A DNA stretch of 64,000 nucleotides, taken from Acetispira formosa (nom. nud.) (GTDB taxonomy: Bacteria; Desulfobacterota; Desulfarculia; Adiutricales; Adiutricaceae). The notes below the pieces were generated by a model that had not been told where the DNA came from, searched no databases, and saw only the letters and a list, made by a program, of their open reading frames with translations. This document shows, piece after piece, positions 1 through 64,000 of the stretch. The translations under genes were made by a program, and so were the position numbers. Numbering within the stretch: the stretch's first letter is position 1; every line of letters starts with the position of its first letter. The stretch lies in NCBI GenBank assembly GCA_023525915.1, contig CP026657.1, positions 2,690,001 to 2,754,000 of the forward strand, given 5' to 3'.

Positions 1-561
1 AGGCAGTTTTACGTTGTGCTGTAACATTCCGCGATAGGCAGCTTCATGGGCTGAGTGGTAGTTCACGTATGTTCGGCTTAAATCAGCTTCCCCTTAAAGG
101 CCCTTTCCAGTGCTGGTAGTGCGTCTCTCCGCCACCTATCGCTTTTCAATGAGTTGCTCATTAGAAAAAAGACGACAAAGTCTCGTCGTTACAGCGCTGG
201 AAAAGCTATTGGAGGGGAAAAAGTAATCAGCCGAACATACGTAAAGCAGCAATCATTCAATGAAGCTGCCTATAGCAAAATGTAACAGCCCAATGTGAAG
301 CGGCTGGCAGCGGTTAAAGCGGAAGGTGTATGAGGCGTCGCCGCTTGTCTGAGCTGAGCTTGCGAAGCGAGTTGCGGCGATGCGGGAAGAAGAAAGTTGA
401 AACTGACCCAGACCTCTTGGGGTTCCAAGGGGCTTGCCCCTTGGCGCGGGTGGGGTCTGGGGCAGGGCCCGCGTGGGCCCTCCCCCAGCCGGAGTCCAGA
501 GGGCGGAGCCCTTTGGTTGGCCTTTCAGGCCAAGTCCTTTAATTACGCGGCCATCGGCCGC
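1..561 (+). repeat. Large palindromic element, family P, copy A (cut by window start)
   Basis: Non-coding repeat filling the 3' flank of larE. It matches copies B (about 36610-37430) and C (about 45633-46440). Visible parts are the inner core 64-243, bounded by inverted ends (CACGTATGTTCGGCT at the left, its complement at the right), a small hairpin 339-379 (stem CGCCGC/GCGGCG), a GC-rich arm about 411-530, and a terminal GCGGCC/GGCCGC hairpin at 547-561. The left arm lies outside the window. ORFs across the arms occur on both strands and in all copies, so I treat them as non-coding. Confidence 0.85.
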
Positions 562-566
562 ATTCC

Positions 567-1412
567 TTACTTGTTCTGTTCGTATTTTTTCAACAGTTCC
601 TGTTCAACCGTCTCATTAAGACTGCCACGACGATATCCGGCCAGGTCTAAGGCGGAAAATGGAAACCCCAAGGCCTGTATCTTCTTATTCACGTCGGCCA
701 TCAATTCCGGCTTCAGAAACCTCGCCAGCTCATCCGGCCCGATCTCAATGCGGGCCACATCTCCGTGATGCCGCACCCGCACTTCAGCGAAACCAAGTCC
801 CCGGAGGACATTCTCGGCCTGCTCCACCTGCTTTAACTCCTCAACAGTAATTCTCCGCCCATAGGGAAACCGGGAGGCCAGGCAGGCATAGGCCGGTTTG
901 TTCCAGGTGGGAAGCGAAAACTGGGCCGATAAGGCTCGAATATCGGTCTTGTCCATTCCGGCCTCCTTGAGGGGACTGACCACGCCCAATTCGGACACCG
1001 CTTTGGCCCCCGGCCGAAAATCACCCAGATCATCCATATTCGAGCCATCGGCCACAACAGTGAAGCCGCGCTCCGAAGCCGCATCCATCATTTTCTGAAA
1101 TAAGGCCTTTTTGCAAAAATAGCATCGATCCGGCGGATTGTCCGCCACACCGGGCGCAGCCAGCGCATCCACCGGCACCACCAGCCATTCCACATTAAGG
1201 CTCTCCACCAGCTCGGCGGCCTCTTCAAATTCCCACGACGGAAAGATGTCGGCCCTGGCGGTTATGGTTAAAAGATTGCCCGGCGGCAACACAAATGAAG
1301 CCGCTTTCAATAAAAGGGCGCTATCCACTCCGCCGGAAAAGGCAATGGCTAAACGCCCATAGTCCTGAAGACATTTGGTCAGTTTATCATATTTTTTTTG
1401 AAGTTCAGACAT
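567..1412 (-). CDS. larE: LarE-like ATP-dependent sacrificial sulfur transferase
   Basis: A 281-residue protein of the LarE family, which adenylates and then thiolates the nicotinic-acid-derived precursor of the nickel-pincer cofactor of lactate racemase-type enzymes, giving up a cysteine sulfur. Residues 26-31 are the PP-loop SGGVDS. There is a Cys pair in RCYFCKK near 97-100. Cys177 in ACLASR falls where the sacrificial Cys176 of the Lactobacillus plantarum enzyme lies, an alignment made from memory. The start at 1412 is chosen because GAGGAGGG sits 7 nt upstream. It begins directly after the stop of the OleD-like gene, so it is the last gene of the pfaC operon. No larB, larC or larA is in view, so the target enzyme is unknown. 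Confidence 0.85.
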   Translation of the reverse strand: MSELQKKYDKLTKCLQDYGRLAIAFSGGVDSALLLKAASFVLPPGNLLTITARADIFPSWEFEEAAELVESLNVEWLVVPVDALAAPGVADNPPDRCYFCKKALFQKMMDAASERGFTVVADGSNMDDLGDFRPGAKAVSELGVVSPLKEAGMDKTDIRALSAQFSLPTWNKPAYACLASRFPYGRRITVEELKQVEQAENVLRGLGFAEVRVRHHGDVARIEIGPDELARFLKPELMADVNKKIQALGFPFSALDLAGYRRGSLNETVEQELLKKYEQNK

Positions 1413-1413
1413 T

Positions 1414-2418
1414 TCACAGCCCTCCTCGTTCACGGCAGTGGTCAGACAGCCTTTGCAGCCCCTCAGCCAAAGTGATTGGCGGCACATAGCCCAATTCCCG
1501 CCTGGCCCGGTCTAGCCTGAACCAGTGCGGAAGCGCCAGTTCCTCAGCCACAAAGGAAGTGATCGGCGGTTCACCTGACAGCGCCAGACCTTTCCAGACG
1601 TTTTCCAGAACCACACCGGCCGCCTGGCCCAGCCAGGCCGGAATGTGGCCGCGTACAGCCAGCGTCCTTTGCGGACAGACGGCATGCAGAATTTTGCTGA
1701 TAAGTTCAGAGGCCGTCAAGGGCTCGCCTTGGGCGATAAAATAAGCCCGGCCGCCAATGGGCGCGGCCGACCGCATTTTCTCGACCGCCAGAATATGGGC
1801 CAGGGCGGCATTGTCAATATAAACACCATCCACCAGCGCCTCGGATTGCAACAGCCACAGCCGGTTTTTTCCGGCCCGCTCCACCAGACGCGGCAAAAAG
1901 TGAGGGTCGCCCGGTCCCCAGATTAAATGAGGCCGCAAGGCCGCTGTGTGAAAACCAGGCTGGTCGGCCGACAACACCAACCGCTCAGCCAGCATTTTGG
2001 AATATGGATAGGGGTGGGCGGGATTATCGGTCAACGGCGCGGTTTCATCCACTCCGTCGAGTGGGAGGCCGGTATGGGTGACGCTGGGCGAACTGGTGTG
2101 GATAAACCACTCGGCCCCGCTCTCTCGGGCGGCCATGAGAATGTTGGCCGTGGTCAGGACGTTGGCCTTAATAAAATCATCCAGCCGCCCCCAGACCCCG
2201 CTTCTGGCCGCGCAGTGCACCACGCCCTCACAGCCTTTGGCCGCCCTGCGGAGGGCCGAAGGATCGCCCAGATCCGCCAGAGAGACTTCCGCGCCAAGGG
2301 CTTGAAGCTCCGGGGCCTGGCGGCGCACCGCCGCCCGCACCTCATAGCCGCGCTCAAGCAGCATTTCAAGAATACGGCGGCCCAGAAATCCCTGTCCGCC
2401 GGTTATCAAAATACGCAT
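1414..2418 (-). CDS. NAD(P)-dependent reductase, extended SDR, OleD / 3beta-HSD-like
   Basis: A 334-residue extended short-chain dehydrogenase. The N-terminus has a GGQGFLG nucleotide-binding loop, followed by VHCAARSGVWG, HTSSPSV and a YPYSK active-site motif, and then LRPHLIWGPGDPHFLPRL. This series is typical of OleD (2-alkyl-3-oxoalkanoate reductase of bacterial olefin synthesis) and its 3beta-hydroxysteroid dehydrogenase-like relatives. OleA, OleB and OleC are not in the window, so olefin synthesis cannot be claimed. The start at 2418 places the glycine-rich loop at the N-terminus. The gene sits 31 nt after the SGNH-esterase gene and abuts larE. Operon position suggests it reduces a beta-keto group on, or derived from, the Pfa product (inference). 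Confidence 0.8.
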   Translation of the reverse strand: MRILITGGQGFLGRRILEMLLERGYEVRAAVRRQAPELQALGAEVSLADLGDPSALRRAAKGCEGVVHCAARSGVWGRLDDFIKANVLTTANILMAARESGAEWFIHTSSPSVTHTGLPLDGVDETAPLTDNPAHPYPYSKMLAERLVLSADQPGFHTAALRPHLIWGPGDPHFLPRLVERAGKNRLWLLQSEALVDGVYIDNAALAHILAVEKMRSAAPIGGRAYFIAQGEPLTASELISKILHAVCPQRTLAVRGHIPAWLGQAAGVVLENVWKGLALSGEPPITSFVAEELALPHWFRLDRARRELGYVPPITLAEGLQRLSDHCRERGGL

Positions 2419-2449
2419 AAACCTTATCCTTATCGCGTTGACTGGCCCA

Positions 2450-4585
2450 CTACATCTCACGCAGATGGCGGGCCAGAAAATCCAGGTGCGCGGGCAACTG
2501 AGCCGACCAGTATTTCCAGGTGTGCCCGCCCTGGGCTTCGCGGTATTCATGGGCGATGTTCAGTTGCTCAAGCAATTGGTGATAGCGGCGATTCTCCTCA
2601 ATGGTCAAGCTGTCGGCCAGACCCACAGTAATCAGAAGAGAGAGGTTCCGCAGCCGTTCCGGGTCAGCTTCGGTCAGGCCGCGCGCGCAGCTTTTCAGCC
2701 ACTTTTCACTATTCTCCGCAAAAGGCCCTAACACTTTGTGGATATTCAGCGACTGACTGAGGGCGCGGCCGTCGCCGTGGGCGGTGAGATCCATCACCCC
2801 GCTCATGGAAGTGACAGCCTTGAAAACGCCGGGATATTTCATGGCCAGCGTCAACGCGCCATGCCCGCCCATAGACAGGCCGCTGATAGCCAGACGGTTT
2901 TTGTCGACCGGATGGCTTTCCAGCACATGAGGCATCATCTCGCCCATGAAATATGACTCAATGGCGCAGTCCGGCCCGTCGAGATACCAGCCGAAGGGTT
3001 CGCCGTCCGGCATGATGATGATAATATTGTGGGCCTGGGCCAGGGAGGCCAATTTTCCGCGCCCCACATTTTTGACCCAGGCGTTGTGCCCGTCCCAGGC
3101 CCCGTGCAAAAGAAAAACCGCCGGAAGCGGTTCCGCTCCGGCCCCGGCCGGGGCGGCCACGAAATAGGCCGTCTCCTTCCCGCGCACAGCCGACAGAAGG
3201 GTATATTCAGTCACCACTCCGACAGGCGCGGCATAAGCTTCATCCCCGTCACCGGCCGAAGGGGCGGCCGTTGACGCTTCATCGGCCGGAGGCGCCTCAC
3301 TGGCCTCTTCGATAGCCTCCTGTTCATACTCCACCCAATCGGCCGTCTCTTCCAGGAACTTGTCGGCCATTATCTCACCGCCTTTTTCAGTGAGGTGAAT
3401 GGAATCCTTGGCCCGGATGCGCACGCTCTTGCCCTCTGAGTCCCGGCCCTGAACGGCATAGCGGCCGTTGTCATCAGCCACCGAGAGCCAGGCGTCCCAG
3501 AAGCGGCAGTTAGACTTGGCCGCACAGGCCTCCGCGACCACCTGATTTATAGCCGCCACCCGGCTGCCGTAAGGCTCGCGCCCCATTATCGGCAAACCCA
3601 TCCAGAGCACGTCGGTCCCGCTGTTTTCGGCCATGGACAAAAGTTCAGTCACCCGGTCGCCATAGAGTTCGTTCCACTCGTCGGTGCCTAAATGGATGCG
3701 TTTTTTGCGGCCCTCGGCATTCACAATGTCCTGCGGGTCGTTGGCCCCCAAGGTGATGATGATCAGGTCAGGCTTGTATTTGGCCAGATTTTCCTTGAAA
3801 TAGGTCAGCCAGTCGAACACGTCCAGGCGGCACAGACCGGTGCCGTAGCGCCCGGTGCGGTTGACGGTCAAGCCCTCATTTTTTTTCAGGCGCCGCTCCA
3901 GGGGCGGCCCCACCCCTTCCAGCATCATGGAATCGCCCAGCAAAAGAACGCTGGACGGATTGAATGCCGTGAGCGCCGCTTCGGCCGATTCTTCTGAATC
4001 AGCCCCAGCCCCTTCCGGGGCGAAGGTTTCAGCGGCAACAGCTTCTTCCGCAACCGGCGCGGTTTCGATCTCCGGCTCTTCCATGGCTTCGAGCGTTTTT
4101 TCAGGCTGAACATCTTCATCCGGCGGGGGTGTTTCCGTCCCCTCCGGCGGAGCAATGGCTATCGCTTCAATTTCAGCCTCAGGCTCATGCGCGGCTGTGG
4201 CCATTTCCTCCAGGGCCGGTACCGGTTCAATTTCCACCGCCAGGGGTGGGGCCGGGGGGGGCGGCTCGACTCCAGGGCGGCGGGCGGGCTGCTCCCCTTG
4301 GCCGCCGACGATGATGTCGGGCACTTTGTCGAGCAGCTCGTTTTCTGCCTGATTCATTCGGGCCGGTCCGTGCGGCTCGATTTTTTCATTGATAAACGCG
4401 GCAATGCTGAATGATATTTCCGACCACAGCCCCTCGCTTTTGGCCCCTTGATCGTCAAACCATTCGGCCACTCGGCCGGACTGGTGGAAAGCGATTAAGA
4501 GGAAAGCCGCCAGGTAAATAAAAATCACCTTGCGCGGATTGAGCCCTTTTCGCTTGGAGCGAAGGTCGCTGGCAGTTCTAGCCAT
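2450..4585 (-). CDS. Membrane-anchored SGNH hydrolase fused to an esterase D-like alpha/beta hydrolase
   Basis: A 711-residue protein. Residues about 20-36 form one membrane anchor, followed by an extended Glu/Pro/Ala-rich linker (about 85-210). Next comes an SGNH hydrolase domain of DUF459 type: GDSMM near 217, GANDP, and a DSIHL block with the catalytic Asp-x-x-His arrangement. After a second acidic linker there is an esterase D / S-formylglutathione hydrolase-like domain with HGAWDG near 494, nucleophile GLSMGG near 572 and His in GGHTWKYW near 691. Both catalytic sets look intact, and the topology suggests both act in the periplasm. The ATG lies 7 nt after the pfaC-like stop, so the two are co-transcribed. 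A role in releasing, transferring or trimming acyl groups of the Pfa product is inference. Confidence 0.75.
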   Translation of the reverse strand: MARTASDLRSKRKGLNPRKVIFIYLAAFLLIAFHQSGRVAEWFDDQGAKSEGLWSEISFSIAAFINEKIEPHGPARMNQAENELLDKVPDIIVGGQGEQPARRPGVEPPPPAPPLAVEIEPVPALEEMATAAHEPEAEIEAIAIAPPEGTETPPPDEDVQPEKTLEAMEEPEIETAPVAEEAVAAETFAPEGAGADSEESAEAALTAFNPSSVLLLGDSMMLEGVGPPLERRLKKNEGLTVNRTGRYGTGLCRLDVFDWLTYFKENLAKYKPDLIIITLGANDPQDIVNAEGRKKRIHLGTDEWNELYGDRVTELLSMAENSGTDVLWMGLPIMGREPYGSRVAAINQVVAEACAAKSNCRFWDAWLSVADDNGRYAVQGRDSEGKSVRIRAKDSIHLTEKGGEIMADKFLEETADWVEYEQEAIEEASEAPPADEASTAAPSAGDGDEAYAAPVGVVTEYTLLSAVRGKETAYFVAAPAGAGAEPLPAVFLLHGAWDGHNAWVKNVGRGKLASLAQAHNIIIIMPDGEPFGWYLDGPDCAIESYFMGEMMPHVLESHPVDKNRLAISGLSMGGHGALTLAMKYPGVFKAVTSMSGVMDLTAHGDGRALSQSLNIHKVLGPFAENSEKWLKSCARGLTEADPERLRNLSLLITVGLADSLTIEENRRYHQLLEQLNIAHEYREAQGGHTWKYWSAQLPAHLDFLARHLREM

Positions 4586-4592
4586 TGCCGCT

Positions 4593-7500
4593 TCAGCCTT
4601 CCAGCACAGAAAGGAGTTTCTGGGCCAGTTCCAGGCTCAGACCGCGTTTGCCAAGTTCAATCAGGCCGATGAGCGTAGCGGTAACGCCCACCTGATCAGC
4701 CAGCTTTTTCTGGCTCAGTCCCTTGGCCATGCGCAGATCCCGAAGTTGTTCCGGGCTGAGGAGCTTGGCGGCGGCCGCCTTTTTCTCCCGGCGGCTTTTC
4801 AGGGTGCCTTTGGCCAGAATTTCTGATTCCTGATCCGAAACTTCCTCGGCCTCCGTCAGGCCGCCGGAGAAAATCAGGCCCAGCTTTTCGGCCATCAGCG
4901 GGCTGATGTTGCGCTTGCCGCGCTCCATCAGGCTGATGTAAATGGGGGTGACCCCCATCAGCTTGGCCAGCTGGCCCTGGCTGAGACCCTGTTCCTTGCG
5001 CCACTCCAGAAGCTGATCAGGGCTGATGTCCGCTACCTCGGAAGAGGCGGCCAATCTGGTTCGCGGAGCGGAGGCCCTGGGGGCGGCCGCCTCTCTGAGA
5101 CTGACGGTGAAGCCGGTCATTTTATAAATGGGCAGACCATCAACCATGAGAATGCCCTCACAAGTGAGGCTGCGGACTTCCTCGTCACATTCCGTAACGG
5201 CCAGCGAGACGCTCATTTCCTTTTTATCCGGGGTAATCTGGCCGCGATACAGCCATTCATGGGTGGAACCCATAGCCGGAGCCGCCCACGACAGCCGTCC
5301 CCGTTCCGCATCCACCCCGAACTTTTCGGCGGCCAGGGCTTTGGCCGTCTGGATGAAAGCCTCCAGACCCAGTGAGCCGGGCCAGACCGGATCCTGATAG
5401 AAATGGGCGTGGAAGAACCAGGCGGCCGGATCGACTTTAGTGACCGCAAAGGCCGAGCCTAGTGAGGCTGGGCCGCCGCCGGGATTGACGGCGATTTTAT
5501 CAATCATCCGCCAGCGGTCGCGCGGCCACAGAGCCCCCGCCGGATATGGCGAGAGGTGAGCCGGGCGGCCGGGCCAGTCGGCGGCATTCTCGCCCGTGAG
5601 GCCGGCCTGGTTAGCCAGGGCCGTGGGGCTGAAAAAGCCAAAATGGGTCACGCCCTCATAGACGGGTCGCCCGCCCACGCGGGAGGTGAATTCATAATGC
5701 TGAATCACCATTTCGCCCATGCGGCTGGAGCGGGTCAGACGGGCGGTGGTCTCCACCCGGTCGCCGCCGCGCACCGGGGTGCGAACGGCGGCCTTGCCGC
5801 CGAGATTGCGGAAATGCATCGGCCCTTCAAAGGGGAGGGCCGAACCCATGTAGGCGGCCAGGAAACCGCAGGGCTGGAGGGCGATTTCATTGAGCGCGGC
5901 ATAGGGGAGGGCCGGATTGGCTCCGCCCGCCTCATTAAGCATCCAGCTATCCTTTTTCACCGTATAAAGGGCCGTGACTTCCGCGCCCGAATTAACTTCG
6001 TAAGGCGGGCAGTTTTTGACTTCGGCCTGCTCGATAAGGTCATAGGGCGTTCGCGGCAGACGGGCCACGAAAGCTCCGTCATCAAAGCGGGCGTAGCCCC
6101 GGCCCAGAGCCTCGGAAGGTTTGCCTTCGGCCAGGGCGGTCAGCCGGGCTTTATCGAAAACCCGCATCGGGTCAGGCTGCCCCGCCGGCGGCGTAACCAC
6201 CCGGCGGCGCACCGGCCCGGCCGGGTGCCCGGACCAGATGGTCTCCAGGGCCGCTTTGGAAGAACCGGCCAGACGCAGATTCATATTGCGCACTTCCACT
6301 ATGGGCCGGTCGTCGGCCAGCATAATGGCCTCGGCCACGGCCACCGGTTCCGGTTCGCCGCCGCCCGGAGGGGCCACGAACTCCAGCCGCCGGATATGGA
6401 CCTCATAGGCGGCCACTTTAGTGGCGGCCGTCACCTGGCCCCGGCATTTCAGCGACGCGGCCGCGCCCGGCACCGGCTGCCAGTCGATCTGATCAGCCTC
6501 GCCAATCCAGCCGGAAGCCATCAGGAACAGCCTAAGGCTCTGAATGCAGCTTTCATACATGAGCGTGCCGGGCATGACCTCATCGCCCACAAAGTGGGAA
6601 GTGAGGAACCAGGCTTTGGGATCGATATCGATTTCCGTGCGGATGAAACCGGCCCCATACCGGCCGCCCCGGCTTTGCAGTTTGACCGCCCGGTCGAACA
6701 GGGCCAGTTTCCCGGCCGGAAGGCGCTCGGGGTTCTTCAGCGACGGGCGGTAATCCGCCCCAAAGGCCCCGGCCAGGTCACCGGACCGCAGAGCGGCCAG
6801 CGCGGCCGGACTCATTGAGGCCGGCAGTTCCCGGCGGAAACCCACGGCGGCCGGGTCCAGCTTCACCGGGGGCGAATCTTCGGTCAGGCCCCCGCCGGGC
6901 AGGCCCCGGCCCCCGGCCAGCTCGGCCGGGGTGAAGAAACCGGCGCAGCCGCCCTTCATGGTCAGAAGGGGCTGGCCGTTCACCGTGCCGTCAAATTCGA
7001 AGCGGAACAGGTGGGTTTGCCCATATTTGAAGAAACGCAGTATCCTGATGTCGTAACGGGCCGTCTCCCCCACTTGCGGCAGGTGACGGTGGAAAGTGAC
7101 TTCCGCGTCCAGCAGACGGTAAAGGGCCTGTCCGCGCGTGACGAAATCCGCCCCCAGCCAGGCCGAAAGCATCAGGTCGGCCTGACCGGATTCAATGGCC
7201 AGACCGGCCGGAATGTGGTTGTGATCCAGATACCAGGCCCCGGGCCGGATATCGTGCTCAGTGACAATGGCGCCTTTGCTCATCGATAAGGCTTTGCCGT
7301 CCAGGCTCAAAACCCGGTCAACCAGCATCAGCGGCTCATCCGGCAGCCTCACCCTGGAGGGGAAAGCGTCCACCTGGCTGAAGCGGGGACCGAAAACATT
7401 GCCGATTTTGCCCACCGCGAATTCCAGACACTGCTCACGATCCAGGGGAGCCGGAGTGTCGGCCTTCTGGGCCTCTTCCTGATTCTGGCGCGTTTTTTTG

Positions 7501-10500
7501 GTATCGGCCAGCCAGGCTTCGAAACTGCCCTCCTGGGCCGGAGAAGCTTCCCGCTCCCGTCTTTCCGCCGCCGGGGGAGAAACGGGGACTGGAGGGGTGT
7601 GGGCCGGAGCGGCGGCGGCCGTCTGCGGCGGCTGGAGGACGGAGGGCGCGGAGACCTCCGCCAGCACATCTTCCGGCTCGGGCCAGACTTCGGCCGAAGG
7701 GGCCAGGGTTATGGGCACCGGCAGCACCGGCGGGCCGCTTTCCACATCGGGATAGAGCACCGACATTTTTTTCAGCGGATATCCGGCCATCCATAGTTCA
7801 ACGAACAGACGGTTCAGGCCCATCCAGCCCTCATCCAGGGGGCCGCTGGCCAGACTGGCGGCCAAATGCGGCCGCCCTTCCAGAATGTTATCGATCATTC
7901 TGGTGGTGCCGGAGCCGGGCCCGACTTCCACAAAGAAACGCACTCCGTCCTGATAGGCCTGCTCAATGACTTTGGTGAAATCGTGGCCGTGGAGACCCTG
8001 TTCGGTCAGTGAATCGGCGGCCGATTTGGAGGTCAGTTCATAAGCCTTGCCCCAGGCCGGGGAATAGAAGCGAAGGTTCTCGGGCGGAGTGGTGGTGCGG
8101 GTGTGGAAGCGGCGATATTCGTCCAGAACTTTACCGACCACCGGATTGTGGACGCTGGCCACGCTCTCCAGAGGGCAGATGACCGCGCCGAGACTGTGAG
8201 CCAGGGCTTTGACCGCCCCCTCCTCACCGCCGACCACGCCCTCGCCTTTGGTGTTGACCAGAAGAAGGAAAGCGTGCCCGCGATGGATGATCGGCAGGTG
8301 CTCCAGGGCTCTTTTGATATCTTCGGCCGGGCGGGGCAGAACCCCGGTGACCCAGCGGAACAGACGGCCGTCCGGCCACTTGAAATAGCGGCGGGCGGCC
8401 AGGTGCTCTCCGGCCAGTTGGTGGGTGAAGAGCGGTGATTTTACCAGATCCTCATACAGCCCTTCCCGGTCGGCCCAGGCCCCGGTGGCCACCAGGGCGG
8501 TGGTTTCACCCAGGGAATAGCCGATGACGGCGCTGGGCAGTATCTTGAACTGCTTCAGCACCAGAGCGCCCAGCAGCCCGAAGGAGACCTGGCCCAATAT
8601 GGCCTGGGCCGGGCTGACGTCGCGGTGGCTCTGGGCCCAGAAGACATTGCTCTGGAACTGGTCGGCCAGGCGCTCGACCCCGTCTTCAAGCTTGCCCATT
8701 AAATGGGGAAAGCTCATGGCCAGCTTGCGGCCCAGCCCGTGATAGTGGCTGCCTGAGCCGGGGAAGACCCAGGCCAGGTCGCCCCGCACCCTTTCGCCCT
8801 CAAGGGCCCAGATGATGCGTCCCTTGTGGTCTTCACGCTGATTCTGGGGTTCGCCCAAAAGGCGGCTTTTGGCCTTTTTAATCTGAAGCAAAAGCTCGTC
8901 GTAGCTCCTGGCCATCATGGCCAGGGCCGGGCGGGCCCCGGAGACATTGCCGTAGCGGGCCCAGAACTGGTCGCCCAAACGCTTCAGGCCCCGCTTTTCC
9001 GAACGCACCGGCCCCAGCACCTCCACCAGACAATGATCTTTCATCGCTTCAATGGTCATGTCTTCGAGATGGTCGAGAAGCTGAAGGCTGTTGTCCTTGT
9101 TCTGGCTTCGAACCAGGAACCAGGTGGCGTCGTCATAGGAATACGGGGGCGACCAGACTTCCTCGCCGCCCTTTTCGGTGATGAGGAAGCCGGGCGACTC
9201 CAGGCTGCGCGGCGGATCGATCTTGTTTTTGATCCAATAAGCCGCTCCGGCCCCCAGACCTCTGGAAACCAGACGGTGACGGATAAAGAAAGCGTTCTTG
9301 ACCAGCGGAAACAGGCCGCCCAAGCCGCCGATGCGGCCGTCAACCGCCTCCAGTTCAGTCAGTTCCGGGGCCTGGGCCCGGCCCAGCGATTGGGCCGCGG
9401 CCGGGGAGGCCACCACCAGCATGACCGCGCCCTCCTCCCAGAGGCGGCGCGGTTCAAGAGCGGCCGTTTTGGGATCGCCCATAGTGTCCACCAGGCCCAC
9501 CAGGGCCAGGTCGATCTCGCCCCTGCCAATGGCTTCGGTGGCCAGCTTCAAGGCTCGGATGCCGGACATGGATTCCTCTGAAACTGTAAAGGCCGGTCCG
9601 CCCGAACCCAGATAGCGGGCCACCCGGCTGGCCACCAGGCTGCCCAACGCGCCTACCACCCGGCTGGCTGACAGGGGAGGGTGGCTTTTAGCCCTAAGGG
9701 CGGCTACGAATTCAGGCACGTCGCGGGTCCTAAGCTCGCCGGAGGCCACCAGGGCCTCGGCCGCCCGCAGGGGGCCGAGCCAGCGGAAAGCGTAATCGGC
9801 CGAGCGCGGATCAATGTCCACACCCATGTAAACACCCACGCGGCTTTTGTGGACGCCTTGGGCTCCCGGCTCCGCGTGGAGGCCGGTGATATAATCGCTG
9901 CCGTGAGCCGCGTCCAGACGGGCGTCGCTGATGGCTTCGTCGGTCATTTTCAGGGCCAGGGCCTGCTGGGGCAGGATGTGGGCCAGATCCTTCGGGGCCA
10001 GACGCATGTTGGCCCCCTCCAGCACCAGACTGTTGAAGAAGAGGCCGGTGGCTTTCAGGCTGCCGAAACGCCGGGTGGCGATAATGGGCGGGCCTTCCGA
10101 ATCCATCCAGTTCTGGGCCAGGGAGGCGAAATCCGGCCAGGGGGCCGACAGGGCGCGGGCCGACAACAGACGCACCGGAGGCGCTTCGGCCTGAACACTG
10201 GCCGAAGCACGGCCTTTGGCTGGAGCTTCCCACAAATGGGGCAGGTATTCTTCAACGATCACCTGGGCGTTGACCCCGCCGAAGCCAAAGGCGTTGACGG
10301 CCGCCAGACGCGGGCCGCCCCCTTCCGGTTCCGGCCAGGGTTCCGGTTTGGTCAGAACACGCAAGGCCGGCGCGGCCGCAAGGTTCAGGCCCTCGGCCTC
10401 CGTTTTGTACCCGGCCGTGGGCGGGAGGGTCTTATGCATGAGGGCCAGAACGGTTTTAGCCATGCTGGCCGCCCCGGCGGCCGACAAAAGGTGCCCGATG

Positions 10501-11618
10501 TTGCTTTTCACCGAACCCAGCACCGGCACGGTGCCGGAGCCGTAGCCTTTGGGGAATTCCGGCGCGGTAAGCAGCTCCTTCAGAGTGGTGACTTCCACAT
10601 GGTCGCCCAAAATGGTGCCCGTGCCGTGGGCTTCAATCAGGCCCACGGAAGAGGGGCTGAGCCCGGCGTTTTTCCAGGCCTCTTTCATGGCCCGGAGCTG
10701 GCCCTCGGCCTGCGGGGCCAGAATGTTGCCGGTCTGGTCGTTGGAAAGGCCCACGCCGCGGATGACGGCCAGCACCTGGTCCCCGTGGGCCAGAGCCGTA
10801 TCCAGACGCTTCAGGACCAGGGCTACGGCCCCTTCGCCCACCACCAGCCCGTCGGCGCTCTGGTCGAAGGGATTGAGGTAGCCGGAGGTGGACAGGGCCC
10901 GAAGCTGGCAAAAGCCCAACTGGGTAAAAAGGGCGTCGGCCTTGGCCACGCCCCCGCTGATTATGGCCTGGGCCTTGCCGGAGAGAAGCTCCTGCGCGGC
11001 CAGGTGAATGGCATAGAGGGAAGAGGCGCAGGCGGCGTCCAGAGTGTAGGCCGGGCCGCTGAAGCCCAAAGAGCGGGCCAGGAGGCGGGCCGAATAGCCC
11101 AGAAGCCGGAAAGCGTTCTTCGGGGGAGCCTTCAGCTGCGGGCGGCTGGACCATTCCCGGGTGGCCTCTTTGGTGTAGAGCGACACGGCCGCCTCGGCCA
11201 TGGCCGTGGTCGGCAGGATCACATGGCCGGAGATGACTCCCACCTTTTCGCGGTCGACCTGCTCCCACTTAACTGACGCGGCGGCCCGGCGGCCGGCGGC
11301 CAGCCAGAAAGCCAGAGAGCCATCGGCGCTTTTGGGATCGAAGTCATCCGGGAGGTCCAGCCCTTCTTCATCGACGGTGCGTTCAGGATTGAACACGCCG
11401 TTCAAACTATAAGCCTTATCCGGGGCCGGGCCGCCCTCCTGATAGAAATGTTCCGGTTCAGCCCCCCAATCCAGGGCTGTGGCGGGCTGGAAAAAACGTT
11501 TGCCGCCGATAATATTAGACCAGAACTCATCAGGCGTTGAAGCTCCGGGCAGGCTGAGCCCCAGCCCGACAACGGCCACTACCTCACTGGGTTTGGGTCT
11601 TTCAATATTGGTTTTCAT
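4593..11618 (-). CDS. pfaC: PfaC/Pfa3-like lipid megasynthase (KS-CLF-AT-DH) with two C-terminal XRE HTH domains
   Basis: A 2341-residue synthase. It holds: an active ketosynthase (Cys near 195 in DAACASS; His motifs EAHGTGT and KSNIGH); a chain-length-factor-like KS near 600-780 with SEESMSG in place of the Cys; an acyltransferase with nucleophile GYSLGE near 1035 (GHSxGE is usual) and a His in SVHNP near 1156; then FabA-like dehydratase hotdogs from about 1390 to 2140, with active-site-like His in SHFVGDEVMPG near 1676 and AHFYQDPVWPG near 2073. KS, CLF, AT and DHs on one chain match the myxobacterial Pfa3 layout rather than Shewanella PfaB plus PfaC. Where myxobacterial Pfa3 carries an acylglycerolphosphate acyltransferase, this protein has two clear XRE helix-turn-helix domains (about 2193-2235 and 2290-2335). 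RBS AAAGGT precedes the ATG. It heads an operon with the SGNH-esterase, OleD-like and larE genes. Confidence 0.9.
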   Translation of the reverse strand: MKTNIERPKPSEVVAVVGLGLSLPGASTPDEFWSNIIGGKRFFQPATALDWGAEPEHFYQEGGPAPDKAYSLNGVFNPERTVDEEGLDLPDDFDPKSADGSLAFWLAAGRRAAASVKWEQVDREKVGVISGHVILPTTAMAEAAVSLYTKEATREWSSRPQLKAPPKNAFRLLGYSARLLARSLGFSGPAYTLDAACASSLYAIHLAAQELLSGKAQAIISGGVAKADALFTQLGFCQLRALSTSGYLNPFDQSADGLVVGEGAVALVLKRLDTALAHGDQVLAVIRGVGLSNDQTGNILAPQAEGQLRAMKEAWKNAGLSPSSVGLIEAHGTGTILGDHVEVTTLKELLTAPEFPKGYGSGTVPVLGSVKSNIGHLLSAAGAASMAKTVLALMHKTLPPTAGYKTEAEGLNLAAAPALRVLTKPEPWPEPEGGGPRLAAVNAFGFGGVNAQVIVEEYLPHLWEAPAKGRASASVQAEAPPVRLLSARALSAPWPDFASLAQNWMDSEGPPIIATRRFGSLKATGLFFNSLVLEGANMRLAPKDLAHILPQQALALKMTDEAISDARLDAAHGSDYITGLHAEPGAQGVHKSRVGVYMGVDIDPRSADYAFRWLGPLRAAEALVASGELRTRDVPEFVAALRAKSHPPLSASRVVGALGSLVASRVARYLGSGGPAFTVSEESMSGIRALKLATEAIGRGEIDLALVGLVDTMGDPKTAALEPRRLWEEGAVMLVVASPAAAQSLGRAQAPELTELEAVDGRIGGLGGLFPLVKNAFFIRHRLVSRGLGAGAAYWIKNKIDPPRSLESPGFLITEKGGEEVWSPPYSYDDATWFLVRSQNKDNSLQLLDHLEDMTIEAMKDHCLVEVLGPVRSEKRGLKRLGDQFWARYGNVSGARPALAMMARSYDELLLQIKKAKSRLLGEPQNQREDHKGRIIWALEGERVRGDLAWVFPGSGSHYHGLGRKLAMSFPHLMGKLEDGVERLADQFQSNVFWAQSHRDVSPAQAILGQVSFGLLGALVLKQFKILPSAVIGYSLGETTALVATGAWADREGLYEDLVKSPLFTHQLAGEHLAARRYFKWPDGRLFRWVTGVLPRPAEDIKRALEHLPIIHRGHAFLLLVNTKGEGVVGGEEGAVKALAHSLGAVICPLESVASVHNPVVGKVLDEYRRFHTRTTTPPENLRFYSPAWGKAYELTSKSAADSLTEQGLHGHDFTKVIEQAYQDGVRFFVEVGPGSGTTRMIDNILEGRPHLAASLASGPLDEGWMGLNRLFVELWMAGYPLKKMSVLYPDVESGPPVLPVPITLAPSAEVWPEPEDVLAEVSAPSVLQPPQTAAAAPAHTPPVPVSPPAAERREREASPAQEGSFEAWLADTKKTRQNQEEAQKADTPAPLDREQCLEFAVGKIGNVFGPRFSQVDAFPSRVRLPDEPLMLVDRVLSLDGKALSMSKGAIVTEHDIRPGAWYLDHNHIPAGLAIESGQADLMLSAWLGADFVTRGQALYRLLDAEVTFHRHLPQVGETARYDIRILRFFKYGQTHLFRFEFDGTVNGQPLLTMKGGCAGFFTPAELAGGRGLPGGGLTEDSPPVKLDPAAVGFRRELPASMSPAALAALRSGDLAGAFGADYRPSLKNPERLPAGKLALFDRAVKLQSRGGRYGAGFIRTEIDIDPKAWFLTSHFVGDEVMPGTLMYESCIQSLRLFLMASGWIGEADQIDWQPVPGAAASLKCRGQVTAATKVAAYEVHIRRLEFVAPPGGGEPEPVAVAEAIMLADDRPIVEVRNMNLRLAGSSKAALETIWSGHPAGPVRRRVVTPPAGQPDPMRVFDKARLTALAEGKPSEALGRGYARFDDGAFVARLPRTPYDLIEQAEVKNCPPYEVNSGAEVTALYTVKKDSWMLNEAGGANPALPYAALNEIALQPCGFLAAYMGSALPFEGPMHFRNLGGKAAVRTPVRGGDRVETTARLTRSSRMGEMVIQHYEFTSRVGGRPVYEGVTHFGFFSPTALANQAGLTGENAADWPGRPAHLSPYPAGALWPRDRWRMIDKIAVNPGGGPASLGSAFAVTKVDPAAWFFHAHFYQDPVWPGSLGLEAFIQTAKALAAEKFGVDAERGRLSWAAPAMGSTHEWLYRGQITPDKKEMSVSLAVTECDEEVRSLTCEGILMVDGLPIYKMTGFTVSLREAAAPRASAPRTRLAASSEVADISPDQLLEWRKEQGLSQGQLAKLMGVTPIYISLMERGKRNISPLMAEKLGLIFSGGLTEAEEVSDQESEILAKGTLKSRREKKAAAAKLLSPEQLRDLRMAKGLSQKKLADQVGVTATLIGLIELGKRGLSLELAQKLLSVLEG

Positions 11619-11720
11619 AATTTACCTTTAATGGAAACAGGGCACAGCCTGTTTACCCATGACATTCGGGGTTCAATAAATCGGCCAAATTTTTTAGCAA
11701 GCAGTTACGTCTCTTGACCG

Positions 11721-11942
11721 CCGGGAGCGGGGAATTGTTTTTGTCCCGTCTCCGTTCCGGGGGCCGCGAGTCACGGAGACGGGACAAAAACAATTCCCCG
11801 CTCCCGGCTACTACTCGGCCAGGCGCACTTTTCAGCCATTAAGAAAGCTGACCAGGTAGCCGCCGGGTGAAATGTTTTTGTCCGGCTCCGTGACTCGCGA
11901 CCCCCCGGAACGGAGACGGGCAAAAACATTTCACCCGGCGGC
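11721..11942. repeat. Twin long hairpins with mutually complementary loops (locus 1)
   Basis: Two long palindromes in the 346-bp gap between pfaA and pfaC. Hairpin 1 has a perfect 34-bp stem (11721-11754 with 11774-11807) and loop 11755-11773. Hairpin 2 has a 32-bp stem (11859-11890 with 11911-11942, two non-Watson-Crick positions) and loop 11891-11910. The second loop is the reverse complement of the first apart from one substitution and one extra base. No T-run follows either stem, so a simple terminator is not obvious. A second such pair is at 48830-49045. Confidence 0.9.
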
Positions 11943-11965
11943 GGCCATACGCCGCTGGCGTAACT

Positions 11966-14900
11966 TTAAAATGCCGTATCCAAATTAGTTCCAGGCCCCA
12001 GGACAACCACTTCCACCGGGTCGTTTTTGGGTGTGCCGATCAGGGTGGCGAACAGCCGCGCCCCTTCAGCCAGGGGAATCAGCCCCACACCTTCACGTTC
12101 AAAGATACGCTTGAGGCCCGCGTCGACCATGCCGCCGTCCCACGGGCCCCAGTTGACCGAGACGCTCTTGCAGTTGTGCCGTAAGGCGGTCAGTCGGGCC
12201 AGCTTGTTCAGGGTTTCGTTTCCGGCCGCGTAATCAGCCTGCCCCCGGCGGCCGAAACGGGCCGTGGAGGAGGAAAAGAAAGCCGTCAGGTGCAACGGTT
12301 CGTCGGCCAGTTCCTGAAGGATCAGCTCGGCCATACGCGCCTTGGTGTCAAAGACCAGATCAAAATCTTCATCAGTCTTGTCCAGGAACAGACCGTCGGC
12401 CAGCACCCCGGCCCCATGGATGAAACCGTGAATGGGGCCGTAATTGCGCCTGATTTCCGTCAGAGTGGCCACGGTCACGGCCGGGGAGATCATATCGCCG
12501 GAGATATAGGTGACCTTGGAGCCGCTCTTTTCCATAGCCATCATATTGGCCCGGATTTCCCGGCCGTGCATGATCAGGCGGCTCTGGCGGGCCAGCTCCC
12601 TTGGCTCCGGCTTTTCCCTGGCCCGTTCATAAATGGCCTGGCGCACGGCCCCTTCATCGGTCAGATCGGCCAGCCAGTAAGGCTCGGCCGGAGGCAGCGG
12701 GGTGCGGCCCATGATGACCAGATGGGGCCGGAAAGAGCGGGCCACTTCCCGGAGGGCGGCGGCGGTGACGCCCCGCGCCCCGCCGGTGACCAGGATGGTC
12801 TGCCCTTCGCGGATGTGGCGCACCCGGATGTTCTTCATCTTATAGGGGGCCAGCCGGGGGGCCGCGAAGCGGCCGGGGGCTTCCAGCCCCACTTCCACCG
12901 GGGCCTCAGCGGCGCTGGCGGCTTCGATGGAGTCCACAAAGGAGGCGGCTGCCGTGTCATAGGCATCGATGGGCAGATCCACCACCCTGGCCCGTACCCC
13001 GGCCCACTCACGGGCCGCCGTTTTGATCAACCCGGCCAGAGAAGCGGAGGCGGGTGAAAGGTCCATATTATCGGGACCGCCAAGGGCGAAGCTGCCGCCC
13101 ATGAAAGTCACACCCATAAGGAGAGGGTTTCCGCCCCGCTCGGCGGCCCGGCTGAGGGCCAGACCTGCTCCCCTGATGACCTGGAAAGCCGTTCCGGCCA
13201 GCCCCAGATCTTGATCGGCCTTGGGCCAGACCACTATAAGACCGGCCGGCAGAGGCGCTTCGCTCAAACGCCCGGCCTCATGCCAGGCGGCCCTGGCCAC
13301 TTCCAGCCCCTCATTGGCCAGGCGGGCGGCCAGCTCATCAGCCAGAGGTGATTCATCTGACAAGAGATGCACCACATCACCGGCCCGCAGGCCGAAACCG
13401 GCCGCGCGGGCCTGAAGGGCCAGAGGAGCCATATCCACCCGGAAAGCGGTCAGGGCCGTGGTCTGAATGGCTTCCGGCGGTTCCGGGGCCGATTTGAAAG
13501 CCGGGGGGCTGTTTTTGGGCGGACGGCCCGGCCCGCGACGGCGGGTTTCAGTCTTCTCCGGCGCGGCCGGCGGGTCCGGCGCTACAGGCGCGGATGGCAA
13601 AGATTCAGACAGGATATTTCTAAGGTCGCCCAGAGTTCTGGCCTCAGTCAGGAGGGCGCTTTGGGTGATGGACTGTCCGTCGTCGCCCATGGATTCGCTC
13701 AGGGCGGCCATGATTTCCACCCGGCGAATGGAATCCAATCCCAGGTCACTTTCCAGATCCATATCAAAGTTCAGCATGTCGGCCGGATAGCCGGTTTCCC
13801 GGGCCACCACTTCAAACAGAAGGGCGGCGGCGCCTCCAGCCGGGGCCTTGGGGGCCGGGGACTGAACCGGAGCCGTGACAACCGGGGCCGGATCGGCGGG
13901 CATCGGGAGGGGTTCCGGCGCGGGCGCTGAAGCTGCCGACGGCCGGGCCGCCGGGGCTTCGCTTCCGGCCCCCCTGACCAAAGCGGCCAGATCGGCCAGG
14001 GTTTCCACACCGGTCATGACTTCGGCCGTACCCAGTGATTCCGCCTCCGGGAGGCGCTCACTGAGGGCGGCCATAATTTCCACCTTTTTAATGGAATCCA
14101 GGCCCAGATCGGCTTCCAGGCTCATATTCAGATTGAGCATATCGCGCGGGTAGCCGGTCTCGGCGGAGATGACCTCCAGAAGGATTTCTTCACCATTGGA
14201 GCGTCCGCCAACGGTCCCGACAGGCGCGGCAGCCGCCGGAGGCACTGACGAGAAGGCCGGGGCGGCTTGAGGCGCGAGGCCGAAATTTTTCTCCAGGGCC
14301 GCGCAAAGGTCGCCCAAAGTTTGGGCGGAGGCCAGGCTGTCGGCCGAGAGGGCGGCGGAACTATCAACCCGTTCGCTCATCAGGCTGGCTATTTCCACCA
14401 TTTTAATGGAGTCCAGTCCCAAATCTTCGCCCAGGCGCATATCGGGATTCAGCATTTCCAGCGGATAGCCGGTTTCGGCCGACACCACCTCACGCAGAAC
14501 CGGCCACACCGAAGCGGAGGGGGCGGCGGGAGCGGAGAAGGCCGGGGCGGATACCGGAGCGGCCGCGTAAACGGGGCCGCCCACCAGATGGACGAGATCC
14601 CGGAGGGTGGAAGCGCTGTTCATGGTTTCCGCGCCCAGCCCCTGAACGGAGGGCATCTGTTCGCTGAGGACGGCCATGATTTCCACTTTTTTAATGGAAT
14701 CCAGGCCCAGATCGGCCTCCAGATCCATATCCAGGTTAAGCATATCCACCGGATAGCCGGTTTCCTGAGCCACCACCTTCAGAACCACCTCTGAACCGGC
14801 CGAATCGACCGGCCCGGCTGAAAGCGGCGCGGGCGCAATGGCGGCCGGAGCTTTCTGAAAGGCGGCCTGTATGGCCTGAATCGGCAGGGCCGGGGCGGTC

Positions 14901-17491
14901 CCGCTTTCCAGACTGCGGCTTACCAGACGCAGGGCTTCGTTCTGGGTGTCGAGAAATTCCTGATGAAGACGGGCCGTCTCTTTGGCCATTGATTCCAGCA
15001 CGTCGGCCACCGTCTTTTCCGGCGGCGCGGACGGAGCAACCTGGACCGGAACTGGCGCCGGGGCCGGTTCAGCCGGGCGATTCGCGCGGCGCGGAGAGGG
15101 CGGAATCTCTTTTTTGACGAACTGATTGGCCCCGGAAACCATTACGGTAAAAGTTCTGGCGGCGTTTTCCTTGCTCTCGGGCGGCGATGACAGGGCCGGG
15201 GCGGGCCAGGCGCTGAAATCCACCGGCAGGCCCCAGGAGGCCAGCCGGGCCAGAAAGCGGGCCAGGTCGAGATGACCGCCGCCGGTCTGGTCGAGAGCCA
15301 GCACCCGCCCGGCGGTCTTGGCCGCCGCCTGGCTGAGGGCCCGGCCGGGGCCGACCTCCAGCCAGAGGCTGATGGACTGATTGCTCTTGCGATTAAGTTC
15401 CTGCACCACATTGATCGGGCCGTCGAGCGCGGAATCCGGGCCGCAGAGGCCGATAGTGGCCGAAGGCTTCAGGCCGAATCTGGCCAGAATGCGGCTCAGG
15501 CCCTGATTGACGGCCAGGGTGGCGGCCATTTTCAGGCGCTGATCCTTAAAATCGGCCGACCAGGCCGCGCGGAATTCGCGGGCGGCCAGATCCGGCGGAT
15601 AAAGAGCCAGCCCCAGGGGGCTAAGTTCCGGCGCGCGGGTTTTGAGTTCGGCTTCGGCCTCGCTCAGGGCCTCAATCATTTCCGGCCAGTCGGTGGCCAG
15701 TTCCAGGAACATGCCCTTGGCCGCACTCTCCGGCCCCGGACAAAGAAAGCCGAAACCGCCCTTGAAGGGCTGGGCGCTGCTGAAATACACACCTTCGGGA
15801 ATGTCTTTTTCCTTAACATCCAGCCCGGCCACTACGTTGAGGGCTTTGCGGGCCAGCTCCGTCACCTGCCCGGCCGGGGCGGCCAGAATCAGGCGGCAGG
15901 GGTGGGCGGCTGAAAAGGTGCGGCGGCTGTGAACAGCCAGATCGGCCAGATGGTCTTCCCGCTTCAGGAGCTGTTCCAGGGCGGAGGCCAGATTGGAGTG
16001 GGAGGGGCCGCTGTAGGCGAAAAGGTCGATGTCGGTGGAGCCTTCCGGTAAGGCTTTCCGGTGGGAAGCCTCTTCCAGCACACAGTGGAAATTACTGCCC
16101 CCGAAACCGAAAGCGCTGACCCCGGCCCGGCGGACTCCGTGGGAGAGCCAGGGGCGGGCAAAGCTGGAAAGGTGGAAAGGCGACTTGCCGGAGGTCAAAA
16201 GCGACAGGGGCTTTTTGACCTTGATCGTCGGCGGCAGCACCTTGAAATGAAGGGCCAGGGCGGCCTTTATCAGCCCGGCCACACCGGCGGCGGCCTTGGT
16301 GTGGCCAATCTGCGATTTTACCGAGCCCAGGGCGCACCAGGGCTGGCCGGATTCCCCGCGCCCGCTCTCCCGGAAGACGCGGCTCAAAGCCTCCACCTCT
16401 ACGGCGTCACCCACGGCCGTGCCGGTGCCGTGGCCCTCCACCAGCTCAACGGTGGCCGGGCTTAGGCCGGCGCTATGGTAGGCGTTTTCCAGAGCCTTGA
16501 CCTGACCGTCGGCCGAAGGGGCGAAAATGGCGGTGCCCTTGCCGTCGCTGGATGAACCCACGGAGCGAATGACCGCGAAAATGCGGTCTTCATCCCGCCG
16601 GGCATCCGAAAGGCGCTTTAAGACCACCACGCCCACGCCCTCGCCCAGCATGGTGCCGTCGCCTTCCTGATCGTAGGCTTTGACGTCGCCGGTGGGCGAC
16701 AGGGCCGGAGTTTTGGAAAAGCAGGTATACATGAAGGGATCGCTGAAAGTGTCCACACCGCCGGAAACCACCAGGTCGGCCTGGCCGCTCTGAAGCTCCA
16801 TAACGCCCTGACGGATAGCGGCCAGCGAACTGGCGCAGGCCGCGTCCACCACCAGATTGGCCCCGCCCAGATTCAGGCGGTTGGCTATGCGCCCGGCAGT
16901 GACGTTGCCCAAAAGGCCGGGGAAGGAATTATCCTGCCATTCAGTAAATTCAGCCCCGAAACGTTTTAGGATTTCCGCCGACAACTCTTCATCGACGCCG
17001 CTGTCGGCCAGGGCCCTTTTCAACTGGGGGTGGGCCAGGCGGCTGCCCAGGGACACCACCATTTTAAGCGCCCCGGTCACACCCAGCATAACAGCCGTGC
17101 GGCCGTGGTCATATTCGCCCCCGGCTTCGTAACCGGCGTCAATCAGAGCGCGGTCGGCCGCTACCAATCCCAGGAGCTGGGTGGTGTCTATGGCCGGGAG
17201 GTCATTGGGCACTATGCCGTATTTTAAAGGCTCGAAAGGAATTTTATCCAGAAAACCGCCACGGCGGCCATAGGTCTTGTCCTCAGCCTTGGGGTCCGGG
17301 TCGTAATAATCGGCCGTGGACCAATGGTCGGCCGGAATGTCGCTGATGGAATCGCGGCAGTGTCTGATGGCCGACCAGTAACCGGCCAGACTCCCCGCGC
17401 CGGGGAAAAAGCAGCTCAGGCCGATAATGGCAATGGGCTCTGCCACGTCTCCATCCGGCTTTTTAGCGATTTCGGAACAATCCTGTTTCAT
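11966..17491 (-). CDS. pfaA: PfaA/Pfa2-like lipid synthase: KS, vestigial AT, four ACPs, KR
   Basis: An 1841-residue synthase. The ketosynthase has Cys near 218 in DAACASS and His motifs EGHGTGT and KSQIGH. Residues about 575-760 align by eye to a malonyl-CoA acyltransferase, but FPGQGSQ is replaced by LCPGPES, the GHSxGE nucleophile region reads GLCGPDS, and about 150 residues including the catalytic His seem lost before a remaining LEVGPG. Four tandem acyl carrier domains follow, with phosphopantetheine sites LGLDSI near 930, 1027, 1132 and 1252. The ketoreductase spans about 1560-1841 (TGGARGVT; Ser and Tyr in FFSSSTARFG and ADYAAGN). The C-terminal dehydratase found in typical PfaA is absent. 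RBS AGGATAT precedes the start. Malonyl loading must come from elsewhere, perhaps the AT of the PfaC-like partner (inference). Confidence 0.9.
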   Translation of the reverse strand: MKQDCSEIAKKPDGDVAEPIAIIGLSCFFPGAGSLAGYWSAIRHCRDSISDIPADHWSTADYYDPDPKAEDKTYGRRGGFLDKIPFEPLKYGIVPNDLPAIDTTQLLGLVAADRALIDAGYEAGGEYDHGRTAVMLGVTGALKMVVSLGSRLAHPQLKRALADSGVDEELSAEILKRFGAEFTEWQDNSFPGLLGNVTAGRIANRLNLGGANLVVDAACASSLAAIRQGVMELQSGQADLVVSGGVDTFSDPFMYTCFSKTPALSPTGDVKAYDQEGDGTMLGEGVGVVVLKRLSDARRDEDRIFAVIRSVGSSSDGKGTAIFAPSADGQVKALENAYHSAGLSPATVELVEGHGTGTAVGDAVEVEALSRVFRESGRGESGQPWCALGSVKSQIGHTKAAAGVAGLIKAALALHFKVLPPTIKVKKPLSLLTSGKSPFHLSSFARPWLSHGVRRAGVSAFGFGGSNFHCVLEEASHRKALPEGSTDIDLFAYSGPSHSNLASALEQLLKREDHLADLAVHSRRTFSAAHPCRLILAAPAGQVTELARKALNVVAGLDVKEKDIPEGVYFSSAQPFKGGFGFLCPGPESAAKGMFLELATDWPEMIEALSEAEAELKTRAPELSPLGLALYPPDLAAREFRAAWSADFKDQRLKMAATLAVNQGLSRILARFGLKPSATIGLCGPDSALDGPINVVQELNRKSNQSISLWLEVGPGRALSQAAAKTAGRVLALDQTGGGHLDLARFLARLASWGLPVDFSAWPAPALSSPPESKENAARTFTVMVSGANQFVKKEIPPSPRRANRPAEPAPAPVPVQVAPSAPPEKTVADVLESMAKETARLHQEFLDTQNEALRLVSRSLESGTAPALPIQAIQAAFQKAPAAIAPAPLSAGPVDSAGSEVVLKVVAQETGYPVDMLNLDMDLEADLGLDSIKKVEIMAVLSEQMPSVQGLGAETMNSASTLRDLVHLVGGPVYAAAPVSAPAFSAPAAPSASVWPVLREVVSAETGYPLEMLNPDMRLGEDLGLDSIKMVEIASLMSERVDSSAALSADSLASAQTLGDLCAALEKNFGLAPQAAPAFSSVPPAAAAPVGTVGGRSNGEEILLEVISAETGYPRDMLNLNMSLEADLGLDSIKKVEIMAALSERLPEAESLGTAEVMTGVETLADLAALVRGAGSEAPAARPSAASAPAPEPLPMPADPAPVVTAPVQSPAPKAPAGGAAALLFEVVARETGYPADMLNFDMDLESDLGLDSIRRVEIMAALSESMGDDGQSITQSALLTEARTLGDLRNILSESLPSAPVAPDPPAAPEKTETRRRGPGRPPKNSPPAFKSAPEPPEAIQTTALTAFRVDMAPLALQARAAGFGLRAGDVVHLLSDESPLADELAARLANEGLEVARAAWHEAGRLSEAPLPAGLIVVWPKADQDLGLAGTAFQVIRGAGLALSRAAERGGNPLLMGVTFMGGSFALGGPDNMDLSPASASLAGLIKTAAREWAGVRARVVDLPIDAYDTAAASFVDSIEAASAAEAPVEVGLEAPGRFAAPRLAPYKMKNIRVRHIREGQTILVTGGARGVTAAALREVARSFRPHLVIMGRTPLPPAEPYWLADLTDEGAVRQAIYERAREKPEPRELARQSRLIMHGREIRANMMAMEKSGSKVTYISGDMISPAVTVATLTEIRRNYGPIHGFIHGAGVLADGLFLDKTDEDFDLVFDTKARMAELILQELADEPLHLTAFFSSSTARFGRRGQADYAAGNETLNKLARLTALRHNCKSVSVNWGPWDGGMVDAGLKRIFEREGVGLIPLAEGARLFATLIGTPKNDPVEVVVLGPGTNLDTAF

Positions 17492-17838
17492 TGTTATATC
17501 CTAAAAAATGCACGTTTGCTGTACAAGGCTTGTTTGCTATATGCTGATACACACTGACAATCACTTGTTAAAAGCGCGTTGGCAGTGCGCCGGTAAAAAT
17601 CTTATTATTTGTCCGCATCATATAAAATCGCGGCTCATTTAACAGCGTTTTCCCCAAAAGGGACCACACTCTAACCCCCAGCCTGAATCAGCCGCCAATT
17701 CAGCGAAGCACTGTTTTTAGTTCTGTTGTCCAGACTTGGCCACGTTATGGCCATGTTGTCATCAGCGGTGTATTTACTGAGAGGCGGCCAACGCTGTTAG
17801 TTAATACTCCATGACACGAAATATTATCGCTGTCAAAG
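17492..17838. other. Intergenic upstream of pfaA, no gene seen
   Basis: AT-richer than its surroundings and expected to hold the pfaA promoter, but I could not pick out a convincing -35/-10 pair on the minus strand. No ORF with an RBS. Confidence 0.5.
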
Positions 17839-18010
17839 CAGCAATTCTCAAAGTAAACTTTTTCCCATGAACTTACAGCTCACAGCTACGCAAAAAGCGT
17901 GGTTTTTGCGTAGCTGTGACCGTTTTGGCTTCAAAACCAATCGCTGACGCTCCGTCTCCCCGCAGGTCGACCTTCTATTTTAAAATCGCCGTCTACTTTG
18001 AGAATCGCTG
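17839..18010 (+). mobile_element. MITE-like element, complete copy 1
   Basis: A 172-bp non-coding element with terminal inverted repeats (CAGCAATTCTCAAAGTA at the left, its near-complement ending CGCTG at the right). It contains a strong hairpin built on CAGCTACGCAAAAA and its complement. Flanks CTGTCAAAG and TTGTCACAG match at 7 of 9 positions, consistent with an aged 9-bp target duplication like those of the other complete copies. It separates pfaD from pfaA. Confidence 0.85.
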
Positions 18011-18074
18011 TTGTCACAGGGCATAAGCTAGTTGTGTTCATTGGCCCTGTCTGGAAAAAATCTCGTGCCGGGCC

Positions 18075-19604
18075 TTACAGATACCCGGCGATGTCGGCCA
18101 GAGGCTGCGGCTTCAGGGGCGCCGCCGCGCCATAGGGCAACGCCCCGATGGAGACGGCCAGATCCCGCCGCAGAAGCACGGCCGCGCCATACATTAGGTT
18201 CATGGCCAGATCCACCACTTTGCGATTTTCCGGCTGTTCATAAATGGTGCCCTTGGCCCATTCATTAAACGCGCCCTGGGCTGGGCCGCAGAAAATCTGC
18301 CAGTCGGTGCGGCGCTCTTCCACCCCGCCGATGGCCCAGCGGGAGGCCTGGCCCAGATACCAGCGGAAGACCAGGGCCATTTTATACTTAGGATCGGCTT
18401 CAGCCTTGGCCACCTGACCAGGATCGCGCTCGACGAAGAAAGATTTGGTCTGCTCCCAGGTATCGGCCAGGGTCTGTTTGAAAATCTGGGTCTCAAGCGT
18501 TTCGCGGTCAGCCGCCGGAATTTCGTCCATGGAGCCATACTGCCGATAGGCGTCGGCCAGCTTCTGGGCCCGCATGGCATAAAGCGTGCCGAACTTCAGA
18601 ACCTGAACCTTGGCCCCCAGTTCAAACATGTCGGCCGCGGGTCCCGGAGTCACATCGGCCTGACCGGCCTTGGCCAGAAGCTCACGCCCGGCCAGAGCCA
18701 GGCCAGCCTCCACACAGCCCTGATTGATTGAGCCGGTGACAAAATAGGAGGCCCCAGCGGCCCTGGCCGCCACCATCGCCCAAGGGGTGCCGATGCCGCC
18801 GGCCGCGCCCACCCTCAGGGGCTGGGCATAGCCGAATTTTTCCGTGGCTTCGCGGGCCGCGGCCGCCATGGCCGGCCACAGGGCCAGGGCGGGACGGAAA
18901 TCGGTGTGTCCGCCGGAATCGGCCTCGGCCGTCAAATCTCCGGCCATGGGGATGAAGGGGGCCAGATCGGCCTCGTCCTGAGTCAGCCAGCCCCTCTTCA
19001 GGCACTCCTTGACCAGCTTGTCGGGGGCCGGGCTGAAGAAACGGCGGGCCAGTTCCACTCGGGAGACTTTGGCCATAATGCGGTTGGGCACGGAAATCGT
19101 GCCATCGGGCAGCCGCCTGGCCCCGGACAGGCGATAGCGCACCAGCGGCAGGGAAATCTGCATGAAAGCCGAAGCTTCAATCAGGTTGACGCCGTGCATC
19201 AGATAAATTTCCACCACTTTTTCTTCCCAACTGGGGTCGTGGGGAGTATTGATGAGGCAGGAGCCGAAGGTTTTGCCCCCAAGTTCCTTTTTGATGGCCA
19301 CGATCTCGTCTTCAATGCGCGGCGGCTGCATGCCGGAAGCGCCGTAAACGCCCAGAGCCCCGCCCTCGGCCAGAGCCTTGACCATCGCCTTGGAGCTGAT
19401 GCCGCCGACCATCGCGCCGCCCACATAGGCATAGCGGACCCCGTAATCTTTGAGGAAATCCGGGCAGCCGAAACCGCTGAGCGGAAATTTAGGAATGATT
19501 CCCATCAGGTTCTGATCCCCGGCCGCGCCTAACGTGCCGTCGGCCTTGATATAAAGCGTCTGATTTGGATCGGATATGGCCTTCAACAAATTATCATAAT
19601 TCAT
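18075..19604 (-). CDS. pfaD: PfaD enoyl reductase (2-nitropropane dioxygenase family)
   Basis: A 509-residue flavin-dependent trans-acting enoyl reductase of the PUFA/PfaD type, which reduces chosen enoyl intermediates on the Pfa synthase. Diagnostic stretches are LYIKADGTLGAAGDQNLMG at the N-terminus, YAYVGGAMVGGISSKAMV, the Gly-rich flavin-binding AAGGIGTPWAM, and YFVTGSINQGCVEAG. The start at 19604 gives the family's usual N-terminus; a longer ORF to 19817 only adds residues from intergenic repeat DNA. It lies between the PPTase and pfaA, all on the minus strand. Confidence 0.92.
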   Translation of the reverse strand: MNYDNLLKAISDPNQTLYIKADGTLGAAGDQNLMGIIPKFPLSGFGCPDFLKDYGVRYAYVGGAMVGGISSKAMVKALAEGGALGVYGASGMQPPRIEDEIVAIKKELGGKTFGSCLINTPHDPSWEEKVVEIYLMHGVNLIEASAFMQISLPLVRYRLSGARRLPDGTISVPNRIMAKVSRVELARRFFSPAPDKLVKECLKRGWLTQDEADLAPFIPMAGDLTAEADSGGHTDFRPALALWPAMAAAAREATEKFGYAQPLRVGAAGGIGTPWAMVAARAAGASYFVTGSINQGCVEAGLALAGRELLAKAGQADVTPGPAADMFELGAKVQVLKFGTLYAMRAQKLADAYRQYGSMDEIPAADRETLETQIFKQTLADTWEQTKSFFVERDPGQVAKAEADPKYKMALVFRWYLGQASRWAIGGVEERRTDWQIFCGPAQGAFNEWAKGTIYEQPENRKVVDLAMNLMYGAAVLLRRDLAVSIGALPYGAAAPLKPQPLADIAGYL

Positions 19605-19625
19605 ATTTACTACCCTATAATATGG

Positions 19626-19740
19626 CTTTTTCCAAAACCGGCCGCCCGCAGTCGGGCCAAAAGAGTGGTTTTTGCCCTTGAGCACCGGTTTTGGCCTGAA
19701 AACCAGCCGTCGGCGCTCTGTCTCCCTGTGGTCGAACCCC
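19626..19740 (+). repeat. Degraded MITE-like copy between PPTase and pfaD
   Basis: It shares the blocks GTGGTTTTTG, AAACCAG and GGCGCTCTGTCTCCC with the complete elements at 17839 and 54046, but the ends are not recognisable. Confidence 0.5.
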
Positions 19741-19782
19741 GCGATAATGCCTGCTAAACCGCGCCTAAGCCCTTCAGACGGC

Positions 19783-20430
19783 TCAGCTTTCAGCCCTGAA
19801 TAACGCCGATTCCGCACCGGCCAAAGCCAGCAAAAAATCCCCGGCGCGACCCAAAAGCACTTCCGCCCGGTAATTTTCCGGGCCCAGCCAACTGACGGTA
19901 AGCGTCTGGCGGTTCCAATCGGCCCCGGTGACCCTCACCTGGTCAAAATGATTCAAAAGGGCTATGCCCCATGATTTTCCAGCCGCCTCCCTGGCGCACC
20001 ACATGGCCAGATGCGGCAGGTCTTCTTCATTCGCCCGGTCCGCCAGCTTCAGCTCGCCAGCCGTAAAGGCCCAGTTTATAAGCGAGGGCTTCAATACTCT
20101 CCCGGTTCGCTCTATATCAATGCCTACCGGCACCCGCCCGGCCACTGCCGCGGCCGCCCCGGCCGTGTGGCTGATAGACAGGAAACCTAGCCGCTCATTG
20201 CCGCCGGTCCGCCACAAATCCGGCCGTCCTTCCGGCCCTTTGCGCAATTCCAATTCTTCCGGCGACATCCCCCACAGGCAGCCACCGGCCACTTTGGCGG
20301 CCAGACGGCTGATCATTCGGCTGTGCCGCGCCGCCGGTGATTTAACGGCCGCGAAACTCTCCAGTTCAGCCGGGCTGAACAGACCTTCACCGCCGCACCC
20401 GCCGGGGTCCGGCAGAATCGCCGCCCGCAC
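19783..20430 (-). CDS. pfaE: 4'-phosphopantetheinyl transferase, Sfp/PfaE-like
   Basis: At least 215 residues. It transfers phosphopantetheine from CoA to the serines of the four PfaA carrier domains. Family motifs present are FLSISHTAG, VGIDIER (metal-binding Asp) and WCAREAAGKSWG. The listed start is a GTG at 20430. The frame stays open upstream to a TAG at about 20497-20499 and encodes residues resembling a normal family N-terminus (LNIDWLPTGPD), yet it offers no ATG, GTG or TTG there. The true start may therefore be a rare codon such as ATC near AAGGA, or the N-terminus may be eroded. It is the first gene of the minus-strand Pfa cluster. Confidence 0.85.
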   Translation of the reverse strand: MRAAILPDPGGCGGEGLFSPAELESFAAVKSPAARHSRMISRLAAKVAGGCLWGMSPEELELRKGPEGRPDLWRTGGNERLGFLSISHTAGAAAAVAGRVPVGIDIERTGRVLKPSLINWAFTAGELKLADRANEEDLPHLAMWCAREAAGKSWGIALLNHFDQVRVTGADWNRQTLTVSWLGPENYRAEVLLGRAGDFLLALAGAESALFRAES

Positions 20431-20506
20431 GTCCGGCCCGGTCGGCAGCCAGTCAATATTGAGGCAGGGCTTGGGGATGGCCGCGTTTCCTTGTTGCTAA
20501 AAATAT

Positions 20507-20640
20507 GGGCTTTCTCTTCAGACTAAAGCTCACCGCCGGGCAAAAAGTATGATTCTTTCTCGGCGGGCGACTATTTCAGCCGCACCTACGGATCAACCTG
20601 CTGTTTTACTTTGCCGTCTGCTTTGAAAATTGCCCCTGCT
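20507..20640 (+). repeat. Degraded MITE-like copy upstream of PPTase
   Basis: It keeps the order of blocks seen in the complete elements: a CTTTCTCTTCA-like left part, the GCAAAAAGTATGATTCTTTCT hairpin region and a right end resembling GTCTGCTTTGAAAATTGC. The copy is strongly diverged. The remaining DNA to 20936 is AT-rich with no supported gene. Confidence 0.45.
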
Positions 20641-20936
20641 GCTTACTTAACCGAACGGCCGAACACTCGGCCCTAAACAACATTTTACAATGTATACGAT
20701 CCCGGCCGATGAATCAACCATTTTCGAATAAAAGCTAAGTAAATAGGTATATGCGCTATCGGTGTGTTGTCGAGTTTCATGTACATTGCGCATATTAATA
20801 AGCTGAAATTACGAATTATTTCCGGTTGTGCAAAATGGTGGTGTAAACAGATGTCATAATTATTCCATACAATATCCACATAGAGTCAATCAAATTTACA
20901 TTGCTGTCCGTTAGTCTCAAAGGTGTTTCGACATCG

Positions 20937-20962
20937 TTAAGTTACAACACTTGGCAACTTAA
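20937..20962. promoter_or_regulatory. Palindromic site upstream of creD, possible operator
   Basis: TTAAGTT and AACTTAA form exact inverted arms 12 bp apart, just before the AAAAAGGAGAACAAA ribosome binding site of creD. This placement suits a repressor site or a 5' UTR stem. No regulator is identified. Confidence 0.3.
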
Positions 20963-20976
20963 AAAAGGAGAACAAA

Positions 20977-22581
20977 ATGCGGTTAGGTGAATTATTGTGG
21001 ATGTTGGTGGCTATTTTCATAGTGGTGGCCGTATGCGGGGCCTTGACCCTGTTAATCTGGTGGCTGTGGCGCAAGATAACGCTGCCGGAAGGCGCGCCGC
21101 CTCCCAAGTGGACCGACCTTAGCGGCCTGAAAAGCGGCATGGGCAAGGCTCCCATAGTTATCAGGCTGGCTGTGGTGGGCGTACTGGGCCTTTTGATGTC
21201 CGCCCCTATCGGCCTGATCCACGATTTGATCAAGGAAAGGGCGGCCAGCTACAGTTCGGTAGTGCGGGAGCTGTCTTACAGTTGGGGCGGCCAGCAGCTT
21301 CTCATCGGCCCCATCCTCTCCATCCCCTATACCATCAGGTATTCAGTGACCGAAGAACAACCCCTGACCGAAGCGGAAAAGCTGGAGTTGGCCAAGCTGG
21401 GCGACCTGCGGACCACGAAAATTATCCGCCGGGAAATAGTAAAGGAAAAAACGGCCGTCCTCCTGCCGGAAGACCTTATCATCAACGGCACCCTGAAGCC
21501 GCAGGAGCGCCGTCGCGGCATTTATTCGGTTCGTGTTTACACGGCCGACCTTGCCCTCTCCGGCTCATTTAAAAGGCCCGATTTCAAAACCCTTGATTCC
21601 AGAGTCTCGGAAGTGCACTGGAACAAGGCCGCCATACTCGTCAACCTCAGCGACACCAAGGCGTTCAGAGGCATAAGCCCCTTAAGCCTCAGCGGCCGCA
21701 AGTACAAATTCGTGCCCGGCACTAAAAATTCGCCCATCGCCCCCACCGGCTTCTCCGCCGATGTGGACCTTACCGGCGGCGGCGACATCGCTTTCGGTTT
21801 CGACATGACTATTGGCGGCTCCCAGGGCTTTTACGTCTCCCCCATCGCCGTGGCCAGCAATATCAATCTCAAGTCGCCCTGGCCGCACCCCAAGTATGGC
21901 GGCACCGGCCTTCCCACCCGCCACGAAACAACCGACAGAGGTTTTGACGCGGTCTGGGAAGTGCCCAATCTGGTGCGCAACTATCCCCAGTTCGCGGACA
22001 TCGATGATTTCAAACGCGAACGCCAGCAAAAAGAGTCTTACAGCTATGATGAAGACTCCCATGCCCGCCCGGCTATCCAGACTTCCCTGATGCTGGCCGA
22101 GTACATCATCGGACTGGATTTCTTTGAGCCGGTCTTTCACTATTCCATTCTGCTCCGGGCCGTAAAATATGCCATGATGTTTATCGCCCTGACCTTTTTA
22201 AGCGTTCTGATATTTGAAATAGCCACCGGCCGAAAGAACCGGGCCCGTCTGCACTTGGCTCAGTATGGCATAATCGGTCTTGGCCTCTGTCTCTTCTACC
22301 TGATCCTTCTGGCCGTTTCGGAGCATATGCCATTCCTCCCGGCCTACCTCCTGGCCGCTACAGTAAACGTGGCCATGATCGGCGGCTATGTCCGCGCGGC
22401 CCTGAAGCGCAACAAGGAAGCGCTGGTGGTCTCCGGCATACTGGCGGCTCTCTACTCAGCCCTCTATTTTATCTTGAAGATGGAGGAATACTCGCTGGTG
22501 TCGGGCACGGTGCTCTTGGTCTTGGCCATGATTGCCCTGATGCATGCCACGCGCAATCTTAGTCGCCCAGATGAAGCGTAA
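20977..22581 (+). CDS. creD: CreD family inner-membrane protein
   Basis: A 534-residue membrane protein. An N-terminal extension contains one membrane segment (about 5-28). A second (about 60-80) begins the CreD core, which reads SAPIGLIHDLIKERA...SWGGQQLLIGPILSIPY. A large periplasmic domain follows, then at least four membrane helices from about 395 to the end. The family is tied to envelope stress and the CreBC regulon in enterobacteria, with no biochemical activity established. A strong AAAAAGGAG RBS precedes the ATG. The gene is transcribed alone and converges on the alpha-2-macroglobulin gene across a palindromic intergenic region. Confidence 0.85.
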   Translation: MRLGELLWMLVAIFIVVAVCGALTLLIWWLWRKITLPEGAPPPKWTDLSGLKSGMGKAPIVIRLAVVGVLGLLMSAPIGLIHDLIKERAASYSSVVRELSYSWGGQQLLIGPILSIPYTIRYSVTEEQPLTEAEKLELAKLGDLRTTKIIRREIVKEKTAVLLPEDLIINGTLKPQERRRGIYSVRVYTADLALSGSFKRPDFKTLDSRVSEVHWNKAAILVNLSDTKAFRGISPLSLSGRKYKFVPGTKNSPIAPTGFSADVDLTGGGDIAFGFDMTIGGSQGFYVSPIAVASNINLKSPWPHPKYGGTGLPTRHETTDRGFDAVWEVPNLVRNYPQFADIDDFKRERQQKESYSYDEDSHARPAIQTSLMLAEYIIGLDFFEPVFHYSILLRAVKYAMMFIALTFLSVLIFEIATGRKNRARLHLAQYGIIGLGLCLFYLILLAVSEHMPFLPAYLLAATVNVAMIGGYVRAALKRNKEALVVSGILAALYSALYFILKMEEYSLVSGTVLLVLAMIALMHATRNLSRPDEA

Positions 22582-22582
22582 G

Positions 22583-22655
22583 TAAGAGAAGAGGGGGGCT
22601 CTGCCCCTCCACCCCGCAAGGGGGCAAAGCCCCCTTGACCCCCACCCGGTGTGCG
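22583..22655 (+). repeat. Left arm of a 73-bp inverted repeat pair between convergent genes
   Basis: GC-rich arm starting 2 nt after the creD stop. It is almost identical (about 70 of 73 bases) to the reverse complement of 23238-23310. Internal AAGGGGGC-type hairpins recur in each arm. Confidence 0.9.
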
Positions 22656-22691
22656 GTCAAGGTCGCTAAATGGCGCCCCCTCAGAGCATGG

Positions 22692-22722
22692 CGGCAGCGC
22701 CGCGATGGACGCGGCGCTGCCG
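22692..22722. repeat. GC-rich hairpin
   Basis: A perfect 13-bp stem (CGGCAGCGCCGCG and complement) around ATGGA. It has no T-run on either strand. The rest of 22656-23055 has no supported gene. Confidence 0.6.
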
Positions 22723-23055
22723 CTGGTTTAAGTTTAGGCCGTTTCACCCCCGTCAGGTAAAAACATCGATAAATAAGGTGGCTCGCGGCTGGCTTAGAAT
22801 TCCAATACTGTGTCCGCCGTGCCTATAGGTTATGGCCTCGGTCAACTCTATATGGTAGGAAGTGACGGCGATAGTACCATTCCGTCCCGCCACCCGTTGC
22901 CACTTCCGCGATTTATCCTCAGCTGATGTATTCATGGGCCCCTATGGGCAACTCCTTCACCGCACGAAATAACAACTATCCGCACCGGCCGCCAAAACTA
23001 TCGTCCCCAAAATGTAACATCAGGAAAATCCAACCTTAATAGCCAATGTGGACTA

Positions 23056-23182
23056 GGAAGAGGGGCGGAAAATTTTCTGTAGAGAACCTTTATATTAGCG
23101 CCACTTGTCTGAGCTTCGTCTTCGAAGCGAGTTGTGGCGCTAATATAAAGGTGAACGAAAGAAATTTTTTCGCCCCTCTTCC
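23056..23182. repeat. Long two-tier hairpin with conserved core
   Basis: Outer stem GGAAGAGGGGCG with its complement ending at 23182, next to AAAATTTTCT-type bases. Inner perfect 18-bp stem 23087-23104 with 23134-23151. Loop 23105-23133 carries TTGTCTGAGCTTCG and CGAAGCGAGTT, the same loop as in the family P palindromes although the stems differ. The core next to the outer stem resembles the hairpin at 29672-29817. Confidence 0.85.
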
Positions 23183-23237
23183 GGGTACCGCCGAGGATGT
23201 CAGCACTGACAAAAAGAAACCGGTGCACGACTATGAT

Positions 23238-23310
23238 CGCACACCGGTTTGGGGTCAAGGGGGCTTTGCCCCCTTGCGGGGTGGAGGGGCGGAGCCCCCC
23301 TCTTCTCTTA
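23238..23310 (-). repeat. Right arm of the 73-bp inverted repeat pair
   Basis: Reverse complement of 22583-22655 with few differences. It overlaps the last codon (TAA) of the alpha-2-macroglobulin gene. Together the arms enclose about 580 bp including the hairpin at 23056-23182. Confidence 0.9.
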
Positions 23311-26300
23311 TTCCACGGTCAGGGTCTGCCCCTGCCCGCGCCCGTAGGTTTCAGGCGAATACATCTCCTCAGCCTGCGGCCCCGGAGTCACATAAGTGCC
23401 CGGAGTTATGGCTTTGGCCAGATAGGAGAAGGTATAGACTCCCGGACGGAGGTAGTTGGCGTAAACAGCCACCCTGTCCGGCCAGATTTCCTGGTGGTTA
23501 TACCAATAGCGGCTGCGCCCATAGGTGTTGTCCGCTTCGGCCAGACCCATCAGGGTCATGTCGGCATCAGCCAGATTGAAGTTTATCGGCTCGAAACCGG
23601 CCGGGACTCGGTCTTCCATAACCACGCTGTGACGCGGCGCGGGCACCATCATGACCACCGAGACGCGCACAACGTCGCCCCGGCTGAATTGCTCCACCCC
23701 GGCCGGGCCTTCTTCCGGCTTGACCACCGTGAAGGAACGCGAGAGCATGAAGCCGCCGGAGGTGTCGGCCGACAGGTCCGGGGCCTTGGGCGCGGTTTTC
23801 ATTTTCAGCGAGGCCCAGGCCTGGCCCTTGCCTTCGGTTTGATAGACTACGGCGGGATCGGCTAAGGGTATGGCCGAAGCCGGCTGAGAGGCCAGGACCG
23901 GCGCGTCGGTGAACGACTTGAAAGCCGCTTCGGCCAGGGTCGTCTCACCCAGAAGAGCGGTTATGGAGAGATCCGGGTTTTCGGGCTCCAGGGTTTTGAT
24001 ATAGGCGGCCAGGGCTGAGAGGGCGGCTACATTGTTCTGCGTGCTGCCAAAGTGGCCGGACGAATTCCGGGTCGCAACCACCAGATTGCGGACCAGCGCG
24101 GGCACCAGATTGTTGTGCGGAGCCACCAGGCACAGGGTTTCCAGAATCCTGGCCGTATTCCTGACCGGCGTGGACCACAGTTCCGGCGCACCGGGGTTGT
24201 TGTCCACAAACTGGGCTTCCCCGGCCGTCAACAACAGGTGCTTGTGCATCAGGGCCAGAAGCTCACGCAGCTGACCAGCCTGCCCGCCGCCCTTGGGCTG
24301 CCAGCCAACGGCCCTGATAAGGTTGATCAGCTCCACCAGGCTGAGCTTGTCGCGGTTCTGATACATATTTTCAATGTATGAGGCCACGTTCAACTGCGCC
24401 CGGCTGAGAGCGGCCAGCGCATAGCTTTTCGATTCGCTTATGGCTTGTTGCGAATACCACTCCGGCCAGTTGAAATCCGCTTTCAGGGAATCGAAGAGGA
24501 AGCTGCCCAGACGTTTGTCAAAGTCGTCGTAGGGCAGCTTAAAGCCCATGTCACGGGCGGCCAGGACAAATTCAAGGTTGTAGGCCGTCAGATAGACAGA
24601 CCGGCCCTTCCAGTCATAATCACCCGGCCACAAGGTATAGCCGCCGCCGGATTCCCACTGGCTCAGGCGCTGAATATGCTCGGTTATGCTCTGGCGGGCT
24701 TTGGCCTCTTTGTCCTCATTTTGGCCGTCTTTGAAGCGGTCTTTCAGTTCCAGCCACAACAGGTCGCCCCAGGCTTTGGAAGTCTGCTGCTCAATACAGG
24801 CATGGGGATATTCGGCCAGCCATTGGAAGGGCTCGGTCAGAACCCCCACCAGGCTGGGCGCGAGTTCCAGCTCCAGGCTGCCGCGCCCAGGGTCAATGTC
24901 ACCCGGCACGGCCAGGGCCACGCGTTTTTCGCCCGGCTCGAGTTGCTCGTAGGAGGCTTGAGTGACCAGCTTGTTGGGCGGGATTACTTTGATGACATAT
25001 TCGGCCGCGTCGCTCTCATCACCCAGGCTGACCCGGAAGGTGAATCTGGCTTGCCCAGCTTCACCGGCCAGGACGTTGAAAGCCACTTCGCGGCTTTCAC
25101 CCGGGCTGATGGAGACGGTTTTTTCAGATGTTTCGCCATCCTGAAGGGTAAAATTCTCACCGGAGAGGGAGACCTTGGCTTCGCCCGAGTTTTGGCCCCG
25201 GTTGCTGATAACCATGGCCGCCGCGAACTTGTCGCCCACCCCGGCATAACCCGGCAGGGCCGAGCGGGCCAGGAGGTCGCGCGTCACCAGGACGGAACTT
25301 AGGCCGGTGCCGCTTTTGCGGCCGTGCCCGGTGGCCACGGCGTATATTTTGAACGTGGTGAGGTTTTCCGGCATCTTGATGGTGACTTTGGCCCGGCCCT
25401 CTTTATCCAGGGTCATATTGGGGTTGAAATAGGCCAGAGAAGCGAAGAAACGCCGCACATCCGCGTCATCCCCACTGCTGAATTTAGCCGCCCTGGCCAT
25501 GTCCGCGCCGCCGCCGCCGGGGTTGGCCCCCTTAAGGCTCCAGTTGCGGCGGCCAATCAGGCTCACCAGGTTGTCGGCGGTCAGTACGGACAAGGGCTGA
25601 TCGGCCATGAACAGGCGATCGGGGTAATAGGTGTCGTCGCCTGAAAGCTGCACCACCGCCGCGTCCGCCGCGATCAAGGCCACTTCAGCCTGGCTGAACG
25701 GCTGGCCCTGGTTGTCTTTCACGGCCACGGAGACTTCCACTTCATCCCCCGGCCCGATTTCTTTTTGCGACGGCGTCACTTCCACGGTCAAAAGCTCGCG
25801 GGTGCTGGGGATTTTAAGCTCCGCGTAGCCCAGGCGAATGGCCGGCTTACCCAGATCGACGCCCTTTTCATCGGGCTTGTCGGCAATGCGGCCGCGGGTC
25901 AGAAGCACGGAAACGAATATGTTCGGCGTGTCTTCATCGGTGAGGGGCACTTCCAGGGTCGGGGTCTGGTTTTCAATTGTGAAAATGCGGGCCTCACGCA
26001 CTCCGCCGCGTTCGACGGTCAAGAGGCCCTGGCCCTCGGAGAAGGGGCTCTGCACCATGATTTTGGCCACGTCACCCGGTTTGTATTCTTTTTTATCAGC
26101 CACCAGAGTCAGGCGGTCATCATTGGACATGTGCCAGCCCACCGGGCCATCGCCGGTGACGAAGAAGCTCCAGCTGGCCTGATTCGGGCGGCCTTTTTCG
26201 TCTTCAATTTCCGCCAGCACCCAATAGTAACCGGCTTTTTCCGGGGCGAATTCCAGGACGGAGGGCATCGCGCCGCTAACGGCTTCGGCCTGCCCCGCCT

Positions 26301-29169
26301 TTTCGTCCACCACCCGCGATACATATTCATAGCCGGAGCCGGGAGTTTTGCGGCGCACGTTCTGCCAGGTGCGGCGATAGAGGGTGGCTTTTATTTTCCG
26401 GTCTTTAATCAATTTACCGTCGAGATCGGCCACAATGGCTTTCACCGCATAGGCGTTTCCGGCCGTGCCCAGGAAATTGTCGGCGGCCAGCCCCACATAC
26501 ATCCCGGCCGGGTGCACCATAAATGAAGCGTTGGTGCTGACCTGCCGCTGATCAACGTCAGTCACCGAGAAATAGGTCGTGTAATTTCTCGGCATGGGTT
26601 TCCGGCCGGGTATGGGGGCCAGGTTCAGATCAAGTTTCAGGCGGCCTTCGCCATCGACGGTGGTTTCGTCGGAAGCCACGGTCGTGCTGGGCTCCTGGTA
26701 GCCATAGCCGGAATCGTCATATTCGTCGGCGTCGCTGAAGTTATTGACGAAATTATATTCCGACAGACCCGGCAGGCTGAAGCCGAAAGCCGGGCTGGAA
26801 TTGATGCTGTAATAAGCGGGCTGGGCGGAGACCGGCGCGCCGAAATGGTAGGCCGCCTCAATGGTTACTTCCACCGTGTCGCCGGTTATGGCTTTTTCCG
26901 GCAGTTCACCCATTTTTATTTCAAAGGCCGGGGCGCGATAGGTCATAACCATGAAGCTTCCGGCATAGTCCACGTTTTCAGCGCCCTCCGGGCCGACGTT
27001 CACGCTCCAGTAGCCCAGGGCCGCGTCTTCGGGAATTTCCAGCTTGTGGCTGAAGGTTCCATAGGTGTCCGTGGAGAGGGTCGTTTCCTCCACCACTTTG
27101 CCCGCGCCGTCCGAAACTGTCATTTTCAGTTTCCGGCCGGCCATGTCCTTAATCTGGTCACCGCTTTTTTCCCGGGCTATCAGCTTGAACTGAGCCGTTT
27201 CGCCCGGTTTGTAGAGCGGGAGGGCGTTCAGCAGCCAGTGGCTTTTTTCAGTTGAACCGGCCAGGGCCGGGCCAAAATTCACATTCCAGCGCCAGGGTTC
27301 CAGCCCGCCGTTCCAATTGATGTTCCAGATGGACATCTGCCCTTCGGCCGTGGCCACGATAAAAAGATTGGTCTCGCCGCCGCTTTTTTCCATGAGGCGC
27401 GTCGAGCCGGGCAGTCGGGCCAGGCCGTTTTCATCAGTCGCGCCCTTCCAGAGGGATTTGCCCTCGGGCGTGAGCACCTGAACCGTCACCTTGGGCCAGG
27501 AACGGCCCTCGGCCAAGTTGGTGGCCCAGACCAATCCTCCGTCCGGGGCGGTTTTTACTGCCAGCCCTATATCGCTGATTTGTAAAAGGGCATACGTGGA
27601 GCGCTGCTGTTCCCCTTCATCCTGCCGCACCGTCCATGAGGATTGCAGATATAACAGGTGCCCTTTCAGCTTGTCGCCGAACATGGCGGCCAGATCCACC
27701 GGCATAAGCCGCGGGCCGTATTTAGCCCCTTCCGGCGGTGTGACTTCCAATATGGCGGGTTTTTTCTTCTGAAGGATTTCCCGTCCCTTTTCTGGATCGC
27801 TGTAATAATCGGGGGAGAATCCGGCCGCGCTCATCAGGCGCACCGCTTCTTCGGCCGTCAGGGCGTAGCCTTGCACCTGAGCGCCTTCAATATTGCTGAG
27901 GATGATCGGCGTTTTGGCCTCGGTGGAGGTTTCCATCAGGCCATATTGCTCATCAAGGCGCACATAAGTTTCGTATTGGCCGGTGGTGAAGGTAGCTCCG
28001 GGGGACTGGCCGAGTTTCTGGCCGAAAACGTCGGTCAGGTCTTCGCTGAAAGTGACGGTATACTGGGTTTCAGGTTTGAAACCGGCCGGGATGTAAAAAT
28101 AGGTCTGATATTCGCTGACGTCCTCCTCCCCTTCGCGGGCCGGGGCGGCTTCGGCGGCGTTCTCATCCGGGCTGTAGGGTTTCTGAAGCTGGGTCAGGTC
28201 GTAGTCGTTATCAAGCCTGATGGCGCGCGCGGCGTCGGATTCTTTCACCGGATTGGAGAAATAGACATAAACCCCAGAAGCCGGGTCGACCGGAGCGTTG
28301 CGTGAGGATTCGATTTTGGCGTTGAGGGGGCCGAAGGTTGAACTGGCCTGAACCACTATGCGCTCGGAGGGCAGGGGGCCGGACAGCGATTGGACGCCCT
28401 CTTCCAGCACCAGTTGATAATTGGTGTTTTTCGGCAGTTTTTCTTTGGCTGTGATCTTATAGCTGTAGCGCTGACGGTTGTTGTTCTCTTTGTTCAGATC
28501 TTCCAGTTCGGCGGCGATTCTGACATCTTTATCCCCATCGCGGTAAAAAAAGAAAGCTTTGCTTTTAAGGCTGTCAAGGTCGGGTTTCTGATTAAAAACC
28601 ACCTGCCAGGAAGGTTTGAGGGCTGATTCCTCATCCAGGGCGGGGCCGCCGGCTGAAAAGGTATTCAGGACGCCCAGCCGGGGCAGGGAGATATCGATTT
28701 CACGGCTCTCTTCCAGAACCGCACCGGAAAGGGCCTTGATTCCGGCCGGGACGTTCACCCTCAGTTCCAGGCTGCCCTCGATCGGTTCTTTGGGGATGAA
28801 AGCGAGAGTATATTGATTGAGCCATTTGAAATCGCCCTCAAGGGGCGGCTCGATTTTCATGGCGTTTTCCGGGACGTTGGCATAATCGCCCAAAGCGATC
28901 ATCGGCTGGTTGAACATGGCCGTAATCTGTGAGAGTTTTTTCAACTCGCCCGAGGGGCCGAGCAGCAATATTTCGAGCTTGCCCCCATTCGGTATTGGAG
29001 CGCCTTGATCGGCGGCCGGTTTGGCGGCTGGCGCTGGAGTGGTTTTCGAAGCCGCTTCAGTTTTTTCAGCGGCCGGAGATGGTTTTTCTTCCTGGCAACC
29101 GGCTGTTAAAGCCAGAAGGAAGAAGACAGCCGCAAGCATAAACTGTTGACCAAGGGCGATGTTTTTCAT
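23308..29169 (-). CDS. Bacterial alpha-2-macroglobulin lipoprotein (thioester type)
   Basis: A 1953-residue periplasmic protease trap. A lipobox ending LTAGC near residues 22-26 predicts a lipoprotein. MG and A2M domains follow, with a thioester motif YPHACIEQQTSKAW near 1458. The Cys and Gln that form the internal thioester are both kept, so this is the reactive kind. The C-terminal MG10-like region (MVPAPRHSVVMEDRVPAG) is complete. The start at 29169 gives a proper signal sequence with AGGT 5 nt upstream; the longer ORF adds 21 residues. The penicillin-binding protein 1C gene often found beside this family is not adjacent. It is transcribed alone. Confidence 0.92.
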   Translation of the reverse strand: MKNIALGQQFMLAAVFFLLALTAGCQEEKPSPAAEKTEAASKTTPAPAAKPAADQGAPIPNGGKLEILLLGPSGELKKLSQITAMFNQPMIALGDYANVPENAMKIEPPLEGDFKWLNQYTLAFIPKEPIEGSLELRVNVPAGIKALSGAVLEESREIDISLPRLGVLNTFSAGGPALDEESALKPSWQVVFNQKPDLDSLKSKAFFFYRDGDKDVRIAAELEDLNKENNNRQRYSYKITAKEKLPKNTNYQLVLEEGVQSLSGPLPSERIVVQASSTFGPLNAKIESSRNAPVDPASGVYVYFSNPVKESDAARAIRLDNDYDLTQLQKPYSPDENAAEAAPAREGEEDVSEYQTYFYIPAGFKPETQYTVTFSEDLTDVFGQKLGQSPGATFTTGQYETYVRLDEQYGLMETSTEAKTPIILSNIEGAQVQGYALTAEEAVRLMSAAGFSPDYYSDPEKGREILQKKKPAILEVTPPEGAKYGPRLMPVDLAAMFGDKLKGHLLYLQSSWTVRQDEGEQQRSTYALLQISDIGLAVKTAPDGGLVWATNLAEGRSWPKVTVQVLTPEGKSLWKGATDENGLARLPGSTRLMEKSGGETNLFIVATAEGQMSIWNINWNGGLEPWRWNVNFGPALAGSTEKSHWLLNALPLYKPGETAQFKLIAREKSGDQIKDMAGRKLKMTVSDGAGKVVEETTLSTDTYGTFSHKLEIPEDAALGYWSVNVGPEGAENVDYAGSFMVMTYRAPAFEIKMGELPEKAITGDTVEVTIEAAYHFGAPVSAQPAYYSINSSPAFGFSLPGLSEYNFVNNFSDADEYDDSGYGYQEPSTTVASDETTVDGEGRLKLDLNLAPIPGRKPMPRNYTTYFSVTDVDQRQVSTNASFMVHPAGMYVGLAADNFLGTAGNAYAVKAIVADLDGKLIKDRKIKATLYRRTWQNVRRKTPGSGYEYVSRVVDEKAGQAEAVSGAMPSVLEFAPEKAGYYWVLAEIEDEKGRPNQASWSFFVTGDGPVGWHMSNDDRLTLVADKKEYKPGDVAKIMVQSPFSEGQGLLTVERGGVREARIFTIENQTPTLEVPLTDEDTPNIFVSVLLTRGRIADKPDEKGVDLGKPAIRLGYAELKIPSTRELLTVEVTPSQKEIGPGDEVEVSVAVKDNQGQPFSQAEVALIAADAAVVQLSGDDTYYPDRLFMADQPLSVLTADNLVSLIGRRNWSLKGANPGGGGADMARAAKFSSGDDADVRRFFASLAYFNPNMTLDKEGRAKVTIKMPENLTTFKIYAVATGHGRKSGTGLSSVLVTRDLLARSALPGYAGVGDKFAAAMVISNRGQNSGEAKVSLSGENFTLQDGETSEKTVSISPGESREVAFNVLAGEAGQARFTFRVSLGDESDAAEYVIKVIPPNKLVTQASYEQLEPGEKRVALAVPGDIDPGRGSLELELAPSLVGVLTEPFQWLAEYPHACIEQQTSKAWGDLLWLELKDRFKDGQNEDKEAKARQSITEHIQRLSQWESGGGYTLWPGDYDWKGRSVYLTAYNLEFVLAARDMGFKLPYDDFDKRLGSFLFDSLKADFNWPEWYSQQAISESKSYALAALSRAQLNVASYIENMYQNRDKLSLVELINLIRAVGWQPKGGGQAGQLRELLALMHKHLLLTAGEAQFVDNNPGAPELWSTPVRNTARILETLCLVAPHNNLVPALVRNLVVATRNSSGHFGSTQNNVAALSALAAYIKTLEPENPDLSITALLGETTLAEAAFKSFTDAPVLASQPASAIPLADPAVVYQTEGKGQAWASLKMKTAPKAPDLSADTSGGFMLSRSFTVVKPEEGPAGVEQFSRGDVVRVSVVMMVPAPRHSVVMEDRVPAGFEPINFNLADADMTLMGLAEADNTYGRSRYWYNHQEIWPDRVAVYANYLRPGVYTFSYLAKAITPGTYVTPGPQAEEMYSPETYGRGQGQTLTVE

Positions 29170-29337
29170 GCCGGACCTCATAGAAGATAGAGTATTTATT
29201 GGAAATTTGTCCACCAGAAGAATCTGGATCACAGATCAAAGCAATCTTTTCTTTCCTGAGCATATAACAATTTGCCTATTTTTACCAGTAGGGGAACAGG
29301 TGTTGTCAATGGCTTGGGGGCGGCAAAGGTAAAACCC

Positions 29338-29606
29338 GGAGGGCGGGGCGGTGAGATATCTCCCGAGTGGAGCGATTTTAGTTACAGCTTTTTCCCTTAA
29401 ACAGGCGGCCCGTCAGCTACGCAAAAAGCGTGGTTTTTGCTTCGCGAGCGGCTTTTATGGCCTAAAAACCAGTCGCTGGCGCTCCGTCTCCCCTATCGGG
29501 TCGACCTGCTATTTTTAAAATGTTGACCTTTTCCCTTAAACTGACAGCCCCTCCGCTACGCAAAAATCGTGGTCCCCTCTGGAGAAATCTCACCGCCCCG
29601 CCCTCC
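29338..29606. repeat. 26-bp inverted repeat enclosing a MITE-like copy
   Basis: Arms 29338-29363 and 29581-29606 are complementary with a single mismatch and GC-rich (GGAGGGCGGGGCGGTGAGAT). Between them lies one MITE-like copy (about 29370-29540), followed by a partial second copy of its left half. Confidence 0.85.
29370..29575 (+). mobile_element. MITE-like copy plus partial tandem copy
   Basis: It contains the family blocks TACGCAAAAAGCGTGG, AAACCAGTCGCTGGCGCTCC and GTCGACCTGCTATTTTTAAAA, then restarts with CTTTTCCCTTAAACTGACAG. The ends are degraded and no target duplication was found. Confidence 0.65.
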
Positions 29607-29671
29607 TGGTCTTGGTCGGCTCATGTAAGAAAACCGCAACCGTCATTTTTACCAAACGCCGACACTGACCA

Positions 29672-29817
29672 GGCCGTGCGGGCGAAAAATTTTCTGTAAG
29701 TCGCTCGTAATTTTGCTCCCCGGACGGGCACGCACTCACAATCCTCTTATGAAGCCACCCGGCCGGGAATCAGAGAAAATTACGAGCGACGTCAGAAATT
29801 TTTTCGCCCGCACGGCC
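29672..29817. repeat. Long two-tier hairpin upstream of GTPase pair
   Basis: Outer stem 29672-29696 with 29793-29817 (GGCCGTGCGGGCGAAAAA and complement). Inner perfect 15-bp stem 29700-29714 with 29776-29790. The segment GCGAAAAATTTTCTGTAAG parallels the hairpin at 23056, but the flanking stem bases are unrelated and still self-complementary. Confidence 0.85.
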
Positions 29818-29881
29818 GGGTTTTACCTTTGGCAGTTCCAAACGCCCGGTCCGGCGCTGGATTTTGATAGATGGAGCGGTT

Positions 29882-29887
29882 ATAATA
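29882..29887 (+). promoter_or_regulatory. Possible -10 box for GTPase pair
   Basis: A perfect TATAAT 18 nt before the first GTPase ATG. No good -35 hexamer at 16-18 nt upstream. Confidence 0.3.
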
Positions 29888-29905
29888 AATTGTTGTGGAG
29901 GTATC

Positions 29906-31600
29906 ATGACAGATACAAAACTGGCGGAGACATTCAATAAAATGAAGCTGGCCCTGGCCACCCTGGAAGAGGGACTGCCCGGGGACATGGCCATTAAGGA
30001 AGCCGAGGCCAGCCTCTCGCTTCTGGCCGATCGTTTCGCCCGCCCCCACTCACCGCTTCTGGTGGCCATGTGCGGCCCCACCGGCGCGGGCAAATCACAC
30101 ATTTTCAATTTTTTGGCCGGTGGGGATGTCAGTCCCTCCAGCTATAAAAGGCCGAGCACCATCGCTCCGGTTCTGGCCGCACCTAACGAACAGCTTTATG
30201 AACTTAATAAAAAAGATTTCCTGCCCAAATACCATAAGGTCGAATCGCTGGCCGGGGCCAGCTTCGCTGATGTGGATGAAGACCGCCTCTATTTGGTCTC
30301 CCTGAAAAACCCGTCCTGGGACTGGCCCAAAGATCTGGCCGTCATCGATACCCCTGATTTTGACAGCGTCCGGGCCGTCAATCAGTTACAGGCCGATGAT
30401 ATGGCCCGGCGGGCCGACGCTATTATTCTGGTGACTCATCAGGCCAAATACGCCGACCAGAGCACCTGGGATTTCATGGCCGGTGAAAACGGCGGGAGGC
30501 GGCCGCTTCTGATTATTCTGAACCGGGTGACGGCCAAGGCGGCGGTGGATGATTTCAAGGAGCGCCTGGGCGGCTTCGGTCTGGGTGCGCCGGTCCTGCC
30601 CTGGCCGGAGGAAACGGCCGTGGGTCAGGTCACCATCAGTGTGGCCCGGAAGGAACTGACCGACTGGCTGACCGAGCTTGGCGCTCACACACGCGCGCTG
30701 ACGGCCGCTGGCGGGCGTGACGTTATCAGGCAGTTGTCGGACGCTCTGAAGCATGATCTTCTGCCGCGCGTCAAACAAAGTGAGGGCAAACTACAGGACC
30801 GGCTCTCCGACATCCGGCGGATGACCACGGAATGGATGGACAACCCGCGCGAACACATGTCCCTGAGCCTGCCGGGCGAGACCAAAGACGCGCTGATGAA
30901 AAACATCGGTGAGGTCGTCCGCCGTTCCGATTTGTGGGACAAACCGCGCCGCCTGATTTCCAAACCTTTTGCCATAGTCGGAGAGCATTTGAAAAAAATG
31001 TTCGGGGGCGAAAGCGGCCCGGAGAAAGAGGGCAAAAAAATTGCGGCCGGTCTGAATGAAGCCAGCCGTGAGGCTCTGGTGACGGCCGTCCGCAATCAAG
31101 CCCGCGCTTTGGCTGAGGCCTCCGGCCTGCCCTCACCCCAGCCGGAGCTGGATCTCTCGACCGGGGAAATCAGAAAACTCCATCAGGAAATGACGGAACG
31201 GCTGGACGCCTGGCTGAAAGAGGAAACAGCCAAACTCCTGGCCGGCCTGCCCCTGGGTCAGCGGGCGGTTTTCTATTTCGTTCAGTTGATGCATATCGGG
31301 CTGGTTCTGGGGCTTCAGATTCAAACCGGCGGCCTCCCCGGCACTGAGGTGCTGGTGGGCGGCGCGCTGGGGCCGGTCATCAGCAAGCTCACCGGAGTGG
31401 TGATTTCACGCGAAAACCTCACCGCCTTTGAAAGCCGGGCCGTGGCCCGCCACCAACAGGAACTGGCCGCCATTTTTCATGAGCAGGGGGGCCGTTATGA
31501 AGCCCGGCTCAAAAGTGAATTGGAGGTGCTGGCCTCCGGCCGCGACCTGGAGGGCGACTTGGAAAAGCTGGAAAAAGAGGCTGGCCGCTTATGGGATTGA
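29906..31600 (+). CDS. Dynamin-like GTPase, first of an overlapping pair
   Basis: A 564-residue P-loop GTPase: G1 GPTGAGKS near 57-64 and G3 DTPDFDS near 148. The base-specificity motif is atypical (LNRVT instead of NKxD). A long helical region follows, then hydrophobic stretches near 440-510 (FYFVQLMHIGLVLGLQI and LVGGALGPVISKLTGVV) that could insert into a membrane. The start at 29906 has GGAGG 5 nt upstream. Its end overlaps the start of the second GTPase by 10 nt, so the two are translationally coupled. This arrangement resembles bacterial dynamin-like or 50S-binding-type GTPase pairs acting as a heteromeric membrane-remodelling machine, but no family name could be fixed. Confidence 0.7.
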   Translation: MTDTKLAETFNKMKLALATLEEGLPGDMAIKEAEASLSLLADRFARPHSPLLVAMCGPTGAGKSHIFNFLAGGDVSPSSYKRPSTIAPVLAAPNEQLYELNKKDFLPKYHKVESLAGASFADVDEDRLYLVSLKNPSWDWPKDLAVIDTPDFDSVRAVNQLQADDMARRADAIILVTHQAKYADQSTWDFMAGENGGRRPLLIILNRVTAKAAVDDFKERLGGFGLGAPVLPWPEETAVGQVTISVARKELTDWLTELGAHTRALTAAGGRDVIRQLSDALKHDLLPRVKQSEGKLQDRLSDIRRMTTEWMDNPREHMSLSLPGETKDALMKNIGEVVRRSDLWDKPRRLISKPFAIVGEHLKKMFGGESGPEKEGKKIAAGLNEASREALVTAVRNQARALAEASGLPSPQPELDLSTGEIRKLHQEMTERLDAWLKEETAKLLAGLPLGQRAVFYFVQLMHIGLVLGLQIQTGGLPGTEVLVGGALGPVISKLTGVVISRENLTAFESRAVARHQQELAAIFHEQGGRYEARLKSELEVLASGRDLEGDLEKLEKEAGRLWD

Positions 31601-33255
31601 GTGATCTGGCCAAACGGCTCATGTCCGGGGAATTGTCACCGGATGAGAAAGCGGTGGCTGAAAGCCGCCGGATCTTGTCCGTCGGGAAAAAGCTCCTGGA
31701 AGCCGCGCCCAACTGGCGCAATGGAAGCGTCGATCAGGCCGCGTTAAGCCAGGCCCTGGGCGAATTGGAGCGCGCCCTGAAAAATGTGGACGGCCGCCTG
31801 GTGCTGGGGCTTCTGGGCGGCACCGGCGTTGGTAAATCCACTCTCATATCCGCTTTGGCCGGGGAGCCGATTTCAACTTCCAGCGTCATCCGGCCGACTA
31901 CCAGTCTCCCGGTGATCTATCGGCATTCATCCTTTTCACCAGTTGAGGGGTTGGAGGGCAAAGAGGTGGTTCACGACATCAGCGCCCTCCGCTGTCTGGC
32001 CATTGTCGACTTTCCCGATTTCGACAGCCTGGAAACCGTCCACCATCAAGTGGTGTCGGCCCATCTGCGCGATTTGGATCTGGTGGTGTGGGTGACGGAT
32101 TATCATAAATACGCGGACCGCCGTTTTTATGAAGTCATGCACAGCGCCCGTCTGGGGGCCATGTCCCAGGCGGCTTTGATGAATAAATGCGATGAACTGA
32201 TGGCCCGTCCCGATGGCTATGAAGCCCTCAATTATGTTATGAACAGCTTTGCCGAGCACCTCCGGGAATACGGCGGCTGGCAGGGGCCGATTCCCTGGCC
32301 GGTCTCGGCAGCCGAAGCCCTGGCCGAGCCGGGCAACCCCACGGCGGGCGGTCTGGGGCCTCTGCGGCGGCTTCTCGATGATCTGGCCGACGAAAAATAC
32401 CGCCGGACTGTGGAAATGGGCAATATCGAAGCGCGTAACCGCGATTTTTTGACCAGCGTGGCCGCGGCCGCGCCAGTGAATGAATGGCTGTCCGAGCTGG
32501 ATAAAATCGGCCGACTGAAAGAGGATTATCAGCCCCGCATCCCCTTGGAGGCCGATCTGGCCGTACTGACCATGCAGCGCTCGGCCTATGTGGCCCCGCG
32601 CCTGGACGCGCTGAAGAAAAATGCCAAGGGCCTTTTGGCTCTGTTCACCGACGTTTGGGATTTCGTTATCCAGCGTTTTAAAGGCGGCACCGACGCGCCC
32701 CCGGCTGTGCCTCAGCCTATGGCTCCCGGCTTTGTGCATCATCTGGCCGGATGGAGCCGTGAACTGGCCGCGCTGACCAGCCTGAAATCCAGCCTTAATG
32801 AAGAGGAACTGCTGAAGGAAAGCGGCTCGATAATCCAAACGTCGCTGGCTGGGAATTTTCACGATCCCAAGGTCGGCTCATGGCTTTTGTGGCTCTGGCC
32901 GCTGGCCTGGGCCGGGCTTTTGATCTGGGCTGAAACCGGCGGCGTTTATACCCCGAGCACTGTTACAGCCGCCGCCCTGCGCTCGGCCGCGCCCTGGCTG
33001 ATCTTTGCCTTGGCCGGGGATATTTTTCTGTCCCGCTTTACCTGGTTCAGGGTGCGCCGCCGTTATGAAACCGGCTTCCACAAAGCAATGGATGAAGCTT
33101 CCGCGCAACTGATGAAAATGGCCGAAGAACACGTCATAAACCCGGCCAATCAATATGAAGAACACCTCACCCGCATTCTGGATCTAACGGCTGATCTGGC
33201 GGGCGGCGAAGCCGCTTCGAGCCAGCCTGATACGGAACACGCACCAACAGAATAG
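31591..33255 (+). CDS. Dynamin-like membrane GTPase, second of the pair
   Basis: A 554-residue GTPase: G1 GGTGVGKST near 73-81, G3 DFPDFDS near 140 and G4 NKCD near 199, so all classic motifs are intact, unlike its neighbour. Two hydrophobic segments at about 430-445 and 460-478 form a membrane hairpin. A C-terminal helical region follows. It starts inside the last codons of the upstream GTPase. Both proteins share the P(D/E)FDS-type switch II and similar size, so they are probably ancient paralogues (inference). Function is unknown; membrane shaping or stress response are the usual suggestions for such proteins. Confidence 0.7.
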   Translation: MGLSDLAKRLMSGELSPDEKAVAESRRILSVGKKLLEAAPNWRNGSVDQAALSQALGELERALKNVDGRLVLGLLGGTGVGKSTLISALAGEPISTSSVIRPTTSLPVIYRHSSFSPVEGLEGKEVVHDISALRCLAIVDFPDFDSLETVHHQVVSAHLRDLDLVVWVTDYHKYADRRFYEVMHSARLGAMSQAALMNKCDELMARPDGYEALNYVMNSFAEHLREYGGWQGPIPWPVSAAEALAEPGNPTAGGLGPLRRLLDDLADEKYRRTVEMGNIEARNRDFLTSVAAAAPVNEWLSELDKIGRLKEDYQPRIPLEADLAVLTMQRSAYVAPRLDALKKNAKGLLALFTDVWDFVIQRFKGGTDAPPAVPQPMAPGFVHHLAGWSRELAALTSLKSSLNEEELLKESGSIIQTSLAGNFHDPKVGSWLLWLWPLAWAGLLIWAETGGVYTPSTVTAAALRSAAPWLIFALAGDIFLSRFTWFRVRRRYETGFHKAMDEASAQLMKMAEEHVINPANQYEEHLTRILDLTADLAGGEAASSQPDTEHAPTE

Positions 33256-33357
33256 CTGGCAGGGCCCGCCGCCAATGCCGAGGCAGCGGCTCGTCTGAAT
33301 GGAGATTAACGGCCGGGAAGCGGCGTTCAAAGAATTTGTTACTTGTGAGACCTATTT

Positions 33358-34683
33358 ATGAAATCAGTACATCTCATCTCCCTGGGCTGCGCCAAGAATC
33401 TGGTGGACAGCGAAAGGTTCCTGGCTTCGGCCTCCGGCAATTTCAATCTAAAGCCCACCGGCAGCCCGGAAGAGGCCGACCTGATTGTGATCAACACCTG
33501 CGCCTTTCTTCAGAGCGCGGTAGAAGAGGCGCTGGCCGCCATTATGGAGGCTGGGGCGGCCAAAAAAAGCGGCGCGGTGATGGTGGTTATGGGCTGTCTG
33601 CCGTCGCGCTATCTTGGCCAAGAGCCGGGAGGCTTAGGTGAACTGCCGGAAGTCGATTTATGGCTGACTCCGGCTGATTACCCCATGTTTGAAAAAAAAG
33701 TGGGGGCCATGCTGGGCCTTTCCGGCCAGCCTGACTGCGCCTTTGGCGCGGACGACTTGCCGCTGGGTGGGCGAACGCGCGGCACACCCTTCTTCCGGGC
33801 CTTTCTGAAAATCGCTGAAGGCTGCGACAACCGCTGCACCTACTGCCTGATCCCGCGTCTGCGCGGTCCGTTAAAGAGCTATGGGGTCGATCAACTGGTG
33901 GCCGAAGCCGAGGCTCTGGCGGCCGACGGCGTGCGTGAGCTGACCCTGGTGGCCCAGGATTTGACGGCTTACGGCCTGGAGCGTGGTGAGGACAAAGCCT
34001 TGATACCACTGGTGCGCCGCCTCTCGGAAATATCCGGCCTGGATTGGATTCGCCTCCTCTATGCCTACCCGGAAAGGCTGACAGAACGTTTTGTAAAAGA
34101 CCTGGCCGCCACGCCCAAGGTTTTGCCTTATCTGGATTTGCCTTTTCAGCACGCTTCGGCTGATATTCTCAAGCGCATGGGGCGGCGGAAAGTGCGGCCG
34201 CTGGAGCTGGTGAAAAATCTGCGTCGCTGGTGGCCGGGCCTCACTTTGCGCACCACCATGATTGTCGGCTTCCCGGGTGAGACGGAAGAGCATTTCAATG
34301 AAATGACGGCTTTTGTGAAAGAAGCGTCATTCGACCATCTGGGCGTATTCAAATTCAGCCCGGAGGAGGAGGCCCCGGCCTCCCGTTATCCCAATCAGGT
34401 GCCGCAGGGGGTTAAGGAAAAGCGCCGCCGCCGGATTATGTCCATTCAGCGCAAGGTTTCCCAGTCGCGCAACCGGGCCAGGGTGGGGCGGACTGTGCCG
34501 GTGCTGGTTGAGGGCCCTGGCGGCGACAGCGAATTGGTCATGACCGGCCGCGCCCCCTTTCAGGCCCCGGAGGTTGACGGCCTCATCTATTTCGACGGCG
34601 AACAGCCCCAGCCGGGTCAGATAGTGTCAACCCGCCTGATCAAGGCCGGCCCCTACGATCTGGTCGGGCGGGTTGAAGAATAG
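33358..34683 (+). CDS. rimO: Ribosomal protein S12 methylthiotransferase RimO
   Basis: A 441-residue radical SAM methylthiotransferase that thiomethylates the conserved Asp of ribosomal protein S12. The N-terminal UPF0004 domain starts SVHLISLGCAKNLVDSE, with further Cys in NTCAF and GCLPSR binding the auxiliary cluster. Radical SAM cysteines are in CDNRCTYC near 156-163. A C-terminal TRAM domain ends at 441. Length and motifs fit RimO rather than MiaB (the opening GCAKNLVDSE is RimO-specific). The RBS is weak. It stands between the GTPase pair and a MITE-like element. Confidence 0.93.
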   Translation: MKSVHLISLGCAKNLVDSERFLASASGNFNLKPTGSPEEADLIVINTCAFLQSAVEEALAAIMEAGAAKKSGAVMVVMGCLPSRYLGQEPGGLGELPEVDLWLTPADYPMFEKKVGAMLGLSGQPDCAFGADDLPLGGRTRGTPFFRAFLKIAEGCDNRCTYCLIPRLRGPLKSYGVDQLVAEAEALAADGVRELTLVAQDLTAYGLERGEDKALIPLVRRLSEISGLDWIRLLYAYPERLTERFVKDLAATPKVLPYLDLPFQHASADILKRMGRRKVRPLELVKNLRRWWPGLTLRTTMIVGFPGETEEHFNEMTAFVKEASFDHLGVFKFSPEEEAPASRYPNQVPQGVKEKRRRRIMSIQRKVSQSRNRARVGRTVPVLVEGPGGDSELVMTGRAPFQAPEVDGLIYFDGEQPQPGQIVSTRLIKAGPYDLVGRVEE

Positions 34684-34712
34684 GCGGTGCGTTTATAATG
34701 GAAACCAGCGGT

Positions 34713-34721
34713 GTTCATTGG
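34713..34721. repeat. Target-site duplication, left
   Basis: GTTCATTGG, repeated exactly at 34896-34904 on the other side of the MITE-like element. Confidence 0.85.
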
Positions 34722-34895
34722 CAGCAATTCTCAAAGTAGATGGTATTTTAAAATAGCAGGTCGACCCGAGAGGGGAGACGGAGCGCCAGCGACTGGTTTT
34801 GACGGCAAAAAAGCTGCTCGCGAAACAAAAACCACGCTTTTTGTGCAGCTGTGAGCCGCAAGTTCAAGGGAAAAAGTTTACTTTGAGAATCGCTG
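34722..34895 (-). mobile_element. MITE-like element, complete copy 2 with perfect 9-bp target duplication
   Basis: A 174-bp non-coding element in reverse orientation to the copy at 17839. Terminal inverted repeats are CAGCAATTCTCAAAGTA at the left and TACTTTGAGAATCGCTG at the right. It is flanked by the exact direct repeat GTTCATTGG. It lies between rimO and the polyprenyl synthase gene. Confidence 0.92.
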
Positions 34896-34900
34896 GTTCA

Positions 34901-34930
34901 TTGGACATTGCCGGTTTCCGGCGTTATAAT
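34901..34930 (+). promoter_or_regulatory. Sigma70-type promoter for the polyprenyl synthase gene
   Basis: TTGGAC, 18 bp, then a perfect TATAAT, 46 bp before the ATG. The first bases of the -35 hexamer fall in the 9-bp duplication left by the MITE-like insertion, so the promoter starts right at the insertion edge. Confidence 0.5.
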
Positions 34931-34976
34931 GCTGCCTGTGCCCGCATCCGGGATAAAGGAAAGGTTAAAAACGCAC

Positions 34977-35945
34977 ATGGCTGATATTCTGACCACACTG
35001 GCGCCGCTCATTGAACGCATCAATGAGACCATGACCGCCCTCATCGCCCGCGATGAGGAAGTGGTGGCCCGCATTGGGGACTATAGTTTCTCCGGCGGCG
35101 GCAAGAGGCTCCGGCCGCTGATGTTTTGTCTGGTCAGTGAGGCGCTGGGCCGTCAGGTGACGGATGAAGTGCTGGAGACGTCCACCGCTTTCGAATTTCT
35201 TCACATGGCCACTCTTTTGCACGATGACATTATTGACGGTGCGGAAGTGCGGCGCGGGCGTGAGGCCACCCATCTGGTTTATGGCGTCCCGGAGACGGTG
35301 CTGGCCGGGGATTATCTTTTGGCCAAAGCGGCGGGCATTGGGGCTGATACCGGCCATATCTCCTGCGTGCGAATTCTGTCGGCTATTGTCGGGTCCATGA
35401 GTCTGGGTGAATTGGTGCAGCTTGAGGCGCGGCATCGGGCTGATCTTTCGGAAGATGAATATTTTCGCATCATCTATCGCAAGACGGCCGCCCTGATGGA
35501 GGGCAGCGCTCACAGCGCGGCCGTGCTGGCGGGCGTGGATGAGGCTTTGGCCGGCGCGGCTCTGGAGTATGGCTGCAAACTCGGCCTGGCTTTTCAGATT
35601 ATGGATGATATCCTTGATTATCAGAGTGATGAAGAAACTTTTGGAAAACCTGTCGGCCACGATCTGATTGAAGGCAAGATCACTCTGCCTTTTATCCGGG
35701 CGCGGGGGTTTCTGCGTGATGGCGACCGGGAAGCGTTGCGCAAGCTGGCCGACGGCTCATTCGACCCGGCCGACTGGCCGGAAGTAATGCGGCTGGTGAC
35801 CCTTGGCCGGGGAGTGGCTTCGGCTCGACGCACGGCTGAGGAATTGGCGGCCGAAGCCGCCGGTGCTCTGTCTGTTTTTCCTCCTTCGAGCGCCCGTGAC
35901 CAGTTGGCTGATCTGGCCATTTACATGGTAGCGCGTGACAGGTAG
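34977..35945 (+). CDS. ispB: Trans-polyprenyl diphosphate synthase, IspB-like
   Basis: A 322-residue prenyl chain elongation enzyme that condenses isopentenyl diphosphate to make the side chain of a quinone or a similar long prenyl diphosphate. GGGKRLRP binds substrate. The first Asp-rich motif is LLHDDIIDG near 82-86 and the second is DDILDYQSD near 210-214. The start at 34977 follows AAGGAAAGG and gives the usual N-terminus; a longer ORF from 34908 lacks support. The exact chain length cannot be read from sequence by eye. It has its own likely promoter. Confidence 0.88.
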   Translation: MADILTTLAPLIERINETMTALIARDEEVVARIGDYSFSGGGKRLRPLMFCLVSEALGRQVTDEVLETSTAFEFLHMATLLHDDIIDGAEVRRGREATHLVYGVPETVLAGDYLLAKAAGIGADTGHISCVRILSAIVGSMSLGELVQLEARHRADLSEDEYFRIIYRKTAALMEGSAHSAAVLAGVDEALAGAALEYGCKLGLAFQIMDDILDYQSDEETFGKPVGHDLIEGKITLPFIRARGFLRDGDREALRKLADGSFDPADWPEVMRLVTLGRGVASARRTAEELAAEAAGALSVFPPSSARDQLADLAIYMVARDR

Positions 35946-36018
35946 CATTGCATTGCGTTGCGTTGCGGCTGACGCCGGTTGTTGATGATCTATCCCAGTT
36001 GAAAATGTTGGAGATGAA

Positions 36019-36594
36019 ATGTTCAGGATTCTTTCTATAGCTGTTTTGATGATTGCTGTGAGTGGGTTGACCGGCTGCGTGGAAAAAATAACCACTCCCT
36101 TCACCGGCACCACGGTAAACCGTGATGAAGAAAGTTTTGCCGAGTTCAGCGATGTGCCCTATCCGGCCAACATGTCTTTCAGCAAGAAAGACAGCTTCAC
36201 CTACAGCCGTCGCGGAGTTTTCAGCGGTCTGGTGGTGGTCTCAGGGCGGATGAACGTCGATGAGCTGGGGGCTTATTATGATCTTCATTTGCCCGGACAT
36301 GGCTGGAGTCCGGTGGCCGAGGTGCATTACAGTTCGGCCCTGGTTTCCACCTGGAAAAAGGGCGACAAGGTACTGACCATTATCGGCAAGCCCGTCTCTT
36401 TTTCCATTGGCAGCGACCTCAGGGTTGAATTGTGGGTGGCTCCGCCTCACACCAAGGATGATTTGGGTCAGAGGGTGGCTTATCAGAAGCCTACTGTCAA
36501 GGAGTCTGGAACTACGACTTCCAGTTCAGGGGGGCTTTTCTCAAAAACCACCACTAAAAAATCAAGTGATTCTGTAACCGAAGAAGATATTTAA
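36019..36594 (+). CDS. Hypothetical lipoprotein, paralogue of the one at 37579
   Basis: A 191-residue lipoprotein with lipobox LTGC near residue 20. The mature part has a YPANM segment, then GLVVVSGRMNVDELGAYYD, LPGHGW and a beta-rich domain, and a Ser/Thr/Lys tail. The 37579 protein has the same plan (lipobox, PVPPEL, a Gly-rich strand, IQYYRETLPQNGW), so the two look related, though I know no named family. RBS GGAGATGAA precedes the ATG. Palindromic element B lies between the two genes. Confidence 0.7.
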   Translation: MFRILSIAVLMIAVSGLTGCVEKITTPFTGTTVNRDEESFAEFSDVPYPANMSFSKKDSFTYSRRGVFSGLVVVSGRMNVDELGAYYDLHLPGHGWSPVAEVHYSSALVSTWKKGDKVLTIIGKPVSFSIGSDLRVELWVAPPHTKDDLGQRVAYQKPTVKESGTTTSSSGGLFSKTTTKKSSDSVTEEDI

Positions 36595-36609
36595 GACATG
36601 CGGTAGTGT

Positions 36610-37430
36610 GGCCTGCGGCCGGCTGATCTGGAAAAGACTTGGCCCGAAGGGCCAACCAAAGGGTTCCACCCTCTGGACTCCGGCTGGGGGAGGGCCCACG
36701 CGGGCCCTGCCCCAGACCCCACCCGCGCCAAGGGGCAAGCCCCTTGGAACCCCAAGAGGTCAGGGTCGGCTTCAACTTTCTTCTTCCCGCGTCGCCGCAA
36801 CTCGCTTCGGGTACGAAGCTCAGACAAGCGGCGACGCTTCATACCCTGTTAGCTTCAACCGCTGTCGCCCGCTTCACGTCGCGTCCTTACTGTTTGCTAT
36901 AGGTGGCCTCATGGGCTTAGTGTTAGTTCACGTATGTTCGGCTTAAATCAGCTTCCCCTTAAAGGCCCTTTCCAGTGCTGGTTGTGCGTCTTTCCGCCGC
37001 CTATCGCTTTATTGTGGACTTGCTCATTTAAAAAATGACGCAAAAGTCTCACCGGTTGCAACGCTGGAAAAAAATTATTGAGGGGAAAAAATATTCAGCC
37101 GAACATACGTGAAGCAACAATCATACGATGAAGCTGCCTATAGCGAAATGCGGCAACACAATGTGAAGCTGGTTATAGCGGTTAAAGCTGACCCTGTAAG
37201 AAGGGTCGCCGCTTGTCTGAGCTTCGTACCCGAAGCGAGTTGCGGCGAGGCGGGAAGAAGAAAGTTGAATCTGACCCAGACCTCTTGGGGGTCCAGGGGG
37301 CTCCGCCCCCCTGGCGCGGGTGGGGTCTGGGGTAGGGCCCGCGTGGGCCCTCCCCCAGCCGGAGTCCAGAGGGTGGAACCCTTTGGTTGGCCGAAAGGCC
37401 AAGTCCTTTAATCGCGCGGCCATAGGCCGC
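36610..37430. repeat. Large palindromic element, family P, copy B (complete)
   Basis: A nested palindrome of about 820 bp. Terminal hairpins are GGCCTGCGGCC-like at the left and GCGGCCATAGGCCGC at the right. GC-rich arms at about 36633-36760 and 37281-37412 are mutual complements. Loop hairpins lie at 36793-36833 and 37207-37247. The central core at 36929-37111 (183 bp) has its own inverted ends, CACGTATGTTCGGCT and complement. It is non-coding. The core is in the same orientation as copy A and inverted relative to copy C. Confidence 0.9.
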
Positions 37431-37533
37431 TGCCATATTCCAAATGATGAAGTGGCCTGGATATTGCTTGGATTGTTTTGAATGGCGGGGCCGCAGCTTC
37501 TTGTCGGAATATCAATGATTGATTTTGCAGCTG

Positions 37534-37573
37534 ACCAGGCCGCCCGCCGGACAAAAACCATTTTTCCGGGAGA
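37534..37573. repeat. Small hairpin resembling a relic half of the twin-hairpin element
   Basis: CTGACCAGG is followed by CCGGACAAAAACC and ATTTTTCCGG, just before the lipoprotein RBS. The same CTGACCAGG prefix precedes the second hairpin at 11859 and 48964 and the hairpin at 29672. Confidence 0.4.
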
Positions 37574-37578
37574 TAACC

Positions 37579-37989
37579 ATGTATGCCAAGCTGAAATATT
37601 TTTTGCCAATAATGTTGGCAACGGTCCTGGTGGGCGGTTGCTCCTGGTTTCCATTTTTCTCATCAGATTCACCGCAAACACCTCAGGTCTTCACCGACTT
37701 GCCAGTGCCGCCTGAACTTAAAGTCAATGAAAGCGACAGCCAGGTTTATGAGGGAACCGGCGGCCGGGTCGGCCGCTTGAAAGCTTCCGGCCGCATCAGC
37801 AGTGTGGCCGTGATTCAATACTACCGCGAGACCCTGCCGCAGAACGGCTGGACTCGGGAAGGTGAATTTGACGGCGAAGACCGCTATATGATGGTCTTTA
37901 CCAAAAAACCGCGCTCAGCCGCCATCAGTATAACCGCTGGCTGGGTTTATACGGACGTGGAGATAAATGTCAGCGCCAAACAAAACTGA
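37579..37989 (+). CDS. Hypothetical lipoprotein, paralogue of the one at 36019
   Basis: A 136-residue lipoprotein with lipobox VGGC near residue 20. It continues with LPVPPELKVNESDSQVYEG, a Gly/Arg strand, and the motif IQYYRETLPQNGW shared in form with the 36019 protein (AYYDLHLPGHGW). A short beta-rich domain ends the protein. The start at 37579 is chosen for the signal peptide and an upstream GGGAGATAACC. The 3' end overlaps coaBC by 23 nt, so coaBC is probably translated from the same message. Function unknown. Confidence 0.7.
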   Translation: MYAKLKYFLPIMLATVLVGGCSWFPFFSSDSPQTPQVFTDLPVPPELKVNESDSQVYEGTGGRVGRLKASGRISSVAVIQYYRETLPQNGWTREGEFDGEDRYMMVFTKKPRSAAISITAGWVYTDVEINVSAKQN

Positions 37990-39199
37990 ACTAACTGCGG
38001 CCGCCCCTCTGGAAACACTGACCGGCCGCCGCCTGGCCCTGGTAGTGACCGGCGGCGTGGCCGCCTACAAAGCGGCCGACCTCTCCCGCCTATGGATTAA
38101 GGCCGGGGCCCAGGTGCGGGTGGTTCTCACGGAAAACGCCGCCCGCTTCATTACCCCCCTCACCTTTGAATCGCTCACCGGCCAGCCGGTGGCTCTGGAT
38201 ATGTGGTCCCGCCCGCAATATGATATTGAGCATATTTCACTGGCCGACTGGGCCGAGGCCGTGGTGGTGGCCCCGGCTACAGCCAACTTTCTGGCCAAAA
38301 TGGCCCACGGCCTGGCCGACGACTTTGCCTCCACCTTTATGCTGGCCTTTGACGGCCCCAAACTGGTGGCCCCGGCCATGAACAGCCGCATGCTGGCCGC
38401 CGCGGCCACTCAGGATAATATGTCCGCACTGATGGAACGCGGCGTAATGGTCGCCCCTTCCGAAGGGGGCCTTCTGGCCTGCGGAGCGGTGGGCGATGGC
38501 CGCCTGGCCGACCTGAACACTATTGCCCTCATGGCTGCCAGAGCCCTTGGCCCCAATGATTTTGCCGGCCGCGCCGTCGCCGTCACCGCCGGGTCCACCC
38601 GCGAAAGCTGGGACGATATCCGTTTCATGGCCAACCGCTCAACCGGCAAAATGGGCCTGTCCCTGGCCTTGGCCGCCTGGCTTCGCGGGGCTGAAGTCAC
38701 CCTGGTGGCCGGGCCGTCCCTCACCCAGATGCCGCCGAAGCTGCCTGATTTTTCCATAAAGCCCGTGGAATCCACCCGCGATATGCTGGCCGCGCTGGAA
38801 GAAACAAAATTCCAGACGCTCATTATGGCGGCCGCCCCGGCCGACTTTCGCCCGGCCGAGCGGGTCAGCGGCAAGATCAAAAAGTCGGGCGGGCCGCCCA
38901 CTCTGCCCTTGACCTCCAACCCGGACATCCTTAAGAGCCTCCCCCGCGACGGACGCGTTTTTGTGGGCTTTGCGGCTGAAGATCAAGAGCTGGTCGAACG
39001 GGCCAAGGGCAAACTCAGGGATAAAAATCTGGACCTCATTGCCGCCAATCAGGCCGGGGGGGACGGCAACGCTTTCGCCGCCGACGACAACCACCTCTGG
39101 CTGGCGGACAAAAACGGAGAGGTTACGGAAATAACCCCACGCCCCAAATTCGCCGCCGCCTGGTCCATTTTGGATGCGGTGTTGAAATTGCGGAAGTGA
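37967..39199 (+). CDS. coaBC: Bifunctional phosphopantothenoylcysteine decarboxylase / phosphopantothenate-cysteine ligase CoaBC
   Basis: A 410-residue fusion enzyme of coenzyme A synthesis. The N-terminal CoaC flavoprotein half begins LALVVTGGVAAYKAADLSR, has the active-site His in IEHISLADWAE, PAMNSRM, and the substrate-clamp Cys in ACGAVGDGR near 171. The CoaB half begins near 190 (VAVTAGSTRESWDDIRFMAN) and keeps the nucleotide-binding Lys-rich KIKKSGG region and IAANQAGGDG. It overlaps the upstream lipoprotein gene by 23 nt with GGAG 4 nt before the ATG, and the radical SAM gene follows 9 nt later. It supplies CoA for the acyl metabolism in this window. Confidence 0.94.
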   Translation: MSAPNKTELTAAAPLETLTGRRLALVVTGGVAAYKAADLSRLWIKAGAQVRVVLTENAARFITPLTFESLTGQPVALDMWSRPQYDIEHISLADWAEAVVVAPATANFLAKMAHGLADDFASTFMLAFDGPKLVAPAMNSRMLAAAATQDNMSALMERGVMVAPSEGGLLACGAVGDGRLADLNTIALMAARALGPNDFAGRAVAVTAGSTRESWDDIRFMANRSTGKMGLSLALAAWLRGAEVTLVAGPSLTQMPPKLPDFSIKPVESTRDMLAALEETKFQTLIMAAAPADFRPAERVSGKIKKSGGPPTLPLTSNPDILKSLPRDGRVFVGFAAEDQELVERAKGKLRDKNLDLIAANQAGGDGNAFAADDNHLWLADKNGEVTEITPRPKFAAAWSILDAVLKLRK

Positions 39200-39208
39200 G
39201 GCGGGTCC

Positions 39209-40237
39209 ATGTCTGAGCAGTTTCGCTATAAGGACTCGCGCGGCGTTTCCCGGCTGATGTCCGATCATATTGACCCCCACCGGATTCTGGCCGAAGAAAT
39301 CGGCCCGGCCTATGAAGACTACCGCCGCCGCTGGGAGGCGGCCCGCACCTTTCAGGAACAGCCCGCCTTTCCCATTCATGTCGATTACGAAATGATGTTC
39401 CGCTGCAACCTCTCCTGCCCCATGTGCCTGATGAGTTTGCCGCCGGAGCGGCGGCGGGTCTATGGCTCCGCCGCCGAGGCGCTCTCGCCGGAAAAGGTTC
39501 GGGAACTCATCGACGAGGGCGCGCGGAATGGCCAGTGCGCCATGGGCTTCGGCGGTTTATGGGAGCCGCTTCTGTCCCCGGCCATTCCCGATTTGGTGGC
39601 CTACGGCCGCTCCAAAGGGCTGGTGGACGCGCTTTTCAACACCAATGGCTTTTTTTTAACCGAAGACACCGGCCGGGCCTTGATTGATTCCGGCCTGACC
39701 AAGCTGATGATCAGTCTGGACGCGGCTTCGGAAGAAGTGTACGCCCAAATGCGCGTTGGCTCGGATTTTAATACAGTTGCTTCCAATATAGAAAAATTCA
39801 TGAATTTGCGGGCCCGGATGAACAGCCGTCTGCCTCTGGTGCGCCTCAGTTTCTGCCGCACAGCCTTGAATGAACATGAGCTGGAACCCTTTCTTGAACG
39901 CTGGCACGGGCTGGTGGATTTTTTTTCCATCCAGGCCTATGGCCGGTATGAAAGCGCTGACCCGCCGGGCTTCCCCGCCGACTGGCTGGCCCCGCCCCCG
40001 GCCGGGCGCTGCGCCCAGCCGCACAAACGGCTCCTAATCAGGCATAATGGGGATATAATGCCTTGCTGTGACGCTTCCGGGACCCAGTTGGTAATGGGCA
40101 ACGTCCATAAAGATAGTTTATTCGAAATCTGGAACGGCCCGAAGCTAGCTGAATTGAGGCAGCGCCTGGGAGCCGGTGACCTGAAGGGCCTGGCCGCCTC
40201 CTGCCAGGCCTGTCAGGATAAATTCGAGACAGCCTAA
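39209..40237 (+). CDS. Radical SAM/SPASM domain protein
   Basis: A 342-residue radical SAM protein. The cluster motif is CNLSCPMC near residues 66-73, followed by a standard radical SAM barrel (GFGGLWEPLL and NTNGFFL). A C-terminal SPASM-like region has Cys in RCAQPHKRLLIRHNGDIMPCC and a final SCQACQ. Such proteins modify peptides, activate sulfatases or act in cofactor synthesis; neither a substrate peptide nor a sulfatase gene is adjacent. RBS GAGGCGGG precedes it, 9 nt after coaBC. Specific function is not recognisable. Confidence 0.82.
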   Translation: MSEQFRYKDSRGVSRLMSDHIDPHRILAEEIGPAYEDYRRRWEAARTFQEQPAFPIHVDYEMMFRCNLSCPMCLMSLPPERRRVYGSAAEALSPEKVRELIDEGARNGQCAMGFGGLWEPLLSPAIPDLVAYGRSKGLVDALFNTNGFFLTEDTGRALIDSGLTKLMISLDAASEEVYAQMRVGSDFNTVASNIEKFMNLRARMNSRLPLVRLSFCRTALNEHELEPFLERWHGLVDFFSIQAYGRYESADPPGFPADWLAPPPAGRCAQPHKRLLIRHNGDIMPCCDASGTQLVMGNVHKDSLFEIWNGPKLAELRQRLGAGDLKGLAASCQACQDKFETA

Positions 40238-40425
40238 GATTCTGACCCAAGTTTATCTGATTTAGGTTTAACCCGCAGTTCAGGTGTTTATAGCAATAGT
40301 GGCATTCTGATAACGAATGTTTGGTAATGTTAAGGTTTACTGAACCTACGAAAAGCCCCCCACCCGTTGTCCGCTCTGGGCCAGAGGACGCGCGGACGCT
40401 AAAGCAATCCCGCAAAAACCGATTG

Positions 40426-40443
40426 ACAATGTTTGAAAATTGT
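40426..40443. promoter_or_regulatory. Palindrome upstream of tetR, candidate operator
   Basis: ACAAT and ATTGT arms around GTTTGAAA, overlapping a TTGACA hexamer about 110 bp before the TetR start. A site of this size suits TetR autoregulation. The rest of 40238-40534 holds no gene. Confidence 0.3.
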
Positions 40444-40534
40444 GTGATTGTTATAAGTTATGGATAGTTTCCCCTTTCTTTCACATTTCCAGCCAGTGGC
40501 CAATTAAATGAAGCCCTGTTCATAGTGGTGAAGT

Positions 40535-41194
40535 ATGGCAGATGAAAATAGCGCCCGCGCACGGGAAATAGTTGAAACCGCTTCCCGGCTGTTTGCCGCC
40601 AGCGGGTTCGACGGCGTCTCGGTGCGTGATATTTGTTCGGAATTGTCGGTCAATTGTTCAATTGTCTCCTATTATTTCGGGGGCAAGAAAGGGCTGTACC
40701 TTGAAGTTCTGCGGAGCCAGTTCACAGCTTATGGGCGGGCTCTGGAAAGTGTAGTTGTTAAAAACATGGAACCCCGTGAAATCCTGAGTGTCCTTATTGA
40801 CACCATGCGGGAATTTCAAGCGACCAACCCTTATTTCTCCGCTATTGTCACCCGCGAAAGCGGCTGTCCCAGCCCGGAATTCGTTCAGGCGGTCGAGGAA
40901 TATGAGAACAAGTTCGGCGACAAACTGGCTGAGATTGTTCGCAGCGGACAGCGGCAGGGCGCTTTTAAGCCGAATTTTAAAATTTCGGCCCTGACCCTGG
41001 CCATTAACATGCTTCTTAACGGCTCTTCCACTGCCAGCCTGTGTTTTTCCATCCAGAGCACCTTTACTGAAAACGACTATTTCGAAACCATAAAAACTAT
41101 TCTTTTAGACGGCATTATGGCCGATCCGGCAGCTGAAAACGGCTGGGCCATCGGCAAGCAGAGCGCCAAGCCCAGAAATACTTTCGGCCGGTGA
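40535..41194 (+). CDS. TetR family transcriptional regulator
   Basis: A 219-residue regulator. The N-terminal helix-turn-helix reads SRLFAASGFDGVSVRDICSE followed by SIVSYYFGGKKGLY, the classic TetR recognition helix. The C-terminal ligand domain begins with a segment like the CerR-type TetR_C (MREFQATNPYFSAIVTRE). It is divided from iorA by 173 bp containing a degraded MITE-like copy. Control of the downstream iorAB-buk operon is likely from position (inference). Confidence 0.85.
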   Translation: MADENSARAREIVETASRLFAASGFDGVSVRDICSELSVNCSIVSYYFGGKKGLYLEVLRSQFTAYGRALESVVVKNMEPREILSVLIDTMREFQATNPYFSAIVTRESGCPSPEFVQAVEEYENKFGDKLAEIVRSGQRQGAFKPNFKISALTLAINMLLNGSSTASLCFSIQSTFTENDYFETIKTILLDGIMADPAAENGWAIGKQSAKPRNTFGR

Positions 41195-41227
41195 TAAGTG
41201 AGCGGGGGGCCGCCGCCGCATAAAGCC

Positions 41228-41363
41228 AGGGTCGAACACAGTGAGACGGAGCGACAGCGACTGATTTTTAAAGGTATTGGGGCAATTCGCGAAGCAAAAA
41301 CCACGCTTTTTGCGTAGCTCCGAACCACAAGTTCAAAGAAAAAATTGACATTTGAAATCGGTG
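41228..41363 (-). mobile_element. Degraded MITE-like copy directly upstream of iorA
   Basis: Reverse-orientation copy: GAGACGGAGCGACAGCGACTG, AAACCACGCTTTTTGCGTAG and a right end TTGACATTTGAAATCGGTG. It ends 4 nt before the iorA ATG, so the iorA leader and its GGTGAG RBS derive from the element. Confidence 0.7.
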
Positions 41364-41367
41364 AGTT

Positions 41368-43146
41368 ATGAAGAAAACTTTATTAAGCGGTGACGAGGCT
41401 GTCGCCAGAGGAGCCTATGAGGCCGGCTGCCTGGTGGCGGCGGCCTATCCGGGCACGCCTTCCACGGAGATCCTGGAGGCAATGGCCCAATATCCTGAAA
41501 TCAATTCCCGCTGGGCCTCCAATGAGAAGGTGGCCCTGGAAATAGCGGGCGGGGCTTCCATAGGCGGGGCCAGGGCCCTGGCGGCCATGAAGCATGTCGG
41601 CCTCAACGTGGCCGCCGATCCCCTCCTGACCCTGGCCTATATCGGGGCTTATGGGGGGCTGGTAGTGGTCAGCGCCGATGATCCGGGCTGCCACAGTTCC
41701 CAGAACGAACAGGATAACCGCCATTACGCCGTGCTGGCCAAACTCCTGATGCTGGAGCCGTCCGACAGCCAGGAATGCCTTGATTTCACCCGCGCCGCCT
41801 TTGAACTGAGCGAACGTTTCGACACTCCGGCCCTGATGCGCATGACTACCAGGGTCTGCCATTCCAAGGGGCTGGCGGTCACGGGCGAACGGAACGCGGT
41901 TCCACCCAAACCCTATGTCCGCAACGTTAAAAAGAATTCGATGCTGCCCGCTTTCGCCCGTCTGCGCCATGTGGAAGTGGAAAAGCACATGGCCGCTCTG
42001 GAGGATTTTGCCAACAACTGCGCCATGAACCGTATCGAGTGGGGAGCTGATAAAAAAATCGGCGTCGTCACTTCCGGCATATCTTATATGCACGCCCGCG
42101 AAGCCTTTGGCGACACGGTCTCCTATCTGAAACTCGGCCTCACCCATCCTTTGCCGCGCAAGCTCATCAGCACATTCGCCCGCTCTGTGGACAAAATCTG
42201 GGTGATTGAGGAAGGCGATCCCTATCTGGAGGATGCTATTCGCGCTCTGGGTTTTGACTGTCTGGGCAAGGAACTGGTGCCCATTCAGGGTGAGCTGGAC
42301 GCGGGACTCCTGCGCCGGATCTTCCTGCCCCCGGATCAGGTTAGGCCCTATCTGAGCCAGATAATGCCGCCGCCGCGTCCGCCGGTCCTCTGCGCGGGCT
42401 GCCCTCATCGCGGTATTCTCCACATACTGGGCCAGCATAAAAAGGACATCGCCGCCTGTGGTGATATCGGTTGCTACACCCTGGGCATTCAGCCGCCCCT
42501 GGAGGGGCTGGATACGGCCGTCTGCATGGGCGCGGGTTTTTCCGGGGCCATTGGTTTGTCCCAAGCTTTCAAGGCGGCCGGGGACTCCCGCAAGGTTTTC
42601 GGCCTTATGGGCGATTCCACCTTCTTCCATTCCGGTATGACCGGACTGGCCGACGCCGTCCACGCCCAGGCCAACGTCTGCCTGTGCATTCTGGATAACT
42701 CCATCACGGCCATGACCGGCCACCAGGAGAACCCCGGCACGGAAACCGACCTTATGGGCCGTCCGGCCGTGCGCCTTGATATTTTGAGTGTGGTCAAGGG
42801 CTTGGGCGTACCGGAGGACAGCATCACCGTCCTTGATCCGCTGGATCGCCCCAAAGTGACGGAGGCGGTGGAAAAGGCCATAAAAACAGAGGGCCTTTCC
42901 ATCATCATCACCCGTCGGCCCTGCGTTTTGATCAAAGAGGTGCGCAAATCGCTGGAGGGCAGGAAATGTCAGGTCGACCCGGAGGCCTGCAAAAAATGCA
43001 AAATGTGCCTGAAGGTGGGCTGCCCGGCCATTGCCTTTAAAGACGGCCACTCCAACATCGACCAGTCGGCCTGCATGGGCTGTGAATACTGCATGGCCGT
43101 CTGTAAGTTTCACGCTATCAGCCGAGTGGAAGGAGGCGCCAAATGA
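41368..43146 (+). CDS. iorA: Indolepyruvate:ferredoxin oxidoreductase, alpha subunit
   Basis: A 592-residue TPP- and Fe-S-dependent enzyme subunit that oxidatively decarboxylates aryl (and related) 2-oxo acids to acyl-CoA with reduction of ferredoxin. The N-terminal pyrimidine-binding domain starts LLSGDEAVARGAYEAGC with AYPGTPSTEI. The TPP domain near 340-520 has CGDIGCYTLG and GDSTFFHSG. Two 4Fe-4S motifs at the C-terminus are CKKCKMCLKVGCPAI and CMGCEYCMAVC. The ATG overlaps MITE-derived leader DNA. The stop overlaps iorB by 4 nt. Confidence 0.94.
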   Translation: MKKTLLSGDEAVARGAYEAGCLVAAAYPGTPSTEILEAMAQYPEINSRWASNEKVALEIAGGASIGGARALAAMKHVGLNVAADPLLTLAYIGAYGGLVVVSADDPGCHSSQNEQDNRHYAVLAKLLMLEPSDSQECLDFTRAAFELSERFDTPALMRMTTRVCHSKGLAVTGERNAVPPKPYVRNVKKNSMLPAFARLRHVEVEKHMAALEDFANNCAMNRIEWGADKKIGVVTSGISYMHAREAFGDTVSYLKLGLTHPLPRKLISTFARSVDKIWVIEEGDPYLEDAIRALGFDCLGKELVPIQGELDAGLLRRIFLPPDQVRPYLSQIMPPPRPPVLCAGCPHRGILHILGQHKKDIAACGDIGCYTLGIQPPLEGLDTAVCMGAGFSGAIGLSQAFKAAGDSRKVFGLMGDSTFFHSGMTGLADAVHAQANVCLCILDNSITAMTGHQENPGTETDLMGRPAVRLDILSVVKGLGVPEDSITVLDPLDRPKVTEAVEKAIKTEGLSIIITRRPCVLIKEVRKSLEGRKCQVDPEACKKCKMCLKVGCPAIAFKDGHSNIDQSACMGCEYCMAVCKFHAISRVEGGAK

Positions 43147-43727
43147 CGACCACCACCAGCATTCTTTTAGTGGGCGTGGGCGGCCAGGGGGCCATTTTGA
43201 CTTCCAAAATTCTGTCGGCCGGACTCATCAGCCGGGGCTATGATCTTAAAATGTCGGAAATTCACGGCATGAGCCAGCGCGGCGGCAGCGTCACCACCCA
43301 GATCAAATTCGGCGACAAGGTTTATGCGCCCAATATAGGTCTGGCCGAGGCCGATTTTCTGGTCTCCTTTGAAATCGTCGAGGCCCTTAGGGCTTTGCCC
43401 TATCTCAAGCCCGGCGGTTCGCTGGTCACCGATGATCACGAGATTTACTCCATGCCGGTCTCAGCCGGTTTCGCCACCTATCCTCAAGGCGTGGCCGAAG
43501 AGCTGAAGCGACTGGTGCCCGAAACCACCGTGGTTCCGGCCGGTACAATGGCCGCCGAACTGGGCAATATCCGGGTGCAGAATATTGTTCTTCTGGGTGC
43601 GCTGGTCAAGGTCATGGGACTGACGGACATCGACTGGCCCGCTTTGGTGGCTGAATACGTGCCCGCCAAAGCGCGTGATCTTAATCTTAAAGCCTTTGAC
43701 GCTGGCCTGAAATACAGCGGCCGCTGA
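43143..43727 (+). CDS. iorB: Indolepyruvate:ferredoxin oxidoreductase, beta subunit
   Basis: A 194-residue gamma-type domain subunit that pairs with IorA. It opens SILLVGVGGQGAILTSKILS and contains EIHGMSQRGGSVTTQIKFG, both standard for 2-oxoacid:acceptor oxidoreductase gamma domains. ATGA overlap with iorA and a GGAGG RBS show tight coupling. Length is normal. Confidence 0.94.
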   Translation: MTTTTSILLVGVGGQGAILTSKILSAGLISRGYDLKMSEIHGMSQRGGSVTTQIKFGDKVYAPNIGLAEADFLVSFEIVEALRALPYLKPGGSLVTDDHEIYSMPVSAGFATYPQGVAEELKRLVPETTVVPAGTMAAELGNIRVQNIVLLGALVKVMGLTDIDWPALVAEYVPAKARDLNLKAFDAGLKYSGR

Positions 43728-43772
43728 TTTCATTCAGACCAATCCCGGCCGGAACTGAAAGGATGTCGTACT

Positions 43773-44525
43773 ATGACCAGCCATCTTTCGGCCGGGATTG
43801 AAGACCTGATAACAAGGGCTGTCGCGGATGCGGCCGCGCCGCATTTTTTTCGAAAACCCCTGATCGGCTTTTCTTCAGCCGACGATCCCCTCTTCGACGA
43901 AATCGTCCGTCAGGTCGGTTCCCACCACTTGAAACCGCGCGACATTCTGCCGGAAGCGGCCACGGTGATTTCGTTCTTCATTCCCTTCACCAAAACCCTG
44001 GTGGCCTCCAATAAAGGCGACGGCCCTGTTTCTGATGATTGGGGCAACTCTTATGTCCAGGGCAATGAAATCATTAACGGCGTCAATCAGCGCCTGAGCG
44101 AATACCTGGAAAGCCAGGGGCTGAAATGCGGCTTCGTTCCGGCCACCCACACTTTCGACGCCAAAACCCTCAAAGCCGGGTGGTCCCACCGCAGTGCCGC
44201 CGCTGTCGCGGGGCTGGGCGGATTCGGCCTCAACCGTATGCTTATGGGGCCTGGCGGCTGCGCTGGGCGATATGGCACGGCCTTCACTTCAGCCCGGCTT
44301 CAGCCCTCCCGGCCCCTGGCTGAACTGCAGTGCCTTTACCTGAAAAATAAAAAGTGCGCTGCCTGCGTCAAGGCCTGCCCGGTGGGCGCGCTCACCGAAG
44401 ACGGCTTCGACCGCCACAAATGCTATCAGCGTCTTTTGGAAAATGACAAGCTCCTTTCGGCCGACGGCCGGCTGAGGGATGTCTGCGGCAAATGCGTGGC
44501 CGCCTGTCCTCTGGCCGTCAAATAA
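43773..44525 (+). CDS. QueG-like 4Fe-4S double-cluster protein
   Basis: A 250-residue protein with a C-terminal pair of 4Fe-4S motifs (CAACVKACPVGAL near 200 and CGKCVAACPLAVK at the end). The N-terminal region (about 20-180) resembles the epoxyqueuosine reductase family but is shorter than typical QueG (about 350). GLGGFGLNRMLMGPGGC resembles the family's cluster-binding segment. Shortened members of this group are common in anaerobes and their role is unknown. It sits 45 nt after iorB and 11 nt before buk, so a redox or electron-transfer role linked to IorAB is plausible (inference). Confidence 0.75.
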   Translation: MTSHLSAGIEDLITRAVADAAAPHFFRKPLIGFSSADDPLFDEIVRQVGSHHLKPRDILPEAATVISFFIPFTKTLVASNKGDGPVSDDWGNSYVQGNEIINGVNQRLSEYLESQGLKCGFVPATHTFDAKTLKAGWSHRSAAAVAGLGGFGLNRMLMGPGGCAGRYGTAFTSARLQPSRPLAELQCLYLKNKKCAACVKACPVGALTEDGFDRHKCYQRLLENDKLLSADGRLRDVCGKCVAACPLAVK

Positions 44526-44536
44526 AGGAGTTTTGG

Positions 44537-45616
44537 GTGTATAAAATACTGGCCATCAATCCCGGTTCCACCTCAACCAAAATAGCCCTTTATGAGGATG
44601 AAAACCGGATTTTCATCCAGAATCTGGAACACGATCCCGCCTCGCTGAGTGAATTCGAGACCGTCTACGACCAATTTGAAATGCGGTTGGCCGTGGTGCG
44701 TGAGGCTCTGGTGGCTTCCGGCATTTCCCGTGAGCAGCGTCAACTGGCGGCAGTGGTCGGGCGCGGCGGCCTTCTGCCGCCGGTGGAATCAGGGGCCTAT
44801 GAGGTCAATCAGGCCATGATCGACCAGCTCCGCTACAGGCCGGGCCTGGAGCACGCCTCCAATCTGGGCGCGCCGCTGGCCAAGGCCCTGGCCGATTTGG
44901 GGCGCGTTAAGGCCTATGTGTATGATCCGGTCACGGTGGATGAGATGATTCCCGTGGTGCGGATAACGGGTTTGCCGGAGATGCTCCGTAAAAGCCAGGG
45001 CCACAATCTCAACATGCGGGCCTCGGCCATTCGCTATGCGCGGGAAACCAACCGCGATTATCACAGCTTGACGTTGATTGCCGTCCATCTGGGCGGCGGC
45101 ATAACTATGAGCCTCCATCACAACGGCCGCATGATCGACATGATATCCGACGATGAAGGCCCCTTTTCGCCGGAGCGGGCCGGAGGCCTGCCGGGTTTTC
45201 AATTAGTGGACATGATGGCCGCCAGTGGCGGAGACAAAAAAGCGGCCATGCACAAGTGGCGGCACAGCGGCCTTCTGGCCCACTGCGGCACCACTGACGC
45301 GCGGGAAATAGAAGACCGCATTGAAGACGGCGACGTCCAGGCCGCTTTGGTTTATGAGGCTATGGCCCTGAATGTGGCCAAGAACGTGGCCAAGCTGTCG
45401 GTGGTGGTGTCCGGTGATGTGGACGCCATAATCCTGACCGGCGGGCTGGCCTATTCAGAGCTTTTGACCAAATGGATAACCGAACGGGTCAAGTTCATCG
45501 CCCCGGTGATTTTGATGCCGGGCGAAAATGAGATGGAATCGCTGGCCTTGGGTGCGTTGCGGGTTCTGCGTGGTGAAGAGGTTGCTAAAACTTTTACCAG
45601 TCCTGATTTTTCCTAG
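44537..45616 (+). CDS. buk: Butyrate kinase
   Basis: A 359-residue ASKHA-fold kinase converting butyryl- (or branched-chain acyl-) phosphate and ADP into the free acid and ATP. It begins VYKILAINPGSTSTKIALYE and contains VGRGGLLPPVESGAYEVN, AVHLGGGITMSLH, GPFSPERAGGLP and ILTGGLAYS, all as in Buk. The start is a GTG at 44537 with AAGGAG 6 nt upstream; the ATG at 44492 would overlap the previous gene. No phosphate acyltransferase (ptb) is nearby, so the acyl-phosphate source must lie elsewhere. Confidence 0.92.
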   Translation: MYKILAINPGSTSTKIALYEDENRIFIQNLEHDPASLSEFETVYDQFEMRLAVVREALVASGISREQRQLAAVVGRGGLLPPVESGAYEVNQAMIDQLRYRPGLEHASNLGAPLAKALADLGRVKAYVYDPVTVDEMIPVVRITGLPEMLRKSQGHNLNMRASAIRYARETNRDYHSLTLIAVHLGGGITMSLHHNGRMIDMISDDEGPFSPERAGGLPGFQLVDMMAASGGDKKAAMHKWRHSGLLAHCGTTDAREIEDRIEDGDVQAALVYEAMALNVAKNVAKLSVVVSGDVDAIILTGGLAYSELLTKWITERVKFIAPVILMPGENEMESLALGALRVLRGEEVAKTFTSPDFS

Positions 45617-45632
45617 AAAATTTAAAAGGAGA

Positions 45633-46440
45633 GCGGCCCTTGGCCGCGCGATAAAAGGACTTGGCCTGAAAGGCCAACCAAAGGGTTCCACCCTCTGGAC
45701 TCCGGCTGGGGGAGGGCCCACGCGGGCCCTACCCCAGACCCCACCCGCGCCAGGGGGGCGGAGCCCCCTGGACCCCCTAGAGGTCCGGGTTAGCTTGAAC
45801 TTCCTTTTTCCCGCATCGCCGCAACTCGCTTCGGGTACGAAGCTCAGACAAGCGGCGACCCTTCTTACAGGGTCAGCTTTAACTGCTATAACCAGCTTCA
45901 CATTTTGTTGCCGCATTTCGCTATAGGCAGCTTCATCGTATGATTGTTGCTTCACGTATGTTCGGCTGAATATTTTTTCCCCTCAAAATTTTTTTCCAGC
46001 GCTGTGCCCGGTGAGACTTTACCATTATTTTTCTAATGAGCAATTCCATGAAAAAAAGCAATAGGCGGCAGAGAGACACACAACCAGCACTGGAAAGGGC
46101 CTTTAAGGGGAAGCTGATTTAAGCCGAACATACGTGAACTGCCACTGAGCCAGTGAGGCCGCCTATCGCAAACTGTAACGGTCCAACGTAAAACCACCTA
46201 TAGCACTTGAAGCGGACCCTGTCTGAAGCGTCGCCGCTTGTCTGAGCTTCGTACCCGAAGCGAGTTGCGGCGATGCGGGAAAAAGAAAGTTGAATCTGAC
46301 CCTGACCTCTTGGGGGTCCAGGGGGCTCCGCCCCCCTGGCGCGGGTGGGGTCTGGGGTAGGGCCCGCGTGGGCCCTCCCCCAGCCGGAGTCCAGAGGGTG
46401 GAACCCTTTGGTTGGCCTTTCAGGCCAAGTCCTTTAAATC
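45633..46440. repeat. Large palindromic element, family P, copy C (complete)
   Basis: A nested palindrome of about 810 bp filling most of the 973-bp gap between buk and the TPR gene. The terminal hairpin GCGGCCCTTGGCCGC is at 45633-45647. Complementary GC-rich arms lie at about 45655-45790 and 46301-46437. Loop hairpins are at 45817-45857 and 46232-46272. The core at 45953-46136 (184 bp) is bounded by CACGTATGTTCGGCT and complement, and is inverted relative to copies A and B. It is non-coding. Confidence 0.9.
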
Positions 46441-46589
46441 GCTTGGCCTCAACCCTTTAACGCTTAGATTTGCCAGTTGCTATAAGATGCTTTTACAGGT
46501 AAAATAGGGGGTATTTTTTTGTCCTGGCCGGGCCGTCTATCGGGGCCGCGATCCAACCTTAATCATATTTGCGTGCGGCGTCTTAATTT

Positions 46590-48809
46590 ATGTCCAAAAT
46601 AAATCTCATACCTGATCAAAATAAATCAAACATGAAAATCGTCATTGCCGTTGTCGTGGCTTTGGCGGTCATATCCATTGCCGCTTATGTGGGGTTTCAG
46701 CGCTATGAATCCTCCAAGGAAAAGGCTCTGCGGCAGCAGGATGAAGTGGCCTTTCAGGAGCTGGCCTCAAAGCTGTCTCAGGTTATCCGGGCCGAAAGCC
46801 CGGAACCGGCCCGGCTGCGCGACGTCGAGCGCCTTCTCACCCGCGCCATGCAGTCCAGGGGCGCGGGCACCGATCAACTGGCTTTCGGGGCGGCCGCCTT
46901 TATCAAGGATGAACTGAAAGAGGCCGACGCCAATTTCAATGCGGCGGCCGTCATAATGCCTGGGTCGCCTGATCTGGTCTCCTTTCAGGCCGCCACTAAT
47001 TTGAAGCTGGGCAACACCGCCAAGGCGGAAGAGCTTTATATAAAAGCCCTGGCCATGAAAAGCGGGGCCGGTTACAAACCCAGCTCCATTAGTTCCGACC
47101 AGCTGGGCCTGGCCCTCTGCCTTTTTCTGCTGCACCGGGCCGATGAAGCCCTGCCGCTGGCCCAGGAAGCCTGGAGCATTCGCCACCGCGACCTTGGCCC
47201 GGTGGCTTCCGATACCATTTCAGCCGCTAATCGGCTGGCCACCATTTATGTGGCCCTGACCAGAACGGAAGAGGCGGAGGCCCTTTTAAAGCAATCCTAC
47301 CTGGACGGCCTCAATAAAGAGGATGACAACAGCGCCGTGCTGGAGGAAGCCCGTCTGTTCCTCCTGACCATCGCCAGATCCGGCGGACGGCTGGCGGAAA
47401 TGGATGAATTTTTCTCCACGGCCGTGCCCACTAAATTTGTGACTGAAGAACCGACACCCGAGCCTGAACCGGAACCTGCACCGGAAGAAGTTCAGCCGGA
47501 ACCGGAGCCGGAACCGGAGCCCGAACCGGAGCCGATTACGGCCGCGACACTGGCCGTCTGGGAAGACTTGGCCCGCAAGATGATGGGCTATGACGACGCG
47601 CTGGCCGCCGATCTCTGGGTACAGGTCATTGTCGGCCGTCAGGGTTTTGCCGGGCTGGATCTCTATCACCCGGATCTGCGGCCGGTTCATCTGGAGCTGG
47701 TCCGGGCCTACATGGCTTCCGGCCGTTTTAATGAGGCGGAAGAGGAGCTGCGGCCGCTTCTGATGAGCGTTATTGACCGCAAGTCGGAAGAATTTCTGGA
47801 ACTGACGGCCATGATGGCCCGCATTCAGGAAGGGGCCGGACGCTTTAAGGACGCTGAGGCCGAGTGGCAGGCGGCGGCCGAAGTGCTGGACGCCCGGCTG
47901 GCGGAAGAAATGAAGTCCAAGAGCGGAGCCGCGCCGGCTACAGTCAGTCGGATGCTGAGCCTGCACCTTCAGATTGCTGAAAACTATCTGAAGCAGGGCA
48001 AGGCGGCGGCCGAAGCGGAGCTGGAAGTGCTGGCCGCCTTAGGTCAGCTCAACTCGCGGCTTATCAACACTTATCCCGATACGGCCGGTATATATCTGAG
48101 GCTGGCCCGGATGCTGAAAAACACTGACGGCCGCTCGCGTGACAGCGCCGAGTATTACCGCAAGGCCAAAAGGGCCGCTGAAACCGTGCTCAAAAGGTCG
48201 CCCGAGCCGGAGACTCTGGCCGAAATGGAAGCTGTGATAGCCGATGTGGCGGAGGAAACCAAGCCGGTTAAAAAGGGTTCCAAGCAGCCGCCCGAAGAGG
48301 CTCCGGTCGAGACGACTGACGGTCCTGAAATAAAACTGCCGGAGCCTGACATGCTGCGGCTGGAGCTTTCCGCGCTACAGGTTCTGGACCGCCTGCCTGA
48401 ATTTCAACTTCGCATGGAGCCGGTGCTGGAAGAGGCCGCCCGCCGCTATGGCGAAGACAGCGCCGCCTATATGCGGTATTACAGCCTGAAACTGAAGGGG
48501 CTGGAAGAGGAAGGGCAGATTGACGAATTGACCAGTGAGCTTCTGGCCCAGGCTGAAAAGCCCCTGGGACGCAACGCGCCGGAACAGGCCTTGAATCGCG
48601 GCAGCGCCCTGACCTACGCGGCCAGGGTGAATGAGAAAGCCGGACGGAAGGATAAGGCGGTTGAGTTGTACCGTGAAGCTTTGAGCACCCTTGGCGAGCA
48701 GCCGGGGGAGGCCGTCAAGGCCCGCCGCCGCATGATAGAGGATTCCTTGAGCCGCCTGACCGGCAAAGTTTCTGGAGCACTCGAAGTCACTGAAGAAACG
48801 AAAAAGTAG
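46590..48809 (+). CDS. Membrane-anchored TPR-like protein
   Basis: A 739-residue protein with one N-terminal membrane helix (about 16-37). Helical repeats of tetratricopeptide character follow (for example NTAKAEELYIKALAM and LAQEAWSIRHRDLG), broken near 285-315 by a Pro-Glu repeat linker (EPEPEP type). More helical repeats run to the C-terminus, with a second Pro/Glu/Lys-rich linker near 555-575. Most of the chain is probably periplasmic. No RBS is clear; an internal Met at residue 15 is a possible start. Likely a scaffold for envelope protein complexes, partner unknown. Confidence 0.7.
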   Translation: MSKINLIPDQNKSNMKIVIAVVVALAVISIAAYVGFQRYESSKEKALRQQDEVAFQELASKLSQVIRAESPEPARLRDVERLLTRAMQSRGAGTDQLAFGAAAFIKDELKEADANFNAAAVIMPGSPDLVSFQAATNLKLGNTAKAEELYIKALAMKSGAGYKPSSISSDQLGLALCLFLLHRADEALPLAQEAWSIRHRDLGPVASDTISAANRLATIYVALTRTEEAEALLKQSYLDGLNKEDDNSAVLEEARLFLLTIARSGGRLAEMDEFFSTAVPTKFVTEEPTPEPEPEPAPEEVQPEPEPEPEPEPEPITAATLAVWEDLARKMMGYDDALAADLWVQVIVGRQGFAGLDLYHPDLRPVHLELVRAYMASGRFNEAEEELRPLLMSVIDRKSEEFLELTAMMARIQEGAGRFKDAEAEWQAAAEVLDARLAEEMKSKSGAAPATVSRMLSLHLQIAENYLKQGKAAAEAELEVLAALGQLNSRLINTYPDTAGIYLRLARMLKNTDGRSRDSAEYYRKAKRAAETVLKRSPEPETLAEMEAVIADVAEETKPVKKGSKQPPEEAPVETTDGPEIKLPEPDMLRLELSALQVLDRLPEFQLRMEPVLEEAARRYGEDSAAYMRYYSLKLKGLEEEGQIDELTSELLAQAEKPLGRNAPEQALNRGSALTYAARVNEKAGRKDKAVELYREALSTLGEQPGEAVKARRRMIEDSLSRLTGKVSGALEVTEETKK

Positions 48810-48829
48810 CACATAGTCAATGTCCTATT

Positions 48830-49045
48830 GAGCCGCCTGAAGCCGGGGATTGTTTTTGTCCAGGCTCCGGTTCCGGGGGTCTTAGTCACCGGAGTCTGGA
48901 CAAAAACAATCCCCGGCTTCAGGCTCCCACTTGGCGATGGCGGCAGTTGTAGCTGACCAGGCAGCCGCCGGGAGGAATATTTTTGCCCGGTTCCGTGACT
49001 AAGACTTCCGGAACGGAACCGGGCAAAAATATTCCTCCCGGCGGC
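48830..49045. repeat. Twin long hairpins with mutually complementary loops (locus 2)
   Basis: Hairpin 1 spans 48830-48926. Hairpin 2 has a perfect 32-bp stem (48964-48995 with 49014-49045) and loop 48996-49013. The two loops are reverse complements at 16 of 18 positions. Stems keep the TTTTTG(T/C)CC core of locus 1 but differ elsewhere with complementary changes. It lies between convergent genes (TPR gene and rsmE), so a bidirectional terminator role is possible. Confidence 0.9.
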
Positions 49046-49091
49046 GGTCGCCAGTTTTTCCGCAATTATATTGACAATGTAGCGGGGGTAT

Positions 49092-49805
49092 TTATAACAG
49101 CCGGGCCAGGGCGGCCAGGGCGGCTGTCTCGGCCCTGAGGGTTAGGGGACCCAGCGATCTGGGTTTGAAACCGGCCGCTTTCAGAATTGCTTCCTCAGCC
49201 AGACTGAAGCCGCCTTCAGGCCCGATGACCAGAAGCGGAGAGCCAGGTTCCGGGGAAAGAATCTCATCCGCCCCGGCTGTGGGGCTCAAGAAAAAAGATG
49301 GGCCGGGCAGGGTGGCGGCCTGGGGTAGGGTAATGGGCGGCATGATCACCAGGGGGTCGGGCCGCCCGCATTGTTTCCTGGCCTCTTCCGCCAGCCGCAG
49401 CCAGCGTTCGCGTTTGGCCTCGCCGGGCCTGCCGTCTCCGGCCTTTACCCGCTCCGTTATCAGCGGGATGAGCGTGGCCGCCCCCAGCTCCACACTCTTT
49501 TCCACCACCCAGTCAAATCGCTGGCTCTGAATCAGAGCCATGGCCAGCCGTGCCCCGCTTGCGGGCTGGAACGACGTCCAGGAGCCGGTCAGTCTCAGGC
49601 CCAGCCTGGGGCGGCCGCCCCGGCCGGTCTCAGCCGTGGTCACCACCGCTGGAGCCAGCCCGGCGACGCTCACCGCCTCCACCGCCGCCCCCGGCTCCAG
49701 CCTCAGCACCAATACGCCATGGCGGGCCTGGTCAGGGGCCAGAAAGACCTCGTCCGGGCTGTCCAGCGGCGCTTTGGCCGGCCATAGAAAACGCAGCGTT
49801 CTCAT
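49092..49805 (-). CDS. rsmE: 16S rRNA (uracil-1498-N3)-methyltransferase RsmE
   Basis: A 237-residue SPOUT methyltransferase modifying U1498 of 16S rRNA. The N-terminal PUA-like domain begins RTLRFLW and the knotted C-terminal domain has LVIGPEGGFSLAEEAIL and the closing LGPLTLRAETAALAAL, both diagnostic. The start at 49805 matches the family N-terminus but has no Shine-Dalgarno sequence. An ORF to 50000 in the same frame only adds residues from the prmA end. It lies 97 nt downstream of prmA, a frequent pairing, and may be translated by coupling. Confidence 0.9.
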   Translation of the reverse strand: MRTLRFLWPAKAPLDSPDEVFLAPDQARHGVLVLRLEPGAAVEAVSVAGLAPAVVTTAETGRGGRPRLGLRLTGSWTSFQPASGARLAMALIQSQRFDWVVEKSVELGAATLIPLITERVKAGDGRPGEAKRERWLRLAEEARKQCGRPDPLVIMPPITLPQAATLPGPSFFLSPTAGADEILSPEPGSPLLVIGPEGGFSLAEEAILKAAGFKPRSLGPLTLRAETAALAALARLL

Positions 49806-49902
49806 GTGCGTGGTGCGCGTGGCCCGCGCGGGACTGGTCCAGGGCGGCTTTTTCGACCAGACAGGAGTTGCGGCCGGGAAGTTGTCTGAATTGCGCCATG
49901 GA

Positions 49903-50808
49903 TCATTCTTCAGCCTCCGCAGTTTGCACGCGGGCCAGCACCAGAGCCGACCACTCGTCGCGGTCCAGGCGGCTTTGGAGTTGCCAGCCGTGTTTTCCAT
50001 ATTCGGCCGCCGCTTCCTCCGCCTGGGTTTGCAACAGCCCTGATAAAATGAGCCGTCCGTTATCCCCGGCCCGCGCTGAAATCAGTGGGGCCAGCCCCAC
50101 CAGCGGGTTCAGGGTGATGTTGGCCACAATCAGGTCAAAACTTTCGCCCAGTTCAGATAGATCTTTGCCGCTGAATTCCAATCCGGGCAAGTTGTTCAGG
50201 GCGGCGTTTTCTTCAGCCACCGCGATGGTGTCCAGGTCATTGTCAACCCCGACCACCCGCGCTCCCGGATTTATGGCGGCGGCGGCCATGGACAGTATGC
50301 CGCTGCCCGCCCCCACATCCAGTATCGAGGCGGCGGCCCCGGCCATCTCGGACAGAAGCGTCAGGCACAGGAAAGTGGTGGCGTGGTGGCCGCTGCCAAA
50401 GGCCAGGCCGGGGTCCACTTTCAGAACGACTTCCGCCTCCGGCTGATCGTCTTCCGGCCACCAGGTGGGGGCAATGGCCAAACCGGGGCTGACGCTAATC
50501 GGCTTCAAGCCCTCTTTCCATTTCTCCGCCCAATCGTGATTTACTTCCACTTCAAGGGAATGTTCGAACTCGGAAACCGGGAGGCCGAAAGAATCGGCCA
50601 CGGCCGCGATCATTTCCGGCAGCCTTTTTTCCAGGCCGGGCCGGGCGGATACGTCAAAACCAGCCCTGGTCACCATACGGCCGAGCCGGTCGGGCAGATC
50701 TTCCCAGACTCCGCTGGCTTCTTCCTCAAAAAGAAGGGCGGACAGAGCCTCAGCCGCGTCCGGGGGATGGTGAATGCTCACTTTGAGCCAGTTTGAAGGT
50801 CGTTCCAT
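49903..50808 (-). CDS. prmA: Ribosomal protein L11 methyltransferase PrmA
   Basis: A 301-residue SAM-dependent methyltransferase that trimethylates L11. The N-terminal recognition domain opens WLKVSIHHPPDAAEALSALL. SAM-binding motif I is ILDVGAGSGILSMAAA, preceded by the family signature DPGLAFGSGHHATT, and followed by VANITLNPL. The start at 50808 is chosen because a longer ORF to 50895 takes its extra 29 codons from a MITE-like repeat. The gene's leader therefore comes from that repeat. Confidence 0.93.
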   Translation of the reverse strand: MERPSNWLKVSIHHPPDAAEALSALLFEEEASGVWEDLPDRLGRMVTRAGFDVSARPGLEKRLPEMIAAVADSFGLPVSEFEHSLEVEVNHDWAEKWKEGLKPISVSPGLAIAPTWWPEDDQPEAEVVLKVDPGLAFGSGHHATTFLCLTLLSEMAGAAASILDVGAGSGILSMAAAAINPGARVVGVDNDLDTIAVAEENAALNNLPGLEFSGKDLSELGESFDLIVANITLNPLVGLAPLISARAGDNGRLILSGLLQTQAEEAAAEYGKHGWQLQSRLDRDEWSALVLARVQTAEAEE

Positions 50809-50817
50809 ATAATTATG

Positions 50818-50954
50818 CCTTTTCCCGTTAACTTGTGGCGTGCAGCTGCACAAAAAGCGTGGTTTTTGTTTCGCGAGATGCTGTTTTACCGTCAAAACCA
50901 GTCGCTGGCGCTCCGTCTCCCCTCTCGGGTCGACCTGCTATTTATGAATCGCAA
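50818..50954 (+). mobile_element. MITE-like copy in the prmA leader
   Basis: It contains CTGCACAAAAAGCGTGG, AAACCAGTCGCTGGCGCTCC and GTCGACCTGCTATTTATGAA. The right end is shortened (GAATCGCAATCC). It occupies nearly all of the 157 bp between prmA and the membrane protein gene. Confidence 0.75.
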
Positions 50955-50965
50955 TCCGCTCTTCT

Positions 50966-53167
50966 TCAATAACCGTTCAGATGCTGCGGCGATAGGATAA
51001 AGGCGGCCGGGATGTCCTTAACCGGATTGAGGCTTTCTTTTTCGCTCAATGTCCGCCACTTGTCCAAATTGGCTTCGGTCAGCCAGGCTTCCGGGTCTGG
51101 CTCCCAGCCGGGGGTGGCCAGAAGCATGGCCAGGCGGCCTCCGGGGTTCCAGAAACTTACCTGGCTGAATACTGCGGACATCTCTTTCATCTCGCTTTTT
51201 ATCTCCGCCGGTTCCAGAACGTCCAGGTCAATCAACTGGATCATCAGGCCACGCTTCATGAGGTGTTTATCAGCCAGGAGATAGAAATCACGGCCGCGAA
51301 GGTGCCTTGTGCCCAGGGTATCGTCCAGCGGTCCGCTGATGATGAGGGCGTATTCCTCCCGGCTGACCGAAAGGTAGTGGCGCGGGTCATCGACAATAAG
51401 ATTTTTTCCGGCCTGACGGGCCTTGCCGTCGTAGCCCCGATAGGCCGCCGCCGGACCGGCCGCTGTGACCAGGCGCCCGAATCGGGCCAGATCCAGACCG
51501 TCCAGGCCCAGTGAGTCAAAAGCCAACACCGGGGCCAGGGAACTTTTATCCCGGTTGCCGGGATGGTGGATTTCCATAAAAGCGTCCGCAATCATGGCGG
51601 CCACGGTCAGGTCATGCCGTGACATGGACAGCGGTCGGCCGTTCAGGCACGTTTTTTCATCTCCGGAGGTTTCGAAGACAGACAAATCGATCTCCGGTCC
51701 CTGGCTATAGAAACGGAGAGGGCCTTCGGCCACACCTTTGGCGGCTCTCTGGCTGAGGTAATCCGGCTGGAGCGTGGCGGGCTGAATGAGCAGCATCAGC
51801 GCGCCTGAAGCCAGCCCCCAGAACAGGAAGGCCGGGAGCCGCCCTATCAGCGGCGTCAGGCCCAGGAAGGCGGCCAGGAGGCCGAGTATGGTATAGAGGA
51901 CGGCCGCCTGATGAAACAGCATCAGGCCGGAGCCGGTCAGGATGAGCCCGGCCGCCCCGCCCAGCCCGCACCAGAATGAGGCCAGCCCCAGGCTGGAGGC
52001 CAGCCAGTGCCGCCTGGATTGAAAGACCTGCCCGGCCAGAGGCCACAGCGCCCCCAAAATGGCACAGGGCCAGATAAACAACCAAAACTCGGGCAGACCT
52101 GTGAGGGCGTGAGGGCTGACGGTAAATGAGGTATAACCCAGAAGCCGGGGCACGGCCAGGAGGCCGAGGGCCGACAGAAAACCGATCATGGCCAGAACGC
52201 TGGAAGGGCTGCCCAGGCGCGATAACTGCGGGGAGATGATCAGCCCGCCCAGGGCCATGGCCGCCGGAAGGTATACCCACCATAGTTTGAGCGAGTCATA
52301 GCCGGTCATAACGCCTATGAGGCCGAAGTGGGTGGTCCAGAGGCTAAGGTAGCCGGTAATGGTCAGGGAGGTCAGGAAAGTGACCAGCCAGGCTGGACGG
52401 GCGGCGGTTTTGGTCAGGTCGTGATCCAGGACATTGATGGCGTCGCCGCTCCAGAGCCCCAGAGCGCGGGAGGGCCACAGCCGCATTCTGGACGGGCCTC
52501 CGTAGCCGTCGCTTTCCGGCTTTCCGCCGGTCAGGAGAATAATCAGGGCGATGATGAAGTTCGCCGCCAGGGCGCACCAAAGGAGTTGATTGCGCTCAAC
52601 AGGCAGAAAGGCGGCCGCGGCGGCCCCGGCCGATAGGCCCGCCAGCCACAGGCTGCCTATCAGCGGCAGGTTCCATTCCAGCTGCCGCCTTTTTTTCATG
52701 CCCATTTCCGCCAGAAGCGGCAGGGTGCCGCCGCAGAAAAAAACGGCCGGTGCCAGAAGGGGCAACATGGCGGCCGCCTGGCCAAGGAACATGGCCGGGC
52801 CGGGTTCTGGCCGGTTCCAGGGATAGAGGATGGAGCCCAGCCAGGTGCTGAAGGGCAACAGCCAGGGCCAGGCCAGCCAGAAAAGGGCGGCCAGGGTCTG
52901 GGTCAGGGCCAGCATGCGCGGGGCCAGTGAGCTTTCGCCGTCAATGGCTTTGCCCCACCACCAGGCTCCGCAGCCCCAGGCGGCCAGCGTCACGGCTAAA
53001 AAGGAACCCAGGGCGCCTGGTCCGTAGCCACGGTCAGGGGTGACCATCAGATAGATAGACAGCACTATCAGACCGTGGGTGAGGCCCAGGGCAAGAGCCG
53101 GGAGCAACACCTTCAGGCCCGCAATGTAATGGCGGGTAATGGTCATAGAGGGGGGGGCGGTTGACAA
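50966..53167 (-). CDS. Polytopic membrane protein with C-terminal spermidine-synthase-like domain
   Basis: A 733-residue protein. About twelve to fourteen hydrophobic helices run from residue 17 to about 480. A soluble Rossmann-like domain near 490-733 reads DDPRHYLSVSREEYALIISGPLD, the pattern of the spermidine synthase superfamily around its catalytic Asp. This membrane-fused layout is widespread in bacteria and the polyamine activity is usually unproven. The LDSLGLDG region is only loosely like a SAM-type glycine loop, so activity is uncertain. It precedes prmA with the MITE-like element between. Confidence 0.75.
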   Translation of the reverse strand: MSTAPPSMTITRHYIAGLKVLLPALALGLTHGLIVLSIYLMVTPDRGYGPGALGSFLAVTLAAWGCGAWWWGKAIDGESSLAPRMLALTQTLAALFWLAWPWLLPFSTWLGSILYPWNRPEPGPAMFLGQAAAMLPLLAPAVFFCGGTLPLLAEMGMKKRRQLEWNLPLIGSLWLAGLSAGAAAAAFLPVERNQLLWCALAANFIIALIILLTGGKPESDGYGGPSRMRLWPSRALGLWSGDAINVLDHDLTKTAARPAWLVTFLTSLTITGYLSLWTTHFGLIGVMTGYDSLKLWWVYLPAAMALGGLIISPQLSRLGSPSSVLAMIGFLSALGLLAVPRLLGYTSFTVSPHALTGLPEFWLFIWPCAILGALWPLAGQVFQSRRHWLASSLGLASFWCGLGGAAGLILTGSGLMLFHQAAVLYTILGLLAAFLGLTPLIGRLPAFLFWGLASGALMLLIQPATLQPDYLSQRAAKGVAEGPLRFYSQGPEIDLSVFETSGDEKTCLNGRPLSMSRHDLTVAAMIADAFMEIHHPGNRDKSSLAPVLAFDSLGLDGLDLARFGRLVTAAGPAAAYRGYDGKARQAGKNLIVDDPRHYLSVSREEYALIISGPLDDTLGTRHLRGRDFYLLADKHLMKRGLMIQLIDLDVLEPAEIKSEMKEMSAVFSQVSFWNPGGRLAMLLATPGWEPDPEAWLTEANLDKWRTLSEKESLNPVKDIPAAFILSPQHLNGY

Positions 53168-53418
53168 GTATGGCGTCCTTTGAAATATGGCTGATATGAA
53201 AGGCGGATTTTCCCCGTGAGGTTGAGGGGAACATCTCTCGCCCCGCTTTCTTGGCCCGGATACAGCTTAAAAGCGCGGCGGGATGAATTAGAGCCGCCGC
53301 CTCAAGCCGCTCATTATAAAATGTCGGAAATTTGAAAATAAACGGCCCTGAAAACGAAGCTCCGAAACAGGCGGTTCATTTCCAAGACTTGAGGGTACTG
53401 CGGAAAATTATACATACC

Positions 53419-53439
53419 GGCGTACATCAAATGTACGCC
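53419..53439 (-). terminator. Hairpin downstream of ssb, possible terminator
   Basis: A 9-bp perfect stem (GGCGTACAT and complement, 3-nt loop), 22 nt after the ssb stop on the minus strand. An AT-rich run with TTTT follows in that direction. The remaining 53168-53418 shows no gene. Confidence 0.4.
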
Positions 53440-53460
53440 TGGCCAATGTGAATCAGTTTA

Positions 53461-53934
53461 TCAGAACGGCATATCGTCTTCGGTCGGGGGGGGGCCGAAA
53501 TCGCCGCTGAAAGGATCGTCATCAGGGATATTGCGTGACGATTTCTGAGGCTGCGGCCTGGACGGAGCCGATTCGCGCCGTGGCTGGGGAGTGTAGTCGC
53601 CGCCGCCTTCGTCACGGCGGTTTCCAAGCATTTGCATGGTGTTGCCGATGATTTCGGTGGTATAGCGGTCGTTTCCGTTCTGATCCTGCCATTTGCGGGT
53701 CTGGATACGGCCTTCTATATAGACCTGACGGCCTTTGGAGAGATAATCGTTGGCGATTTCAGCCAGCTTGTCAAACAGGACGACATTGTGCCATTCCGTT
53801 CTGTCTTCGCCTTTGACGCGTTCGGTGGTGGCCAGCGAAAAACGGCAGATGGCCATATTGGTGTTTTGTCCATATTTCATTTCCGGGTCTTTACCGAGAT
53901 TGCCCACCAGAATGACTTTATTGATACCGGCCAC
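53461..53934 (-). CDS. ssb: Single-stranded DNA-binding protein
   Basis: A 157-residue SSB. The OB-fold begins [19 protein letters not shown] and has [34 protein letters not shown] split by conserved residues. A Gly/Pro/Arg-rich flexible tail ends in DDMPF, the tip that recruits partner proteins. The start is GTG at 53934, with AAGGAG 8 nt upstream. No adjacent replication gene. Confidence 0.94.
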
Positions 53935-54036
53935 GGTTTGTACTCCTTCCTTGGGCGCTATTGGCGCGCCTTTAGCTGTAGCTGTTTTTATAACAGCCTA
54001 TTATAGCATATCGTGGTTTGGGCCGCACCTAAAAAG

Positions 54037-54045
54037 ATAATCCGG
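54037..54045. repeat. Target-site duplication, left
   Basis: ATAATCCGG, repeated exactly at 54241-54249 beyond the MITE-like element. Confidence 0.85.
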
Positions 54046-54240
54046 CGGCGATTCTAATTATTGCCTTTTCCTATCTGATTATGGCCTTTTCCCATGAACT
54101 TACAGTTTGCAGCTACGCAAAAAGCGTGGTTTTTGCTTCGCGAGTGACCATTTTGGCTTCAAAACCAGTCGCTGGCGCTCCGTCACCCCTTGCGGGGCGA
54201 CCTGCTATTTTAAAATTGCCGTCTACTTTGAGAATTGCTG
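54046..54240 (+). mobile_element. MITE-like element, complete copy 3 with perfect 9-bp target duplication
   Basis: 195 bp, same orientation as the copy at 17839. The left end CGGCGATTCT is degenerate and the right end CTACTTTGAGAATTGCTG is well kept. The inner CAGCTACGCAAAAAGCGTGG hairpin is present. ATAATCCGG lies on both sides. Confidence 0.9.
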
Positions 54241-54411
54241 ATAATCCGGCGGCACAATCGCTTATGAAGTTGGGCGGTCTTGTGGCCGGGCGATTTGGAA
54301 AAGGCCGGACCGGCCTCGGGTTTTCTTAATCAGCCGGGCCGCAGGCTGAAGCTGTTATAATGTTAACCTATTGAAACTATGATGTACACATTTTATCGCT
54401 TGACGTGACAA

Positions 54412-54441
54412 TTGTACTTTGCTAAGCTGATTTAGTATCAT
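54412..54441 (+). promoter_or_regulatory. Possible promoter for the excisionase-like gene
   Basis: TTGTAC, 18 bp, TATCAT, 85 bp before the ATG. A nearby TTGACG offers an alternative -35. The region is clearly AT-richer than the surroundings. Confidence 0.3.
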
Positions 54442-54526
54442 GTTAAGTTAATGATAATGTGTAATAACGCCATTATGGGATTCGTAACTGTCTAAAATGT
54501 ATTATTATCGGTACTATGGAGTAAAT

Positions 54527-54715
54527 ATGGCTCTTTCGGAACAAGATAAAGCCGAACGTCCGTTTACAGTGAGAGAGGTGGCGGAATTTTTGCAGCTGAA
54601 GCCTACCACGATTGTATCATGGATTAAAAATGGCAAAATCAAGGCGGTAAAAGTCGGCCATGCCTGGCGCATCAAGCGCCGCGAGATTTTTCGAATCTTA
54701 GACGGCGAAAAATAA
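54527..54715 (+). CDS. Excisionase-family helix-turn-helix protein
   Basis: A 62-residue protein almost wholly made of an HTH_17/excisionase-type winged helix: FTVREVAEFLQLKPTTIVSW, then IKNGKIKAVKVGHAWRIKRRE. Such proteins direct phage or integrative element excision, or act as small regulators. The start at 54527 has GGAG 5 nt upstream. No integrase is near, and the next gene is broken, so this patch looks like a relic of a mobile element or a domesticated regulator. Confidence 0.75.
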   Translation: MALSEQDKAERPFTVREVAEFLQLKPTTIVSWIKNGKIKAVKVGHAWRIKRREIFRILDGEK

Positions 54716-54791
54716 GCGGCCCGGCGGGAAGCACCACCTTCCCAACCGGGCCTGACCCTCAACCCCTTTACCAACGAAAGGAGCAAAGGCT

Positions 54792-55112
54792 ATGGAGAAT
54801 TTAGCCGATTCAAAATCAAATGGCAAGAAAACCCCGGATTATCTCCTGATGTCCTGCCAGCAGGTTCTGGCGAATTCACTTTGCGGAATGATTGTAACCT
54901 TGGGCCAGATCATGAGAAAACAAGCTTTCGGTGACGATTAATACGACCAGATGGCCATGCTGGGAATGGCTTTAAGGCGCTGTGTCGATTATATCAACGA
55001 TTGCCAGCCAAAAAAACAGGCAACCCAACACCCTGATCGGATAAACCAATCCCAATTTCACATGCGGGAAGGGGTGTGCCAAGTCTGCTTAGAGCTTGTC
55101 CCACCCCACTGA
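54792..55112 (+). pseudogene. Small ORF broken by an in-frame TAA
   Basis: GAAAGGAG lies 8 nt before the ATG. The frame gives 49 residues, meets TAA at 54939-54941, and continues open for 56 more codons (YDQMAMLGMALRRC, then VDYINDCQPK) to TGA at 55110-55112. The second part has the same helical, amphipathic character as the first, so a single ancestral gene of about 106 residues interrupted by a nonsense change is the simplest reading. A short functional 49-residue product cannot be excluded. No family recognised. Confidence 0.4.
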
Positions 55113-55280
55113 AGTCCGCCACCGCCTCCTCTTTTGCCCCGGACATTTGTCAGTCTGCAATATAACATTACAAAGTGTTATTTATGGCCGCAGAGCAATC
55201 AAACCAGGTCGCTCTCGGCAGCCATTGGCTGTTGAATTTTCTGGCGTAAAATAGCGCCAAATTCAAGGCAGGGAGACAAA

Positions 55281-55925
55281 ATGACGCTTACCAACTTCAA
55301 CAAGACGATCTACAGCACTGAGGCCGACAAGGCTTCTTACCGCTTTCCCTTTCAGATTGATGACGAAAGAGGCCTGCGGGTGATCGTGGTCGACCCGGCC
55401 GATCTGGAGCAGGTGCCCCTGTTTCTGGCCGCCGATTACACCGTTGACAGCCTGGGTCAGGCCGATGGCGGCACAATCACCCTGACCGCCACCGGCCTGA
55501 AAAAAGCGGCCGAAGGGTTGAAGCTGATTCTGAAGAAAGCTCAGGCCCATGAATGTTCCGGCGGGGTCATTACCATTGACGGAAACGGCGCGGACATCAG
55601 TGAGGAAGAAATGCCGGTCGGCATAGACTATAGCGACGGCAACCGGGTCATTTATCAGAAAACCATCGCCTGCGGGGCAATTCCTTCCTCAAACACTAAA
55701 TATGTACCGCATAATGTTACAGGTTTCCGCCGGTATTGGGTTGCCTGGGCCTACGCGACGCATACACAGGGGTGGACTTTGCCCCTCCCTCTGGCTCATG
55801 CAACCGCTAGCTATCAAATCTACTTGGGTTTAAACTCGGAAAATGTGCAAATCACCACGTGGTGTACTTATTGGACAACTGTATGTAAAGAAACATACGT
55901 GACTATCCGCTACACCAAGGAATAG
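55281..55925 (+). CDS. Phage tail fibre-like protein
   Basis: A 214-residue protein. The N-terminal half (about 1-90) resembles the attachment domain of short tail fibres (FPFQIDDERGLRVIVVD, then ADYTVDSLG and GGTITLTA). The C-terminal half is a small beta domain ending TYVTIRYTKE, similar in pattern to receptor-binding tips of prophage tail proteins (CGAIPSSNTKYVPHNVTGF). It is an isolated gene with RBS GGGAG and a strong downstream terminator, with no other structural phage genes. Moderately confident; it could also be a domesticated surface or secreted protein. Confidence 0.55.
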   Translation: MTLTNFNKTIYSTEADKASYRFPFQIDDERGLRVIVVDPADLEQVPLFLAADYTVDSLGQADGGTITLTATGLKKAAEGLKLILKKAQAHECSGGVITIDGNGADISEEEMPVGIDYSDGNRVIYQKTIACGAIPSSNTKYVPHNVTGFRRYWVAWAYATHTQGWTLPLPLAHATASYQIYLGLNSENVQITTWCTYWTTVCKETYVTIRYTKE

Positions 55926-55983
55926 CCGGTCAATGGCTGGCAAGTGCTGATTTTATACACTAGCTGGCACAAAGGTCGCTATA

Positions 55984-56033
55984 AAAAAGCAAGGGCTTGC
56001 CGAAAGAAGTGTCGGCAAGCCCTTGCTTTTTAA
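55984..56033. terminator. Bidirectional intrinsic terminator
   Basis: A stem of about 17 bp (AAGCAAGGGCTTGCCGA and complement) with an 8-nt loop. It is flanked by A-run AAAAAA at the left and TTTTT at the right, so it can end transcripts of the tail-like gene (plus) and of scpB (minus). Confidence 0.9.
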
Positions 56034-56059
56034 TTAGATGAAATTTCAGCTTAAGGCGC

Positions 56060-56611
56060 TTAGAAAAGCCGCCGGTCATTCTCAGTATTCAGCGATTCAA
56101 TTTCCTCAATAGTGGGCAAAGATTCCAAGCTTGGCAGGTCAAAGGTTTCCAAGAATTTCTTGGTCGTGCCATAAGCAATGGGCCGCCCCGGCAAATCCTT
56201 TCTTCCCACCACCCGGATAAGTTCCTTTTCCAATAAAGCTTTAACCATGCCCCCGGCGTCAACCCCGCGAATCTTTTCAATCTCCACCCGCAACACCGGC
56301 TGACGATAGGCTATTATGGCCAGGGTCTCCAAAGCCGCCCGCGACAGCCGGGCCGGCGACTTCTTTTTAAGCCGCAAGGCATATGAAGACAACTCCGGGC
56401 GGGTTCGGAACTGAAACCCCCCGGCCACCGGCTTCAAAACAAAAGCCCGGCCCATCTCTTCATATTCGTTGATAAGGTCGTCCACCTGGCGGGCCAGCCG
56501 ATCCAGGGGGATTTCATCATCAAAAGCCTGGGCCAGACGCTCCAGCGACAAGGGCTCATCCGCCACGAACAAAAGACCCTCTATAACCGTTTTGATTGGT
56601 ATATCAGACAT
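56060..56611 (-). CDS. scpB: Segregation and condensation protein B
   Basis: A 183-residue ScpB, partner of ScpA and SMC in chromosome condensation. Winged-helix repeats read IEGLLFVADEPLSLERLAQ and LSRAALETLAIIAYRQPVLRVEIEKIRGVD (shown in part), the latter being the most conserved ScpB segment. Length is normal. scpA is not in the window. It ends at the shared terminator. Confidence 0.93.
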   Translation of the reverse strand: MSDIPIKTVIEGLLFVADEPLSLERLAQAFDDEIPLDRLARQVDDLINEYEEMGRAFVLKPVAGGFQFRTRPELSSYALRLKKKSPARLSRAALETLAIIAYRQPVLRVEIEKIRGVDAGGMVKALLEKELIRVVGRKDLPGRPIAYGTTKKFLETFDLPSLESLPTIEEIESLNTENDRRLF

Positions 56612-56889
56612 ATATTATGGTTAATTCCAATTTGACAATATAGCGGCCCCATCTGGGCCATGGTCAGTTATAATGCCCCGCCAAATGCTTTTCAAGGAAA
56701 ATTTTCAGTCAGGCGGTCGGATTTGGTAGGTTTCCCTGTCCGAGCGGAATTTTTCACAGAAAAAAATCAGAAAATTTGGGGCAGCTCAGTTCTCAAATAA
56801 CAGACTGATAATAAAGGAATAAATATGTCTACAGTTGTAGTTTGAAATCATTTTTTGTGAAAGTCTTCCATATGTCTTTCTAATTGTGC

Positions 56890-56917
56890 TTGACAAAAAT
56901 AAGATTTGTGGTAAATA
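56890..56917 (+). promoter_or_regulatory. Sigma70-like hexamers, candidate promoter
   Basis: TTGACA, 16 bp, TAAATA, in an AT-rich stretch about 690 bp before acsD. Confidence 0.3.
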
Positions 56918-57210
56918 TGAATAAACTTTAATCGTTAGACATGGCGACTAATATAAGAGCGGACTTTATAGCCCGTTTTGCGCCAAAAATCCATCTTCAC
57001 GGGACTTTTGAGAATAAGCGTCAGCCCCGCATATAGTGGGAAATGGGTCACGGGAATGGGTTCAGACCGGTTAATGCACACTGTCCGCACTGGCTGTTCA
57101 GGGCAGGTTGACCGCACACCGGCCGTTAAATTTTGCCGACCGCGTCACGAAGGCGTTGGCCGGTATTCTCAAGCAACGCTTTTTTAGCGACGGATGGCCC
57201 GCCTCAAGGG

Positions 57211-57239
57211 TTGACAATGCCGGCGGGTGTAATTATTTT
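57211..57239 (+). promoter_or_regulatory. Sigma70-like hexamers, candidate acs operon promoter
   Basis: TTGACA, 17 bp, TATTTT, about 370 bp before acsD. It would give a long leader. Not decisive. Confidence 0.3.
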
Positions 57240-57609
57240 TATAAGAAAATTAGTTCCTTTGGAAGGTTGCCTTGGATAAACTGAACGCCGCACACAGCCG
57301 TGCCATGCATTCCCTGGAAGGGGGCTGGCCAGCCGCAGGATCTTTCGGGATCGGTTATATTATGTTTGCCAGCTGGCGCTTATCTGAGAGCGAAGTGATA
57401 ACTTTGGCCTAGTCGCGATTTCGCGTCCGGGCTTTTTTTATCCCGGCGCCTGTTTGATTTTTGACGCTTATTTATTTTCCATAGATTTACTATATTCAGT
57501 AAACGGCCGCCGAATGAAAAAACGCGGCCGAAATTAAGTAAAACAGCCCGCCTCTTTATTTGGTATCGACCAACGCCAAGGGGAGGCAAAAGACCCAGGA
57601 GGTAGAACA

Positions 57610-58611
57610 TTGGCCTTTCAAATTCCCACCGTTAAATACAGCGGCAAAATCAACGAAGTTCCCGTCGGCGCCAAGAAACTCGTGCTTGGCGGCCAGAACG
57701 CCTACAGCTTTCATTCCTTCGAAGGCACTTTTCCCAACAAGCCGAAAATAGCTCTCGACGTTTGGGATTACAATCCGGGCGAAGATTGGCCGGAAGCCCT
57801 GCGGAAAGCTTATGAAGGCGTGATGGACGATCCCGGCGCCTGGGCCAAAAAATGCGTCGAATACGGCGCGGACATCGTGGTTCTGCACCTGAAAAGCTCC
57901 GACCCGAACGATAAAAACACCGGCCCGGCCGAAGCTTGCGCGGCGGTGGAAAAAGTTCTGGCCGCCGTCGACGTGCCCGTGGTCGTCTTCGGCGTGGACA
58001 ACAAGGACAAAGATGTTGAAACCCTGTCGGCCGTGGCTGAAAAGTTCGCCAACAAGAACTTGATCCTTGGCCCCGTCACCGATAAGAATTACAAGCAGAT
58101 TGGCGCCCAGGCCCTGGCCTACGGCCACACGGTCATCGCCCGCTCCCCCATCGACGTCAACCTGGCCAAGCAGCTCAACATCCTTCTGACCGGTCTGGGC
58201 CTGAGCAAAGACAAAATCCTGGTCGACCCCACCACCGGCGGCCTGGGCTACGGCATGGAATACGGCTATTCCGTCATGGAACGTATCCAGATGGCCGCGC
58301 TCGTTCAGCAGGACGACAACCTCCAGCAGCCCATGATCAGCTTTTTCGGCGAGGATATCTGGAAATCCAAGGAAGCCAACCTTCCGACCTCCGAAAATCC
58401 GCAGTTGGGCGACGCCCAGTGCCGCGGCGTCCTGATGGAAGTGACCGAGGCCATTGCGGTTCTCGGCGCGGGCGTGTTCGTGCTCTCCATGCGTCACCCC
58501 GCTTCCGTTCAGATCGTGCGCGAATATATCGATCTGGCTTATGACGGCGGCGCGGTCAAGGGCGACCTTCCGGTTGTTCCCGTCATCCCCGCCGACCAGT
58601 TCAAGAAATAA
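57610..58611 (+). CDS. acsD: Corrinoid iron-sulfur protein small subunit AcsD (CdhD-like)
   Basis: A 333-residue subunit of the corrinoid iron-sulfur protein that carries methyl groups from methyl-tetrahydrofolate to acetyl-CoA synthase. A TIM-barrel corrinoid-binding fold is indicated by VLGGQNAYSFHSFEG, ALDVWDYNP, VLHLKSSDP and ILVDPTTGGLGYGMEY. The start is TTG at 57610, since AGGAGG ends 7 nt upstream and no ATG fits. It is the first gene of the acs operon, before cooS; in Moorella the order differs (acsC-acsD follow acsB). Confidence 0.92.
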   Translation: MAFQIPTVKYSGKINEVPVGAKKLVLGGQNAYSFHSFEGTFPNKPKIALDVWDYNPGEDWPEALRKAYEGVMDDPGAWAKKCVEYGADIVVLHLKSSDPNDKNTGPAEACAAVEKVLAAVDVPVVVFGVDNKDKDVETLSAVAEKFANKNLILGPVTDKNYKQIGAQALAYGHTVIARSPIDVNLAKQLNILLTGLGLSKDKILVDPTTGGLGYGMEYGYSVMERIQMAALVQQDDNLQQPMISFFGEDIWKSKEANLPTSENPQLGDAQCRGVLMEVTEAIAVLGAGVFVLSMRHPASVQIVREYIDLAYDGGAVKGDLPVVPVIPADQFKK

Positions 58612-58625
58612 GAACTTTTGCACCC

Positions 58626-58647
58626 GCGCCCCGGTAAAACGGGGCGC
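58626..58647 (+). repeat. Hairpin after acsD
   Basis: 8-bp stem GCGCCCCG and complement, loop GTAAAA, no T-run. It may be an mRNA stability or processing element inside the operon. Confidence 0.55.
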
Positions 58648-58811
58648 ATATAAAAGGGCCTTAAACAGCCCGCAACCATAAAAGGCCGGAAAATAATAAC
58701 AAGGCCGCTTCCCGGCCGGGGTTCCCGGCAGGTTGAAAAAGCCACATCGGCCCAGTCCAGTGCGGACCACGCACTACGTCCCGTGCGGATCATGCACAAA
58801 GGAGTATAGCA

Positions 58812-58937
58812 ATGGCCAAAGAATGCAAAGAAAAGAAAATGACCAAAGCCGCTGACGCCCCCAAGCCGGGCGAGGCCGTGGCTGACCAGATCCTGCGTGA
58901 ACTCGATCGGGTTCATGTCAGAACTTCCAGATACTAA
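58812..58937 (+). CDS. Small protein between acsD and cooS, unknown
   Basis: A 41-residue ORF with AAAGGAG 7 nt before the ATG. The sequence is Lys/Ala/Glu-rich at first (MAKECKEKKMTKAADAPKPG), then DQILRELDRVHVRTSRY to a TAA. It is either a genuine small protein of the acs operon or the remains of a longer gene. No family recognised. The following 217 bp to cooS hold no ORF. Confidence 0.45.
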   Translation: MAKECKEKKMTKAADAPKPGEAVADQILRELDRVHVRTSRY

Positions 58938-59154
58938 AGGGCGGCCGAAAGGCAAGATATACACAGCCATAAGTCCGCGTTGGGCCCAGGTCAGGAACTG
59001 GTCCCGAGTGGAAAAACGCGGCGGCCTGTAAAAAAACTCCCCCCAAACGCCCTCCGGCCGGAGTTTCCCTAGATGGGAGGACAACGGTCCAAACGCCTGT
59101 GAAAGGCAACATCGCTTATGAAAGGCGAAAAGTGACTCGTTGAAAGGAGTTTCC

Positions 59155-61170
59155 ATGTCTGAAGAGAAGAAGGCGGTCCCCGAGGCCGTTACCACCGACC
59201 AAGCAACCATAAAAATGCTCCATATAGCCCAGGAAAGAGGTCAAGAGACCATTTTCGACCGGGCCGTTAAAATGAAACAGTGCAACATCGGCACCGAAGG
59301 CATCTGCTGCAAGATCTGCTCGCAGGGCCCCTGCCGTCTGCCCATGACCAAGGCCATCAAAGAGGGCACCGAGCCCGATAACCGCATGGGCCTTTGCGGC
59401 GCCACCCCCGAGACCATCGCCGCCCGCAACATGGTGCGCATGATCGCCGCCGGTTGCTCCGCCCACTCCGACCACGGCCGCGGCGTGGCCGAGACTTTCC
59501 GCGCCATGGCTTATGGCGAGGCCAAAGACTACACCATCAAAGACGAAATCAAGCTGCGCGAAGTGGCCGGTTATTTCGGCGTTGAGACCACTGTTAAAGA
59601 AGGCGACGAAGAGTTCCCGCGCGATAAGTGGGAAGTGGCCCGCGAAATCGCGGACATCGCCCTCAATCAGTGGGGCAACCAGCAGGGCCAGATGATCTAT
59701 CCCGGCCGCGCCCCCCAGGCCACCCAGGATCGCTGGGTCAAGCAGGGCGTCTGGCCGCGCGGCATCGACCGCGAAGTGGTCGAAATCATGCACCGCACCC
59801 ATATGGGCGTGGATCAGGATTATCGCAACCTGTTGAAGCAGGGCGCCCGCTGCTCACTGGGCAACGGCTGGGGCGGCTCCATGATGGCCACCGACCTTCA
59901 GGACATCATGTTCGGCACCCCCTATCCGGGCACCGGCAACATCAACCTCGGCTGCCTGTCTCACAATAAAATCAACATCATCGTCCACGGGCACGATCCG
60001 CTTCTGTCAGAAATGATCGTGGCGGCGGTTCACACCCCGGACATGATCGAATACGCCAAGGCCCAGGGCGCTGAAGGCTACATCGTGGCCGGCATGTGCT
60101 GTACGGCCAACGAAATCCTGGTGCGTCACGGCATGCCCATTGCCGGCGACTATCTCCAGCAGGAATTGGCCGTGGTCACCGGTGCGGTTGAAGCCATGGT
60201 CGTTGACGTTCAGTGCGTCATGGAGAACCTGGCCAACATCAGCGAATGCTATCACACCAAGTTCGTCACCACCATGCCCATTGCCAAGTGCGCTTCCGGC
60301 AAGAACACGGTTCACATCCAGTTCGAAGAGCACCACGCCATGGAAAAGGCCAAGGAAATCGTCAAGCTGGCCGCCGACAACTTCAAAAACCGCGATGCCG
60401 GCAAGGTCTGCATCCCCAGCGATACCAACAAGATGGTGGTGGGCTTCTCCACCGAGGCCATTAAGTATCACCTGGGCGGCACCTTCCGCGGCTCCTTCGT
60501 GCCCCTGAACGACAACATCATCAACGGCCGTATCCGCGGCATCGTCGGCGTGGTCGGCTGCAACAACGCCCGCGTTGAGCATGATGAAGTCCACATCGCC
60601 CTGATCAAGGAACTTATCAGGAACGACGTCATCGTCCTGACCACCGGCTGCTCGGCCATGGCCTGCGGCAAGGCCGGCCTCCTGACTCCGGAAGCCGCCG
60701 CCGTCTATGCCGGCCCCGGCCTGGCCGAAGTCTGCGAAACCGTCGGTATTCCGCCGGTCCTCCACATGGGTTCCTGCGTGGATAACTCCCGCATTCTCAC
60801 CGCCGCCACTGAAGTTATCAAGGCCGGCGGCTTGGGCAAGGAACTGGCCGACCTCCCGGCCGCCGGCGCGGCCCCCGGCTGGATGAGTGAAAAGGCTGTG
60901 GGCATTGGCCAGTATTTCGTCACCTCCGGCGTGTATGTCATGCTGGGCGTGCCGCTGCCCATCTACGGCGCTCCGAAACTGGTCAAACATGTTGAAGAGG
61001 AGATGGAAGAGCTTTATGGCGGCAAGTGGGATTATGAGCCGGATCCGATCAAATCCGCTCACAAGCTCATCGCTCATCTCGACAAGAAACGCAAGGCTCT
61101 GGGCATTGACACGGCGCGTGAACGCGTGTTGATGGATATGGCCGACCGTCAGAAAATCGAAGCCGCCTAA
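59155..61170 (+). CDS. cooS: Anaerobic carbon monoxide dehydrogenase catalytic subunit
   Basis: A 671-residue Ni-Fe-S carbon monoxide dehydrogenase (AcsA/CooS), interconverting CO2 and CO for acetyl-CoA synthase. N-terminal cluster cysteines lie in KQCNIGTEGICCKICSQGPC. The C-cluster and Ni ligands lie in the regions GCLSHNKINIIVHGHDP, GMCCTANEIL, GVVGCNNAR, TTGCSAMACGKAG and MGSCVDNSR. The start is the ATG at 59155 behind GAAAGGAG; a TTG 15 nt upstream is part of that RBS region. Full length and all visible cluster segments suggest activity. Confidence 0.95.
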   Translation: MSEEKKAVPEAVTTDQATIKMLHIAQERGQETIFDRAVKMKQCNIGTEGICCKICSQGPCRLPMTKAIKEGTEPDNRMGLCGATPETIAARNMVRMIAAGCSAHSDHGRGVAETFRAMAYGEAKDYTIKDEIKLREVAGYFGVETTVKEGDEEFPRDKWEVAREIADIALNQWGNQQGQMIYPGRAPQATQDRWVKQGVWPRGIDREVVEIMHRTHMGVDQDYRNLLKQGARCSLGNGWGGSMMATDLQDIMFGTPYPGTGNINLGCLSHNKINIIVHGHDPLLSEMIVAAVHTPDMIEYAKAQGAEGYIVAGMCCTANEILVRHGMPIAGDYLQQELAVVTGAVEAMVVDVQCVMENLANISECYHTKFVTTMPIAKCASGKNTVHIQFEEHHAMEKAKEIVKLAADNFKNRDAGKVCIPSDTNKMVVGFSTEAIKYHLGGTFRGSFVPLNDNIINGRIRGIVGVVGCNNARVEHDEVHIALIKELIRNDVIVLTTGCSAMACGKAGLLTPEAAAVYAGPGLAEVCETVGIPPVLHMGSCVDNSRILTAATEVIKAGGLGKELADLPAAGAAPGWMSEKAVGIGQYFVTSGVYVMLGVPLPIYGAPKLVKHVEEEMEELYGGKWDYEPDPIKSAHKLIAHLDKKRKALGIDTARERVLMDMADRQKIEAA

Positions 61171-61248
61171 GCCTTGTTTCCGGTTTGCGGCCCCCCTGGC
61201 CTGAACAGGAAACTGTCAGTGCATGGGGAGTACCGTGAACAGTGAAAA

Positions 61249-61275
61249 CGGTGCGCCTGACGAACAGGCGCACCG
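61249..61275 (+). repeat. Hairpin between cooS and acsB
   Basis: A perfect 11-bp GC-rich stem (CGGTGCGCCTG and complement), loop ACGAA, 26 nt before acsB. No T-run. Probably an intercistronic mRNA element. Confidence 0.6.
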
Positions 61276-61300
61276 CCCCACTCGAAAGGGAGTTACACAG

Positions 61301-63517
61301 ATGTCGAAACTCGTAGCATTCGCCGCCATACAGGGCGCCTACAATATAGTACAGAAAACCGAGGGCAAATACGCGGCCGCCCTGGAGAAATACGGCCCGG
61401 AACAGAAGCTGGAGTTCCCGAACACCGCTTACTACCTGCCCATCATTTACTCCTTGCTGGGCATCCCGGTCAAGACCCTGGCCGACGCGAAAAAACCTCT
61501 GGAAGTGTGCCGCAGCCTTCTGCCGGCCCACGTGAAAATCCAGAACCATTTGCCTTACCTGGGGCCACTCTTGGACGCCGGCATGGCCGCCATCCTGGCC
61601 GAAGAAATCGCGGAAGCCATTCGCTATGTCGAAGACCCGGATTTCTACTTCACCAGCGAAGATGTTGACCTGGAAAAAGGCAAGATCTGGCTGGGCGCGG
61701 CTGAAGACACCGTGTTCCGTAAACGCGGCGTGCAGTTCGTGGACGGCTCTGCCCCCGGCTTCGCCGCCATCGTCGGCGCGGCTCCGAACCCGGAAATCGC
61801 CAAGGAAATCGCTCTGGAATACCAGAAGCGCTCCATCTACACCTTCATGGTGGCCAACCAGGGCGGCACCACCTTCACCGAACAGCTGATTGAAGCCGGT
61901 GTGGAAGTGGGCTGGAACACCCGCCTGGTGCCTTTCGGCCCCGATATATCGGCGGCCGTTTTCGCCCTGGGCTTCGCCAACCGCGCGGCCATGGCTTTCG
62001 GCGGCATCAAGCCCGGCGATTATCAGAAAATGCTCCTTTATAATAAGGAACGCATCTTCGCCTTCGTCAACGCGCTTGGTGAAGTCAACGCCGAGTGGGC
62101 GGCCAACGCGGCCGGCTGCGTCAACTGGGGTTTCCCGACCCTGGCCGACACCGACATTCCGCCGATCCTGCCGACCGGCGTCTGCACCTACGAACACGTC
62201 GTGCCCAATGTCGGCCACAGCGAAATGGTGCAGCGTTCCGTGGAAGTGCGCGGCCTGAAGACCACCGTGGCCACCATCGACATCCCGATGGCTTACGGCC
62301 CGGCTTTCGAAGGCGAGCGCATCCGCAAAGGCGACATGTATGTGGAAATGGGCGGCGCGTCCAAGACCCCGACCTTCGAATGGGTCGCCAGCATGGACAT
62401 GGACAAAGTTGAAGACGGCAAGGTCGAGGTCATCGGGCCCGATCTGTCGACGGTGAAAGAGGGCGGCACGCTGGCTCTCGGCATCAAAGTCGAAGTGGCC
62501 GGCCGTAAATTCCAGGAAGACTTCGAGCCCATCCTGGAACGGCAGATTCACCACCTGATCAACTACGCCCAGGGCCTGATGCACACCGGCCAGCGCGACA
62601 TCGGCATGCTGCGCGTGTCCAAGGAAGCGATGGAAAAGGGCTTTAAGCTCGAGCACATCGGCACCATCCTCCACGGCAAGCTCCATCAGGACTTCGGCGC
62701 TGTTTTCGACAAACTTCAGGTGAAACTGTACACGGACACCAAGGAAGTGGAAAAACTGCGCGACGCGGCCCGCAAGACCTATCAGACCCGCGACGCCCGC
62801 GTGGAGAACATGACCGACGAAACCACGGAAACCTATTACAGCTGCACACTGTGCCAGAGCTTCGCTCCGAACCATGTGTGCGTGGTCTCCCCGGAACGTA
62901 CCGGCCTGTGCGGCGCGTATAACTGGATGGACTGCAAGGCTTCCTTTGAAATCAACCCGACCGGCCCGAACCAGCCGATCGAAAAGGGCGAGGTCGTGGA
63001 CCCGAAACTGGGCGTGTTCAAAGGCGCGAACGATTTCGTGGAAAAAGCCTCACGTCAGGCCGTTCAGAACGTCTGTTTCTACAGCCTGATGAACGACCCG
63101 ATGACCACCTGCGGCTGCTGCGAGTGCATCGCGGCGGTTCTGCCGAGCTGCAACGGCGTCATGACGGTGCATCGCGACTACACGGGCGAAACCCCGATCG
63201 GCATGAAGTTCACGACTTTGGCCGGTGAAATGGGCGGCGGCAATCAGAGCCCCGGCTTTGTGGGCCACGCGAAATACAACATCGTTCAGAGAAAATTCCT
63301 CTCCGGCGACGGCGGCCTGGCCCGTATGGTCTGGATGCCGAAGAGCCTGAAGGAAGAACTGAAGGAGAGAATCGACGCTCGCGGCAAAGAAATGGGCATT
63401 CCCGATTTCTATGACCGCATCGCCGATGAAACCGTGGGTACCTCCGAAGAGGAAATCATGCCCTTCCTGACCGAGAAAAAACATCCCGCTCTGGAAATGG
63501 ACAGCATCTTCGGCTAA
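61301..63517 (+). CDS. acsB: Acetyl-CoA synthase (CO-methylating), AcsB
   Basis: A 738-residue bacterial-type acetyl-CoA synthase, which joins CO, a methyl group and CoA at the Ni-Ni-Fe4S4 A-cluster. The N-terminal CODH-binding domain is present (absent from archaeal CdhC). A-cluster ligands fall in CTLCQSFAPNHVC, RTGLCGAYNWMDC and CGCCECIAAVLPSC. The start at 61301 has AAGGGAG 8 nt upstream; the longer ORF would begin inside the intercistronic hairpin region. Length is close to the Moorella enzyme. Confidence 0.95.
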   Translation: MSKLVAFAAIQGAYNIVQKTEGKYAAALEKYGPEQKLEFPNTAYYLPIIYSLLGIPVKTLADAKKPLEVCRSLLPAHVKIQNHLPYLGPLLDAGMAAILAEEIAEAIRYVEDPDFYFTSEDVDLEKGKIWLGAAEDTVFRKRGVQFVDGSAPGFAAIVGAAPNPEIAKEIALEYQKRSIYTFMVANQGGTTFTEQLIEAGVEVGWNTRLVPFGPDISAAVFALGFANRAAMAFGGIKPGDYQKMLLYNKERIFAFVNALGEVNAEWAANAAGCVNWGFPTLADTDIPPILPTGVCTYEHVVPNVGHSEMVQRSVEVRGLKTTVATIDIPMAYGPAFEGERIRKGDMYVEMGGASKTPTFEWVASMDMDKVEDGKVEVIGPDLSTVKEGGTLALGIKVEVAGRKFQEDFEPILERQIHHLINYAQGLMHTGQRDIGMLRVSKEAMEKGFKLEHIGTILHGKLHQDFGAVFDKLQVKLYTDTKEVEKLRDAARKTYQTRDARVENMTDETTETYYSCTLCQSFAPNHVCVVSPERTGLCGAYNWMDCKASFEINPTGPNQPIEKGEVVDPKLGVFKGANDFVEKASRQAVQNVCFYSLMNDPMTTCGCCECIAAVLPSCNGVMTVHRDYTGETPIGMKFTTLAGEMGGGNQSPGFVGHAKYNIVQRKFLSGDGGLARMVWMPKSLKEELKERIDARGKEMGIPDFYDRIADETVGTSEEEIMPFLTEKKHPALEMDSIFG

Positions 63518-63531
63518 GGCCTCAGAAGTCT

Positions 63532-63552
63532 CCGGGCCGCTTTGCGGCCCGG
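63532..63552 (+). repeat. Hairpin after acsB
   Basis: 9-bp stem CCGGGCCGC and complement, loop TTT, followed by GGACAAAAATTTCG without a clear T-run. Confidence 0.55.
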
Positions 63553-63620
63553 GACAAAAATTTCGTTTCCGGCCGCACCGACCATGCGGCCGGGCGCGAA
63601 ATTCGGATGGAAAGACATCG

Positions 63621-63669
63621 GCCCCACTGAAATGGGCCGCCCGCCAACGGCGACGCTTTTCAGTGGGGC
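63621..63669 (+). repeat. Second hairpin between acsB and acsC
   Basis: 12-bp outer stem GCCCCACTGAAA with TTTCAGTGGGGC around a GC-rich loop. It lies about 190 nt before acsC and may tune readthrough or mRNA processing. Confidence 0.6.
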
Positions 63670-63861
63670 AAATGTGGGGTAAAATAAAACCCGCATTTCC
63701 TGAAAAGAATAAATGAGTTTCAACTTGGCTGAAAAAGGTTTATCCGCCTCTGAAAGTAAGTTGATTCCCAGTAAAAAATCACAGATACACCGTCGGTGCT
63801 GTTCGAATAGTTCGTGACAGTACGAGGGTGAAACCCATACTAAAACATTAGGAGTAGACCA

Positions 63862-64000
63862 ATGGCCCTGACCGGTATTCAGATTTTCAAGTTGCTGCCG
63901 GGCACCAACTGCAAAAAGTGTGGCGCCGCCACCTGCCTTGCTTTCGCCATGAACCTTGCTTCTGGCAAAGCCGAGTTGGATGCCTGCCCCGATGTTTCCG
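63862..64000 (+). CDS. acsC: Corrinoid iron-sulfur protein large subunit AcsC (partial, cut by window end)
   Basis: The first 46 residues are visible: MALTGIQIFKLLPGTNCKKC, then GAATCLAFAMNLASGKAELD and ACP. This is the N-terminal 4Fe-4S domain (Cys pattern CxxC...C...C) of AcsC/CdhE, which feeds low-potential electrons to the corrinoid. AGGAG lies 7 nt before the ATG. The remainder lies beyond the window. It is co-linear with acsB. Confidence 0.88.
   Translation, partial: MALTGIQIFKLLPGTNCKKCGAATCLAFAMNLASGKAELDACPDVS

Follow-up and report, generated by a model that had tools for sequence, protein, structure and literature searches.

A tandem XRE-type tail on a PfaC-like lipid megasynthase of Candidatus Adiutrix and the circumstantial case for an autoregulatory enzyme

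What role could two helix-turn-helix domains of a DNA-binding type play at the end of a lipid megasynthase? The gene that raises this question lies in a window of 64,000 nt (the whole stretch of DNA analyzed) from Candidatus Adiutrix (Desulfobacterota), a bacterium of the termite gut with a genome of 4.68 Mb in 3 contigs. The initial annotation described two XRE-type helix-turn-helix domains (HTHs) fused to the C-terminus of a PfaC-like protein and suggested either that the enzyme regulates its own expression, perhaps at palindromes in the DNA upstream of its gene, or that the helical bundles were reused as docking domains between synthase subunits. The fusion itself was borne out: the frame at 4593-11618 of the minus strand runs without interruption, encodes a pfaC-like (pfaBC-type) megasynthase of 2341 aa and contains both of the HTH motifs quoted. 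The genus was assigned through the named relatives JAISJK010000052, JAISFR010000114 and JAITUX010000191, whose contigs match genomes placed in it. The genome studied here (4.7 Mb) is larger than those of its congeners (1.5-3.0 Mb).

Analysis with Pfam showed the domain order KS, CLF, PfaB-like AT, FabA-type dehydratase (DH) pairs and tandem XRE tail, where the CLF is the second KS-like region, called without a CLF-specific model, and the AT is related to PfaB with a TIGR02816 score below the cut-off. The protein thus carries the KS-CLF and FabA-type DH domains of the Pfa type, and pfaD and a PPTase gene are found in the same cluster (Pfam, NCBIfam); judged by its sequence, it is a PfaBC-type secondary lipid synthase, the predicted maker of unusual fatty acids. 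Type D-like clusters have been described with the pfaBC arrangement [KS-CLF-AT-DH2] (PMC3098273). The present locus has the same catalytic order in pfaC and a single operon for pfaA [KS-ACPn-KR], pfaD and pfaE, and differs from that description in the tandem XRE tail, in the DUF459/esterase and OleD-like genes located downstream and in a PfaA for which Pfam gives no malonyltransferase.

The genes of the operon, all on the minus strand, follow the order pfaE-pfaD-pfaA-pfaC-DUF459/esterase-OleD-like. The first (19783-20430) codes for a pfaE-like phosphopantetheinyl transferase and is followed by the gene of a pfaD-like enoyl reductase (18075-19817; TIGR02814 above cut-off), whose alignment with the congeners begins only near residue 70, which puts the probable true start near 19610. 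The pfaA-like gene (11966-17491) encodes KS, four ACP and KR domains (TIGR02813, 1052 bits against a cut-off of 1010), and its product gave no Pfam match for a malonyltransferase. Directly downstream of pfaC lies a gene (2450-4585; Pfam/NCBIfam) whose predicted product combines a DUF459/PatB-like SGNH domain with a PF00756-type esterase; it adjoins pfaC in the genus and not in the sister genera examined, and is a candidate for transfer or release of the lipid product. The last gene (1414-2550) codes for a homologue of the OleD-like 2-alkyl-3-oxoalkanoate reductase, scoring below the equivalog cut-off. The presence of such a gene behind the pfa genes recalls the pfa/ole linkage that occurs in marine bacteria (PMC6463001). 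No separate transcription factor was found among the operon genes annotated here. The operon layout of the sister genera differs from that of Candidatus Adiutrix. Elsewhere in the window, two ORFs on opposite strands, 41368-43146 (plus strand, 592 aa) and 41383-43113 (minus strand, 576 aa), overlap almost completely.

The tail consists of HTH1 (residues 2199-2255; 4854-5024, minus strand) and HTH2 (residues 2288-2341; 4596-4757, minus strand), both identified as XRE/HTH_3 domains by Pfam, AlphaFold2, Foldseek and a five-species alignment. HTH1 is preceded by linker A (residues 2177-2198; 5025-5090, minus strand), which is Ala/Pro-rich and disordered in the model (AlphaFold2, alignment). Linker B (residues 2256-2287; 4758-4853, minus strand; alignment) joins the two HTHs and carries a basic KGTLKSRRE-like motif in four of the five species. 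The stretch GVTPIYISLMERGKRNISPLMAEKL of HTH1 is nearly invariant across the five species, and LSQKKLADQVGVTATLIGLIELGKR is the sequence noted for HTH2. The tail matched Pfam HTH_3 with E=3e-21 in two stretches, the best at residues 2204-2246, and HTH_31 at residues 2291-2339; the HTH_3 scores of the two HTHs, 47.8 and 43.0 bits, are both above the curated cut-off of 23, and the profile search proposed at the outset was therefore positive for each of them.

AlphaFold2, run on a 3-sequence alignment, modeled the tail as two helical bundles with pLDDT of about 80-93 and linkers below 50; at an overall pTM of 0.40, the mutual arrangement of the bundles is not given by the model. The top PDB matches of the tail in Foldseek were nearly all XRE proteins, found with a probability of 1.00 and E-values of 0.01-0.2 (best 0.013), which are weak because each match spans only about one third of the tail model. 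An XRE helical fold of both HTHs, as expected from the initial annotation, is supported by these predictions. Foldseek and sequence searches placed the restriction-modification (R-M) controller proteins C.AhdI and C.BclI, as well as HipB, SinR, DdrO and further XRE regulators, among the nearest relatives of both HTHs. Within the congeners, HTH1 and HTH2 are about 41-45% identical over 55 aa, which makes a duplication their probable origin. The tail retains the frame through which XRE proteins contact DNA, LSQ..LA...GV......E.G.R, and HTH1 also has the G-K-R-N loop. Base-contacting residues of C.Esp1396I include R35, T36 and R46 (PMC4041747); by motif alignment, the equivalents of R35/T36 are P/I in HTH1 and A/T in HTH2, so that T36 is kept by HTH2 only, and the equivalent of R46 is kept by both HTHs in this genome. 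No internal start for a free HTH protein was found to be conserved together with a Shine-Dalgarno sequence.

Five genomes of the genus, this one and those of four other species, have an assembled 3' end of pfaC, and each of them encodes both HTHs in frame; the complete congener proteins are similar in length. PfaC identity is about 66-73% among the species with full-length genes. Within the genus, mean pairwise identity is 57% in the last DH and 20% in the linker that precedes the HTHs; it is 68% in HTH1 and 69% in HTH2, with 51% in the linker between them. The HTHs exceed the adjoining dehydratase in conservation, and there is hardly any variation in their recognition helices. Such a profile would be expected from purifying selection acting on two folded domains that are held by flexible tethers.

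In the sister genera of the family PfaC stops no more than 3 residues past the last FabA domain, wherever the gene end is assembled, and in more distant relatives (Desulfobacter, Desulfobacteraceae, Oligoflexales, Hydrogenedentes, Gemmataceae) the protein, which has no HTH, extends at most about 30 residues beyond it. Outside the genus, no fusion of the tail was detected among 395 sampled genomes of the phylum, where the PfaC-like matches end at the last FabA domain, or among PfaC relatives of other phyla, in which the protein stops or the alignment is lost at the same place. One relative (L043), in which the tblastn range reached residue 2284, was rejected as a carrier of the fusion since no HTH was found on checking. 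The genome itself contains no second copy of the tail, and no close stand-alone relative was found in the family, in the 395 phylum genomes or in phages; the best free-standing HTHs are about 48% identical to the tail over 46 aa. In the searches made, the tandem XRE tail appears restricted to this genus.

The main rival to autoregulation is a docking role, in which the XRE bundles would hold PfaC to PfaA, PfaD, the DUF459/esterase or the OleD-like protein and would have no DNA contact left. Docking domains of megasynthases are typically placed at the C-terminus on a flexible linker, as this tail is; possible downstream partners are present in the operon of the genus, unlike in the sister genera, and the recognition helices (TPIYISLMERG, TATLIGLIELG) are fairly hydrophobic. 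However, the same helices hardly vary and stand in a preserved DNA-contact frame that includes the G-K-R-N loop of HTH1, and the homologous synthases of the sister genera do without a tail. We consider docking unlikely, although it is the alternative to be taken most seriously.

No exact 5+5 palindrome was widely shared among the upstream regions; a signal was found by direct comparison of the sequences upstream of pfaE in six genomes of the genus, the seventh having no assembled upstream region. All six testable genomes showed a single conserved block, composed, with small variations, of CTATTTAYTTAG, 13-18 nt and TTGATT-N17-TACATT. In the window, this block includes CTATTTACTTAG (20735-20746, minus strand), a conserved quasi-palindrome (CTANNTANNTAG) that we propose as an operator upstream of the promoter, and a conserved sigma70-like promoter (20689-20717, minus strand) made up of TTGATT (20712-20717), 17 nt and TACATT (20689-20694). 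The centre of the CTATTTAYTTAG element is located about 58 nt upstream of the inferred transcription start. The intergenic DNA flanking the block does not align among the genomes of the genus, and the gene upstream of the operon varies between species. The last G of CTATTTAYTTAG is T in two species, one of which has one more change. Two species no longer have a strict palindrome, and the distance to the -35 box is 13 nt in one species and 17-18 nt in the others.

The conservation of the 12-mer was matched by none of 1000 and none of 2000 dinucleotide shuffles, the latter limited to the AT-rich 45 nt before the -35 box. Together with the promoter pattern, the 12-mer has a single match in every one of the six genomes and no match in 54 genomes from outside the genus; the exact 12-mer alone has 0-2 copies per genome. 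Because these six genomes also served to derive the pattern, what is informative is where it lies and that each genome has it only once; as the sister genera have another operon layout, its absence from them is weak evidence.

Alternatively, the element could serve as a sigma70 UP element or be bound by some unlinked regulator, the tail acting elsewhere or not at the pfa operon. Both UP elements and unrelated activators can bind around -58, which is where this AT-rich element lies with respect to the inferred start. Against this stand the shuffles of the 45 nt, which show the element to be much more constant than AT-richness calls for, and the variable distance from the element to the -35 box. 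This explanation is unlikely, slightly more so than docking.

The palindromes to which the initial annotation had tentatively tied autoregulation turned out to belong to dispersed repeats. The sequence inserted between pfaA and pfaC (11619-11965) is a repeat with at least 40 copies in the genome at 80-85% identity, and the pfaD-pfaA gap (17492-18074) holds a copy of a second family, with at least 40 copies at 82-91% identity; only 40 candidates were scored per family, so that the true numbers are probably higher. The two families, of about 240 bp and 175 bp, are unrelated, palindrome-rich and intergenic. Both sets of palindromes were rejected as operators, the second as part of a dispersed family and the first also because congener pfaC begins 0-45 nt from the end of pfaA, which leaves no room for an operator. 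Autoregulation is still the best hypothesis, at a site other than these two. The repeats raise a further explanation, by which the tail would anchor the synthase on the nucleoid or on numerous weak sites in the DNA, the dispersed repeats for example, leaving its own operon unregulated. Copies of both many-copy families do lie inside the operon, and linker B is basic in most species, but congeners with the same tail are almost gapless before pfaC and do not share the repeat found there, and a role bound to the repeats of one genome cannot account for conservation across the genus; tethering is improbable.

The confinement of the tail to one genus, in the searches made, would also suit a neutral event in which pfaC fused with an adjacent regulator gene and gained a tail with no function. 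This is very improbable, since the HTHs outlast divergence to about 66-73% identity and are better conserved than their catalytic neighbour, next to a fast-diverging linker. The joining of two genes by a misassembly or a frameshift, named at the outset as what could undo the fusion, is refuted, as is chance, by an uninterrupted frame and by the same fusion in five independent genomes, four of them of other species, with similar lengths where complete.

Autoregulation is, on circumstantial evidence, the somewhat more probable role: the pfaC product would be an autoregulatory lipid megasynthase. A more specific form of this proposal, which we put forward tentatively, is that the megasynthase is itself the transcription factor of its operon, the tail binding CTATTTAYTTAG at the pfaE promoter with an occupancy that depends on how the synthase is assembled or on its acyl state. 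Within one chain, the two HTHs would act as a built-in pseudo-dimer or, alternatively, four HTHs would be available per enzyme dimer, because the KS and FabA domains are dimeric. Bound about 58 nt before the inferred start of pfaE-pfaD-pfaA-pfaC transcription, the tail would tie expression of the synthase genes to how much assembled synthase is present or to its state. Binding by the tail and its pairing with this element are inferred from their co-occurrence. The location of the element, upstream of the promoter, is easier to reconcile with activation than with simple occlusion; that acyl-loading or complex assembly provides the signal is speculative.

Several observations count for autoregulation: the nearest relatives of the HTHs are DNA-binding regulators, the HTHs are more conserved than the DH across an unconserved linker, the block before pfaE is preserved amid unrelated DNA and next to differing upstream neighbours, and a nearly unique element coincides with an annotated operon that has no transcription factor of its own. 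The variable spacing to the -35 box, the loss of palindromy in two species and the R35/T36 equivalents, which HTH1 has not kept and HTH2 has kept in part, count against it.

Trigger enzymes such as PutA and NadR are metabolic enzymes to which a DNA-binding domain has been added and which thereby control their own pathways. The pfaC product likewise has catalytic and DNA-binding-type domains in a single chain, with a tail of another fold family. To our knowledge no PKS/FAS megasynthase is counted among the trigger enzymes, and we know of no PUFA synthase, polyketide synthase or type I FAS that regulates itself without a separate regulator. In CR.NsoJS138I, an XRE-type C protein is fused to a restriction enzyme, both activities are kept and the protein activates its own promoter (PMC3850674), a precedent showing that the design of enzyme plus controller can work. 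Like PfaC, it has an XRE controller-type domain on an enzyme, in its case a restriction enzyme with one C protein and here a 2341-aa megasynthase with a tandem HTH tail. The R-M controller proteins C.AhdI, C.BclI and C.Esp1396I, which in sequence and fold rank with the closest relatives of known structure for both HTHs, are small and free-standing, and by motif alignment the tail has largely not kept the base-contacting R35/T36 pair. No restriction-modification genes linked to the tail were found in the operon, which sets it apart from the controllers of such systems. A search of the open-access literature yielded no XRE-tailed PKS or PUFA synthase; Pfa synthases, XRE domains and enzyme-regulator fusions are each known, and no PKS/FAS-type megasynthase that combines them was encountered there.

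If the tail docks proteins, a DNA-binding fold would have been repurposed as a megasynthase docking domain, which is likewise unusual. If autoregulation is correct, a lipid megasynthase would monitor itself and govern the transcription of its own genes with no separate regulator. Such an enzyme would be a natural model for engineering feedback into megasynthases and would offer a direct route to the regulation of secondary lipid synthesis in anaerobic gut symbionts.
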